From a virus: a DNA stretch of 42,666 bases. A program made the translations under genes and the position numbers. Below are positions 1 through 42,666 of this stretch, one piece after another; position 1 is the stretch's first letter; each line of letters begins with the position of its first letter. The DNA lies in the IMG/VR virus record IMGVR_UViG_3300034064_000054, positions 1-42,666 of that record. One strand, written 5' to 3'. A model generated the notes under the pieces. That model saw only the letters and a program-made list of their open reading frames with translations, was not told the DNA's origin and made no database searches.

Positions 1-203
1 CGGCCCTGTTCGACTTCAAGCTCACCGACGAGGGTTACATGGGCGAGGACTTCCTGTTCTGCGACCGTGCCCGCGAGCTGGGTTATGAAGTGTGGGTCGA
101 TCCGACCATCAGCCTCGGCCACATGGGTGTGCAGGAGTACACCGGTAACTATGGGGACGACGTCCTCTACCCGATGGTTGTTCCACAGAAGGATGTAGCA
201 TGA
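1..203 (+). CDS. Glycosyltransferase-like protein, C-terminal fragment (cut by window edge)
   Basis: The reading frame is open from base 3 and ends at TGA 201-203, so only the last 66 residues are seen. They contain GEDFLFCDRARELGYEVW followed by P-T-I-S-L-G-H-M-G and Y-T-G-N-Y. The same pattern (acidic pair, FC, basic stretch, Gly, then P.I.L.H.G...Y.G) occurs at the C-terminus of the complete GT-A-like protein at 39780-40562, so I read this as a second member of that family. By family analogy it would transfer a sugar from an activated donor to a phage or host surface acceptor; the DxD donor-binding region is upstream and not visible. Its stop overlaps the next start (ATGA at 200-203), which puts it in the structural operon. 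The family call is an inference from this partial match. Confidence 0.65.
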   Translation, partial: ALFDFKLTDEGYMGEDFLFCDRARELGYEVWVDPTISLGHMGVQEYTGNYGDDVLYPMVVPQKDVA

Positions 204-613
204 AGAAGCGTTACGCTGATGGTGGTGGGGTAGACGAAGAACTCGTCGTCGAGGGTATGCGCCCTCAGAACTTCAACCTTGCTTCTCTGAATCGTGGCTC
301 GTCCAGCGGTGGTATGGGCCCGTCGATGCCGGGTGGCGGCGGTGGTATGGCTGGTCCTGCAATGGGCTCGGCTCCGGCTCGTGCTCCTATGCCGATTGCC
401 CGCACTGCTGGTTATCTTGGCCCTACCATCCGTGGGGAAGGCGGCGAGCGTGTGTCCCTTGGCGTTGGCCGCCGTGGCGCTATTGGCGCTGGTGCAGCTA
501 TCCCATTCAAGAAGGGCGGCAAGGTCAAAAAGATGGCCAAGGGCGGTTCTACGGCCTCTAAGCGCGCAGACGGCTGCGCCACCAAGGGTAAGACTAAAGG
601 AAGGTTCGTCTGA
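200..613 (+). CDS. Small Gly-rich basic virion-region protein with AxGG and KRADG/GKTKG tail
   Basis: This 137-residue protein is of unknown function. It opens with a YADGG motif (residues 5-9), has a Gly/Pro/Met-rich low-complexity middle (about 31-65), and ends in a lysine-rich tail with MAKGG (112-116), KRADG (121-125) and GKTKG (130-134). Closely similar tails close the proteins at 613-1098 and 1520-1837, so the tail looks like a shared module rather than chance. ATG at 200 overlaps the previous stop (ATGA) and the stop overlaps the next ATG (TGATG), so translation is probably coupled. Basic composition and location before tail genes suggest a minor virion or DNA-associated protein, but nothing in the sequence proves this. 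Confidence 0.8.
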   Translation: MKKRYADGGGVDEELVVEGMRPQNFNLASLNRGSSSGGMGPSMPGGGGGMAGPAMGSAPARAPMPIARTAGYLGPTIRGEGGERVSLGVGRRGAIGAGAAIPFKKGGKVKKMAKGGSTASKRADGCATKGKTKGRFV

Positions 614-1098
614 TGGCTAAACTTGATCCTCTCAAAGTGTTGCTCGGTCCTCTCGCTGGGGGGACCATCTACGACTCACCCGCCGCGCATCTTTTTGGTA
701 TTAAAGACCCAGAGGAAGTTCGTCGCCTCCGTGCTGCGGAAGAAGCTGAAGCAGAAAAGAAGGCTGCTGCCGCCAAAAGCGGCATGAAGCCGGCTGGTGG
801 CATGAAGCGCGGCGGCACGGTCAAGAAGATGGCCAGTGGCGGTATGCCGTCCATCGAAGAGTCGCTGAAGAGCGGCAACCGTGTCTCTGAGCAGGTTGGT
901 AAGGAAACCAAGAAGCTCATGCCCCCCAAGAAGCGTACGATGCCGTCCCCCGGCGAGTCCGTGAAGTCGGGCAACCGCATGTCTGGCGAGGACGCCAAGG
1001 ACCTGAAGGCTGTCAAGAAGTACGCCAAGGGCGGCTCCGTTAGCTCGCGTGGTGACGGCTGCGCGGTGCGCGGTAAGACCAAGGGGAAGATGGTCTGA
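613..1098 (+). CDS. Small basic protein with repeated KSGNR motif and GKTKG tail
   Basis: This 161-residue protein has an acidic/alanine-rich helical stretch (about 32-55) and then a Lys/Gly-rich half. Two copies of a 15-residue unit are visible at residues 79-93 and 111-125 (PSxxES[LV]KSGNR[VM]S). MASGG (73-77) and YAKGG (137-141) match the AxGG motif of its neighbours, and the C-terminus (RGDG 146-149, GKTKG 154-158) matches the tail of the preceding protein. The start overlaps the upstream stop (TGATG at 611-615) and the stop overlaps the next ATG. I do not recognise a function; a small basic virion component is the simplest guess. Confidence 0.8.
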   Translation: MAKLDPLKVLLGPLAGGTIYDSPAAHLFGIKDPEEVRRLRAAEEAEAEKKAAAAKSGMKPAGGMKRGGTVKKMASGGMPSIEESLKSGNRVSEQVGKETKKLMPPKKRTMPSPGESVKSGNRMSGEDAKDLKAVKKYAKGGSVSSRGDGCAVRGKTKGKMV

Positions 1099-1352
1099 TG
1101 GCTAAGTCCCCGGCTTGGACGCGCAAGGAAGGCAAGAACCCCAAGGGTGGCTTGAACGCCAAAGGGCGTGCGTCCTACAACAAAGCCAATCCGGGGAAGC
1201 CGGGGCTCAAGGCCCCGCAGCCTGAAGGTGGTGCCCGTAAGAAGTCCTTCTGCGCCCGGATGTCCGGGATGAAGAAGAAGCTGACGAGCTCCAAGACCGC
1301 CAACGACCCGAACAGCCGCATCAACAAGTCCCTCCGGGCGTGGAAGTGCTGA
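1098..1352 (+). CDS. Conserved phage protein, DUF6321-like
   Basis: This 84-residue, strongly basic protein reads as one conserved block. It has AWTRKEGKNPKGGLNAKGRA near the N-terminus, KKSFCARM at mid-length, and SSKTANDPNSRINKSLR before a C-terminal WKC. This matches the small phage family I know as DUF6321, which has no assigned function; the name is from memory and not from a search. It starts in a TGATG overlap with the preceding gene, so it belongs to the same translationally coupled string. The conserved Cys, Trp and Lys pattern suggests a compact nucleic-acid- or virion-binding protein, which is inference only. Confidence 0.8.
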   Translation: MAKSPAWTRKEGKNPKGGLNAKGRASYNKANPGKPGLKAPQPEGGARKKSFCARMSGMKKKLTSSKTANDPNSRINKSLRAWKC

Positions 1353-1353
1353 T

Positions 1354-1518
1354 ATGACCGACGACGCAAAAACTGCGCTCGATGCGGCTTCGGTGTTCAC
1401 CGTTGTTGGAACTTTAATGGATATGCTTCCGGCTGTTGCCGCCATCTTCACCATCATCTGGACTAGCATTCGTATCTATGAGACAGATACGGTGCAAAAG
1501 TTTCTCGGAAAGGACTGA
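1354..1518 (+). CDS. Small single-span membrane protein, holin-like
   Basis: This 54-residue ORF is supported by tight packing, with its start one base after the previous stop and its stop one base before the next ATG. The protein begins MTDDAKTALDAASVFTVVG, has one hydrophobic span at about residues 15-38 (including MLPAVAAIFTIIW), and ends in a short charged tail (IYETDTVQKFLGKD). The shape is that of a small phage inner-membrane protein with one transmembrane helix, as in T7-type class II holins. It is far from the endolysin (5 kb), so a holin role is uncertain; a membrane anchor used in assembly or DNA entry is also possible. Confidence 0.7.
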   Translation: MTDDAKTALDAASVFTVVGTLMDMLPAVAAIFTIIWTSIRIYETDTVQKFLGKD

Positions 1519-1519
1519 C

Positions 1520-1837
1520 ATGCCTAGCAAGACCCCCAAGCAGAAGAGCTTCATGGCAGCAGTCGCTGCTAACCCCAAGTTCGCCAAGAAGGTGGGCGTT
1601 CCTTCCAAGGTCGGCAAGGAGTTCGCTATGAAGGACAAGAAGATGGCCGATAAGACCGGTCGTGCGATGACCAAGAAGTCAGCTGACACGATGGGCCGTG
1701 CGATGCCGAAGATGGCCTCTGGCGGTGCATGTAAGGCCGCTGGCGGTAACGTGTCGAAGCGCGCTGACGGCGTTGTCAAGAAGGGCAAGACCGACACCAA
1801 GATGCCGAAGATGGCCATGGGCGGGAAGAGCTGCTGA
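1520..1837 (+). CDS. Small basic phage protein with PSKTPKQ N-terminus and KRADG tail
   Basis: The start is placed at ATG 1520, two bases after the preceding stop, although the frame stays open further upstream; MPSKTPKQKSFMAAVAANP is the usual beginning of this phage family. The 105-residue protein has a conserved N-terminal block (about 1-40, K-Q-x-x-F-M-A-A-V-A and FAKKVGVP), then Lys/Met-rich sequence. MASGG (65-69), SKRADG (79-84), KGKTD (88-92) and MAMGG (98-102) repeat the motif set of the first two small proteins. Function is unknown. It is very basic and Met-rich, consistent with a minor DNA-binding or virion protein, which is not shown. Confidence 0.75.
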   Translation: MPSKTPKQKSFMAAVAANPKFAKKVGVPSKVGKEFAMKDKKMADKTGRAMTKKSADTMGRAMPKMASGGACKAAGGNVSKRADGVVKKGKTDTKMPKMAMGGKSC

Positions 1838-1838
1838 C

Positions 1839-2117
1839 ATGCGACCGAGTCGGGGTATGGGTGCCATAGCGGCATCTAAGATGCCAAAGGCGAAGACTAT
1901 TCGTCGGAAGGACAACCCCGACGAGGTCACCATGTACGCCAAGGGCGGCAAGGTGAAGGCAAAGCGCATGGCCGAAGGCGGCAGCACCAAGGACGCGTGC
2001 TACTCCAAGGTTAAGGCGCGCTACAAAGTCTTTCCTTCCGCCTATGCCTCGGGTGCTATCTCTAAGTGCCGCAAGGTCGGTGCCAAGAACTGGGGTAACA
2101 AAGGTGGCAGTTCGTAA
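1839..2117 (+). CDS. Small basic conserved phage protein with YAKGG/MAEGG motifs
   Basis: The start is ATG 1839, directly after the previous stop (TGA 1835-1837); the frame is open upstream but MRPSRGMGAIA is a typical start for this family. The 92-residue protein has YAKGG (33-37) and MAEGG (44-48), then a conserved C-terminal block, D-A-C-Y-S-K-V-K-A-R-Y-K-V with SAYASGAISKCRKVGAKNWG. That block, with two cysteines and many lysines, recurs in many environmental phages as I recall it; its function is not known. It overlaps the next gene by 14 bases. Confidence 0.75.
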   Translation: MRPSRGMGAIAASKMPKAKTIRRKDNPDEVTMYAKGGKVKAKRMAEGGSTKDACYSKVKARYKVFPSAYASGAISKCRKVGAKNWGNKGGSS

Positions 2118-2379
2118 GACCGAGAAAGGCGCTTCGCTTAAGCGCTGGTTCCAAGAAGACTGGAAGGACGTCCGTACGGGTAAAGCCTGCGGGCGTCAGC
2201 CGGGTGAGAAGCGCGGCACACCTTACTGTAGACCTAGTAAGCGTATTTCTGATAAGACCCCCAAGACGTCGTCGGAGATGACTCCTACGGAGAAGAAGAC
2301 GCGTATCGCTCAGAAGAAGCGGTTGGGGCAGCCTCCCGGTGCGCCTAAGCGCGTACAGGCAGCGCGGAGACAGAAATGA
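2104..2379 (+). CDS. Small basic conserved viral protein (GTG start)
   Basis: I choose GTG 2104 as start because the protein then begins VAVRKTEKGASLKRWFQEDW, the conserved beginning of this family, and because an AAAGG-type ribosome site precedes it; the longer open frame upstream lies inside the preceding gene. The 91-residue protein contains LKRWFQEDW, a TGKACGR segment, YCRPSKR and a lysine-rich tail. The arrangement resembles a small viral domain found in phages and large DNA viruses (SLKRW...W...G.CGR...CRPSKR...TP). I do not know its function. The stop overlaps the next ATG by four bases, so coupling to the adaptor gene is likely. Confidence 0.7.
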   Translation: MAVRKTEKGASLKRWFQEDWKDVRTGKACGRQPGEKRGTPYCRPSKRISDKTPKTSSEMTPTEKKTRIAQKKRLGQPPGAPKRVQAARRQK

Positions 2380-3122
2380 CCACTAGCGGCACATCCACGT
2401 TTAACCTCAACCTTAACGAGCTCTTCGAAGAGGCGTTCGAGCGTTGTGGCGTGGAGATGCGCACCGGTTACGACTTCCGCACGGCGCGGCGCAGCCTGAA
2501 TATCCTGACCATCGAGTGGGCGAACAAGGGTATAAACCTGTGGACAGTTGAGCAGGGCTCCATCCCCATGGTGCAGGGGCAGATCACCTATGAGCTGCCT
2601 GTGGATACCATTGACCTCATCGAGCACGTCATCCGTACGCAGTCGGGGCAGCAGGGTCAGACCGACATCAACATCAACCGCATCTCTGTGGATACTTACT
2701 CCACCATCCCGAACAAGAACGCGCAGGGTCGGCCTATTCAGGTGTGGATCAACCGCCAGTCAGGCGCGACCTATCCGCCGGGTGGACGCCCAGCAGGGAC
2801 AAACACCACCACAGGCGTGGACCATCCGCAGATCAATGTCTGGCCGGCTCCGGAGCAGAGCAACTACTACACGTTCGTCTACTGGCGGCTGCGGCGCATC
2901 CAAGATGCTGGCACCAACGGCCTCGTGACGCAGGACATCCCCTTCCGCTTCATCCCGTGCCTTGTGGCCGGTCTGGCGTATCACCTGTCGCTGAAACTGC
3001 CCGGTGCGCTGGAGCGGTCTATGGGCCTCAAGGCAATGTATGACGAGCTGTGGCTGGAAGCATCGGACGAGGACCGCGAGAAGGCCCCGCTACGTATCGC
3101 CCCACGCCAGTATTTCCGATAG
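2376..3122 (+). CDS. Tail adaptor / tail tubular protein A-like (T7 gp11 or P22 gp4 type)
   Basis: The 248-residue protein fits the short-tailed-phage adaptor group. It has an N-terminal helix with NLNELFEEAFERCGVE, then a helical RTARRSLNILTIEWANKGINLW segment, a beta section (YELPVDTIDLIEHV), a WPAPE turn and a C-terminal helical part with YHLSLKLP. In T7 and P22 the corresponding proteins sit under the portal and connect it to the tail nozzle. This role is by family resemblance; the fold cannot be checked here. The ATG at 2376 overlaps the preceding stop. A homing endonuclease gene starts four bases after its stop. A second adaptor-type gene is at 4389-5069, so the neck may have two adaptor layers. 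Confidence 0.7.
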   Translation: MTTSGTSTFNLNLNELFEEAFERCGVEMRTGYDFRTARRSLNILTIEWANKGINLWTVEQGSIPMVQGQITYELPVDTIDLIEHVIRTQSGQQGQTDININRISVDTYSTIPNKNAQGRPIQVWINRQSGATYPPGGRPAGTNTTTGVDHPQINVWPAPEQSNYYTFVYWRLRRIQDAGTNGLVTQDIPFRFIPCLVAGLAYHLSLKLPGALERSMGLKAMYDELWLEASDEDREKAPLRIAPRQYFR

Positions 3123-3125
3123 GTT

Positions 3126-3617
3126 ATGCCCCATGGCCCATTGTTCTTGGCATGGGCTGCGGGGTTTTTCGACGGCGAAGGCTCTGTTTTTGTTGAGATA
3201 TCCAAGAACAAAAACACTCGGCGTAGAGTACGTAACTTGCTAACCGCGTCCGTTACTCAGACGTCTACACCGTGCCTGAATCTGTTCAAGGAGCATTTTG
3301 GCGGTAATATAACGCCGATAACCAAGAGTCGGCGGCACCACATGAACAACTCTGTATGCTACGTGTGGCGCGTACGCAGTAAAGATGCGATAGCGTTCCT
3401 TGAAGCCATAGCCCCTTATGTGGTAGTGAAGAAGGAGCAAGTAGAGTTAGCGCTCCAGTACCCACTTACGTCGGCAGACGGTAGGAAATATGCGGGTCCC
3501 TATAACCCCCTACCTGACGAGGTTCATAACCGTCGTATGGAGATAGGGCAAAAACTCAGAGACATCCGGGCGTCGATGAAGACGGCTTCGGCAGTGAAGG
3601 AGGATATAAGTGCCTAA
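3126..3617 (+). CDS. Free-standing LAGLIDADG-type homing endonuclease
   Basis: The 163-residue protein carries a single LAGLIDADG-like motif near its N-terminus (LAWAAGFFDGEGSVFV, residues 8-23, with acidic D16/E18 in place for metal binding). Basic beta-strand and helix sequence follows, including FLEAIAPYVVVKKEQVELAL, typical of small monomeric-repeat or dimeric endonucleases. Such enzymes cut a specific site in an allele lacking the gene and spread by repair. It lies between two structural genes and ends inside the next one (overlap 3610-3617). The ribosome site for that gene (AAGGAGG, about 3597-3603) lies in its own last codons. No group I intron or intein boundary is evident, so I treat it as free-standing. 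The start has a poor ribosome site, and a later start is possible. Confidence 0.85.
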   Translation: MPHGPLFLAWAAGFFDGEGSVFVEISKNKNTRRRVRNLLTASVTQTSTPCLNLFKEHFGGNITPITKSRRHHMNNSVCYVWRVRSKDAIAFLEAIAPYVVVKKEQVELALQYPLTSADGRKYAGPYNPLPDEVHNRRMEIGQKLRDIRASMKTASAVKEDISA

Positions 3618-4050
3618 TCGCTTTGCCTCCGGCAAAAGGGCAATCTCACAGTGCGACCGCTGTGGGTTTCGCTACAAGCTCAAAGAGCTCAAGCAGCTCG
3701 TTATCAAGACGAAGAACGTCAACATCTTGGTGTGCCCCACGTGCTGGGAGCCGGATCAGCCTCAGTTGCAACTGGGCATGTACCCCGTGGATGACCCGCA
3801 AGCGCTGCGCAATCCACGCCCGGATACGACATATTACCAAGCCGGTCTCACAGGCTTGCGGGAAGAAACGCAGGGCGAAGTGCCTAACGACAACGTGCTG
3901 GCATCTGGCACGCCATCGGGCGGTAGTCGCGTCATCGAATGGGGCTGGGCCCCGGTCGGACTTAATAACCCCTTGGGTTTATCTGGCCTGCAAAATGCGC
4001 TATTGATGCAGGGTCAGGTAGGCACTGTGACGGTAACGACGGAGAACTAA
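3610..4050 (+). CDS. Zinc-ribbon virion-region protein
   Basis: The start is GTG 3610, seven bases after a strong AAGGAGG site. The 146-residue protein has CxxC pairs at C15/C18 and C42/C45, forming a four-cysteine zinc-ribbon-like knuckle (CDRCGF and CPTCW). A Pro-rich segment follows with RNPRPDTTYY, and then a Gly/Asn-rich beta-type tail. Proteins of this shape, with N-terminal zinc ribbon and a LRNPRPD-like segment, occur beside neck and tail genes in many phages, but I know of no tested role. It probably forms part of the virion or its assembly machinery. Its initiation inside the homing endonuclease gene shows that the endonuclease insertion kept or rebuilt the ribosome site. Confidence 0.75.
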   Translation: MPNRFASGKRAISQCDRCGFRYKLKELKQLVIKTKNVNILVCPTCWEPDQPQLQLGMYPVDDPQALRNPRPDTTYYQAGLTGLREETQGEVPNDNVLASGTPSGGSRVIEWGWAPVGLNNPLGLSGLQNALLMQGQVGTVTVTTEN

Positions 4051-4051
4051 G

Positions 4052-4240
4052 ATGGCCAAGGACGACATCAAGCAGGACAAGGCGATGGTTAAGAAGGCCG
4101 TGCATAAGCACGAGGCCGCCATGCACAAAGGTATGCCGAAGACCAAGCTCGCCAAGGGCGGCAAGACCAACATGCAGATGAAGACCCTTGGTCGGAATCT
4201 TGCTAAGATCGCCAACCAGAAAAAGTCCTCGCGGGGGTAA
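4052..4240 (+). CDS. Small basic conserved phage protein with KLAKGGKTN motif
   Basis: This 62-residue, lysine-rich protein begins MAKDDIKQDKAMVKKAVHKH. It continues with a His/Lys helix and then KLAKGGKTNMQMKTLGRN and a basic C-terminus. LAKGG is another instance of the AxGG motif seen in the neighbouring small proteins. The KTN...GRN block is familiar from many environmental phage genomes, always without a function. It starts one base after the preceding stop. A DNA-condensing or minor virion role would suit the composition but is not demonstrated. Confidence 0.75.
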   Translation: MAKDDIKQDKAMVKKAVHKHEAAMHKGMPKTKLAKGGKTNMQMKTLGRNLAKIANQKKSSRG

Positions 4241-4245
4241 AAAAC

Positions 4246-4389
4246 ATGTCTAACGGCACTCCGAAGAAGGTCGCTATCGGCGCAAACAATAGCGGCTATC
4301 CGAACAACATCGCCAACACTCAGACCCAGAAGACGCGCGGCACAGGCGCGGCCACCAAGGGTACCGGGCACAGCAAGAAGATGGGCTGA
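4246..4389 (+). CDS. Very small conserved phage protein ending in KTRGTGAATKG...HSKKMG
   Basis: This 47-residue ORF starts at ATG 4246, five bases after the previous stop, and its TGA (4387-4389) overlaps the next ATG. It is rich in Gly, Asn, Thr and Lys. The C-terminal half contains QKTRGTGAATKGTGHSKKMG, a tail I recognise as recurring in small phage proteins of this genomic position. It has no predicted membrane span or catalytic motif. Tight packing between two coding genes and the conserved tail are the evidence that it is real. Function unknown. Confidence 0.7.
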   Translation: MSNGTPKKVAIGANNSGYPNNIANTQTQKTRGTGAATKGTGHSKKMG

Positions 4390-5069
4390 TGAACTACGCT
4401 CAGCTGTTCGAGACGATCAAGGGATACGTTGAAAACGACTTCCCCAACACCTCGTGGACCGACTCCACGGGCTCGGGAACGGTTACCCTGACGTCCACCG
4501 AACAGATCGACACGTTCATTGTCAACGCCGAAGAACGTATCTTCAACGCGGTTCAGCTGCTGGACCTGCGCAAGAACGTCACCGGCAACTGCACACTGGG
4601 TAACAAGTACCTCACAGTGCCCTCGGATTGGCTGGCCAACTTCTCCATGGCCGTCATCGACGGGGACGGGAACTATGAGTACCTGCTGAACAAGGATGTG
4701 AACTACATCCGGGGAGCCTACCCCAACCCCAACACGCAGGGGCTGCCGACCCACTACGCCTACTTTGACGAGAACTCGTACATCCTTGGCCCCACGCCCG
4801 ACGCTAACTACGCTGTAGAGCTGCACTATTTCTACTACCCGCCGTCCATCACGACTGCGGGTACCTCGTGGCTCGGAGACAACTTCGAAAGCGTGCTGCT
4901 CTATGGCGCTCTGCTGGAGGCGTATACCTTCATGAAGGGTGAGGCCGACGTGCTAGCTGGGTACCAGAAGCGTTACGACGAAGCGCTTGCTCTGCTGAAG
5001 CAGCTGAGCGAAGGTAAAAACCGTGAAGACATGTATCGCAGCGGCCAAGTCCGCTACCCGGTGAGGTAA
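4389..5069 (+). CDS. Phage adaptor protein (SU10-type neck adaptor family)
   Basis: The 226-residue protein begins MNYAQLFETIKGYVENDFPNT. It has a helical segment EQIDTFIVNAEERIFNAVQL, a strand block containing YLTVPSDWLANFSMAVID, LPTHYAYFDENSYILGPTPD, VELHYFYYPPSIT and SVLLYGALLEAYTFMKGE, and a C-terminal amphipathic helix. This order (N-terminal helix, LPxDW, a Y....L.L.PxPDxxYxVELxYY strand pair, then LLYGALLEA) is the pattern of the podovirus adaptor family typified by phage SU10. The protein would form a ring between portal and nozzle. It shares general organisation with the gene at 2376-3122 but not obvious sequence identity. Confidence 0.75.
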   Translation: MNYAQLFETIKGYVENDFPNTSWTDSTGSGTVTLTSTEQIDTFIVNAEERIFNAVQLLDLRKNVTGNCTLGNKYLTVPSDWLANFSMAVIDGDGNYEYLLNKDVNYIRGAYPNPNTQGLPTHYAYFDENSYILGPTPDANYAVELHYFYYPPSITTAGTSWLGDNFESVLLYGALLEAYTFMKGEADVLAGYQKRYDEALALLKQLSEGKNREDMYRSGQVRYPVR

Positions 5070-5070
5070 T

Positions 5071-5358
5071 ATGTTTAGCGCACTCGCAGGCGGTGATATC
5101 GGCAGCGTCATGGTTATGACGACGGAGGGGCGTGGCTTCACCCCCGAAGAGATTGCCGAACGCGCGCTGGACAAGATCATCTACGTAGGTAGCAACACGC
5201 ATCCGGCTATCCGGGATCAGGCTGAAGCCTTCAAAGACAGCATCCGTGCTGTGCTTGTGCATTATATGCACGAAGCGGTGCGGTCGCATAACGTGACTCT
5301 GGTGAACAAATTTAAACAGGCGGGTCATCCAGAGCTAATCCCGATCCTCGACGCATAA
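5071..5358 (+). CDS. Conserved small phage protein, all-helical
   Basis: The 95-residue protein reads TTEGRGFTPEEIAERALDKI near the N-terminus, then HPAIRDQAEAFKDSIRAVLVH and an amphipathic C-terminus ending HPELIPILDA. This is a conserved small protein that commonly follows adaptor or tail genes in phages; no function is known to me. It is predicted to be mostly alpha-helical. The start lies one base after the previous stop, with GAGG (in GTGAGGTAA) as ribosome site. Confidence 0.75.
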   Translation: MFSALAGGDIGSVMVMTTEGRGFTPEEIAERALDKIIYVGSNTHPAIRDQAEAFKDSIRAVLVHYMHEAVRSHNVTLVNKFKQAGHPELIPILDA

Positions 5359-5370
5359 GGATACCTTAAG

Positions 5371-5844
5371 ATGGCAATTACTCAAGCAATGTGCACTAGC
5401 TTCAAGGCGGAAATCCTCCTTGCGGTTCATGACTTTCGCGCTACCGGTGGCGACACCTTCAAGCTGGCGCTGTACACCTCGTCGGCCAGCATCGACGCCA
5501 ACACCACGGCGTATAGCGCGTCGAACGAAGTATCGGGCACCAACTACACGGCTGGCGGCGGTACGCTGGTGAACCTTGGCGTCGTGACGTCTAACAACAC
5601 GGCTTCGACCGGTGTCGGCTTCACCGACTTCTCGGACCTGACCTTCGCCAACGCGACCATCACGGCTCGCGGTGCGCTTATCTACAACAACACGCCTTCG
5701 GCAAACTCGAACGCCAACACCACGCTGACTAACGCAGCTGTGGCGGTTCTGGACTTCGGCTCGGACAAGACCTCGACGGACGGTGACTTTACTATCATCT
5801 TCCCGACGGCGACCAACACGACGGCCATTATCCGGATCGCTTAA
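5371..5844 (+). CDS. Conserved virion structural protein (beta-rich, decoration or fibre type)
   Basis: The 157-residue protein begins MAITQAMCTSFKAEILLAVH and then has FKLALYTSSASIDANTTAYS, NEVSGTNYTAGG, FTDFSDLTFANATITARGAL, VAVLDFGSDKTSTDGDF and TTAIIRIA. This is a very common phage virion family with a short N-terminal helix and a beta-sandwich-like body, usually annotated only as structural. The Ser/Thr/Asn/Ala-rich composition fits an exposed particle protein. A ribosome site AAGGAT precedes ATG 5371. Whether it decorates capsid or tail cannot be told from sequence. Confidence 0.8.
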   Translation: MAITQAMCTSFKAEILLAVHDFRATGGDTFKLALYTSSASIDANTTAYSASNEVSGTNYTAGGGTLVNLGVVTSNNTASTGVGFTDFSDLTFANATITARGALIYNNTPSANSNANTTLTNAAVAVLDFGSDKTSTDGDFTIIFPTATNTTAIIRIA

Positions 5845-5845
5845 G

Positions 5846-6328
5846 GTGAGCTTCTGGGACCGCTTCGAGAGCAGCCGCGACGGCATCGAGGACACTATTG
5901 AGTTCACGATCCGCTTGGCGGTCGTGACGCTTGCGGCGGTCATCCTCGTCGTCGTTATCGCTATGGTCGCCGGCATGTTCGCGCCGAACCACATCGTGGA
6001 CAGCAATAAGGTCTTTGAGATCATCGGCCCTGCGTTCAACACCATCGTCGGTGCGTTCGTCGGCCTGCTGGGTGGCCTGAGCCTCAACGCCAATGCGCGT
6101 GACAAGTCGGCGGAACCCGCCCCGGTCGAGCCTGACCCGGACCCAGAAGTCGGTGAGTTTAATCCTGTACCGTTGGTCCGCCCTGCTGACCCAGTTGTCG
6201 AAGACGATGACGATGACGATGACATGGCCCCGTGGGAGAAGTACCGCAACGATCTGCGCTACGATGCCAATGGCGACGGCGTGGTGGATGAGGACGACTT
6301 CCCGGATTGGCGTAATCCGGGGGCGTAA
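5846..6328 (+). CDS. Two-span membrane protein with EF-hand-like C-terminal loop, possible holin
   Basis: The start is GTG 5846, directly after the previous TAA (5842-5844); MSFWDRFESSRDGIEDTIEF is a sensible N-terminus. The 160-residue protein has two hydrophobic segments, about 23-45 and 59-80. A Pro/Glu-rich linker (88-118), an aspartate run (120-126) and a calcium-loop-like sequence D140-x-N142-x-D144-G-V-x-D148-x-x-D151 follow. This loop fits the EF-hand/dockerin consensus. Position directly before an Rz/XhlA-like gene and the endolysin suggests a holin or holin regulator. The cytoplasmic or periplasmic calcium loop is unusual for a holin. Its stop overlaps the next ATG (TAATG). Confidence 0.7.
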   Translation: MSFWDRFESSRDGIEDTIEFTIRLAVVTLAAVILVVVIAMVAGMFAPNHIVDSNKVFEIIGPAFNTIVGAFVGLLGGLSLNANARDKSAEPAPVEPDPDPEVGEFNPVPLVRPADPVVEDDDDDDDMAPWEKYRNDLRYDANGDGVVDEDDFPDWRNPGA

Positions 6329-6495
6329 TGACCGGCAATCTCTCCACAGTTGAACTGATTGGTCAGCTCTGGCCGGTCGTGCTGGCGTTCATCTCGTTGA
6401 CGATCATCCTTGCCAAGATGGACGTGCGCCTTGGCGTGGCGGAGGAGAAGATCAAGACGCTCTTCGAACTCTGGAATAAGAAGAAGGACGAATGA
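6328..6495 (+). CDS. Small one-span membrane protein with coiled-coil tail, lysis accessory (XhlA/spanin-like)
   Basis: This 55-residue ORF overlaps the preceding stop (TAATG, 6326-6330) and the following endolysin start (ATGA, 6492-6495). It has a short N-terminus, a hydrophobic span at about 12-29 (QLWPVVLAFISLTIILA), and then a charged amphipathic helix, KMDVRLGVAEEKIKTLFELW, ending in KKKDE. This layout resembles small phage lysis accessory proteins (XhlA-like or an i-spanin lacking a long periplasmic part). The tight coupling to the endolysin supports a lysis role; the exact class is inference. Confidence 0.75.
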   Translation: MTGNLSTVELIGQLWPVVLAFISLTIILAKMDVRLGVAEEKIKTLFELWNKKKDE

Positions 6496-7103
6496 GCCTC
6501 GTAGACCTTCAGAAAAAGATTGGCGTCACCGCTGACGGTGCGTTCGGTCCCGGCACGCTCAAGGCCGCCGCCGCTTACTACAAGCTGTCGCCTAACCGCG
6601 CTGCGCACTTCTTTGCTCAGACGGCACACGAGAGCGGCAACTTCACCGCGTTCAGCGAGAACCTGAACTACGGCGCGAAGGGCCTACGTGGTATCTTCGG
6701 CAAGTATTTCCCGACCGACGCTATGGCCAAGATGTACGAGCGCCAGCCACAGAAGATCGCCAACCGCGTCTATGCCAGCCGCATGGGTAACGATGATGAG
6801 TGGTCGGGAGATGGCTGGAAGTACCGTGGGCGCGGCGCGCTGCAACTCACGGGCAAGCTGAACTATAAGGCGTTCTCGGATTACATCGACCGCCCAGACG
6901 TGATGGAGAACCCGAACCTCGTGGCGGGTGAGCTGTGCTTCGAAAGCGCGCTTTGGTTTTTCGATAAAAATAAGCTATGGTCGATCTGTGATAAGGGTAT
7001 CAACGACGCCGCTATCCTTGCCCTGACGAAGCGCATCAACGGCGGCACGCATGGTCTCGACGACCGCATGGTGAAGACGAAGAAGTTCGCTAACTGGCTC
7101 TAA
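6492..7103 (+). CDS. Endolysin, glycoside hydrolase family 19 (chitinase-like) type
   Basis: The 203-residue protein has an N-terminal segment (LQKKIGVTADGAFGPGTLKA) like a peptidoglycan-binding repeat. A GH19-type lysozyme domain follows: AHFFAQTAHESGNF with E47 as likely general acid, FSENLNYGAKGL with E56 as second acidic residue, YRGRGALQLTGKLNY, and a C-terminal LTKRINGGTHGLDDR. These are the hallmarks of phage GH19 endolysins, which cut the glycan strand of peptidoglycan (as in phage SPN1S). The length is typical for the family and no signal peptide is present, so release would need a holin. It is flanked by small membrane proteins on both sides, completing a lysis cassette. Confidence 0.93.
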   Translation: MSLVDLQKKIGVTADGAFGPGTLKAAAAYYKLSPNRAAHFFAQTAHESGNFTAFSENLNYGAKGLRGIFGKYFPTDAMAKMYERQPQKIANRVYASRMGNDDEWSGDGWKYRGRGALQLTGKLNYKAFSDYIDRPDVMENPNLVAGELCFESALWFFDKNKLWSICDKGINDAAILALTKRINGGTHGLDDRMVKTKKFANWL

Positions 7104-7114
7104 GGAGAAAAGAC

Positions 7115-7267
7115 ATGCTCGCTGGTTATAAGACCTACATCACCGCTGGTGTGGCTATCGTCGTAGCGGTAGCTGAGTTCCTGACCGGTGACGCTTCGCT
7201 GGCTGATACCTCACAGCTGGTGTTCACCGCCCTTCTGGCTGCTTTTGTGCGTAACGGTATTAAGTAA
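7115..7267 (+). CDS. Small holin-like membrane protein
   Basis: This 50-residue ORF follows the endolysin by 11 bases, with a good ribosome site (TAAGGAGA) before ATG 7115, and its TAA overlaps the next ATG. Two hydrophobic segments are visible, about 8-23 (YITAGVAIVVAVAEFL) and 34-46 (LVFTALLAAFV), separated by a short polar turn and followed by a basic end (RNGIK). Size, topology and position after the endolysin fit a small class II-like holin. Two other membrane proteins compete for the holin role in this cassette. Confidence 0.75.
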   Translation: MLAGYKTYITAGVAIVVAVAEFLTGDASLADTSQLVFTALLAAFVRNGIK

Positions 7268-7821
7268 TGGCTCTCGTCCTTGCTGACCGCGTAAAGGACA
7301 CCACGACCTCTACGGGTACGGGTACAATTACGCTTGCCAACTCTCCACCGGCAGGCTTTCAGTCTTTTACTGCGGTCGGCAACGGAAACACGACCTATTA
7401 CACCATCGCTGGCGGCTCCCAGTGGGAGGTCGGCATTGGCACCTATACGTCCTCCGGCACGACCCTATCGCGCGATACGGTGTTGTCGTCGAGCAACGGT
7501 GGGTCTTTGGTAGACTTTGCGGCGGGGACCAAGGACGTCTTCGTCACATACCCGGCAGAGGAGTCGGTGTACCAAGACGGAGCAGTTATCAAGGCCGGGA
7601 CGGCTATCCTTCCCGTCGCCAACGGCGGCACCGGCGCTGCAACGCTGACGGCTAACAACGTCCTGCTCGGTAACGGCACATCGGCGGTGCAGGTAGTCGC
7701 TCCCGGTACCAATGGTAACGTTCTAACCAGCAACGGCACAACGTGGACGAGCGCGGCTCCGGCTGCCAGCGGCGCAACTAAGGGGCAGGCAATCGCCTTT
7801 TCCCTCATTTTCGGCTTGTGA
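7267..7821 (+). CDS. Tail fibre / virion protein with GGTG repeats
   Basis: The 184-residue protein begins MALVLADRVKDTTTSTGTGT and has FQSFTAVGNGNTTYYTIAGG, WEVGIGTYTSSGTTLSRDTV and VFVTYPAEESV. These form a common phage fibre/baseplate-end domain, after which comes a VANGGTGAATLTANNVLLGN-type collagen-like/beta-helical repeat and a short C-terminus. The GGTGA and LLGNGTSAVQ segments are typical of tail fibres. It starts inside the preceding stop (TAATG) and opens the host-contact block. Confidence 0.8.
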   Translation: MALVLADRVKDTTTSTGTGTITLANSPPAGFQSFTAVGNGNTTYYTIAGGSQWEVGIGTYTSSGTTLSRDTVLSSSNGGSLVDFAAGTKDVFVTYPAEESVYQDGAVIKAGTAILPVANGGTGAATLTANNVLLGNGTSAVQVVAPGTNGNVLTSNGTTWTSAAPAASGATKGQAIAFSLIFGL

Positions 7822-7832
7822 GGAACTAGGTC

Positions 7833-8207
7833 ATGGCCAACCCGAATATTGTCAACGTCACATCCATTCTCGGCGACAACAGCAGCGTATCGCTGACCTC
7901 GACCTCCGCGACGCAGATCGTCAGCAACGCTGCATCAAGTGGTAAGGTGCTGAAAATCAACGCGATTCTTGTATCGAACGTCGATGGCACCAACGCCGCT
8001 GACATCACGATCAACAAGTACAGCGCGGCTGCACTGGGTGGCACGGCTTTCGCGATTGCGTCAACGATCTCAGTGCCGGCTGACGCCACGCTGATCGTCG
8101 TCGATAAGACCACGTCGATCTACCTCAAGGAAAACGAGAGCATCGGCGCTATCGCTGGCACGGCGAACGATCTTGTTGTAACTTGCTCGTGGGAAGACAT
8201 TTCGTAA
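7833..8207 (+). CDS. Conserved virion structural protein
   Basis: The 124-residue protein is beta-rich: VTSILGDNSSVSLTSTSATQ, AASSGKVLKINAILVSNVDG, ADITINKYSAAALGG, STISVPADATLIVVDKTTSIYL and a C-terminal LVVTCSWEDIS. This is a known type of small structural protein in cyanophages, pelagiphages and environmental podoviruses, with no mechanistic role assigned. Its position between fibre genes suggests a tail or fibre component. The ribosome site is GAGGAA before ATG 7833. Confidence 0.75.
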   Translation: MANPNIVNVTSILGDNSSVSLTSTSATQIVSNAASSGKVLKINAILVSNVDGTNAADITINKYSAAALGGTAFAIASTISVPADATLIVVDKTTSIYLKENESIGAIAGTANDLVVTCSWEDIS

Positions 8208-8219
8208 CAGGAGGCGTTA

Positions 8220-9536
8220 GTGCCCCTTAGCAAGTTTCCGGGCGGCATTCTCGGCGTCGGGTTCAACCCGCTGCAGGCTCCGAACGCGCCAACCATCGGC
8301 ACGGCGACGGGTGGTAATGCGTCCGCGTCTGTGGCCTTTACTGCGCCGGCTAACGTCGGCGGATCGGCTATCACCAGCTACGCCGTGCAGAGCACTCCGG
8401 GGAACGTCGGCGCGTCTGGCGCGTCATCGCCGATTACCGTCTCCGGCCTGACCAACGGCACCGCCTACACGTTCCGCGTCACCGCGCTGAACAGCTACGG
8501 GCCTTCGCCTGCGAGTGGGGCGAGTAATAGCGCGACGCCTGCTTTGCCGCAGTATATTGCTGTGGGGTCCACCAACACGCCCTTCGTCACAGCCTACCCT
8601 TGGTCTGGTTCTGGCTTCGGCACGAAGTTCACCAATCCTGCTACGCTGCCTACGAGTGCCGGGCGCAACGTAGCGTTCACCCCCGCAGCCAACGCCATTG
8701 CCGTAGCACACGAATCTACTCCATTCGTCACAGCTTACCCTTGGAGTGTCTCTGGCTTCGGGACGAAGTTTGCCGATCCTGCCACGCTGCCTACGGACGG
8801 GTGCCGAGGCGTAGCGTTCAGTCCGTCTGGCGACGCCATCGCCGTGGCGCATTATGTTACGCCCTTCGTCACCGCCTACCCATGGTCTGTCTCTGGCTTC
8901 GGCACGAAATTCGCCAATCCTGCTACGACCCCTACGGGTACTGGTAACGGCGTAGCCTTTAGCCCGTCTGGTAATGCCATCGCTGTAGCGCACGACACAT
9001 CGCCCCGCGTCACAGCCTACCCTTGGTCTGGTTCTGGCTTCGGCACGAAGTTCACCAATCCTGCTACGCTGCCGACTGGTAATTGTAATACGGTAGCGTT
9101 TAGCCCGTCTGGTAATGCCATCGCTGTAGCGCACGACATATCGCCCTTCGTCACCGCCTATGCATGGTCTGGCTCTGGCTTTGGAACGAAATTCGCCAAT
9201 CCTGCTACGCTGCCTGCGGGCCTTGGCTTTGGCGTAGCATTTAGCCCCGCTGGCGATGCCATCGCGGTAGCGCACTCGGGGTCTCCAAATATAACAGCCT
9301 ATCCTTGGTCTGGCTCAGGCTTTGGTACTAAGTTCGCCGATCCTGCTACCCTGCCTACGGCTACTGGCATCCGTGTGGCGTTCAGTTATGCTGGGGATGC
9401 TATCGCTGTAGCACAAGACGGCTCTCCCGGTGTAACAGCCTATCCTTGGTCTGGCTCTGGCTTTGGAACGAAATTCGCCAATCCTGCTACGCTGCCTGCG
9501 GGCCTTGGCAACGGCGTCGCCTTCGGTGCCGGCTAA
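8220..9536 (+). CDS. Tail adhesin A: fibronectin type III domain plus seven propeller-like repeats
   Basis: The start is GTG 8220 after AGGAGG. Residues about 18-107 form a fibronectin type III-like domain (APNAPTIGTATGG..., ITSYAVQSTP, SGLTNGTAYTFRVTALNSYG). Then come exactly seven 47-residue repeats with the core TAYPWSGSGFGTKF, NPATLPT, VAFSPSGNAI and AVAH. The last repeat stops after GVAFG, lacking its outer strand, which is how circular beta-propellers close (the first repeat supplies the strand). I infer a seven-bladed beta-propeller carried on an FN3 stalk, probably a receptor-binding or fibre-tip protein. The residues after AVAH and after LPT vary while the core is fixed, as expected of ligand-facing loops. 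Paralogues are at 9582-10655 and 11372-12514. Confidence 0.8.
   Translation: MPLSKFPGGILGVGFNPLQAPNAPTIGTATGGNASASVAFTAPANVGGSAITSYAVQSTPGNVGASGASSPITVSGLTNGTAYTFRVTALNSYGPSPASGASNSATPALPQYIAVGSTNTPFVTAYPWSGSGFGTKFTNPATLPTSAGRNVAFTPAANAIAVAHESTPFVTAYPWSVSGFGTKFADPATLPTDGCRGVAFSPSGDAIAVAHYVTPFVTAYPWSVSGFGTKFANPATTPTGTGNGVAFSPSGNAIAVAHDTSPRVTAYPWSGSGFGTKFTNPATLPTGNCNTVAFSPSGNAIAVAHDISPFVTAYAWSGSGFGTKFANPATLPAGLGFGVAFSPAGDAIAVAHSGSPNITAYPWSGSGFGTKFADPATLPTATGIRVAFSYAGDAIAVAQDGSPGVTAYPWSGSGFGTKFANPATLPAGLGNGVAFGAG
8559..9530 (+). repeat. Seven tandem ~141-bp coding repeats (propeller blades, gene A)
   Basis: Seven direct repeats of 47 codons encode the blade core. Copies differ at many third positions, but two blades share an identical 63-bp block (9165-9227 and 9447-9509), and a 40-bp block is shared by the junctions of blades 3/4 and 4/5. 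Confidence 0.85.
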
Positions 9537-9546
9537 GGAGACCCCT

Positions 9547-9582
9547 ATGACCACGCGCTCCTTCCACACGGGGAACCTCTGA
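9547..9582 (+). CDS. Possible 11-codon leader ORF before adhesin B
   Basis: A strong ribosome site (TAAGGAGA) precedes ATG 9547, which opens an 11-residue ORF (MTTRSFHTGNL) whose TGA overlaps the ATG of the next gene (TGATG, 9580-9584). The next gene has no separate good ribosome site. This suggests that ribosomes enter on the mini-ORF and restart on adhesin B. It may also be a relic of a deleted gene. The coding claim rests only on position and ribosome site. Confidence 0.4.
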   Translation: MTTRSFHTGNL

Positions 9583-10655
9583 TGCCGAATTACAGCGGGG
9601 TCTGGTCGCTCGTGCAGCAGCTTCAGGCTGTGTCGGCGGGCCTGTGGCAGTTGTCGCCGCAGTATTTCGTTGCTGTAGCGCACAACGCTTCACCCTTCGT
9701 CACCGCCTATCCGTGGTCTGGCTCCGGCTTTGGTACAAAGTTTGCCGACCCGGCGACGCTGCCGGCTGGGATTGGTCGTAGTATAGCATTCAGCCCATCC
9801 GGCAACGCAATCGCCATAGCACACGGTAACACGCCTTATGTAACGGCGTATCCGTGGACCCGTTCTGGCTTTGGCACGAAGTTTGCTAATCCGGGTACGG
9901 TTCCTACCGGAGATGGTCGTGGCGTAGCATTTAGTCCTACTGGCAACGCTATCGTCATAGCACACAGTACCACGCCATTTATCTCACTTTACCCTTGGAG
10001 CGACTCAGGCTTTGGCAGTAAACGTGCCAATCCCGCTACGTTGCCTACAGGCACTGGAAACGGCGTAACGTTCAGCCCTACTGGTGATAACATCGCTTTG
10101 GCACACAGCACATCTCCCTTTGTCACCGTTTATGCATGGAGCGGCACCACATTCGGAACGAAGCGTAACAACCCAGCTACATTGCCTGCAGACAATGGCT
10201 TTAGCGTAGCTTTTAGCCCATCCGGCGACGCTATTGCTGTAGCACATGAGATCTCACCCTTCATCAGCGCTTATCCGTGGAGTGGCACTAGCTTCGGCAC
10301 GAAGTTTACTAACCCCGCAACGCTACCAACAGGTGAGGGTTTCGGCGTGGCGTTTTCACCCTCTGGTAACGCTATCGCCGTTGCACACGGCAGTTCACCG
10401 TTCATCACCGCCTACCCGTGGTCAGGTTCCGGCTTTGGGACGAAGTTCGCCGATCCGGCTACGTTGCCTACAGGCACTGGAAACGGCGTAACGTTCAGCC
10501 CTACTGGTGATGCTATCGTCGTGGCGCACAACGCTTCACCCTTCGTCACCGCCTATCCGTGGTCTGGCTCCGGCTTTGGTACAAAGTTTGCCGACCCGGC
10601 GACGCTGCCGGCTGGCACCATTGGCTACGGCGTTGCCTTCGGGCTGATTTCATAA
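9582..10655 (+). CDS. Tail adhesin B: seven propeller-like repeats with short N-terminal anchor
   Basis: The 357-residue protein has a short amphipathic N-terminus (YSGVWSLVQQLQAVSAGLWQL, residues about 4-24) and then exactly seven 47-residue repeats of the adhesin A type. Blades 3 and 4 are the most divergent (ISLYPWSDSGFGSKRANP and VTVYAWSGTTFGTKRNNP). The last blade ends at GVAFG, again suggesting circular closure of a seven-bladed propeller. It lacks the FN3 domain, so it may attach to the virion through its N-terminal helix or assemble on another fibre protein. Blade 1 and blade 7 share a perfect 92-bp DNA match. Role as a host-binding protein is inferred from location among fibre genes and from the variable loops. 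Confidence 0.8.
   Translation: MPNYSGVWSLVQQLQAVSAGLWQLSPQYFVAVAHNASPFVTAYPWSGSGFGTKFADPATLPAGIGRSIAFSPSGNAIAIAHGNTPYVTAYPWTRSGFGTKFANPGTVPTGDGRGVAFSPTGNAIVIAHSTTPFISLYPWSDSGFGSKRANPATLPTGTGNGVTFSPTGDNIALAHSTSPFVTVYAWSGTTFGTKRNNPATLPADNGFSVAFSPSGDAIAVAHEISPFISAYPWSGTSFGTKFTNPATLPTGEGFGVAFSPSGNAIAVAHGSSPFITAYPWSGSGFGTKFADPATLPTGTGNGVTFSPTGDAIVVAHNASPFVTAYPWSGSGFGTKFADPATLPAGTIGYGVAFGLIS
9672..10646 (+). repeat. Seven tandem ~141-bp coding repeats (propeller blades, gene B)
   Basis: There are seven direct repeats. Exact shared blocks are 92 bp between blades 1 and 7 (9678-9769 and 10524-10615) and 54 bp between blades 3 and 6 (10035-10088 and 10458-10511), while other blades differ at many synonymous sites. 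Confidence 0.85.
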
Positions 10656-10667
10656 GGAGCACAACAC

Positions 10668-10925
10668 ATGATCGACCTCAACGAAGAACGCACCAAGATC
10701 CTCACTGACGCCTACGAGCACCGTCAGCGCGAGGTTATGCACCACCAGATCAACATCGACAACTACCAGTTGGCGCTGCAAGAGATTGCTGAGAAGCACC
10801 CCGACTGCGAGATTATGGCCGAGTTCGCCAATCGCCTGCGCGAACTACTCGGTAGCTCGATCATTGAGCAGGCGAAGGAAGTCATCATGCGCGACGTGAT
10901 GGCCAAGCAACTGGAGACTAACTAA
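10668..10925 (+). CDS. Small helical protein between fibre genes, unknown
   Basis: The 85-residue protein is charged and almost entirely helical (MIDLNEERTKILTDAYEHRQ, HHQINIDNYQLALQEIAEKH, C-terminal IIEQAKEVIMRDVMAKQLE). Similar small proteins sit between fibre genes in many phages, perhaps helping fibre folding, but I know of no proof. It has a good ribosome site (AAGGAGC) and its TAA overlaps the next ATG, so it is coupled to the tail assembly chaperone. Confidence 0.7.
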   Translation: MIDLNEERTKILTDAYEHRQREVMHHQINIDNYQLALQEIAEKHPDCEIMAEFANRLRELLGSSIIEQAKEVIMRDVMAKQLETN

Positions 10926-11365
10926 TGTTCTACTATTTAAATCCCCCCGGCGGTTCGGCAGTGTACCCCTACACCCTGACTGATCTTCGTCTGGCTAACC
11001 CCGGCGTGAAGTTTCCCGTAGACATCACCGACGCCATCGCGGCTGAATATCACTGCTTCCCGGTGCAGCCGACTGAGCCGAGTATCGCTCCCGTTGGTAA
11101 GAAGCAGGTACGCGACCTACCGGAAAGCGTGGACGGTATGTTTTTTGAGCGCTGGAAGTTAGTGGACCTGACGACTGAAGAGACAGACGCACAGTGGGCT
11201 ACTGTCCGCGCAGAGCGTAATACGAAGCTGGCCGCGTGTGATTGGACACAACTTGCTGATGCCCCAGCGGACGACCTTCAGTGGGCCGTTTACCGTCAAG
11301 CCCTGCGCGACCTGCCGCAGACACAGACCGACCCGTTTAACATCGTCTGGCCACCTGCGGGGTAA
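10925..11365 (+). CDS. Tail assembly chaperone-like protein (Phage_tail_APC type)
   Basis: The 146-residue protein ends in the signature of phage tail/fibre assembly chaperones: RAERNTKLAACDWTQLADAP, WAVYRQALRDLPQ and DPFNIVWPPAG. The N-terminal half (YYLNPPGGSAVYPYTLTDLR) is a small beta domain often seen fused in front of it. The family helps fibres or tail tube proteins fold or attach, and its genes normally neighbour the fibre they serve. Here it lies between adhesins B and C, so one or all of the three propeller proteins could be its clients. Confidence 0.8.
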   Translation: MFYYLNPPGGSAVYPYTLTDLRLANPGVKFPVDITDAIAAEYHCFPVQPTEPSIAPVGKKQVRDLPESVDGMFFERWKLVDLTTEETDAQWATVRAERNTKLAACDWTQLADAPADDLQWAVYRQALRDLPQTQTDPFNIVWPPAG

Positions 11366-11371
11366 TTTTTA

Positions 11372-12514
11372 ATGAGTAACCGTTGGCCCGGCGGCCTGAT
11401 CCGCAAAACCCCTGTAACGCCGGCTGGGCCATACCAGAACGGTGCGGCTCCGGGCGTGTGGACGCTTGCCGAGGCGGCTTTCTGGACGAAGCAGGGGCTG
11501 TGGCCGATTGCGGGGAATGCGCGACTTGAATACCTCGCCGTGGCGCACAGCACGACACCTTTCATCTCGGCCTATCCGTGGAGCGGCAGCGGCTTCGGCA
11601 CTAAGTTTGCCAATCCAGCTACTCTGCCTACAGGCGACGGTGTAGGCGTGGCGTTCAGCCCATCAGGCAATGCTATCGCTGTAGCGCACGGCATAACACC
11701 CTTCATCACGGCCTACCCGTGGAGCGGCTCTGGCTTTGGCGCAAAGTTTGCTAACCCGGGTACGCTGCCCCCTAGCACTGGTAGAGGCGTAGCGTTCAGC
11801 CCAGCAGGCGATGCCATCGCTGTAGCGCATACCACATCGCCCCGTATCTCCGCCTACCCTTGGAGCGGCAGCGGGTTCGGGACTAAGTTTGCTGATCCAG
11901 CGACGCTGCCCACGGGCGATGGCGAAGGCGTAGCTTTCAGCCCAGCAGGCAACGCCATCGCAGTAGCGCACGGCTTCTCCCCTCGTATCACTGCATACCC
12001 GTGGAGCGGTTCAGGCTTTGGTACAAAGTTTGCCAACCCCGCGACACTGCCTACGAATACCGGTCGGGGCGTAGCTTTCAGCCCAGCAGGCGATGCCATC
12101 GCCGTAGCGCATGCTTCCTCACCATTTGTCACTGCCTACCCTTGGAGCGGGTCTGGCTTTGGCGCTAAGTTTGCCAATCCCGCTACGCTGCCTCCGAACG
12201 GCGGTAGAGGTGTAGCCTTCAGTCCCGCAGGCGATGCCATCGCCGTGGCGCACGACACAACACCCTTCATCACCGCCTACCCTTGGAGCGGTTCAGGCTT
12301 TGGCACGAAGTTTGCTGATCCAGCGACGCTGCCGACTGGAGGTGGCTACGGTGTAGCGTTCAGCCCCGCAGGCGATGCCATCGCTGTGGCGTATTTCACA
12401 ACGCCTTTCATCACTGCCTATCCTTGGAGTGGCAGCGGTTTTGGCACGAAGTTCACCAATCCAGCCACGCTGCCGGCAGGAGAGGGCAGGGGCGTAGCCT
12501 TCGGCGCAGCATAA
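11372..12514 (+). CDS. Tail adhesin C: phage N-terminal anchor plus seven propeller-like repeats
   Basis: The 380-residue protein starts with an anchor block (SNRWPGGLIRKTPVTPAGPY, GVWTLAEAAFWTKQGLWP, residues 2-47) that is a widespread virion-attachment segment of phage fibre proteins. Exactly seven 47-residue repeats follow, the most uniform of the three paralogues (TAYPWSGSGFGTKF in nearly every blade). The final blade ends at GVAFG, as in A and B. Ser codons in the blade core are mostly AGC here but TCT in adhesin A, so the copies are not recent whole-gene duplicates. I infer a virion-anchored seven-bladed propeller with receptor or glycan binding. Confidence 0.8.
   Translation: MSNRWPGGLIRKTPVTPAGPYQNGAAPGVWTLAEAAFWTKQGLWPIAGNARLEYLAVAHSTTPFISAYPWSGSGFGTKFANPATLPTGDGVGVAFSPSGNAIAVAHGITPFITAYPWSGSGFGAKFANPGTLPPSTGRGVAFSPAGDAIAVAHTTSPRISAYPWSGSGFGTKFADPATLPTGDGEGVAFSPAGNAIAVAHGFSPRITAYPWSGSGFGTKFANPATLPTNTGRGVAFSPAGDAIAVAHASSPFVTAYPWSGSGFGAKFANPATLPPNGGRGVAFSPAGDAIAVAHDTTPFITAYPWSGSGFGTKFADPATLPTGGGYGVAFSPAGDAIAVAYFTTPFITAYPWSGSGFGTKFTNPATLPAGEGRGVAFGAA
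11537..12505 (+). repeat. Seven tandem ~141-bp coding repeats (propeller blades, gene C)
   Basis: Seven direct repeats of 47 codons encode the blade core seen in adhesins A and B. Variation is concentrated after AVAH and after the LP[TPA] dipeptide. Confidence 0.85.
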
Positions 12515-12523
12515 GGAAACCCC

Positions 12524-12574
12524 ATGATCGAGCAACTCATCAGCCGGGTCTGGCCCACACCACCCACTACGTGA
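12524..12574 (+). CDS. Possible 16-codon mini-ORF after adhesin C
   Basis: A ribosome-site-like AAGGAAA lies before ATG 12524, which opens MIEQLISRVWPTPPTT and stops at TGA 12572-12574. It is the only reading of the short spacer between adhesin C and the next gene. It could be a remnant of a further small or fibre gene, or chance. No conserved feature is visible. Confidence 0.25.
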   Translation: MIEQLISRVWPTPPTT

Positions 12575-12596
12575 TATAGTCCTGTGTCGCAGTTAG

Positions 12597-12605
12597 AAAG
12601 GAGGT
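12597..12605 (+). promoter_or_regulatory. Perfect Shine-Dalgarno site AAAGGAGGT
   Basis: This is a full anti-Shine-Dalgarno match, eight bases before ATG 12614. It is stronger than the AAGG/GGAG sites used by most neighbours, which suggests high translation of the following structural gene. Confidence 0.7.
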
Positions 12606-12613
12606 AACGCTAT

Positions 12614-13441
12614 ATGTTTGGTTTTACCCCCTTCGCCACAGCACCGTTCGCGGCCCTTGGTACTGCTAGCGTAGAAGTCCAGCTTACTGGCGTCCAAGCC
12701 GAAGCTCTGCTGGGTACGGCTGCCGCAGGCGTTTTTATCTCTGTCGACGTAACCGGCGTCGAGGGGCAGTCTGCGCTTGGCAGCATAGCGCTTCAGACCA
12801 ACAACAACATAACCGTAACCGGGCTCGTAGGTTCGGTCTTCCAAGGCACCACCGGTACCAGCGGTGACGCGGTTATCATCGAGGACGGCGTAGCCGGATT
12901 TGGTCAAGTCGGTATCGCTGACGCCCGCGCCACTTTCAGCGTAAACGTCACCGGGGTCGAGGCAAACGCGCTTCTTGGTACGGTGCAGGCTACTGCACCT
13001 ATAAATGTCCCTGTCACTGGCGTAGCTGCTGACGCGCTCCTTGGTACTGTTGCTATCGCTAGCGGCGCAGTCGTTACGCTTACAGGGCTCGCAGCTGCGG
13101 GGCAGCTAGGCTCACCGACCATAAATGCAGCTACAGCTGTTACCATTACCGGCGTAAGCGCCAATGCTCAGGTGAGTAGCGTCACCGTAGGTGTCTTCAA
13201 GCGCGTCTTCGTAACTGGTGTCTCTGCTACCGGCGAAGTCGGTACCGTTGCCGTACGGGGTGCAACTGGTGTATACCCAACGGGTGTACAAGCCATCGGT
13301 AGCATAACGAACGTAAATATCTGGGGGGTCATCAACGACAACCAGACGCCGAATTGGCAGCCTGTGGACGACGCGCAGTCCAGTACGTGGACATTGGTGA
13401 ACGATGGTAATACGGTAGTTTGGGTAGAGATACCGACGTAA
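12614..13441 (+). CDS. Repeat-containing virion structural protein (VTGVxA repeats)
   Basis: The 275-residue protein is made of about ten short beta repeats of the type V[TD][VG]TGVxAxxxLGTV, separated by small variable linkers. It ends with NWQPVDDAQSSTWTLVND, a tail motif typical of this family. Such [VT]TGV repeat proteins are frequent structural components in pelagiphages and cyanophages, perhaps fibre or capsid-surface proteins, and their function is unproven. No cysteine and no membrane span are seen. It is preceded by a perfect ribosome site. Confidence 0.75.
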   Translation: MFGFTPFATAPFAALGTASVEVQLTGVQAEALLGTAAAGVFISVDVTGVEGQSALGSIALQTNNNITVTGLVGSVFQGTTGTSGDAVIIEDGVAGFGQVGIADARATFSVNVTGVEANALLGTVQATAPINVPVTGVAADALLGTVAIASGAVVTLTGLAAAGQLGSPTINAATAVTITGVSANAQVSSVTVGVFKRVFVTGVSATGEVGTVAVRGATGVYPTGVQAIGSITNVNIWGVINDNQTPNWQPVDDAQSSTWTLVNDGNTVVWVEIPT

Positions 13442-13450
13442 GGGACGAAA

Positions 13451-14227
13451 ATGCCGAGCACTTACAGCAACCTCAAAATCCAGCTGATGGCCACGGGTGA
13501 GAACAACACCACGTGGGGTAACGTCACGAACGACAACCTTGGTGTCGCCATCGAGGAGGCTATTGCTGGCTCTGCGGATGTCACCTTCTCCAGCGGCGAT
13601 GTCACGCTGACGCTCACCAACACCAACGCTACCCAGACGGCGCGTAACATGCGCTTGCGCTGCACCGGTACAACGGGCGGAGCCCGTAACCTTATCGTGC
13701 CTGCCATCGAGAAGGCGTACATCATCCAGAACGACTGCGCGGACGCCATCACGGTCAAGAACTCCTCCGGCACCGGTATCGCCGTTCCGGCTGGCAAGAC
13801 CATGTGGGTCTACAACAACGCCACTAACGTGGTGGATGCGGTTACGCACCTGACGTCGCTTACGGTAGCTAGTTCGATCACAAACCAAGCACTCACCAAC
13901 CCCACGGTGACCAACTACATCGAGACGCTTTATGCGCCTGCAGCTGGTTCCTCCTTCACGGTTGCGCTATCTGACGGCACGGTGCAGCGGTTCACAACCA
14001 ACGCCAACACCACCATCACGCTGCCTGCCTCGGTCGCAGGTAAGTCGTTCGTCATCATAGTGCAGTACGGCGGCGCTCACACCCTGACATGGGCCGGCGG
14101 CTCCACGTTGAAGTGGAACGCTGGAGTCGCCCCGATTGCTACAAGCGTCAACGGTAAGATTGACATCTTCTCCTTCTTCCAAGACGGAACCAACACCTAC
14201 GGGTCTACCTTCGGGCAGAACTTCTGA
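13451..14227 (+). CDS. Conserved virion structural protein, tail/fibre type
   Basis: The 258-residue protein begins MPSTYSNLKIQLMATGENNT, with TWGNVTNDNLGVAIEEAIAG, a RNLIVPAIEKAYIIQNDCAD block and GIAVPAGKTMWVYNNATNVV. These are the standard parts of a common phage fibre-associated structural family. The C-terminal half is a beta domain ending in FFQDGTNTYGSTFGQNF. It overlaps the next gene (TGATG), implying coupled expression with a second fibre-like protein. Confidence 0.8.
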   Translation: MPSTYSNLKIQLMATGENNTTWGNVTNDNLGVAIEEAIAGSADVTFSSGDVTLTLTNTNATQTARNMRLRCTGTTGGARNLIVPAIEKAYIIQNDCADAITVKNSSGTGIAVPAGKTMWVYNNATNVVDAVTHLTSLTVASSITNQALTNPTVTNYIETLYAPAAGSSFTVALSDGTVQRFTTNANTTITLPASVAGKSFVIIVQYGGAHTLTWAGGSTLKWNAGVAPIATSVNGKIDIFSFFQDGTNTYGSTFGQNF

Positions 14228-14898
14228 TGTTCTCTGCCGCGTCTAAAAGCGCCAGTGGGGGCAAGCTAATTACCGAGACGTTCACGTCTAATACGACGTG
14301 GGTGGCACCTGCGGGTGTAAGCGTACTGCGCACCATGAGTGGTTTTGGTGGGGCAGCTACTCCCGATACTCCTGTTAGGGCTGGTGTAACGTTTTCGTCA
14401 GTAGGTTCGGCAGCTTCTACTTTTCCTGAGCCTCCATTTGCGCAGTGGAGCTACCTATACTCTACCATGACAGGAGCCGCCGCCACTGTTGCTGGGGGTA
14501 GCGGTGTTCGGTTAGTTTTGTTGCCTAAACTACTTGTAACTGTGGGTCTTGGAGACACATGGTCGAACAACCTTACCTCAGAAAATATATGGATTAACGG
14601 TACTTATAACAACGTGTACGCAACTGGAGGTGCTTTAACCAGCGGTAATATTACATATCCCACTGCCTCTGCCGCGTGGGTATTAGAAGTAGATACCTAC
14701 TCGTTTGGTTCCAACGGGCCTGCTACTACCGCAGTAGGTAAAACTTTCCCCGGCGGTACGCTTGGGGGCAGTGTGCCACTTCGCACCGCTGTTGCTCCTG
14801 TGACAACAACCTTTACCGGTGTAGCCGTCACCCCCGGTGTGTCCTACTCTTTCGTCATCCCCTCGGGTGGCTCACTCACGATCACTTACATAGGGTAA
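14227..14898 (+). CDS. Probable tail fibre-type protein, beta-rich, unrecognised
   Basis: The 223-residue protein contains TETFTSNTTWVAPAGVSVLR, the start of a common glycine-rich fibre domain, then Gly/Ser/Thr/Val-rich beta sequence ending in GVSYSFVIPSGGSLTITYIG. The first block and the C-terminal VTPGVSYSFVI recall fibre-tip domains in many phages, in which the middle is hypervariable. I cannot assign a specific fold. Its position between structural genes and its TGATG coupling support a virion role. Confidence 0.65.
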   Translation: MFSAASKSASGGKLITETFTSNTTWVAPAGVSVLRTMSGFGGAATPDTPVRAGVTFSSVGSAASTFPEPPFAQWSYLYSTMTGAAATVAGGSGVRLVLLPKLLVTVGLGDTWSNNLTSENIWINGTYNNVYATGGALTSGNITYPTASAAWVLEVDTYSFGSNGPATTAVGKTFPGGTLGGSVPLRTAVAPVTTTFTGVAVTPGVSYSFVIPSGGSLTITYIG

Positions 14899-14903
14899 AC
14901 CAT

Positions 14904-16811
14904 ATGCCCTTCATCAAGCTCCAGTTTAAGCCCGGTGTGAACCGCGACCAGACCGACTACTCCAACGAGGGCGGCTGGTACGAGTGCGACAAAATCCGGT
15001 TCCGTTCTGGCTACCCGGAGAAGCTTGGTGGCTGGGTCAAGGCTACCCCTCGTACGTTCATCGGCACCTGCCGGCAGATGTGGAACTGGGTCACTACGTT
15101 CTCGGACGACCTGCTTGCTCTTGGCACCAACGAGAAGGTCTATATCGAGGTATCCGGCTATTTCTTCGACATCACGCCGGTTCGGGCTACGATCAGTACC
15201 ACAAACTCGGACAACTGCGTCTACACGACCAACGGGTCGCGCACGGTCACGATCACAACGGTAACCGCTACCAACGCCGTCGAGGGCGCGTACGTTCAAA
15301 TCTCCGGCGTATCCGGCGCAGTCGGCGGTATCCCAGCTTCCGAACTGAATGCGGACCATAGGATTGTGTCTTCCCTAAGCAACTTCTCGTTCACCATTGA
15401 GGTGGCTACGGCGGCTACGTCTACCGTGACTGGTGGGGGCGGCACGGCTATCGTCGTGCAGATGCAGATTACACCGGGCAACGCTATTGCTACTTTCGGC
15501 TACGGTTGGGGCGTCGGCACGTGGGGGCGTAATGCGTGGGGTCTGGGTGCTGACCAGCCGATTGTGCAGGCGCAGCGCGACTGGTGGTTCGATAACTTCG
15601 ACAACGACCTTGTCATGAACATCCGCAACGGTGAAGGTTACTGGTGGGCGCGCGGTGCGACCGTTGATCCGCAGACCGCACTGGCTACTCGGGCTATTAG
15701 TCTGTCGGCTTACGCTACTGCGGAAGGATATACGGCAGCGTCGGTCCCCGTTAAGATTATGCAGCTGTTGGTGTCGCAGCAGGATAAGCACCTGCTGGCC
15801 TTTGGCGCTGTGCCGTTCGGCAGCACGAGCGAAGCGGACTTTGACCCCCTGCTTATCCGTTGGGCTGACCAAGATACACCGGGTGACTGGACCCCCGCAG
15901 TTACTAACTCCGCCGGTTTTCTGCGGCTCTCCCGTGGTTCTAGGATCGTGCGCGCTCTGCCGACCCGGCAGGAAATCCTCGTATGGACCGACTCGCACCT
16001 CTATACGCTCCAGTTCCTCGGCACGACGGACGTCTTCGGTGTTCAGGAGTACGCAGATAACATCTCCATCATGTCGTCCCGCGCCATGGCGTCGGCGGCC
16101 AACGTCACCTACTGGATGGGGCAAGACAAGTTCTATGCCTACACCGGTCGCGTCGAGACGCTGCCATGCTCGCTACGCAACCACGTCTTCAACAACTTCA
16201 ACCTCAACCAAGCTGAGCAGGTTATCTGCGGTACCAACGAGCAGTGGAACGAGGTGTGGTGGTTTTACCCAACCGCCGACTCCGACTACAACAACGCCTA
16301 TGTGGTCTATAACCACCTCGAACGCATCTGGTACTACGGCACTCTAGAGCGCACGGCGTGGCTCGACACGGCGGTCAGGTTCTATCCGCAGGCAGCCAAC
16401 ACAGCCGGGGGCGGCAGCACGGGCTTCCTCTACGAGCACGAGAACGGTGTGAACGACGACACTGTGGCTATGACCAGCTACATCCAGTCGAGTGACTTCG
16501 ACCTCGACGATGGCGACCGTTTCATGCTGACCCGACGTATCCTGCCTGATATCGGGTTCGAAGGCTCCACGGCTACGACCCCCGAAGTCACTCTGCAACT
16601 GCGCCCGCGCAACTTCCCCGGTAGCGCAGTACGGGTAGACCCTGCTGACTCACAGCGCGTCATCAACACCTCCGTAGGTGTCTACACTGACCAAGTCTTC
16701 GTCCGGGCACGTGCCCGCCAGATGGCGTTGAAAGTCACGTCAGACCAGCTTGGGGTTCAGTGGCAGCTTGGCGCTCCTCGCCTTGATGGACGGCCCGATG
16801 GCACTCGATAG
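14904..16811 (+). CDS. Tail nozzle / hub protein (P22 gp10 or T7 gp12-like)
   Basis: The 635-residue protein begins MPFIKLQFKPGVNRDQTDYS with GGWYECDKIRFRSGYPEKLG, a conserved start of podovirus nozzle/stabilisation proteins. It continues as a long beta-rich chain: LLALGTNEKVYIEV, WGVGTWGRNAWG, LRLSRGSRIVRALPTRQEIL and VTYWMGQDKFYAYTGRVETL. Repeated Trp/Tyr-containing strands suggest a propeller-like platform. In P22 and T7 the equivalent protein forms the tail tube end that plugs DNA and receives fibres. The final 14 bases overlap the next gene. The role is by family resemblance. Confidence 0.75.
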   Translation: MPFIKLQFKPGVNRDQTDYSNEGGWYECDKIRFRSGYPEKLGGWVKATPRTFIGTCRQMWNWVTTFSDDLLALGTNEKVYIEVSGYFFDITPVRATISTTNSDNCVYTTNGSRTVTITTVTATNAVEGAYVQISGVSGAVGGIPASELNADHRIVSSLSNFSFTIEVATAATSTVTGGGGTAIVVQMQITPGNAIATFGYGWGVGTWGRNAWGLGADQPIVQAQRDWWFDNFDNDLVMNIRNGEGYWWARGATVDPQTALATRAISLSAYATAEGYTAASVPVKIMQLLVSQQDKHLLAFGAVPFGSTSEADFDPLLIRWADQDTPGDWTPAVTNSAGFLRLSRGSRIVRALPTRQEILVWTDSHLYTLQFLGTTDVFGVQEYADNISIMSSRAMASAANVTYWMGQDKFYAYTGRVETLPCSLRNHVFNNFNLNQAEQVICGTNEQWNEVWWFYPTADSDYNNAYVVYNHLERIWYYGTLERTAWLDTAVRFYPQAANTAGGGSTGFLYEHENGVNDDTVAMTSYIQSSDFDLDDGDRFMLTRRILPDIGFEGSTATTPEVTLQLRPRNFPGSAVRVDPADSQRVINTSVGVYTDQVFVRARARQMALKVTSDQLGVQWQLGAPRLDGRPDGTR

Positions 16812-17100
16812 GTTCAGAGCGGCACCTCTACCCAACCCCCCGGCGCAGTACGACCCGCAGTACCTGCGGCAGGTGATTCGCGTCATCGAAGTCTACTTCT
16901 CACAGCTGGATAGCAACACACCCAACTACGCCCAGAAGTATACGGCGGACACCTTTAATGGTATCGCTGCTACTAGGCAGGTCACCACGACCGAGAAAAA
17001 CGCGCTCTCCCCAGCGGCTGGGTGGGTCGTGTTCGATACGACGTTGGGCAAATTATGCGTTTATAGCGGGTCTGCATGGCAGACCGTGACTTCCGTTTAG
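16798..17100 (+). CDS. Small virion-associated protein following the nozzle gene
   Basis: The start is placed at ATG 16798 (MALDRFRAAPLPNPPAQYDP), although the frame is open a little upstream with ATG at 16750 and 16786; this N-terminus is the conserved one. The 100-residue protein has a helical RQVIRVIEVYFSQLDSNTP and a C-terminal WVVFDTTLGKLCVYSGSAWQ tail found in fibre-related proteins. Proteins of this kind commonly follow the nozzle gene and may be a tail-needle or fibre-adaptor piece; not proven. It overlaps the nozzle gene by 14 bases. Confidence 0.7.
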   Translation: MALDRFRAAPLPNPPAQYDPQYLRQVIRVIEVYFSQLDSNTPNYAQKYTADTFNGIAATRQVTTTEKNALSPAAGWVVFDTTLGKLCVYSGSAWQTVTSV

Positions 17101-17140
17101 GTTAGAGATATAAGCGTAGTGACAGGCTAAGGGCGTCGAT

Positions 17141-19489
17141 ATGCAAGAACTCACAGTCCCCCCGCAGACCACTGCCCCGTACACTCCGGCGGGCGGTTCA
17201 AACATGGCTGCTGCGCCGCGCCTCGGTACGCCGATCCCCGGCACTACGTCTTCCATGCCTATGCAGTCGGGGCTGTCTGTGTTTAATAACCCGATGGCTT
17301 CTGAGCTCCAGAGCGCACCGCAGCAGACTGCACAGCAGATGCAGAGCTACGGTCGCAATGGCGACTCTATGCTGGTCCACATGACCCCCGATGAGGTCGG
17401 CGGTCTCCAAAGTCTTGCCATGGCCATGGGCGGCTCACTCACCATCAATCCTGATACTGGCCTACCGGAAGCCAACTTCCTGAAGAAACTTCTCCCGACC
17501 CTGTTGGGCTTGGGCCTTACGTTTATCCCCGGTATCGGTCCTCTTGCAGCTGCGGGTATCGTAGGCGGCGGCCAGACCCTGCTTACTGGCGACATCAACA
17601 AGGGCCTCATGGCTGGCCTCCAAGCGTTTGGTGGCGCGTCTCTTGGTGGGGCTATCGCTCCTACGGCTGCTGGCGGTGCAGCTGCTGCGGCTAAGGCTGC
17701 TGCGGCTAAGGCTGCTGCGAGTACTGCCCTTCCCGGCGCGACTGGCACTGCTGCAAACATCGGCGCGGGTCTAACGGGTACTCCGGGCATTTCCGGTGCG
17801 GCGGCTAATCTGGCCTCTGCGGGCGCTCCAGCGATGTCTACCGGCCTTGGCACTTTGGGCACTTCGTTGGCACCTGCCGGTGGCCTTGGGGTTTCGGGTT
17901 TTGGCACCGGCGCAGCCGCAGCAAAAACTGGTCTCGCTGGCTTTGGTCAAAACTTCGGTCGGGCGGCTTCCGCTGGTTTGGGCGGCACGGCGGCCAAGGC
18001 CGCTCCTTATCTCGCGGGTTATGGCGTTCTCAGCGGGCTTAGTGAAGCTTCGCAGCCACCGATGCGCAAGCCAGAGGAATACGAGTTTAAGTACGAAGGT
18101 CCTTACGGCTTCCCGACCCGGCGTTTTGACCCCCGTGAATCTGGCCCCGGCGGTGAAATCCAGTTCTTTGACGAAGTGAACCCGCTGGGTGTCCTGACTA
18201 GCACTGGCCAACGCCGCTATGCTGAAGGTGGTGGAGTTGACCAACGAGACGCTGACGCCGCCGTTGCACGGCGGTACGGCGAGCTAATGGGTATGTACCA
18301 AGCTGATCCCACTAAGTTTGCGGGTTCGGCTGAAGACAAAGAGTTTCGGGGTTTGTATCAGCAAATCCAAGACATCGCGCAGCGGCAGCGCAACGCCAGC
18401 GCTCCTCCTTCCCCTCCCCCTTCTACTGGCGGCGGTGGCGGTGGCGGTCCTCCTCCCGGCGGCGGTGGCGGTGGCGGTCCTCCTCCCGGCGGCGGTGGCG
18501 GTGGCGGTCCTCCTCCCGGCGGCGGTGGCGGCGTTACCACGACTGCGCCCGGTGGCGACATTACGTCTACTACCGTGGGTCCAATCGGCAACATCAACCC
18601 GACCATGGGCGGTGTCACCGCTGGTACTGGTACGGGCGCTACGCTGAGCGACCGCGTTCTTTCTCCCGGCGCAACCCAGAGTGGCGCGGGTCTGGAAGCT
18701 CTTAAGGACGCGTACACCCCGACGTTCTCCAACGCGGCAAACTTCACGACAGCAGCTGCGCAGCCCAGCACCATGGGTGCGGACTTGTTCTCGGCACTTG
18801 GGCAGCTCTCGTCGCGCTACGGTACTAGCCCCGGTGCAATCACGGCATCGTCTGGTTATGAAGGCGGCTCTCCTTCGGAGCGCATCCGCGCTGCGGCTCG
18901 CGCAAGGGCTGCGGCTAATGCGACTACTGGTGGCGCTGCTCCTGCCGGCGGTGCTGGCGAAATAGACTTTGGTTTTGTAAACCCGCTGCCCATGGCTCCC
19001 GGCGCGATAAACCCGTTTAATATTGGTTCGCCGGAGTTCTTCAACCAGCTGCTTAATGGCAACGGCGGCGGCGGTGGCGGCGGTGGCTACTACATGCAGA
19101 ACGAAGTCAACTACAACGCCAAGGGCGGCGAAGTGAACATGGATAACGGGGCTTTTGTCGTCGATGCGCGCACGGTTTCAGAGATGGGTAATGGTAGCAG
19201 CAACGCTGGTATTGAGCGTCTTATTGCTATGGGTGGCCGCCCTGTGCGCGGCGGTGGTGACGGCGTTAGCGATTCTGTGCCTGCTCGTATCGGTGGTCGC
19301 CAAGAAGCCCGCGTGGCGCGGGACGAGGTGATTTTCTCCCCGCAAGCAGTAAGCCGCCTCGGCAATGGCAGCCACAGCAGAGGCACCCAGAAGCTTTACG
19401 GTTTGATGGAAAAGGCGCATAAAGCTCGTAAGAAGGCCAAGCGTGGACAAGACACCAAGGTCGCTAAAGGTCTTGGAGCCCTAGCGTGA
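17141..19489 (+). CDS. Internal virion / ejection protein with hydrophobic core, Gly-Pro repeats and duplicated C-terminal motif
   Basis: The 782-residue protein has a Pro/Gln-rich N-terminus and SMLVHMTPDEVGGLQSLA (about 76-93). A long hydrophobic glycine-rich stretch (about 113-175, KKLLPTLLGLGLTFIPGIGP and AAAGIVGGG) could enter a membrane. An Ala-rich helix follows, then RRYAEGGG, a G7-P3 tandem repeat (about 430-465) and a C-terminal domain. That domain holds two copies of an LGNGS-type motif: G683-N-G-S after DNGAFVVDARTVSEM, and G741-N-G-S after RDEVIFSPQAVSRL, joined by GDGVSDSVPARIGG. This architecture is familiar from large ejection-type proteins of environmental podoviruses. It probably leaves the virion with the DNA. 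Basic C-terminal tail. Confidence 0.7.
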   Translation: MQELTVPPQTTAPYTPAGGSNMAAAPRLGTPIPGTTSSMPMQSGLSVFNNPMASELQSAPQQTAQQMQSYGRNGDSMLVHMTPDEVGGLQSLAMAMGGSLTINPDTGLPEANFLKKLLPTLLGLGLTFIPGIGPLAAAGIVGGGQTLLTGDINKGLMAGLQAFGGASLGGAIAPTAAGGAAAAAKAAAAKAAASTALPGATGTAANIGAGLTGTPGISGAAANLASAGAPAMSTGLGTLGTSLAPAGGLGVSGFGTGAAAAKTGLAGFGQNFGRAASAGLGGTAAKAAPYLAGYGVLSGLSEASQPPMRKPEEYEFKYEGPYGFPTRRFDPRESGPGGEIQFFDEVNPLGVLTSTGQRRYAEGGGVDQRDADAAVARRYGELMGMYQADPTKFAGSAEDKEFRGLYQQIQDIAQRQRNASAPPSPPPSTGGGGGGGPPPGGGGGGGPPPGGGGGGGPPPGGGGGVTTTAPGGDITSTTVGPIGNINPTMGGVTAGTGTGATLSDRVLSPGATQSGAGLEALKDAYTPTFSNAANFTTAAAQPSTMGADLFSALGQLSSRYGTSPGAITASSGYEGGSPSERIRAAARARAAANATTGGAAPAGGAGEIDFGFVNPLPMAPGAINPFNIGSPEFFNQLLNGNGGGGGGGGYYMQNEVNYNAKGGEVNMDNGAFVVDARTVSEMGNGSSNAGIERLIAMGGRPVRGGGDGVSDSVPARIGGRQEARVARDEVIFSPQAVSRLGNGSHSRGTQKLYGLMEKAHKARKKAKRGQDTKVAKGLGALA
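18428..18532 (+). repeat. 30-bp tandem repeat encoding GGGGGGGPPP (three full units and a partial fourth)
   Basis: Units at 18428-18457, 18458-18487 and 18488-18517 are identical 30-mers; a fourth breaks off at about 18532. The copy number is likely to vary by slippage, changing the length of a flexible linker inside the ejection protein. Confidence 0.85.
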
Positions 19490-19920
19490 GTGAAGTTCAT
19501 GTCAGCTTAGTGCCGACGGAACACGTTCTAAACGTGTGGCCGGCTGTGGTTGGCTACGTTGCTGACGCGCTTGCGTACACCTATGGGCGCTACGAACCTG
19601 AAGATACCTTGGACGAGCTGCTGGCCGGTACGCATCAGCTGTGGATTGCGTTTGAAGACGGCGACATCAATGGCGCGGTTATTTCCCACATCCTCCAGTA
19701 CCCAAGGAAGCGGTTCCTTGGGTGCCCTATCGTCACCGGAGACGAGTTCAGCACGTGGAAAGCCCCGATGCTGGATATCTTGCAGCGGTTCGCCGCTGAC
19801 AACGACTGTGAGGGTCTGGAAGCCACCGCCCGCCTTGGTTGGGCCCGTGTATTTAAAGACGATGGATACGAAGCCTTGTGGCAGACGTTCCAGCTACCGG
19901 CAGGAGTAAACCATGGGTAA
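19486..19920 (+). CDS. T7 gp13-like / acetyltransferase-fold virion protein
   Basis: The start is GTG 19486 overlapping the preceding TGA. The 144-residue protein shows a GNAT-like pattern: N-terminal beta strand, a helical LDELLAGTHQLW, a beta stretch LWIAFEDGDINGAVISHIL, FSTWKAPMLDILQRFA, then GLEATARLGWARVFKDDGYE (the usual R/G-containing end of the fold). Small proteins of this type between ejection-protein genes correspond in position and shape to T7 gp13. I see no clear pyrophosphate-loop Q/R-x-x-G-x-G/A, so it is probably not an active acetyltransferase. Its last bases overlap the next gene. Confidence 0.65.
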   Translation: MSEVHVSLVPTEHVLNVWPAVVGYVADALAYTYGRYEPEDTLDELLAGTHQLWIAFEDGDINGAVISHILQYPRKRFLGCPIVTGDEFSTWKAPMLDILQRFAADNDCEGLEATARLGWARVFKDDGYEALWQTFQLPAGVNHG

Positions 19921-21628
19921 GTCGTCAACGCCGCCCACCAACCAGACTGTCAACACAACGACGAACACTATACCGGAGTACGCTCGTCCGTACTTCGAAA
20001 ACGTCATGCAGCGTACGCAGGCGTGGGCAAACAGTCCGTACCAAAACTACCAGTTCCAGCGCATCGCTGAGATGACGCCGGCTGAGCAGCAGATTCAGGC
20101 CAACACCCTTGCCATGACTGCCCCTAGGCAGTTTGCTGATGCTTCAGGTCTTGCCGCCGCTGCTGGGCAGGGGTCGCTACGCGCAGCTGACTATAACCCC
20201 ACGCAGTTCTCCGCGCAGCAGATTGGGATGCCCACTCTCCAGCAGTATCGGGCGCAAGAACCCGGTATGATTGCGCCGGGGGAGTATAACGCTGCCCAGA
20301 TGCAAGCGGCGCAGACGCAGTTCAACCCGGAGCTGGAACGCTTTGAGATGGACCGCGCGCGTGACGTTATAGCCCAGCAGTATAACGCGCCGCAGATGAA
20401 CGCTGCCCAGACGCAGTTCCAAGCAAATCTTGAGCGTTTCCAGATGGCGGGGCCGGAGCGCTTCGGTCAGGCGCAAGCCTCAGAGTATATGTCGCCGTAC
20501 ATCCGCAACGTGCTGGATGTTCAGAAGCGCGAAGCGGCTAACGATGCGCGCAAGGCGCAGCTTGCCCAAGACCTTGGAGCCGCTCGGCAGGGTACCTATG
20601 GTGGTGCTCGTCAGCTCTTGGCTGCCACGGAACGTGAGCGCGCTCTTGGCCAGCAGATGGGTGACATCGAGGCCCGTGGTCTTCAGGCGGCATACGAGAG
20701 TTCACAGGGTCAGTTCGAGCGCGACCGTGCAGCACAGATGGCGGCGCAGCAGGCTAACCTGCAAGCGGCTCTAGGTGTTCAGGAGCTTGGCACCAAGACC
20801 GGTCTCGAAGCGGCACTGGCTAACCTGTCGGCTGACCAGCAGTCACGTGTCCAGAATATGGCGGCGCAGCTTCAGACGCAGGGGCTTAACGCTGAACAGG
20901 CGATGCGTGCTGCGCTGGCTAACCAGCAGGCTGACCTCACTCGCGGGCAGGCAAACCTGCAAGCGGCTTTGGGTGTTCAGCAGCTTGGTACTCAAACGGG
21001 CTTGCAGGCGGCACTGGCTAACCTCGACGCTGCCAGCCAAGCCAACGTGCAGAATCTCGCGGCGCAGAACCAGATGACTGGGATGAACGCCGACCAAGCA
21101 CTTCGTGCTGCACTGGCTAACCAGCAGGCGCAGGCAGGGACCAGTCAGCAAAACCTCCAAGCGGCACTGGCTACTCAGCAGCTGGGCGTGGGATCAGGTC
21201 TCGAAGCCATGCGGGCTAACCAGTCGTCGGCTCTTGAAGCACAGCGCCTTGGCGAGCAGTCACGTCAGTTTGGTGCACAGAACCGGCTTGCAGGGTTCGG
21301 TCAGGCGGGTCAGATGGCCCAGACCCTTGGTAACCTTGGTCAGTATCAGCAGCAGACGGACCTCCAGCGGCTTCAGGCACAGGCGGCGGCAGCCGGCCAG
21401 ACACGGTCAATGGAGCAGCAGCGGTTGGATCAGTATTATGCTGACTTCCTGCGCCAGCGCGACTATCCCATCGAGCAGCTGGGTTACATGAGCAACCTGC
21501 TGCGCGGCTTGCCTGTGGGTCTGAACACGACAAATATTACCTACGGTCCGCAGCCGGGTATGGCGCAGCAGGTTCTCGGTGGGGGTCTGGGTGCGGCGGC
21601 TCTTTCCAGAACATTTGGTGGTCCGTAA
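19913..21628 (+). CDS. Internal virion protein with Gln/Ala-rich 66-residue repeats
   Basis: The 571-residue protein starts MGKSSTPPTNQTVNTTTNTIPEYARPYFENV and is then nearly all Gln/Ala/Leu-rich helix. A conserved core reads EYMSPYIRNVLDVQKREA, ARQGTYGGARQLLAATERER and GLQAAYESSQGQFERDRAAQ. Two 66-residue repeats and a partial third begin at residues about 280, 346 and 412 (QANLQAALGVQ..., LNAEQAMRAALANQQ). The C-terminus is hydrophobic and Gly-rich. This is the usual composition of podovirus ejection or tail-needle proteins that form long helical tubes. No enzymatic motif is seen. It has a good GGAG ribosome site before ATG 19913. Confidence 0.7.
   Translation: MGKSSTPPTNQTVNTTTNTIPEYARPYFENVMQRTQAWANSPYQNYQFQRIAEMTPAEQQIQANTLAMTAPRQFADASGLAAAAGQGSLRAADYNPTQFSAQQIGMPTLQQYRAQEPGMIAPGEYNAAQMQAAQTQFNPELERFEMDRARDVIAQQYNAPQMNAAQTQFQANLERFQMAGPERFGQAQASEYMSPYIRNVLDVQKREAANDARKAQLAQDLGAARQGTYGGARQLLAATERERALGQQMGDIEARGLQAAYESSQGQFERDRAAQMAAQQANLQAALGVQELGTKTGLEAALANLSADQQSRVQNMAAQLQTQGLNAEQAMRAALANQQADLTRGQANLQAALGVQQLGTQTGLQAALANLDAASQANVQNLAAQNQMTGMNADQALRAALANQQAQAGTSQQNLQAALATQQLGVGSGLEAMRANQSSALEAQRLGEQSRQFGAQNRLAGFGQAGQMAQTLGNLGQYQQQTDLQRLQAQAAAAGQTRSMEQQRLDQYYADFLRQRDYPIEQLGYMSNLLRGLPVGLNTTNITYGPQPGMAQQVLGGGLGAAALSRTFGGP
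20750..21235 (+). repeat. 198-bp tandem coding repeats in the internal virion protein
   Basis: Two full 198-bp units (20750-20947, 20948-21145) and a partial third (from 21146) encode 66-residue helical units beginning Q[AQ]NLQAALG/A[VT]Q. Confidence 0.75.
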
Positions 21629-21638
21629 GGAGGATTAG

Positions 21639-23009
21639 ATGCCCAAACCGTTTACCCTCCAAGCCCCGGAAGATATCGCCAAGGAATATGGCGGTAACAA
21701 ACAGAAGATCGCGCAAGCGATGCAGATGGGCGTCGTCGACCCCACTGCCGGTACCCTTGCGGGTATGTTCATTGACCGTATGCGCAGCGCGCAGATGCAG
21801 GAAGGCGCTCAGCAGCCGTCCGTAGCGCAGCAGGTATTTGCCCCCCCAGCTCCGCCTGCTCCGCCAATGGGTGGCCCCCCGATGGGTGCTCCTCCTGCTC
21901 CACCGATGGGTGGTATGCCGCCCGGTGGGCCGCCGATGGGCGCTCCGCCTGCTCCTCCGATGGGTGGTATGCCGCCCGGTGCTCCTCCGATGGGCATGGC
22001 TGATGGCGGCTTGGCTGCGCTCCCCGTTCCGGAAAACATGTTCGATGAGCCCATGGACGGCGAGTATGCCGGCGGCGGCATCGTGGCTTTTGCTGATGCA
22101 GGGCCGGTGGGCTACATGCAAGAAGCTCCCGAAGACGAAGAACTGGAAGCCGTTGGATCGAGGGGTCGCTACGGGTTTGCCCCTACGTTTGAAGGGAATA
22201 TGGGTCTTATCGAAAAGTACGCTCCACAGCAGAGTAAGTATGGCGATAAGCTGACTTCCTTCTACGAAGCTGAGATGAGCCCCGAAGCCCAGAAAAAGCG
22301 CCGCGACGAGGATAAATATTTTGCGCTTGCGCAGCTGGGTGCCACCATGGCGGGCACTCCGGGTAGCTTGCTACAGGCATTTGGTGCGGGTGTCGGTAAA
22401 GCTCTCCCCGGTCTTCAGGAAAGCGCCAAGGCACGCCGCGCCGAACAGCGAGACGCAATCAAGACGCTGGCTGCTCGGGAAGACATGACGAACAAGCAGG
22501 CTACCGACGCGTTCAGGCTCGCAGGCGATTTGCAGAAGGCATACGGCGGCTTCATGGATACCGAAGCGCAGCGTAAGCTTACGAAGGAAATGAACGAGGC
22601 GGATAATGAAGTACGGATAGCGGCCCAGCTGCTGGCTAATAAAGGCCAGAAAGATGTGGCTGTTATCAACAAAAACGCGCAACTGGATTACTTTACCAAG
22701 CAAGAGGCTAATCTTGTAAAGGACGTTAAGGCTAAGGCGGTGGCTGCACTGCCGGCGCTGCGTTCGACACTGGATAACCCGGTCGGCTTGGCGCATAATG
22801 CGTTTAGGAAAGCGCAAGCTTCTGGGAATAAGGCCGAGGCTGCGCTGGCAGCCGACGCAATCAGCGAAGCCGAACGTGCGTTTGTAGCTTCGCAGGTTGC
22901 CCTTGTCAGTGGAGGTACGCCACCGAGTCCGGGGGCTGAAGTTGGCTCTGTACCCGGTGGTAAGATCGTTGTACAAAACGGCAAGCGCGTCTTCGTTCCG
23001 GGGGGCTAA
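21639..23009 (+). CDS. Internal virion protein with Pro-Met-Gly repeat and AxGG motifs
   Basis: The 456-residue protein has an N-terminal helical part (MPKPFTLQAPEDIAKEYGGN, AGMFIDRMRSAQMQ) and then a low-complexity Pro/Met/Gly region (about 68-120, PPAPPMGGMPPG in several copies). Next come MADGGLAAL and EYAGGGIVAFADAG, which are clear AxGG/GIVAFADxG motifs of environmental phage virion proteins. The C-terminal half is Ala/Lys/Glu-rich helix, ending in GGKIVVQNGKRVFVPGG. ATG 21639 has an AAGGAGG site, and the TAA overlaps the ATG of the giant gene, so both are coupled. A function in DNA ejection or virion interior is inferred from location and composition. Confidence 0.7.
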   Translation: MPKPFTLQAPEDIAKEYGGNKQKIAQAMQMGVVDPTAGTLAGMFIDRMRSAQMQEGAQQPSVAQQVFAPPAPPAPPMGGPPMGAPPAPPMGGMPPGGPPMGAPPAPPMGGMPPGAPPMGMADGGLAALPVPENMFDEPMDGEYAGGGIVAFADAGPVGYMQEAPEDEELEAVGSRGRYGFAPTFEGNMGLIEKYAPQQSKYGDKLTSFYEAEMSPEAQKKRRDEDKYFALAQLGATMAGTPGSLLQAFGAGVGKALPGLQESAKARRAEQRDAIKTLAAREDMTNKQATDAFRLAGDLQKAYGGFMDTEAQRKLTKEMNEADNEVRIAAQLLANKGQKDVAVINKNAQLDYFTKQEANLVKDVKAKAVAALPALRSTLDNPVGLAHNAFRKAQASGNKAEAALAADAISEAERAFVASQVALVSGGTPPSPGAEVGSVPGGKIVVQNGKRVFVPGG

Positions 23010-26000
23010 TGCCTTTTGAAGTTTATGGCCCCGACGGTAAGTCGGTTACGTTCCCGGACGGCACGGACGACGCAACCGTTGTACGTGTGATGGGTGGTAT
23101 CTACCCATCGGCTACTCCTGCTGCCGCAGCGCCTACGGCGAAAACTCCGTCCGTTGATGACACCAACATATTCCGAGATGTACCCGGAGCTCTGGTGAGC
23201 GGCCTTGGCCAGCTGGCTAAGTTCCCCGCAAACGTGTACGGGTTAACCACGGGCGACTTCGACACGATGGCTTCGCGCGCTGCGCAGGGTCTCACTGATA
23301 TTGGTGAAGACATCAAAAGCGAAGGGCTGCGCGAACGCGAGCGACTGGCGCAAGAACGTATTGCTGCGCAAGAAGGGTTTTTGGGAGAAGCAGGTCAGAC
23401 AATTAAGGAGTACGCGACCGACCCGCGCCTCCTCATGTCGGGTGCATTGTCCTCGCTGCCCAGCATGGTGGGTGGCCTCGGTGTCGGTGCGCTTGCTGGT
23501 AAGGGCGTAAGCAAACTTGCAGGCCGTAAAGCTGCGGAAGAAGTTGCAAAAGCAAAGGGTAGGAAAGCCGCTGTCGTAGGTGGTATTGGGGCAGCAGCTG
23601 CTGAGCAGGGAGCCAGTGTTGGCGAAGACACGTACAGCCGAGTTACAGCGCTCCCAGAGGAAATCCTTACTCAGTCTCCAGATTACCAGTCGCTGCTTGA
23701 AGCAGGGACATCCCCGGAAGATGCGCGGCAAGAGCTCGCGCTGAGCGCGGCTAGGAAAGCTACGGCGGCGGCTACCGCGCTATCGGCAGTTTCCGCAGGT
23801 CTGTTGCCGAGAGCCATTGAAAAAACTGTGTTTGGCGATGCAGTAACTGATGGCATCATCAAGCGGTCTCTAAAGTCGTTCGCGGGTGAGGCTACCCAAG
23901 AAGGTATCGAAGAAGGCGGCGGGCAGCTTGCGCAAAACCTTGCGGTGTCTCAAGCAGATGTAACTGCGGACCCGTTCAAGGGTGTCGGTGCCGCCACAGC
24001 ACAGGGTGCTATCTTGGGTGGAGCTTTTGGTGCTCCTGCTGGCGCGTTTAGTGGTAGGGCACAAGCCGCCGCTCCCGGCCAAGAAGCACCTCCGGTCGCT
24101 CCGGAAGTTCAAGCTGAGTTCCGAAAGCTTGCTGCGCAGCAGGTCGCTGCTACCATGGCGGCGAACCCGAACATTAGCCAAGATGAAGCTACCACGGCAG
24201 TGGTTGCACGCGCAGACGTTATTCTGGAGCAGGCGAAGGCAAATGTCGAAGCGGCGCAAACGCAGGCGGAAACGGGAGCAGGACTGGATGGAGGAGCAAG
24301 TGGACCTAACGTGGCTGTCGCTGGAGCAGCTGGGCCAAGCGTTCCAGTTGCTGGCGCTCCCACGCCCACCGGACAAGCTGCCCAAACCGTTCCACAAGCT
24401 AAACCCGTCGGAGTGGCTAGCGTTGGAGAGCCTGTTGGTGGCCCTACTGGAGCAGAAGCAGGTGCAGACGGTACACTGACGCCTATTACCGGTAAGCAGG
24501 TCACAGCTACTATACCAACCATCGAGAAGGCGTTTGACGACAACGCCTTGGACTTTGAAGTTTATGGGGTCGAGAAGCTCAACGCCGAGCAGAAAAAGCA
24601 GGCCGCGCGCATCGTCCTGCAAAGCCCCGAAGTTGCCCCATACGATGCTATCGTCTCTGTGCTTGACCGTGGCGTAAAGGCACGTGGTGAACAAGTTCCA
24701 TCGAAGACAACCATCGACATCAACGGTCAGAAGCGCACCATTGAGACCGCACCCACCCTCACTGGGTCACAGCAGCTTGCTGCTGAACTGGGAGTAACTG
24801 GAGAACGCTACCCTGCCTTGGAGCCGGCATACGTGCTACCCAAGGATAAGACCACCGAGAAGATGCGGGTTATTGCGCCGGTGGTTGCCGATATTTTCAC
24901 GCGGGTTACCGGGCTGGATACCTCCAAGCTTCCCGAAGGTGACACGAAGAAGGCGTATAACTCCTCCAATACGCGCATCCTCAACGCCGTGCTGCGCGGG
25001 GAAGCAGTCAACCCCGAGACCATCGTCCAAGAGCAGGTGGCTCAGTACAAGGTCCCGCTTGCCTCGCAAGCGGCTGCGCCTACACCTACACCTACCCCGA
25101 CCCAAACCGTTGAAGCCGAAGAAGACATCCTAGCCCCGGCACGGGGTGAGATGAAGCTGGCTGAGCGTAAAAATACAGTTCGCCCCCTTGTAAGTCTCTT
25201 CGCTGACGACGCTATCAAAGGTGTCAAAATCCCAACTGGGTTTGGCAGCGCAGACCTAGACGCCGTCAAGAAGCAGGCTACCAATCAGGTAGCTAATCAA
25301 CTGGCCAAGGGGCAAGATGTAGACGCCGCCGCAGTGGTTGATACCCTGCTACGGAACCGGGGCTTTGCTATCCCCGAACGCGCTACCGCTACCGCTACCG
25401 CTACCGCTGCTGCGCCTGAGCCTACGTCTGTGGCTGCGCCTGAGCCTACATCTGTGGCTGCGCCTACACCCGAACCGGAATACACCCCGCAGCAGATTGC
25501 GGAGCACCTTACATATTTCTCAGTGCCCGAAGCCCAGTCTCGTGGGTACGAGCCCAATACCGACCGATTTGGTATGTTCACTGAAGGCGCGCGTGACGTT
25601 GCCAATGGTGTTGAGCCTATCCCTGACCAGCAAATTCTCGAAGGGTTAGGGCAGGAAGCTCTCGACGCATACAAAGCTGGTATCCAGTGGGCGCAGGATA
25701 GCGTTGCTGCCGCACAGGCCGCGCCTGCTAAGGTCGCTCCTGTTTCTCCGGCTAAGAAGGCCAAGCAGGTCAAGGCGGTTATCAAACGCAAGCCGGGTAA
25801 GACCGTAGCTGAAAAAGTCCTTAACATGGCGCAGGCGGAAGTTGACGCCATGCCAAAGGAGGACATGGTCGGTCAGGTTACACCGTACACCCCTGAGTAT
25901 GAGACGATCCGCGCCAAGCCGGGAATTAATGCCACCCGCATGGCTAAGATGTTGGGTCCGCAGCTCTACGGCGACCCCACCAATATGGGTCAGGTCTGCA

Positions 26001-29000
26001 TCAAGGAAGTCTTGCAGAACTCGTTCGACGCCACCCGTACAGCGATCAACGGCGGTCAGATTACGCAGGGCGAGATTAGTATCACCATCTCGAAAGATGG
26101 CCGCACCCTAACGGTCAAGGATAACGGGATTGGTATGACGCCCGAGCTTCTGGGCGGCAAATTCCTTGAAATTGCTGGTACCGCCAAGGAAGGCGACAAG
26201 AACGCTGGCGGCTTCGGTATCGCCAAGATGCTGTTCCTCTATGCCAACAAGAACATCCGTGTCTCCACGGCGCGTGATGGACGCATCGCTGAGATGGATG
26301 TGACGGGTGAGCAGCTTTTTGCTGCGCTGGACGACCCTAATCAGGCCCCGAATATTGAAATCCGGGAGCTCGAACCTGTAGATCAGTTGGCGTTTCCGGA
26401 CGGGCACGGCACTATTATCCAGCTAACCATCCCTAAAGAGTCCGGTGACTACAAAATTAAAGAGCTCCCGCGCTACCTAGATGAAATTGCTTCGCTAGGA
26501 CTCAGCCCGCTGTTTGCAAATATCAAGGTAACTTTTGATGGAAGTACCGTTCGCGGTCCCAGAACAGTTGATGTTGGTGCCAATTTCCCAGCCCAAGACT
26601 ATACCCAGTTTGTCGGGGTAAAGTTTCCGTGGGGTGTGGCTAAGGTCTATGTCACCCGCGAACAGACCGGGCAGCAGTACGGTCGGAACATGCACATCCT
26701 GTCAAACGGGTTGTGGCAGTTCTCCACTGATGTCAACAAAGACCCGTCCAACATGTTTAGTGATCCGGTTCCGTACCGGTTCTACGTGGATATCGTGCCT
26801 TCGGTAAAACCGGATGAGCCGGGATATCCGTTCAACTTTAATCGCCAGAACTTTACCGATGACGCCAAGAGGGACTTTGGTAAGATCAAGAAGTATATCG
26901 ACGCCATCTACGCCTACAAGAGCAGGGCGGGTGAAGCCACGAGCTTTGGTAACGTTCAGTATTTTGATGCACGGGGTAACCTTGGCCCCGTAATTGACCT
27001 GACTCCAAGTATCCCGGTGCAGGACACGTCCTTTACACGGGTTACCGTAGGCGATCAGATCACTGTCGATGAGAACGGTGCGCTGTTGGTTAACGGCCAG
27101 CCGATGCCTGAGCTGACTCCGGACGAACTGAAGGCGGGTATTCCTAGCGCTAGCGAGCTAAAAATTGATCCGGACCTTATCGACACCAACTCGGTCATGG
27201 TTCACGACAACGCCGACGTAGTCATTAACGCTACTGGTGAAAAACTGTCGATCCCAGACTACATGCGCCGCCAGTTGGGCGTGCGTTTTGATGAGTTTAT
27301 GCTGTACAACGGCGCAACCTTCCTCACCCTGCGTAACGAGGTCGCTCGTGTCATGGGTTACAGGGGTCTCCGCGACGAAGCCATTGGTGTCTCCTTCGAC
27401 CCGGAGTATCGCGGGGTCTCAATCCGGTTGCCGTTCTCCGGTAGCTTTATCAACCCGCTAGTCCCTAAGTATGCGGATGGGCTGCGCGCGGGCTACGGCA
27501 TCTTTGGTACCATGGTCCACGAGCTTGCGCACCACAGGGTGCGCAATCATAATGCTGACTTCCCTGCCGAGATGCAGGACATCTTGCTGAACATGGAGTC
27601 AGACACAAATTTCGACTTCTACACATTCAAGGCAACGTTTGCGGAAGCCATCGCAAGGGATTACGCAGATATCATCAAGTTGGGCGTGGAGCTTTTCAAT
27701 GGTAAAAACCCAGACATCAGCGTTGAATATCGCGGAAACCGTTTTACGGATGGCAGCCCGGAGCAAGCACCCGAGGGAGCAGGCGATAGCGGAGCTGGGG
27801 ACGTACGCGGACCTCGCGGAGAAGGAGGCACCGGGGAATCCCTACTCGGTCCAGCTTATGAACGTCGTGGCGGCACTGGAGGCGGGAGCAAGCGCGGAAC
27901 AGGCGCTAAGGGTAGCGCGCAACCCGTAAACAACGCCACCGTCAACAAGGTAGCAGCTGCCAAGCTGACCAAGGCGCAGACCAAGAGGCTGGAGGAAGCC
28001 GCTGGCATCCGTCGGATGAAGATCACCGGTATGCAGAAGCGTATTCTGCGTAGCCGTAGTGCGGAGGAAACGACGAGCCTGATGGGCAAGCTCATGCTCA
28101 TCGCGCGCAACCCCAGCGAAGATGGTAACATCCTTACCAGCCTGTTCAACAGCGTTAGCGGCCCCTCGGCGCTCCAGAAACTGCTTGGGCCGCAGATGAC
28201 TGAGGATGTGGTGCGTCTCGCCAACGCCCTTGGCCTGAAGAACGTGCAGCGTATCGACGACCTCATGCGTAATGAGTACATACCCTACGTCAACCGTATG
28301 GTCTTGAACGCCAGTCAAACGTCTGAGAAACTGGCGGACTTCCTGTCCCGTACGGAGCTGGGCGGGAAGGCGCTGACTGATGTCGTTATCTACGCAAACA
28401 TGGTCGATGTAGACCCGTCGCTGGCACCCAACGCCACCGAGTACTTCAAGCTCGACAACAAGCTGGCGGAACTCAAAGCGGAACTTGCCAGCGAAACGGA
28501 CCCTAAGAAACGGACTGCGATACAAAACAACATCAGCACCCGTCAGGGGGAAATCCGCCGTGCGTACACGGGCGGTGTTGACGAGCAGACCGAAGAAACC
28601 GTCTACGGCTGGAACGATCTGTCGCGCCCCGAGTTTGGCGGCGGCGCAGGTAAGCAGATGTTCCGTATGCTGCGCGATGAGTACCGCAAAACTTTCGACG
28701 AGCACTACCGGCTGCTTATGGCGCGTATTAACGCCGCCGATCTCAAGTCTGAGGATCGGATCAAGCTTAAGAGCGCGGTGGAGAAGATGTTCGCTGAAGC
28801 CAAGAAGCGTACCATCTACTTCCCCCTGAAACGCTTCGGGGAGTACTGGGTAACGGTCGGTAAGGGTAAGACCGGCGAGTTCCATATGTTCGAGTCGCTC
28901 ACCGCCCAAGAAGCCTTCATGGCGCAGCTGCGCGAAGACAAAGATACCCGTGACGTCAGCTCCGGTTTTGGCCGTGACACCTTGCGCAAGGAGCTCACCA

Positions 29001-31264
29001 AGAACGACGCCAGTGCGGCGCTGAAAAATATTTTGGACCTTATCGCTGACGGTAAGGCGGCAGACGTGGACGTACTGGAGGAGAGTGTCCTTCAGCTGTA
29101 CCTGACTGCTCTTCCGGAGTCCGACATGCGGCGGCGGTTTATCCACCGTAGCTTCAAGACCGGCTTCAGCACCGACCTGCTGCGCACCTATGCGTCGACC
29201 TCCATCGCTTCGGCTAACCAGCTGGGGCGGCTGGCGTTTAACTACAAGTTCGACAACCTTATCACAGCCGGACTCAAGGAGACCGAAGGGCGTCCAAGCA
29301 AGGCCAAGCTGGACACTATCACGCGGGAAATGGCGCTGCGCGTGAAAGGGATTCTGTCTCCGGACCCACAAAAAACCATCGACTGGTGGTTGAGCTTGGG
29401 CTCCAAGGCGACCTTCTACCTGCTGCTCTCTGCGCCGAAGTCTGCGGTGGTAAACTTGCTCCAGCTACCCATCGTTGGTTTGCCTACGCTTTCTGCTGAG
29501 TTTGGTGAGGCTGCCACTACGGCTACGATGGCGCGTTACATGGGTACCTTCCTCACCGGGAGTCGTATGGGTAACCCGTTCAAGGATAAGGACGGCAACC
29601 TCAAACTCCAGACACCGAAGTTCACACTGGAGAACAGCCCGTACATCCGAGAGCTACGTAAGACCGACCCTACTCGGTACGGCGAACTGATGAAGGCGTG
29701 GCGCTTCTTTGAAGAGCGCGACGTTACACAGAGCACCTTTACGGCAAGCGCGAACATATACGAGCGTAGTAATAAGCCTTCGGATAAGTTCAGCTTCATG
29801 CAGTCTCTGCGCCGTGGCGACACCGCCAGTGCAGCGCAGCTTGCCGTGGCTAACACCGGCCAACTCCTTGGCGCGTCTTTCCATACCTTTGAGCGTATTG
29901 GACGCGAAATCATGGTTATGTCGGCGTTCGACATGGCCTACGAGCGCGCCATCAAGCAGGGCAAGACACCCAAGGATGCCGGTAAGGAAGCACGTGAGCT
30001 GGCCGAGAAGCTGACCAGCAAGGCCATGTTTGACTTCTCGAACTGGAACAAGTCACGTTACGCAAAGTCGCGCGCGGGCCGTCTGCCGCTCCAGATGCGC
30101 TCGTATAGCCAGTCGATGACGTCGCTACTGCTCCGTAGCTTTGTGGGTATGATACCGCTCCAGAGGAACAAGGGAGGCAAGCTGGCGGCTGCGCGGATGT
30201 TCTTTGGTGTTGCCGCGATGACAACGCTCCTCGGCGGCCTGCGCGCTTCTCAGTTCTACATGCTGGCCTTGGGCGCATACGGCATCTACGAGTTCGTCAA
30301 GGAAACCTTTGGCGACGATGACGATGAAGAAGAGAAGGAGATCGAAGGCGGCTACGTCTCCGAGAAAACCATCCAGCGGGAGATGCTGAAATTTGCGGAC
30401 GAGAAGGGCCGAGAGCTGTCCAAGAAGGACATGGATTACTTCATCCGGTCGGTGTGGATTCCGGAGACGTTTGGTCCGGGCGGTACGCTTGCAAACGCAC
30501 TTGGCCTTAGCCCCGAAGCCGCAGCGAAGCTGGCGGCTATGGCTGACATGGGTCTGCCCGCCCTTGGTGGGGTGGATATCTCCAGTTCGGTGTCGTTGAA
30601 CGACTTGTGGCACTCCACGCCGTCTAAGTCTGATGACCCGGAAGTTATGTTCCTTGAGACCTTGGGCCGCACGGTACTTGGCCCTTCGGCGGCGGTCCCC
30701 GCTGCCTTTTTCCGGTTTTGGAAAGAAGCCAACGCGGGTAACCTTGATAAGGCCGTTGAAGCGGTAATGCCCGCCGCCCTGAAGAATATATTCAAGGCCG
30801 CGCGTCTGGAGGAAGAAGGTCTGGTCGTAGGTAAGAACCGCGACGTCGTCCTTAAGGACCCTAGCTTCTACGACGTTTACACGTTGGCTTTACAGTCGGC
30901 GGGCTTCACCGAGGCCGGCACATCGCGGGCTATGCAGCTCGACATCAAGGCTGGAGAAATCGAAGAAGAGGTAGGCAAGCAGGCGACTGAGCTGCTTGAC
31001 CAGCGGTATCGTGCGGTGCTGGAGTTCAACAAGAAGCCCACGGACGAGAACCTGAAAAACTGGAAGCGCGTCGAGCGGGACATCACCATCTACAACATGA
31101 ACTTCCCCTCGAACACTATCACCGAGGAAGACAAGGACAAGTCGTTCCAGAGCAAGAGCAAGGTAGCCGGGGAGCGCGCTTACGGGCTGGGCTTCAACCC
31201 GAAAATTCCCGTGCGCCAGCCGTTGGCGGAACAGCGCGCCAACGAGATGCTGAAGGACCAATAA
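23009..31264 (+). CDS. Giant polyvalent ejection protein with GHKL (HSP90-like) ATPase and HExxH metallopeptidase signatures
   Basis: The 2751-residue protein begins MPFEVYGPDGKSVTFPDGTD, an N-terminal module typical of phage polyvalent proteins. Hydrophobic Gly/Ala-rich segments (about 142-170 and 250-345) and a Pro/Ala/Thr linker (about 790-830) follow. Residues 1000-1073 show a Bergerat-fold ATPase: E1000-V-L-Q-N1004 (N box), D1038-N-G-I-G-M1043 (G1) and G1067-G-F-G-I (G2). Further on is H1504-E-L-A-H1508-H, a gluzincin-type zinc site, with E1546 (in FAEAIARDY) as possible third ligand. The C-terminal third has the conserved PLKRFGEYWV (from P1939), RRRFIHRSFKTGFSTDLLR and a hydrophobic LLSAPKSAVVNLLQLPIVGL region of large polyvalent proteins. 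I infer that it is packaged and injected, then acts on host proteins; this is not proven. Confidence 0.75.
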   Translation: MPFEVYGPDGKSVTFPDGTDDATVVRVMGGIYPSATPAAAAPTAKTPSVDDTNIFRDVPGALVSGLGQLAKFPANVYGLTTGDFDTMASRAAQGLTDIGEDIKSEGLRERERLAQERIAAQEGFLGEAGQTIKEYATDPRLLMSGALSSLPSMVGGLGVGALAGKGVSKLAGRKAAEEVAKAKGRKAAVVGGIGAAAAEQGASVGEDTYSRVTALPEEILTQSPDYQSLLEAGTSPEDARQELALSAARKATAAATALSAVSAGLLPRAIEKTVFGDAVTDGIIKRSLKSFAGEATQEGIEEGGGQLAQNLAVSQADVTADPFKGVGAATAQGAILGGAFGAPAGAFSGRAQAAAPGQEAPPVAPEVQAEFRKLAAQQVAATMAANPNISQDEATTAVVARADVILEQAKANVEAAQTQAETGAGLDGGASGPNVAVAGAAGPSVPVAGAPTPTGQAAQTVPQAKPVGVASVGEPVGGPTGAEAGADGTLTPITGKQVTATIPTIEKAFDDNALDFEVYGVEKLNAEQKKQAARIVLQSPEVAPYDAIVSVLDRGVKARGEQVPSKTTIDINGQKRTIETAPTLTGSQQLAAELGVTGERYPALEPAYVLPKDKTTEKMRVIAPVVADIFTRVTGLDTSKLPEGDTKKAYNSSNTRILNAVLRGEAVNPETIVQEQVAQYKVPLASQAAAPTPTPTPTQTVEAEEDILAPARGEMKLAERKNTVRPLVSLFADDAIKGVKIPTGFGSADLDAVKKQATNQVANQLAKGQDVDAAAVVDTLLRNRGFAIPERATATATATAAAPEPTSVAAPEPTSVAAPTPEPEYTPQQIAEHLTYFSVPEAQSRGYEPNTDRFGMFTEGARDVANGVEPIPDQQILEGLGQEALDAYKAGIQWAQDSVAAAQAAPAKVAPVSPAKKAKQVKAVIKRKPGKTVAEKVLNMAQAEVDAMPKEDMVGQVTPYTPEYETIRAKPGINATRMAKMLGPQLYGDPTNMGQVCIKEVLQNSFDATRTAINGGQITQGEISITISKDGRTLTVKDNGIGMTPELLGGKFLEIAGTAKEGDKNAGGFGIAKMLFLYANKNIRVSTARDGRIAEMDVTGEQLFAALDDPNQAPNIEIRELEPVDQLAFPDGHGTIIQLTIPKESGDYKIKELPRYLDEIASLGLSPLFANIKVTFDGSTVRGPRTVDVGANFPAQDYTQFVGVKFPWGVAKVYVTREQTGQQYGRNMHILSNGLWQFSTDVNKDPSNMFSDPVPYRFYVDIVPSVKPDEPGYPFNFNRQNFTDDAKRDFGKIKKYIDAIYAYKSRAGEATSFGNVQYFDARGNLGPVIDLTPSIPVQDTSFTRVTVGDQITVDENGALLVNGQPMPELTPDELKAGIPSASELKIDPDLIDTNSVMVHDNADVVINATGEKLSIPDYMRRQLGVRFDEFMLYNGATFLTLRNEVARVMGYRGLRDEAIGVSFDPEYRGVSIRLPFSGSFINPLVPKYADGLRAGYGIFGTMVHELAHHRVRNHNADFPAEMQDILLNMESDTNFDFYTFKATFAEAIARDYADIIKLGVELFNGKNPDISVEYRGNRFTDGSPEQAPEGAGDSGAGDVRGPRGEGGTGESLLGPAYERRGGTGGGSKRGTGAKGSAQPVNNATVNKVAAAKLTKAQTKRLEEAAGIRRMKITGMQKRILRSRSAEETTSLMGKLMLIARNPSEDGNILTSLFNSVSGPSALQKLLGPQMTEDVVRLANALGLKNVQRIDDLMRNEYIPYVNRMVLNASQTSEKLADFLSRTELGGKALTDVVIYANMVDVDPSLAPNATEYFKLDNKLAELKAELASETDPKKRTAIQNNISTRQGEIRRAYTGGVDEQTEETVYGWNDLSRPEFGGGAGKQMFRMLRDEYRKTFDEHYRLLMARINAADLKSEDRIKLKSAVEKMFAEAKKRTIYFPLKRFGEYWVTVGKGKTGEFHMFESLTAQEAFMAQLREDKDTRDVSSGFGRDTLRKELTKNDASAALKNILDLIADGKAADVDVLEESVLQLYLTALPESDMRRRFIHRSFKTGFSTDLLRTYASTSIASANQLGRLAFNYKFDNLITAGLKETEGRPSKAKLDTITREMALRVKGILSPDPQKTIDWWLSLGSKATFYLLLSAPKSAVVNLLQLPIVGLPTLSAEFGEAATTATMARYMGTFLTGSRMGNPFKDKDGNLKLQTPKFTLENSPYIRELRKTDPTRYGELMKAWRFFEERDVTQSTFTASANIYERSNKPSDKFSFMQSLRRGDTASAAQLAVANTGQLLGASFHTFERIGREIMVMSAFDMAYERAIKQGKTPKDAGKEARELAEKLTSKAMFDFSNWNKSRYAKSRAGRLPLQMRSYSQSMTSLLLRSFVGMIPLQRNKGGKLAAARMFFGVAAMTTLLGGLRASQFYMLALGAYGIYEFVKETFGDDDDEEEKEIEGGYVSEKTIQREMLKFADEKGRELSKKDMDYFIRSVWIPETFGPGGTLANALGLSPEAAAKLAAMADMGLPALGGVDISSSVSLNDLWHSTPSKSDDPEVMFLETLGRTVLGPSAAVPAAFFRFWKEANAGNLDKAVEAVMPAALKNIFKAARLEEEGLVVGKNRDVVLKDPSFYDVYTLALQSAGFTEAGTSRAMQLDIKAGEIEEEVGKQATELLDQRYRAVLEFNKKPTDENLKNWKRVERDITIYNMNFPSNTITEEDKDKSFQSKSKVAGERAYGLGFNPKIPVRQPLAEQRANEMLKDQ

Positions 31265-31310
31265 AAAAATCCCGCCGGCGAGGTCATGGGGGAGACCTAC
31301 AGCCGGCGGG
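31263..31310 (-). terminator. Rho-independent terminator of the minus-strand operon at the convergence point
   Basis: A hairpin has arms CCCGCCGGC (31271-31279) and GCCGGCGGG (31302-31310), plus an inner 5-bp stem (31281-31285 with 31294-31298). Read on the minus strand it is followed by ATTTTTTTAT, so it terminates the minus-strand transcript. The T-tract lies on the stop codon region of the plus-strand giant gene. On the plus strand it has no U-run, so plus transcripts would rely on the hairpin or on rho. Confidence 0.85.
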
Positions 31311-31356
31311 AGGGGGTGCAACACGGAAGGAGCAAACTTCCAGCTCCACTATTATC

Positions 31357-31551
31357 TTAGAGCCTCCAGAGACGCAACCCCTTTATGCTGTTATGCGTCT
31401 CTCCTCGAACGAATACGGCCACCTCCAGACGTTGGGCCTCTTGGTAGACGTCCTCCTTACCGGCTTGGGTATCCAAGCAGGGAATGAAGACTGAGTGCCC
31501 CTTCGGGAAGGTCACCCAGTCTATGTCGTAGAAGACACCCTCAATCTTCAT
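31357..31551 (-). CDS. Small conserved phage protein, last gene of the minus operon
   Basis: The start is chosen at the internal ATG giving MKIEGVFYDIDWVTFPKGHS, 64 residues, because it overlaps the end of the primase gene by 11 bases, as is common here, and this N-terminus looks conserved. The protein has SVFIPCLDTQAGKEDVYQEA and ends in GLRLWRL. I recognise the general shape from phage replication operons but not a function. It is the promoter-distal gene, just before the terminator. Confidence 0.65.
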   Translation of the reverse strand: MKIEGVFYDIDWVTFPKGHSVFIPCLDTQAGKEDVYQEAQRLEVAVFVRGETHNSIKGLRLWRL

Positions 31552-34339
31552 CGGTCTTGGTGTATACCTCCAAGTCGAGCATATCCTCATCCACCTTCAG
31601 GTACAGGCAGTGAACGGGGTCCACCGTAACATTGGTGCCCTTGGTCAGACGGTAGGTGTCGCTCTTCAGGAGGCGGCCCTTCTCCTTCAGCTTGCGCGTC
31701 GTCTCCGCGTAGCTGATCTGGAACCGCACACAATATTCCTTAAACTGCTTGACCGAGACGTACATCATCTTGGTGTTTGGCTCGATACGCACCAGCAGCT
31801 CACCCTTGGGTTCGCGCTTCGGCAGCGGCTTGGCCTTGCTGCGCGCATCGCCGTCGTCGATGACCAAGATGTTCTGTATGCTGCGATACAAGTAGTCGCC
31901 CAGAACCTGCTCGACGTCATCCAGTGGGGCTTCGGTCTCTCCACGCATAATCTCAAGCCGCTGGCAGACCCACAGATAGATGCGTTTCAGGTCCCACGTA
32001 ATCAGACCACACTCTTTGGCGTAGATAGCCCCGACAAGGTTGGCAGCGATGGTGGCAGACCAGAAGCGCTCACGGGGGAGCAGCTTCAGTTCCCGGTCGA
32101 TCTTGGCCTGTGTGCTCTCCAGTTTCGCCAGTACCTCTGGCAGCTTGGAGATGATGTGCCGTAGGAAGATAGGACCAGCGTGGCCGTAGTTCTCCATCAA
32201 CACCATGTCGAACATCTGCTTGCCGTACTCGGTGCCGACAGACTCGACGAGGCCGATGGGGTACTCGATGAGGCGCATCAACTCACCTTCTGGAGCGCGC
32301 TTCAACACGGACAGCTTTTCCGCAAACGATGCGTTGGCCGTGGACACGGTGATGGTCTGCCATGTGGTGTTGTTCTCGCGCAGCTCGTTGGTGCCCGACA
32401 CCATGCGCTCTTTGCCCTTACCGTTAGACAGGCCGTAGAGCAGCTCGGAGTATTCCTCCGGCGACATGTTGGTCAGCTCGTCCATGGTCGCAGGCAGGTT
32501 GTTAAGGATACCCACCCAGAGCAGTCGCCCGTTAAGCGTGTCCTTCTGCGCCAGCCGCAGGTTCTTAGGGTGCCCATAGACGCTGTTGACCAAGTTAAGC
32601 ACGGTCGACTTACCCGTACCAGAGCGTGGGTTGTACAAGTTGATGACCGCACCAGTCTGGTTAAGGAACTTCAGAAGCGGAGCGCCGAAGGCACTCAGCG
32701 CTGCGAACGCATGAGGCTCCATACCCGGCACGTTAAACATCGCCGCTGCTTCTTTCCACTTATCCAGCGTACCCACCGGACCAATGAACTTGGCCAGCTT
32801 CTGCGTGACCTTTGACGGCGGCGAGTAGACGTGCCCCGTCGCGGTAATCTCTTGGTCGCCAATGACGAACCGGCTGTTGTTCTCTACCCATCCAAATTGC
32901 TGTCTCATGATTTCTGCCTTATCCTTCTTTAGGCGCATATCCGCCGATGACATGATGTAGTCGTGTAGTATGTTGGCTTTCTTCCCCCGCAGGTAAGCAC
33001 CCCCGTCCGCCATTATCTTGCGGAACTCATCAAAGACCGAGACCTTCATCATGGGGAGCGTGAACTCCCGTATCCCGTCGTTGGGTAGGTGCAGGCGAAT
33101 AAGCACGTGGTCTTTGTATCCCCCGTCGACGCGGTCCGTGATGCGCTTCACCACATACAGGTCAAAGGGGTAGATACAGACTGGGTCCGGTTGCTCTCCG
33201 GCTTCGTTCTTTTGCGGCAGTACCCAGACACCGCCGCCTTCGCCCCGGTAATAGGGTGTGGGGTACTCAGGTATCTCGAACGTCCGGACCTCCCCTAGTA
33301 TCTCCTCCACCTTGATATTGTTGGCGGCCACTTTGGGGATTTTACCTAGGTCGCGCGGACCGAAGATTTTGCCGAAGTGCTTGCACCCTTCGCAGCGGTC
33401 CGGGCTTGTGGCCTTGTACCGGGTGCAGCTAGTCGCCTTCCGGATGGTGGCTACCTTCCTGTCCACCTCTTCCGGGTCGTAGCCGGGGTGACCGTCCGAC
33501 ATCAGGTGAACCGCCGTGGAGGCATCCTCGCACAACGCCGCCACTGACAGGGCGTAGAACCACTCGTTATAGTCCACCGTCTCCCTATTGGTGTAGGCGT
33601 GAGCCAGCTGGGCGCAGCCATCACCGCTGGCGGTCCGCTTCATGATACGCTTGAAGCTGTAGCCTACCCCGTCCAGCATAGCCTGCTGCTGGGGCGGGGC
33701 CTTGAAGTTCGGGTCGAAGATAGACTTGGGCGCTGCCGGTGGTGCTACACCAAGCAACCCACAAAAGTCGTCGAAGTCGATAAGGTCCCCGACATGCGCC
33801 ACGGTGACAGGAGCCTGCCCGCCGCGCTTCAAGTTGAACGTGCCCGGTATGCGCAGGATGCGCGCCGCCTCAAAGACCTTCTCATCCACGCGCAACCCTT
33901 GGGTGCGGCAGACCTCGCGCAGCCGTGAAGCCACTGGCTCCCACTGTGCACGGCTAACTTCTTGGTTCAGCGCCCAGTAGACGTGCCAGCCATGACCGGA
34001 GTCCACCAAGGTAGGACGGGGCAGACCTACGGTCGTGCAGAAGTCCCGTAACGCTTGAAGCCCCTGCCCTTGGTCGTCGTAGTCCTTGTTCGGACCGCAG
34101 TCGATGTCCAGCCAGAAAGCCTTGAGAGCCTGTACGTTTTCCTGAGTCCTGCTGGTTGGCTCTACGTACTTTGCTACACCGAAATATACATCCCTACCTC
34201 CCCGTAAATAAGTCTCGATTGCTGCGTCCGCCTCTTCTCGGGTCGGTACGAGCGTCTGCCGTACATACCCGTCCTTGATACCGACAATGGCGATATGGCC
34301 AGACGCGGGCTGGACGTGCTGTAGAAGGTCGAAGTCCAT
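31541..34339 (-). CDS. Primase-helicase: AEP-type primase/polymerase fused to DUF927-like SF3 helicase
   Basis: The 932-residue protein has an N-terminal archaeo-eukaryotic primase domain: FWLDID with D78 and D80 as likely metal ligands, then S114-G-H-G-W-H119-V-Y-W. A central linker follows with a Cys cluster (C305, C316, C319). The C-terminal helicase has Walker A S573-G-T-G-K577-S, Walker B ATMDE (D620-E621), and a helical lid, in the manner of DUF927-containing helicases. In phage genomes such proteins prime and unwind the replication fork. It is the largest minus-strand gene and is preceded by an HTH gene (gap 56 bases) that contains a short GCGGG/CCCGC hairpin. Confidence 0.88.
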   Translation of the reverse strand: MDFDLLQHVQPASGHIAIVGIKDGYVRQTLVPTREEADAAIETYLRGGRDVYFGVAKYVEPTSRTQENVQALKAFWLDIDCGPNKDYDDQGQGLQALRDFCTTVGLPRPTLVDSGHGWHVYWALNQEVSRAQWEPVASRLREVCRTQGLRVDEKVFEAARILRIPGTFNLKRGGQAPVTVAHVGDLIDFDDFCGLLGVAPPAAPKSIFDPNFKAPPQQQAMLDGVGYSFKRIMKRTASGDGCAQLAHAYTNRETVDYNEWFYALSVAALCEDASTAVHLMSDGHPGYDPEEVDRKVATIRKATSCTRYKATSPDRCEGCKHFGKIFGPRDLGKIPKVAANNIKVEEILGEVRTFEIPEYPTPYYRGEGGGVWVLPQKNEAGEQPDPVCIYPFDLYVVKRITDRVDGGYKDHVLIRLHLPNDGIREFTLPMMKVSVFDEFRKIMADGGAYLRGKKANILHDYIMSSADMRLKKDKAEIMRQQFGWVENNSRFVIGDQEITATGHVYSPPSKVTQKLAKFIGPVGTLDKWKEAAAMFNVPGMEPHAFAALSAFGAPLLKFLNQTGAVINLYNPRSGTGKSTVLNLVNSVYGHPKNLRLAQKDTLNGRLLWVGILNNLPATMDELTNMSPEEYSELLYGLSNGKGKERMVSGTNELRENNTTWQTITVSTANASFAEKLSVLKRAPEGELMRLIEYPIGLVESVGTEYGKQMFDMVLMENYGHAGPIFLRHIISKLPEVLAKLESTQAKIDRELKLLPRERFWSATIAANLVGAIYAKECGLITWDLKRIYLWVCQRLEIMRGETEAPLDDVEQVLGDYLYRSIQNILVIDDGDARSKAKPLPKREPKGELLVRIEPNTKMMYVSVKQFKEYCVRFQISYAETTRKLKEKGRLLKSDTYRLTKGTNVTVDPVHCLYLKVDEDMLDLEVYTKTDED

Positions 34340-34395
34340 AGGGCGTCACTCACCGCTGCGGGGAAAACCCGCCAGTTCTGCTCTCTTTGCGTGTG

Positions 34396-34623
34396 TTAGT
34401 CGAGACTGGCTAAAAACTTCTCTACCGCTTCCCGATGGGACTCGGCAGGGTCGTACGCGCCTACGAACCAGTTATAGATCGTTTGGCGAGTCACCCCTAG
34501 GGCCCCGGCGACTTTCGTCACCGGGACACGGCGCTCAATGCAAGCTTTGCCCAAGCGCACTCCTAGACGGGACCTATCCCCTTTCCAGATAGCCTCGGCT
34601 ACTTCGATACTGTAGCCGCGCAT
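34396..34623 (-). CDS. Small helix-turn-helix DNA-binding protein
   Basis: The 75-residue protein contains an HTH unit, VPVTKVAGALGVTRQTIYNW (residues about 33-52), flanked by basic (KGDRSRLGVRLGKA) and acidic helices. This fits a small phage Cro-like or transposase-type DNA-binding regulator. It sits between the SSB-like gene and primase gene, has a GAGGGAG ribosome site, and could regulate replication or early/late switching. Its target is unknown; no repeat or operator is visible nearby apart from a small hairpin in the following gap. Confidence 0.75.
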   Translation of the reverse strand: MRGYSIEVAEAIWKGDRSRLGVRLGKACIERRVPVTKVAGALGVTRQTIYNWFVGAYDPAESHREAVEKFLASLD

Positions 34624-34626
34624 GGC

Positions 34627-35571
34627 TTATTCTCCCTCGTCCTCACCATCATCCAGCCACGAAGCCATGGCCTGCTTCAGCTCGGGCTTGGCGGTAGCAG
34701 TGTCGGCCACGTTACGCTTAGGCGCAGCGCGCTTCACCGGAGCTTCCTCCTCTTCCTCTTCGTCACCGAAGGGGTTACCCGCAGGTGCAGCGGAGATAGC
34801 CTTGGCTTCAACCGTCTTCGGTTCGGCAGGAGCAGCGATAGCCTTAGTGGCACCACCGGTTTCCGCCACGGACAGACCCACGTAACGCTTGGTCTCCGGG
34901 TCTTCCTGTGCAGCGTCCACAAAGCCAGCTTCCACCTCGGTCAGCAGACGCACGGGGGTGAACTTCAGCTTCATGGTGTCCGCGTCGAGGTCGTACATCA
35001 CACGGGTGACGACAGTATCCACAGCTTCGCCGTTGGCCATCAGGAACTTCTTGTAGCTCTCGAACGGGTGGACGTTGTCGGTGCCCTTACCAAAGAGCGA
35101 AGCAGCCGGGATTTGCATCTGGTAGACTTCGCCAGACGGGTCACCAACCACCAGCACAGCGATGCGGCGCAGGAAGCGGCAGGCGCGGCCCTTACCATTT
35201 TCGCCAGAGCCTTCGACGTTCTTAGGGCAGGCGGCGCAGGAGGAAGCAGGCTTACCAGCGGCCTTGGCATCCGGGGTCTTGCCATCGTTCGACCAGCAGT
35301 CAGGCAGCGTGGCCTGCGCGCTGGGGTCATACTTGGAGGCGTAGAACTGGCGCGACGGCTCAGCCAGCAGGTCAACGACGATGACGTCCAACTGGTGCGG
35401 GACTGCCTTGCCAATCTGCTCACCACCCACGATACGCTTGAAGGTGCCGTTGGTGTTCAGCGCGATGCGGCGCAGGCTACCGCCGTTGCTACCCATCTTG
35501 TCCAGCAGCTTAGACTGGCGGCGGACGGTGGGCAGGTTGGACGGGTCTTGGAAAATAGTCAGGTTGCTCAT
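34627..35571 (-). CDS. Single-stranded DNA-binding protein-like, zinc-binding, acidic C-tail
   Basis: The 314-residue protein has a body with four conserved cysteines (C92 in DCWSNDG, C112 and C115 in SCAACPKN, C131 in ACRF), likely to hold zinc. An Ala/Pro/Glu linker and an acidic end (EEEEEEAP, then MASWLDDGEDEGE) follow. A compact beta-rich N-terminal body plus acidic tail is the usual layout of phage SSB proteins, in which the tail binds replication partners. It lies among replication genes. No OB-fold can be confirmed by eye, so the SSB role is inference. Confidence 0.7.
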   Translation of the reverse strand: MSNLTIFQDPSNLPTVRRQSKLLDKMGSNGGSLRRIALNTNGTFKRIVGGEQIGKAVPHQLDVIVVDLLAEPSRQFYASKYDPSAQATLPDCWSNDGKTPDAKAAGKPASSCAACPKNVEGSGENGKGRACRFLRRIAVLVVGDPSGEVYQMQIPAASLFGKGTDNVHPFESYKKFLMANGEAVDTVVTRVMYDLDADTMKLKFTPVRLLTEVEAGFVDAAQEDPETKRYVGLSVAETGGATKAIAAPAEPKTVEAKAISAAPAGNPFGDEEEEEEAPVKRAAPKRNVADTATAKPELKQAMASWLDDGEDEGE

Positions 35572-35573
35572 GG

Positions 35574-35984
35574 TTATTCGCCCTTTTTGGTGGGTTTGCG
35601 GACTTGGATTACAAACTTGCGGTCGAGCTGAAGGCCCGCCGGCATCAGGTCTGGGTTCTCGTCCAGCACCTGCTGCATGTTCCCGTTATGGATACGCTTT
35701 TCGAGGATAAACGGGACGTTATTCTCGACTACGAAGTTGTACATGGACTCCCAGTCGTTGGTCCAGTAGCGGGTCTGAACGCGACGCGACACAGTCCCCA
35801 TCGGGGTCTTAACGCTATCCAGATTGTGCGCGTTACAGAACTCCAAGATAGCGGCGGAGATAACCGCAAGGCTTTTCTCCATCTCCTCCATCTTCAACTC
35901 AAAATCTTCTTTACGCTTGGCGATGGCATCACGCACCTTTCGGTACGCCTCCACCATCTCTTCGATACTTACTGAGTCCGACAT
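35574..35984 (-). CDS. Coiled-coil DNA-metabolism protein, Gam/Gp157-like
   Basis: The 136-residue protein has an N-terminal acidic/basic coiled coil (EEMVEAYRKVRDAIAKRKED, about 7-47) and a compact C-terminal part (KTPMGTVSRRVQTRYW, IHNGNMQQVLDENPDLMPAG, VIQVRKP). Coiled-coil-plus-small-domain proteins of this kind, with LGTVxxRxxxRxW, are typical of the Gam/Gp157 group that binds DNA ends or protects against host nucleases. That role is a family-level guess. It is preceded by a GGAGCAAACC ribosome site and located next to the SSB-like gene. Confidence 0.6.
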   Translation of the reverse strand: MSDSVSIEEMVEAYRKVRDAIAKRKEDFELKMEEMEKSLAVISAAILEFCNAHNLDSVKTPMGTVSRRVQTRYWTNDWESMYNFVVENNVPFILEKRIHNGNMQQVLDENPDLMPAGLQLDRKFVIQVRKPTKKGE

Positions 35985-36028
35985 GGTTTGCTCCTTCGGT
36001 TGCCGGGGTTGTTTGTGTAGCAGCGGTC

Positions 36029-37570
36029 TTAGACCGTGTCAAGTATATTTCTGTACAGGTCGATCAACCGTTCGTGGTTTTCGATGTTACCCTGAAGCAT
36101 CTTGTACAGGCGGGACTCCACCTCGCTGCCCCGGATGTGCATGATCGTCATGGCGTTCTTCTGGCCGGGACGGTTGATGCGGGCGTTGGCTTGGAGGTAG
36201 GTCTCCACCGATGTTACAGGCGCGTACCAGATGATTGTGTCTGCTGCCGTAAGGGTAAGGCCGTGACTGGCGGCCTGCGGCTGGATAACCAGCACCTTTG
36301 GGTCGGGGTCGTTCTGGAACTTGGTAACGATATCGCTGCGGCGATTGACCGGCACCTTACCACTAATGAGAGCGCAGCTGATGCCTTCCTTCTCCAGTCT
36401 GGCTACCAGTATGTCGATGGTGTGGGTGAAGGGTACAAAGACCAGCACCTTGTTGGACGTCTCGTTGATAATCTCCAGCACCGCCGTGATACGGTTGGAG
36501 ACGTCGAACTCCAGCACCTGCCCATCGTCCGTGTAGACCGCGCCTCCGCTGATCTGGAGTAGCTTGTTCACCCGTCCGGCGGCGTTGACGGCGCTGACCT
36601 CTTCACCCGCTGCCTCGATGAGCAGCTGGCTCTTGAGCTGGTTGTAGTACTTCTTCTGCTGGGGGGTCATCTCCACCTCCCGCTCGACGTGGACAACGTC
36701 TGGCAGGTCAAGGCAGTCCTTCTTCTCGAACCGTATCGCCGGCTGAAGCATCTCATGCACGACCTTGTTCGCGTGGGGCTTAGGTGCCCACTTGAACTTG
36801 CTGACCGACATCATCACGCTGTCGCGGAAAGGCCCAAAATATTTCGGGCACTTGGGTGTCTCCAAGAGCCGCGCCAGACCGTAGGCATCCAGTGGTGATT
36901 GTGCTGCCGGCGTACCCGTAAGCATCCAGATGCGGGGACTAGTATTTTTCACGATCCTGTTCAGGATTTTCCAGCGGTTGGTCTGGGCGTTCTTGTAGGC
37001 CGACGCCTCGTCCACGACGATGAGGTCGAACCCCCCAGCCATGATTGCATCTAGCGCGGTCGCCACGCCATCAAAGTTGATGACGACAATGTCTGCCCCG
37101 GCTTGGATAACCTTCTCACGCTGCTTGGCGCTACCGTGTGCCACGCTACACGACCGGTGCATGGCAAACTTAAAGACGTCTTGCTGCCATGCCGACTTCA
37201 TGATGGACAGCGGGCACAGCACAAGGGCGCGCTTCACAAGCCCCTTCTTCATCAGGTAGTCGGCAGCCCAGATGACGCTGGCGGTCTTACCCGTACCTTG
37301 CTCGTTGAAACAGAACGCCCGCTCGCGCAGCGACAGGAACGAAGACGTAACCTTCTGGTGGTCGAAGGGGGTGTAGCGCCCGGTCCACTTATAGTCGCGC
37401 AGGATGGGCGACGGGGCATCCAGCCCCAGCTTCACCAAGGCTTCCGCTTCCTTGTGCCCCCAGTTCACCAACACACCCTCACTGGTGTTAGCGCTCTTTG
37501 TTACTACAGATGTAATAACAGACGGGTCGTCAACGCTGACGAGCAGCGCCTTGTCTTCGATAATCTGCAC
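36029..37570 (-). CDS. SNF2-type SF2 DNA helicase/translocase
   Basis: The start is GTG 37570 (ribosome site GGAGCAAAC). The 513-residue protein has motif I NEQGTGKT (N89-T96), motif II VVDEASAYKN (D187-E188), WMLTGTPAAQSP, and a second RecA-like domain with VLVFVPFTHTI, SHGLTLTAADTIIWY and motif VI ANARINRPGQ (R464, R467). This is the SNF2 ATPase group used by phages as replication or recombination translocases. Length is near the minimum for the two-domain core. No extra nuclease domain is seen. Confidence 0.9.
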   Translation of the reverse strand: MQIIEDKALLVSVDDPSVITSVVTKSANTSEGVLVNWGHKEAEALVKLGLDAPSPILRDYKWTGRYTPFDHQKVTSSFLSLRERAFCFNEQGTGKTASVIWAADYLMKKGLVKRALVLCPLSIMKSAWQQDVFKFAMHRSCSVAHGSAKQREKVIQAGADIVVINFDGVATALDAIMAGGFDLIVVDEASAYKNAQTNRWKILNRIVKNTSPRIWMLTGTPAAQSPLDAYGLARLLETPKCPKYFGPFRDSVMMSVSKFKWAPKPHANKVVHEMLQPAIRFEKKDCLDLPDVVHVEREVEMTPQQKKYYNQLKSQLLIEAAGEEVSAVNAAGRVNKLLQISGGAVYTDDGQVLEFDVSNRITAVLEIINETSNKVLVFVPFTHTIDILVARLEKEGISCALISGKVPVNRRSDIVTKFQNDPDPKVLVIQPQAASHGLTLTAADTIIWYAPVTSVETYLQANARINRPGQKNAMTIMHIRGSEVESRLYKMLQGNIENHERLIDLYRNILDTV

Positions 37571-37588
37571 TAGTTTGCTCCTAGCTTG

Positions 37589-37873
37589 TTACTTCGAGCG
37601 CTTACGCTCTCGTGCGCTAACCTCCGACACGAGGTTGCCTTTGCTGTCCCGCTTGAACGAGCGGTTCTTAGACTTCGGCTCGGCCCGCAGACCATCACCG
37701 TTGGTGCCGCCCTTATCAAACGCGCGGACGTGGGCCACGTCCATGCCATCGCCCTTCTTGACCTTGCCGGTCTTCATGAGCTTGGCTCGGGCAGCGTTGC
37801 GCTTGGCCCGGTTCTTCTTCTGCTCCGGGGTGCCTTGGTACTTTTCGTACTCCGACTTGTAATCCCTAGCCAC
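37589..37873 (-). CDS. Small basic protein resembling a degenerate HNH nuclease
   Basis: The 94-residue protein starts at GTG 37873 inside the stop of the preceding gene. It is rich in Lys/Arg and contains GDGMDVAHVRAFDKGGTNGDGL with SKNRSFKRDSKGNLV. This matches the spacing of small phage HNH-like proteins (D-H...KGG.N..NL...NR), but the Asp before the His is replaced by Ala, so I cannot say whether it is active. It may be a degenerate or specialised DNA-binding relative. The remaining residues are a basic helix. Confidence 0.55.
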   Translation of the reverse strand: MARDYKSEYEKYQGTPEQKKNRAKRNAARAKLMKTGKVKKGDGMDVAHVRAFDKGGTNGDGLRAEPKSKNRSFKRDSKGNLVSEVSARERKRSK

Positions 37874-38069
37874 CCTCTACCTCCTTCGTCTCGAAGAACG
37901 GGGCCGACAGTGTGACGGTGCGCCCCGTGGAAATCGACTTGGCTTCTACCACATCCGGCCACGCTTGGCTCGGCCCGATTACTCGGGTAAGGTAGTACAG
38001 GTAGCCGTGCTTGTTAGCCCTACTCTGGTGGTAGCCATCAAGGCTTGCCTTCAGGCTCAGCAGTTTCAT
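37866..38069 (-). CDS. Small conserved phage protein
   Basis: The start is set at the ATG overlapping the stop of the exonuclease gene (ATGA), giving 67 residues beginning MKLLSLKASLDGYHQSRANK; the frame continues upstream into that gene but this start is the coupled one. It contains GYLYYLTRVIGPSQAWPDVV and SISTGRTVTLSAPFFETKEV. I recognise no domain. Position between the Cas4-like nuclease and the HNH-like gene suggests a replication or recombination accessory role. Confidence 0.6.
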   Translation of the reverse strand: MKLLSLKASLDGYHQSRANKHGYLYYLTRVIGPSQAWPDVVEAKSISTGRTVTLSAPFFETKEVEGG

Positions 38070-38731
38070 CCACGCCTCCGTGGTCGCCAGTGTTCGCACG
38101 TCTCGACCGGGCACCAACCACACAGCCCGCTGGGGTTAGCGTTCCACACGCCGTTCTCCTTAGCCGCCTCCAGCCGGTCCAGCTGGTCATCGAACACACC
38201 CATGTAGGTGGGCAGGTGCTGCCTGTGGTGAATCTTCCTCGGCATCTCCTGACTGACAACGTACAGGAGAGCAGAGTTGATGGTCTCTACCTTGGGGAAG
38301 TGGACGAAGATGGCTCCCGCCAGCAGGTCCAGCTGTTTGATGTCCGCGTACTTGGCGTTCTTGCCTGTCTTGTAGTCCACCAGCCACGCCTTGCTACCGT
38401 TCACGATGAGCAAGTCAGCGATACCCCGATACCAGACGTCCTTGTCAAAAAAGCCTCGCGGCTCCAGCGCCTTGGACACGCCAATCTTGATTTCGGCGTA
38501 CTTGGTGCCTTGCTTCTTCGCCAGTGGTTCCACGATGGGGCGCATGAAGGCGAACTTCTCGGGGATGGGTGCCCCCTGCGTGATGAATAACTCAGCCGCT
38601 TCGTGGACGGCGGTCCCATAGTCAGCAGCTTCCCCCGCCTCGTCCTTGACGTCCTTGACCACCTTCAGGTGGAAGTACTTCTTCGGACATTGGTCGAAGG
38701 TTTTGATGCTGCTATAGGACCACGCTGTCAT
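38066..38731 (-). CDS. Cas4/RecB-like PD-(D/E)XK exonuclease with iron-sulphur cysteines
   Basis: The 221-residue protein has C15 in QCPKKYF at the N-terminus, GTAVHEA (H43), GIADLLIV (D106), WLVDYKTGK (D119 and K121, the PD-(D/E)XK core) and C204-G-W-C207-P-V-E-T-C212 at the C-terminus. One N-terminal and three C-terminal cysteines is the Cas4-type 4Fe-4S arrangement. Such phage nucleases trim or resect DNA ends in recombination; there is no CRISPR array here. Its ATG overlaps the TAA of the preceding coiled-coil gene. Confidence 0.88.
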   Translation of the reverse strand: MTAWSYSSIKTFDQCPKKYFHLKVVKDVKDEAGEAADYGTAVHEAAELFITQGAPIPEKFAFMRPIVEPLAKKQGTKYAEIKIGVSKALEPRGFFDKDVWYRGIADLLIVNGSKAWLVDYKTGKNAKYADIKQLDLLAGAIFVHFPKVETINSALLYVVSQEMPRKIHHRQHLPTYMGVFDDQLDRLEAAKENGVWNANPSGLCGWCPVETCEHWRPRRRG

Positions 38732-39033
38732 TACTTCTTAGCTTTCCTAAAACGACCGTTGCCGTCACGTATATCATTCTTACTGGCTTCAGCCAATGCT
38801 TTCTCTAAGCCAACGGTCCGTTCATGAAGCTTTGCATATGCCTCTTTAAGTTCTCCCAAATCGAACTCAAGCAGGTCAAGCTCACGCTCGTTTTCTTTAC
38901 TGATGAACTTAAGCTCTTTATTGACGGTCTCAAGCTCTTTGATCTGCTTAGTCAGCCTAACATAAGTCTGCTCAGCCTCGGCCAGCTTCACTCGTAGTTC
39001 GCGGGCTTCGCCCCATGGGTTGTACCATGACAT
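38731..39033 (-). CDS. Small coiled-coil protein
   Basis: I choose the start at MSWYNPWGEARELRVKLAEA (ATG 39033) because GAGGAGG, a strong ribosome site, lies before it; the longer frame upstream is inside the DUF6378 gene. The 100-residue protein is a continuous heptad-rich coiled coil with a basic end (GNGRFRKAKK). Such coiled-coil proteins starting with WYNPWGEA are frequent in phage replication operons; function unknown, possibly an oligomerisation or DNA-binding partner. Confidence 0.75.
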   Translation of the reverse strand: MSWYNPWGEARELRVKLAEAEQTYVRLTKQIKELETVNKELKFISKENERELDLLEFDLGELKEAYAKLHERTVGLEKALAEASKNDIRDGNGRFRKAKK

Positions 39034-39043
39034 AGCTTCCTCC

Positions 39044-39769
39044 TCAGTTTGCGTTGTCTTGAAGCCGGTCTGCGACCAGCTTGGCGTAACCAGCGATATC
39101 AAGGAAGTTATCCTTGTGCGTCGGGTCGCCGTACACGACACGCCCCATCTTGTGGGCGATCATCTCCATACTCTCACGCATATCAGCATCCATGGCTTCC
39201 CAGCTGGGGCTGCTCCGCATAAGATACTTCACACCCTGAATGAACTGCGCCTTGCTAGCATAGTCGCCGTAGTCCTTGCCACGCTCGACCAGCACTTGCT
39301 CGATGGTGTTGCCCTCGCAGGCGACGGGCTCGGACTTCGGCTGCTGGGCCCGGTAGATGGGGTTAGACTCCAGCTCCGACTGTAATACCCGGTACATGGG
39401 AGCAGACTCAATACACCGCTTGGCCGGCTTGACCGGCGCGTAGTGCGGAGCAGTGATCGGGTCTTCGATTAGGTCTTTCCACAGCCTGCGCGTGTCGTTC
39501 ACAAGCGCCCGACTAGCGCCTATGACTTCGGCAATGCGGAGGTTACCACACCGGGGGTGCGCCTGCATATACTTCAGTATCAGGCTCGTCTTGGTACGCG
39601 GAGCGTAGTCTGGGTCTTCCTTGCGCGCATCCAACTGGAAAACACGCCAGACTGCCTTGGTGGGTATGCCCAGCTTATAACCAACCACCTTAAGCTCGTC
39701 TCCGGGGTGGGCTTCCAAAAAAGCTCTGATCTGGTCGTAGTCGTAGTCTTGTGTAGCTCGTTTAGTCAT
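39044..39769 (-). CDS. Two-domain protein: winged-helix-like N-terminus and DUF6378 (MazG-like) C-terminus
   Basis: The 241-residue protein has two HTH-like segments (VVGYKLGIPTKAVWRVFQLD and RIAEVIGASRALVNDTRRLW). It ends with VLVERGKDYGDYASKAQFIQ, MRESMEMIAHKMGRVVYGDP and NFLDIAGYAKLVADRLQ, the pattern of DUF6378, a phage group with MazG/all-alpha pyrophosphohydrolase resemblance (E199, E202 and D224 could bind metal). It could hydrolyse nucleotides or control their levels. The fusion to HTH segments is less usual. GGAGCAGACC ribosome site. Confidence 0.75.
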   Translation of the reverse strand: MTKRATQDYDYDQIRAFLEAHPGDELKVVGYKLGIPTKAVWRVFQLDARKEDPDYAPRTKTSLILKYMQAHPRCGNLRIAEVIGASRALVNDTRRLWKDLIEDPITAPHYAPVKPAKRCIESAPMYRVLQSELESNPIYRAQQPKSEPVACEGNTIEQVLVERGKDYGDYASKAQFIQGVKYLMRSSPSWEAMDADMRESMEMIAHKMGRVVYGDPTHKDNFLDIAGYAKLVADRLQDNAN

Positions 39770-39779
39770 GGTCTGCTCC

Positions 39780-40562
39780 TTACTTTAGGTTCCCGCCGCT
39801 TTTCAGTATGTCACCGTCGTATGTATACGTGCCGGTGTGGGTAAGACGGATGAAGGGGTGGGCATGGATTTTACCCCCGTGTTTCCGCCACAGTTCGCAA
39901 AAGTGATAATCTTCGGACAGCAACGCCCCACTGTCGTCGATACTCGTTGCGAAAAATTCATGGGTCAAAGGCTTGGCATACTCCCCCTTCTCCGGGTCAA
40001 AGAACGACGACACCCGATAGGTAGGTACATGCGGCGCAAGGTGTTCAAACACACCGCGCTTGATAAGCATGAAGCCGGTACCGCCATGGCGGACCTCGAT
40101 GAAGCCCTCTGGATCGGTCTCGACATCCCCGCTGCCAACCATGTTGAAGACGAACGCACCAGCGTGGTCGTGCAGGTCGTTCTTACCCTCACGCGCCGCC
40201 TTCTTGACGCTATCCCAGTTCACTTCCTTCTTGGGGTAGATGCCGCACGCGATGTCCCTGTCTCCCGCTAGCAGCATAGCCACAGCGTTAGCGTCGAAGC
40301 CAATGTCAGCGTCGATGAACATCAGGTAGTCGTGGCCGCTCTCAAGGAAGACACGCGCCAGTTCGTTACGGGCGCGGGTGATAAGGCTCTCGTTGGTGAT
40401 CTGGCACCACGCCACATGCACCCCCAGCTCACGCATCTTGGCGACCGTGAACAGCAGACCTTGCACATACGCACCCGTGCACATGCCGCCGTACATGGGA
40501 GTAGCGATCATCAGGCTCGGGCGCTTGGTCTCGACCGGCGTCACCTTGTATTCGTCACTCAC
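39780..40562 (-). CDS. GT-A fold glycosyltransferase-like protein
   Basis: The start is GTG 40562 after GGAGCAAAC. The 260-residue protein begins with LMIATPMYGG, has RARNELARVFLESGHDYLMF, D84-A-D86 (the DxD donor/metal motif), DIACGIYPKKEV, RHGGTGFMLIKRG and LLSEDYHFCELWR, and ends with PFIRLTHTGTYTYDG. This is the core of a phage GT-A glycosyltransferase of the type found near DNA or virion modification genes. It resembles the fragment at 1-203. Together with the neighbouring methyltransferase it could modify a glycan, a virion protein or DNA; the substrate is unknown. Confidence 0.85.
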   Translation of the reverse strand: MSDEYKVTPVETKRPSLMIATPMYGGMCTGAYVQGLLFTVAKMRELGVHVAWCQITNESLITRARNELARVFLESGHDYLMFIDADIGFDANAVAMLLAGDRDIACGIYPKKEVNWDSVKKAAREGKNDLHDHAGAFVFNMVGSGDVETDPEGFIEVRHGGTGFMLIKRGVFEHLAPHVPTYRVSSFFDPEKGEYAKPLTHEFFATSIDDSGALLSEDYHFCELWRKHGGKIHAHPFIRLTHTGTYTYDGDILKSGGNLK

Positions 40563-40744
40563 TTCGTTTGCTCCTTCTTGTGCTGGTACACCTGCCGCGC
40601 AGCGGCGGCGAGGGTCACGCCAAAGTGCTCAGCGATCTCCTCAAAGGGCTTACCCTCTACGTACATATCCCAAGCCACCTGACGCTTTTCAGGCGTCCAC
40701 CAGCCAGCAGGCTTGCGGGGGCGACTGACAATGTTACCCGTCAC
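40559..40744 (-). CDS. Small GcrA/HTH-like DNA-binding protein
   Basis: The start is GTG 40744, overlapping the stop of the methyltransferase gene (GTGA). The 61-residue protein has PAGWWTPEKRQVAWDMYVEG and KPFEEIAEHFGVTLAAAARQ, which fits a short HTH of the GcrA/Myb-like group in which WT..K......EG....IA...G is the rule. It probably binds DNA as a small regulator. Its stop overlaps the glycosyltransferase start, so it is co-translated with the modification genes. Confidence 0.65.
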   Translation of the reverse strand: MTGNIVSRPRKPAGWWTPEKRQVAWDMYVEGKPFEEIAEHFGVTLAAAARQVYQHKKEQTK

Positions 40745-41346
40745 TTCTTACGCACCGCAAACTGGTGGCCGATGTGAACGATGTCGAGTGATTCCGCAAA
40801 GGTGTTCACAAAGAAGTCCGTAGCCATCTTAGGGCGATGGAGAATGTCGCGGCTATCACCCCACAGGTAGTCGTCAAACACCATCAAGCCACCCTGCTTC
40901 AGCAGCGGCCACGCCATGCAAGCGTCGGTCAGCACATCCTTGGCAGTATGGCTGCCGTCGATGTAGATGAAGTCAAAAGTCGGGTGGTCTTCGGGAGCTT
41001 CCACCAACCAGTGAGCAAGCTCCTGCACGGATGCGGACTTGTGCTGGAAGATACGGCGGCGCGGGAACTTCTTTGCCGCGACAACCAGATTATGCCGGAA
41101 CCGATCTTCAATACCCTGCACGGTCTCAGCGCTGTGCTCCTCGCTGCCTTCCCATGTGTCGATACAACGAAGGTTATCACCCTCGGTCATCATGTTCTCG
41201 GCCATCCAGACGGCGCTGCGGCCCTCGAACGAACCGATTTCAAGGAAGTTACGCTGCCCCGGCGTACCCGGTAACAACGTAACCAGCTGCTCCCACACAG
41301 GGATGTTGTGGCTGAACCAGTCTTGCGTGAATGTGTATTCGGTCAT
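40741..41346 (-). CDS. Class I SAM-dependent methyltransferase (Methyltransf_24-like)
   Basis: The 201-residue protein has FLEIGSFEGRSAVWMAEN (34-51; the G-containing SAM-binding loop), LRCIDTWEGSEEH, FIYIDGSHTAKDVLTDACMA and GGLMVFDDYLWGD. This is the order of the small Methyltransf_24 group, which methylates sugars or small molecules. It is immediately beside a glycosyltransferase, as in glycan-modifying operons. No DNA-methyltransferase motif (DPPY/NPPY or PCQ) is present. GGAGCAAGCAA ribosome site. The substrate is not known. Confidence 0.85.
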   Translation of the reverse strand: MTEYTFTQDWFSHNIPVWEQLVTLLPGTPGQRNFLEIGSFEGRSAVWMAENMMTEGDNLRCIDTWEGSEEHSAETVQGIEDRFRHNLVVAAKKFPRRRIFQHKSASVQELAHWLVEAPEDHPTFDFIYIDGSHTAKDVLTDACMAWPLLKQGGLMVFDDYLWGDSRDILHRPKMATDFFVNTFAESLDIVHIGHQFAVRKK

Positions 41347-41356
41347 TTGCTTGCTC

Positions 41357-41779
41357 CTATTCTGGTACGCGTTTGAAGTTAATGGTGGGGATTAGAACTA
41401 CCTGCTCAACGTCCATCGGGTCGCCCCGGTCGTAGCGCCCACCTGTGCTTACGGTGTGTTCAGTGGGCAGTTGAATAACGCCAAGCTGGTCGGTCCACTG
41501 CACAGCCAGAAGCGCATCCATGCTGTGACTGGTTACGTCACACAGTGCGTCGTACTTATTTTTGCTAAGCATGTAGGTAGGGTATCGGCTGCGCTCGTTT
41601 TTTCTGGTTTTCACCTCGACCACACACTTGCGGTCACTAAACGAGAACATGCCATCATAGAACGCATACTCCTCGGTGGGCACCTCTGCCTCCAACCCGA
41701 ACGCCCGCCCCAGCTTACTCAGGACGTAGTGTTGGTTGCCACGATCAGCCGCGCTTTCGTATTTCGGCCTACCCGCCAT
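41357..41779 (-). CDS. PD-(D/E)XK-like nuclease, small
   Basis: The start is placed at ATG 41779, which has GGAGCAGATC upstream, rather than seven codons earlier. The 140-residue protein begins MAGRPKYESAADRGNQHYVL. It has YDGMFSF (D42) and CVVEVKTRK (E55, K57), matching D-x(12)-E-x-K of the PD-(D/E)XK superfamily, followed by YPTYMLSKNKYDALCD. It may be a resolvase-like or VRR-NUC-like nuclease, or a DNA-repair accessory. The match is short, so assignment to a specific family is not possible. Confidence 0.65.
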   Translation of the reverse strand: MAGRPKYESAADRGNQHYVLSKLGRAFGLEAEVPTEEYAFYDGMFSFSDRKCVVEVKTRKNERSRYPTYMLSKNKYDALCDVTSHSMDALLAVQWTDQLGVIQLPTEHTVSTGGRYDRGDPMDVEQVVLIPTINFKRVPE

Positions 41780-42227
41780 GATCTGCTCCTTTGTCGACAT
41801 GCTTCGCCTTCAGGACGTCATCGTAGCAATTCTGGGTTAAACGGATTACGTCTTTCAGGAAGTCGGCTGCGATAACCCAGTCTGTCTCCTTCAGCTTGAG
41901 TACGTCCATACCTACGACTCGCCCATCTTGGCCGTCCCAGCGGAACCTGAGTTTAATCTCATCACTAATAACGCGCCCGTTTTTCGCTGCGTAGTGCTTC
42001 GCGTTGTAGTCCGGGTTTTTAAGAAGCCACGCCCGCCTAGAAGCCTTCTGGCAGGTCGTGCAAAACCGCGTACCGTTCGCCCTATAGCTAATGTTACCCT
42101 CTACAAATGGGTGGCCTTGCTTACACACAAGCTTCTTCCGGCGTCCGCGCTTATTCGGGCGTCCGGGCCGCGCAGGTAGGGGGTCGTACCCCAGCGTGTT
42201 TTCCAAGTCTTCAATCTCACCCGCCAT
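41769..42227 (-). CDS. Zinc-binding protein, HNH/intron-endonuclease-like finger
   Basis: The start is set at ATG 42227 with GGGAGCAAGCT as ribosome site, rather than the upstream ATG 42251. The 152-residue protein has a C-x-x-x-H...C-x-x-C finger: C35-K-Q-G-H39-P, then C56-T-T-C59, followed by a basic R-R-A-W helix and a C-terminal domain (VVGMDVLKLKETDWVIAADF). This CxxGHP...G.R.C..C unit appears in phage HNH-type and homing-associated proteins; the remaining nuclease residues are not evident. It overlaps both neighbours by 11 bases. Confidence 0.6.
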   Translation of the reverse strand: MAGEIEDLENTLGYDPLPARPGRPNKRGRRKKLVCKQGHPFVEGNISYRANGTRFCTTCQKASRRAWLLKNPDYNAKHYAAKNGRVISDEIKLRFRWDGQDGRVVGMDVLKLKETDWVIAADFLKDVIRLTQNCYDDVLKAKHVDKGADHGG

Positions 42228-42666
42228 AGCTTGCTCCCATCTTGCTCTCACAGTTTAACGGCAACGCCGCTGCCCACTTCGGGCGGATACGCATACACTG
42301 CTCAACGAACGCACGCGCCTCGTTAGCTTCCTCCTGCGGTGCTACCACCACCACGCTATCGTGGACGGTCATGGCTACCTTGTACCTCCGGGCGATCATC
42401 AGCATCTGGTTAGCGATGATGATGCGGGCCAAGGCTTGGCAGATATTCTCGACGCACTTGCCGCCGTATATCCGCGTAGGGATAACCGCTCGGCCCTTCT
42501 TGGTGTCGTACACCATCTCCTGCTTGCCCTTGTCGTTCAGGATAAGCCGCAGGTTGGGGTAGCGGAGGCGCAACAGGTTGGGGAGTACGATACCCCCAGC
42601 AACAGCCAGCTTCATGCCCTCACCAATCGACGTAAGGTTATTGAGGGCATGAAGCTGGCTGTTGCT
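42217..42666 (-). CDS. DNA polymerase, family A, C-terminal fragment (cut by window edge)
   Basis: The minus-strand frame is open to the window end. It encodes VLPNLLRLRYPNLR, IPTRIYGGKCVENICQALAR, then MTVHDSVVVV (motif C, H and D conserved, the usual E replaced by S) and a C-terminal LNCESKMGASYGG. This is the palm end of a family A replicative polymerase. The upstream fingers and O-helix are outside the window. The last 25 bases are an inverted copy of bases 42598-42622, so the first few residues of this reading (SNSQLHALN) may be an assembly artefact. Confidence 0.85.
   Translation of the reverse strand, partial: SNSQLHALNNLTSIGEGMKLAVAGGIVLPNLLRLRYPNLRLILNDKGKQEMVYDTKKGRAVIPTRIYGGKCVENICQALARIIIANQMLMIARRYKVAMTVHDSVVVVAPQEEANEARAFVEQCMRIRPKWAAALPLNCESKMGASYGG
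42598..42666. repeat. 25-bp perfect inverted repeat at the window end
   Basis: Arms are 42598-42622 and 42642-42666, exact reverse complements, with a 19-base loop. The second arm ends exactly at the last base of the window. This is typical of a fold-back or chimeric contig end, but a true hairpin cannot be excluded. Confidence 0.9.

Follow-up and report, generated by a model that had tools for sequence, protein, structure and literature searches.

The locus examined here raises the question of why three neighboring phage genes, A, B and C, each encode an array of the same 47-residue unit, and what the encoded proteins do. They lie in a window of 42,666 nucleotides, the whole stretch of DNA analyzed, taken from an uncultured virus (IMG/VR record IMGVR_UViG_3300034064_000054). 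The coordinates, starts and ends that an initial annotation had given for the three genes were correct (Table 1), gene A starting with GTG behind a strong Shine-Dalgarno sequence. Seven copies of the unit per gene had also been counted, and this was borne out: A, B and C each contain seven units, whose six start-to-start spacings are all exactly 47 residues (141 nt). In-register copies of 300 nt (n = 18, 62–100% identity) were far beyond chance. The claim that every last blade stops after GVAFG held for A and C, where the chain ends two residues past this motif, but not for B, whose seventh blade is longer by one residue in the final loop (GTIGYG) and which terminates in GVAFGLIS.

Table 1. 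Features of the propeller block and its neighbors, by position in the window.
Feature	Coordinates	Strand	Remarks
ORF with tail-fibre N-terminal domain	7267..7821	+	184 aa; tblastn to annotated tail fibres
Small ORF of tail-fibre slot	7833..8207	+	124 aa; usually adjoins propeller in relatives
Propeller gene A	8220..9536	+	438 aa; fn3 domain then seven blades
fn3 domain of A (residues 30-100)	8307..8519	+	Pfam PF00041, E 3e-8
Seven 47-residue blades of A	8553..9533	+	
Propeller gene B	9582..10655	+	357 aa; short anchor (GVWSL...AGLW) then seven blades
Seven blades of B	9666..10652	+	one-residue insertion in blade seven
85-aa ORF	10668..10925	+	conserved neighbor following propeller genes; outside named families
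Tail-fibre assembly chaperone (Phage_tail_APC)	10925..11365	+	Pfam PF16778 E 1.3e-20; PHROG tail fiber assembly E 5e-18
Propeller gene C	11372..12514	+	380 aa; 53-aa anchor then seven blades
Anchor of C	11372..11530	+	WPGGLIRKTP...GVWTLAEAAFWTKQGLWP
Seven blades of C	11531..12511	+	closed ring predicted (AlphaFold2)

The predicted fold of C is a closed seven-bladed beta-propeller. In the AlphaFold2 model, built on an alignment of 100 relatives (two rows from a GenBank record were omitted), mean pLDDT was 92 overall and about 98 over the ring (residues 51-380), so that the seven-bladed propeller foreseen in the initial annotation was recovered; the N-terminal anchor folded with low confidence. 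Each modelled blade has three long strands and a short fourth, and the final strand spans residues 372-379. The unit has a B-to-A strand register; as the array opens with strand B and closes with strand A, the last strand is able to close the ring against the first. The best match in the PDB (Foldseek, VIA-align) was the designed seven-bladed WRAP-T propeller 7bid (Z 39.8 over all 286 residues, rmsd 1.7); others were 1l0q, a YVTN propeller from an archaeon (Z 36.8), and 2ymu, a repetitive propeller (Z 35.2). A profile search of the PDB agreed, with 2ymu the closest (E 1.7e-32). The model of a relative with 14 units resolved into two seven-bladed domains (residues 16-343 and 346-676), and a single 14-bladed ring was rejected for such proteins. 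Scores against the Pfam WD40 model PF00400 were 17.3 bits for A and 15.7 bits for B (cut-off 27; no match was reported for C), and we therefore describe the window propellers as WD40-like, outside Pfam WD40.

Highly repetitive, WRAP-type WD40 propellers are a recognized class (Pereira and Lupas, 2022; PMC9218822), and the arrays of the window resemble them in their near-identical blades, in the tandem rings of their relatives and in having 2ymu and 7bid as closest solved structures. Blade-to-blade identity in C, measured on its identical copy in the record L001, averaged 35.4 of 45 residues (79%), above the class criterion of a median over 60%. Blades are also closer within a ring than across rings in A and C, with nucleotide identities of 0.725 and 0.744 within these arrays and 0.67–0.69 between genes; B is the exception (0.651 within the array). 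According to the same paper, propellers are continually amplified from single blades by a process that has no counting system, and recent amplifications show many larger and smaller blade numbers. The arrays described here differ from that class in having seven blades per ring nearly always and in being phage tail proteins with conserved gene neighborhoods; the word phage is absent from the paper's text.

The constancy of seven was examined across relatives. Three scans of IMG/VR, with propellers as queries, yielded matches in the several hundreds, and 215 sequences, comprising loci and the window, were analyzed. After exclusion of near-duplicates and of arrays cut at contig ends, 89 distinct complete arrays were left, and the unit number was 7, 14 or 21 in 84 of them, a figure that includes arrays in which a single unit escaped detection or an insertion was present. 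The other five had 8+7, 6+7, 7+6, 5+4 and 5 units. Multi-ring chains have a linker after each seventh unit. Because tblastn scans with propeller queries rank long or full-length arrays first, a second census was picked through the 85-aa ORF and the chaperone genes and not through the repeats; all 27 of its distinct complete arrays had seven units, and ascertainment bias was rejected as the source of the sevens. A five-unit gene in L026 was not accepted as a genuine five-blade ring, as its sequence corresponds to the gene with seven units in L022, a phage 99% identical over 10.7 kb, but with two chimeric junctions; it looks as if repeats either collapsed during assembly or were recently deleted. 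The strong copy-number constraint proposed at the outset thus stands, and repeat numbers that vary freely (5, 6, 9), named there as the observation that would speak against it, were absent apart from these rare exceptions. The suggestion of three propellers as a fixed system was not supported: relatives have one, two or three propeller genes, or one chain of 14 or 21 blades.

The three genes are placed in the tail-fibre slot, and in relatives the propeller is fused to tail-fibre domains. By tblastn, the ORF at 7267..7821 matched tail fibres of Azospirillum phage Cd and of two roseophages, CRP-6 and CRP-603, and its domain is joined to the propeller in single ORFs in L078 and L037 (71–75% identity). 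The propeller of relatives is often in one ORF with a long N-terminal part, some of these parts matching tail-fibre families. Homologues of the chaperone were present at 171 of 215 loci, those of the 85-aa ORF at 155 (median 8 nt to the nearest array) and those of the 124-aa ORF at 45 (median 14 nt to an array). A chitinase-type endolysin is encoded upstream of the propeller block. Since the window encodes SU10-adaptor-type proteins and has a podophage relative, ctYwJ313, a short tail is indicated. Five matches came from genome bins of scattered and unrelated phyla; probably these are contigs of phages that ended up in the bins.

The initial annotation had envisaged three independent mountings of the propeller. 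The fn3 domain on A was confirmed, but the short N-terminus of B is a shortened version of the C anchor (GVW[ST]L...GLW), and a paralogue in the sibling phage L003 matches both; B and C thus share one anchor motif, making two mountings and not three. The C anchor is also N-terminal in a concanavalin A-like lectin protein of phage DSL-LC04 (51% identity, E 1e-5), and in the window a link to a tail-attachment domain is indicated solely by such anchor motifs, which other head proteins share. Phages that are less closely related have different heads at the position preceding the chaperone, with Laminin_G_3 (a laminin-G lectin), Lcl_C (a match slightly below the curated cut-off), PQQ_2, SGL/lactonase or LVIVD domains, some of these heads being propellers of other lineages. 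This pattern of heads in other phages is that of an exchangeable position, and suggests that the propeller slot carries a binding head.

Two other functions were weighed. The propellers could decorate the tail or capsid, either shielding the tail or adhering weakly to particles, mucus or surfaces, and not act as specific receptor-binding heads; A, B and C are indeed not fused to a fibre shaft, and A carries an fn3 domain, a type common in decorative phage proteins. Against this, relatives join the same ring to tail-fibre N-termini, the tail-fibre chaperone adjoins in most loci and lectin-type heads occupy the same slot, a context that supports the tail-adhesin role assigned initially. Alternatively, the head could be an enzyme, a lactonase or a polysaccharide-degrading propeller, given that the seven-bladed lactonase 6nau is a structural neighbor of C (Z 34.5) and that other propellers in the slot match the SGL and Lactonase models. 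However, the match of C to the Pfam Lactonase model PF10282 was insignificant (11.5 bits, E 0.17, cut-off 21.7), and one consensus describes all blades, none of which has a unique conserved site.

Further evidence on function came from the variable positions. Entropy over the 47 unit positions peaked at 7, 38, 36 and 8. In 32 non-overlapping recent blade pairs, changes at these four positions were 40 nonsynonymous to 3 synonymous, against 41 to 67 at the other 43 positions (Fisher p 1e-10, a value that is indicative because the positions were picked by entropy in overlapping data, which makes the test partly circular). All 20 of the 20 window blades scored were distinct at the four positions, and 641 combinations of the four residues occurred among 814 blades. 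In the C model (DSSP), positions 7-8 lie in the strand B-C loop and 36-38 at the D-to-A entry, before or opening strand A; judged from strand order in an antiparallel four-stranded blade, the two groups would be adjacent on one face, round the mouth of the channel. That amino-acid changes cluster at these four sites, apparently all on the same face, further argues against decoration, which we consider unlikely. The face that would hold an active site is the variable one, and an enzyme head appears very improbable.

That a handful of codons in a tail adhesin are hypervariable, always at the same places, might also point to a diversity-generating retroelement as the driver of diversification. 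We rejected this as scarcely credible: neither the window nor any of 20 related records, up to 69 kb long and many of them possibly fragments, yielded a reverse transcriptase (RVT_1), and the variable codons do not show the fixed-third-base pattern.

Comparison of close relatives revealed that the arrays are islands of divergence, which had not been noticed before. The window and L003 are about 95% identical, with flanks mostly at 93–98% on both sides, whereas their B and C arrays share 65–79% identity; gene A is absent from L003. Same-index blades of window C (L001 copy) and L003 were no closer than other blades (0.72 and 0.72), also at fourfold sites (0.46 and 0.48; anchor 0.66). Among eight phage pairs with both flanks at least 90% identical, six have arrays at 0.69–0.84 identity, in which blades of equal index are hardly more alike than the rest; blade order is kept in L022/L042, and the last pair is identical. 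L054 and L065 are 98% identical just upstream of the array, yet blades 2, 3, 5 and 7 of L054 are closest to blades 4, 5, 2 and 6 of L065. As arrays have diverged and blades have shifted between near-identical phages, the movement or replacement of blades must greatly outpace divergence of the genome.

These observations can be read in two ways that both keep the receptor-binding role. The diversity may come from exchange of whole arrays via the conserved flanks, with differences in blade order being old. Identity between the window and L003 steps sharply at the array borders, the sibling B and C arrays share no positional signal with those of the window, and A is either wholly present or wholly missing, all of which would follow from such exchange. 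It accounts less well for L054 and L065, which share blades at shifted positions, for L022 and L042, which are ordered alike with single-blade identities of 78 to 99%, and for a mean identity within arrays (73%) that exceeds that between most arrays. We regard whole-array exchange as a possible but doubtful account of the diversity as a whole, and it probably contributes too. The other reading is repeat-based diversification, in which blades would be exchanged and re-amplified through recombination, the fold would count to seven and four codons per blade would set specificity, with no dedicated enzyme; we propose this tentatively, as an account whose chances come close to even. If true, the adhesin would be combinatorial and akin to antigen variation, its closed fold discarding miscounts.

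The initial annotation had known of no described phage receptor-binding system with three parallel propellers of this kind, which holds in part. Phage receptor-binding proteins with propellers are known. That of Staphylococcus phage phi11 (PMC4901313) likewise has a beta-propeller domain closed by a terminal strand, but it is five-bladed and one domain in a large trimer, and near-identical repeats are not described. PMC4901313 also cites PRD1 P2 as a receptor-binding protein with a propeller and, possibly, phiKZ gp131C (PDB 4GBF), a tail protein with a seven-bladed C-terminal propeller proposed to bind a receptor; as cited there, its function is unconfirmed and no repeat shuffling is described. 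Phage phiKZ gp131C was not among the fold matches listed for C, an absence that says little about relatedness. The seven-bladed nozzle propellers of SU10 and T7 (PMC9509320) also belong to short-tailed phages, but they form a hexameric component of the tail channel's structure and are no tip adhesin, and propellers occur in extracellular contractile injection fibres (PMC12923769). The predicted structure of Pseudomonas phage POR1 Orf76 (A0A0N7GFD2), whose gene has a putative tail collar fibre gene at a distance of about 5 kb, matches the one predicted here (TM 0.89 by target, 27% identity), but its repeats are degenerated and thus without near-identical blades; no match was found with this protein as an IMG/VR query. 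In the family of the window propellers, ctYwJ313 encodes a 'wD40 repeat protein' (UOF80687.1 in MW202701, 69% identity) followed by a small ORF and then a tail assembly chaperone, but there a single gene covers two rings, 14 blades in all, and has a name only, no function being proposed. What stands of the claim is that no repetitive, blade-shuffling propeller adhesin was found described in a literature search that covered few subscription papers.

Taken together, A, B and C are likely to be receptor-binding heads that diversify as blades recombine, with the number of blades strictly constrained to seven. Each head would be a single closed seven-bladed propeller mounted on the tail via its N-terminus, through fn3 in A and the common anchor motif in B and C; we infer its presence on the virion, its binding of a ligand and recombination as the mechanism. 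The ring would serve as a rigid scaffold on which seven blades display about 28 variable residues, all on one face, and this face, pieced together from seven short patches that vary, would bind a host-surface molecule. Near-identical repeats may allow blades to recombine within and between arrays, so that the binding face would evolve much faster than the remaining genome, and closure of the ring would select against any count other than seven per ring.

The propeller heads are a real and widespread feature whose evolutionary behavior is worth pursuing. They form a large class of probable phage host-binding heads, unexamined so far and with more than 400 matching stretches in IMG/VR, and because their variable residues are mapped, host recognition by uncultured phages becomes testable. 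For protein engineering, they offer a naturally diversified symmetric binding scaffold. The phage family is also a natural experiment: blades turn over fast while their number stays at seven, so that counting can be viewed as selection on a closed ring.

The 85-aa protein encoded beside the propeller arrays recurred in 155 of the 215 loci (IMG/VR sequences from the propeller-query scans plus the window), at a median distance of 8 nt from the array. It is probably helical, and is likely to be a dedicated partner or chaperone for the propellers. In 37 loci, the 275-aa repeat ORF is likewise conserved in the neighbourhood of propellers.

Other phages (L277, L281, L299 and similar ones, approximately 3590-4500) carry an unnamed protein of ~300 aa in the slot ahead of the tail-fibre chaperone; this protein had no match in a Pfam search, and its C-terminus is repetitive (...NCTGLSNFASIPSNFK).

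Comparison of the window with L003, its closest sibling phage, gave 41-55% nucleotide identity across the 223-aa ORF, against mostly 87-98% in its surroundings. This ORF had no family match; its product is possibly another host-contact protein.

Further features of the window and their coordinates
Feature	Position	Remarks
SU10-adaptor-like ORF, first of two	2376-3122	region 2376-5069
LAGLIDADG-type endonuclease ORF	3126-3617	between both SU10-adaptor-like ORFs
SU10-adaptor-like ORF, second of two	4389-5069	
85-aa protein	10668-10925	propeller-array neighbour; no named family
275-aa ORF	12614-13441	imperfect (V/I)TGV... repeats of its own
223-aa ORF	14227-14898	second divergence island against L003
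Long ORF	23009-31264	uninterrupted, 2751 aa
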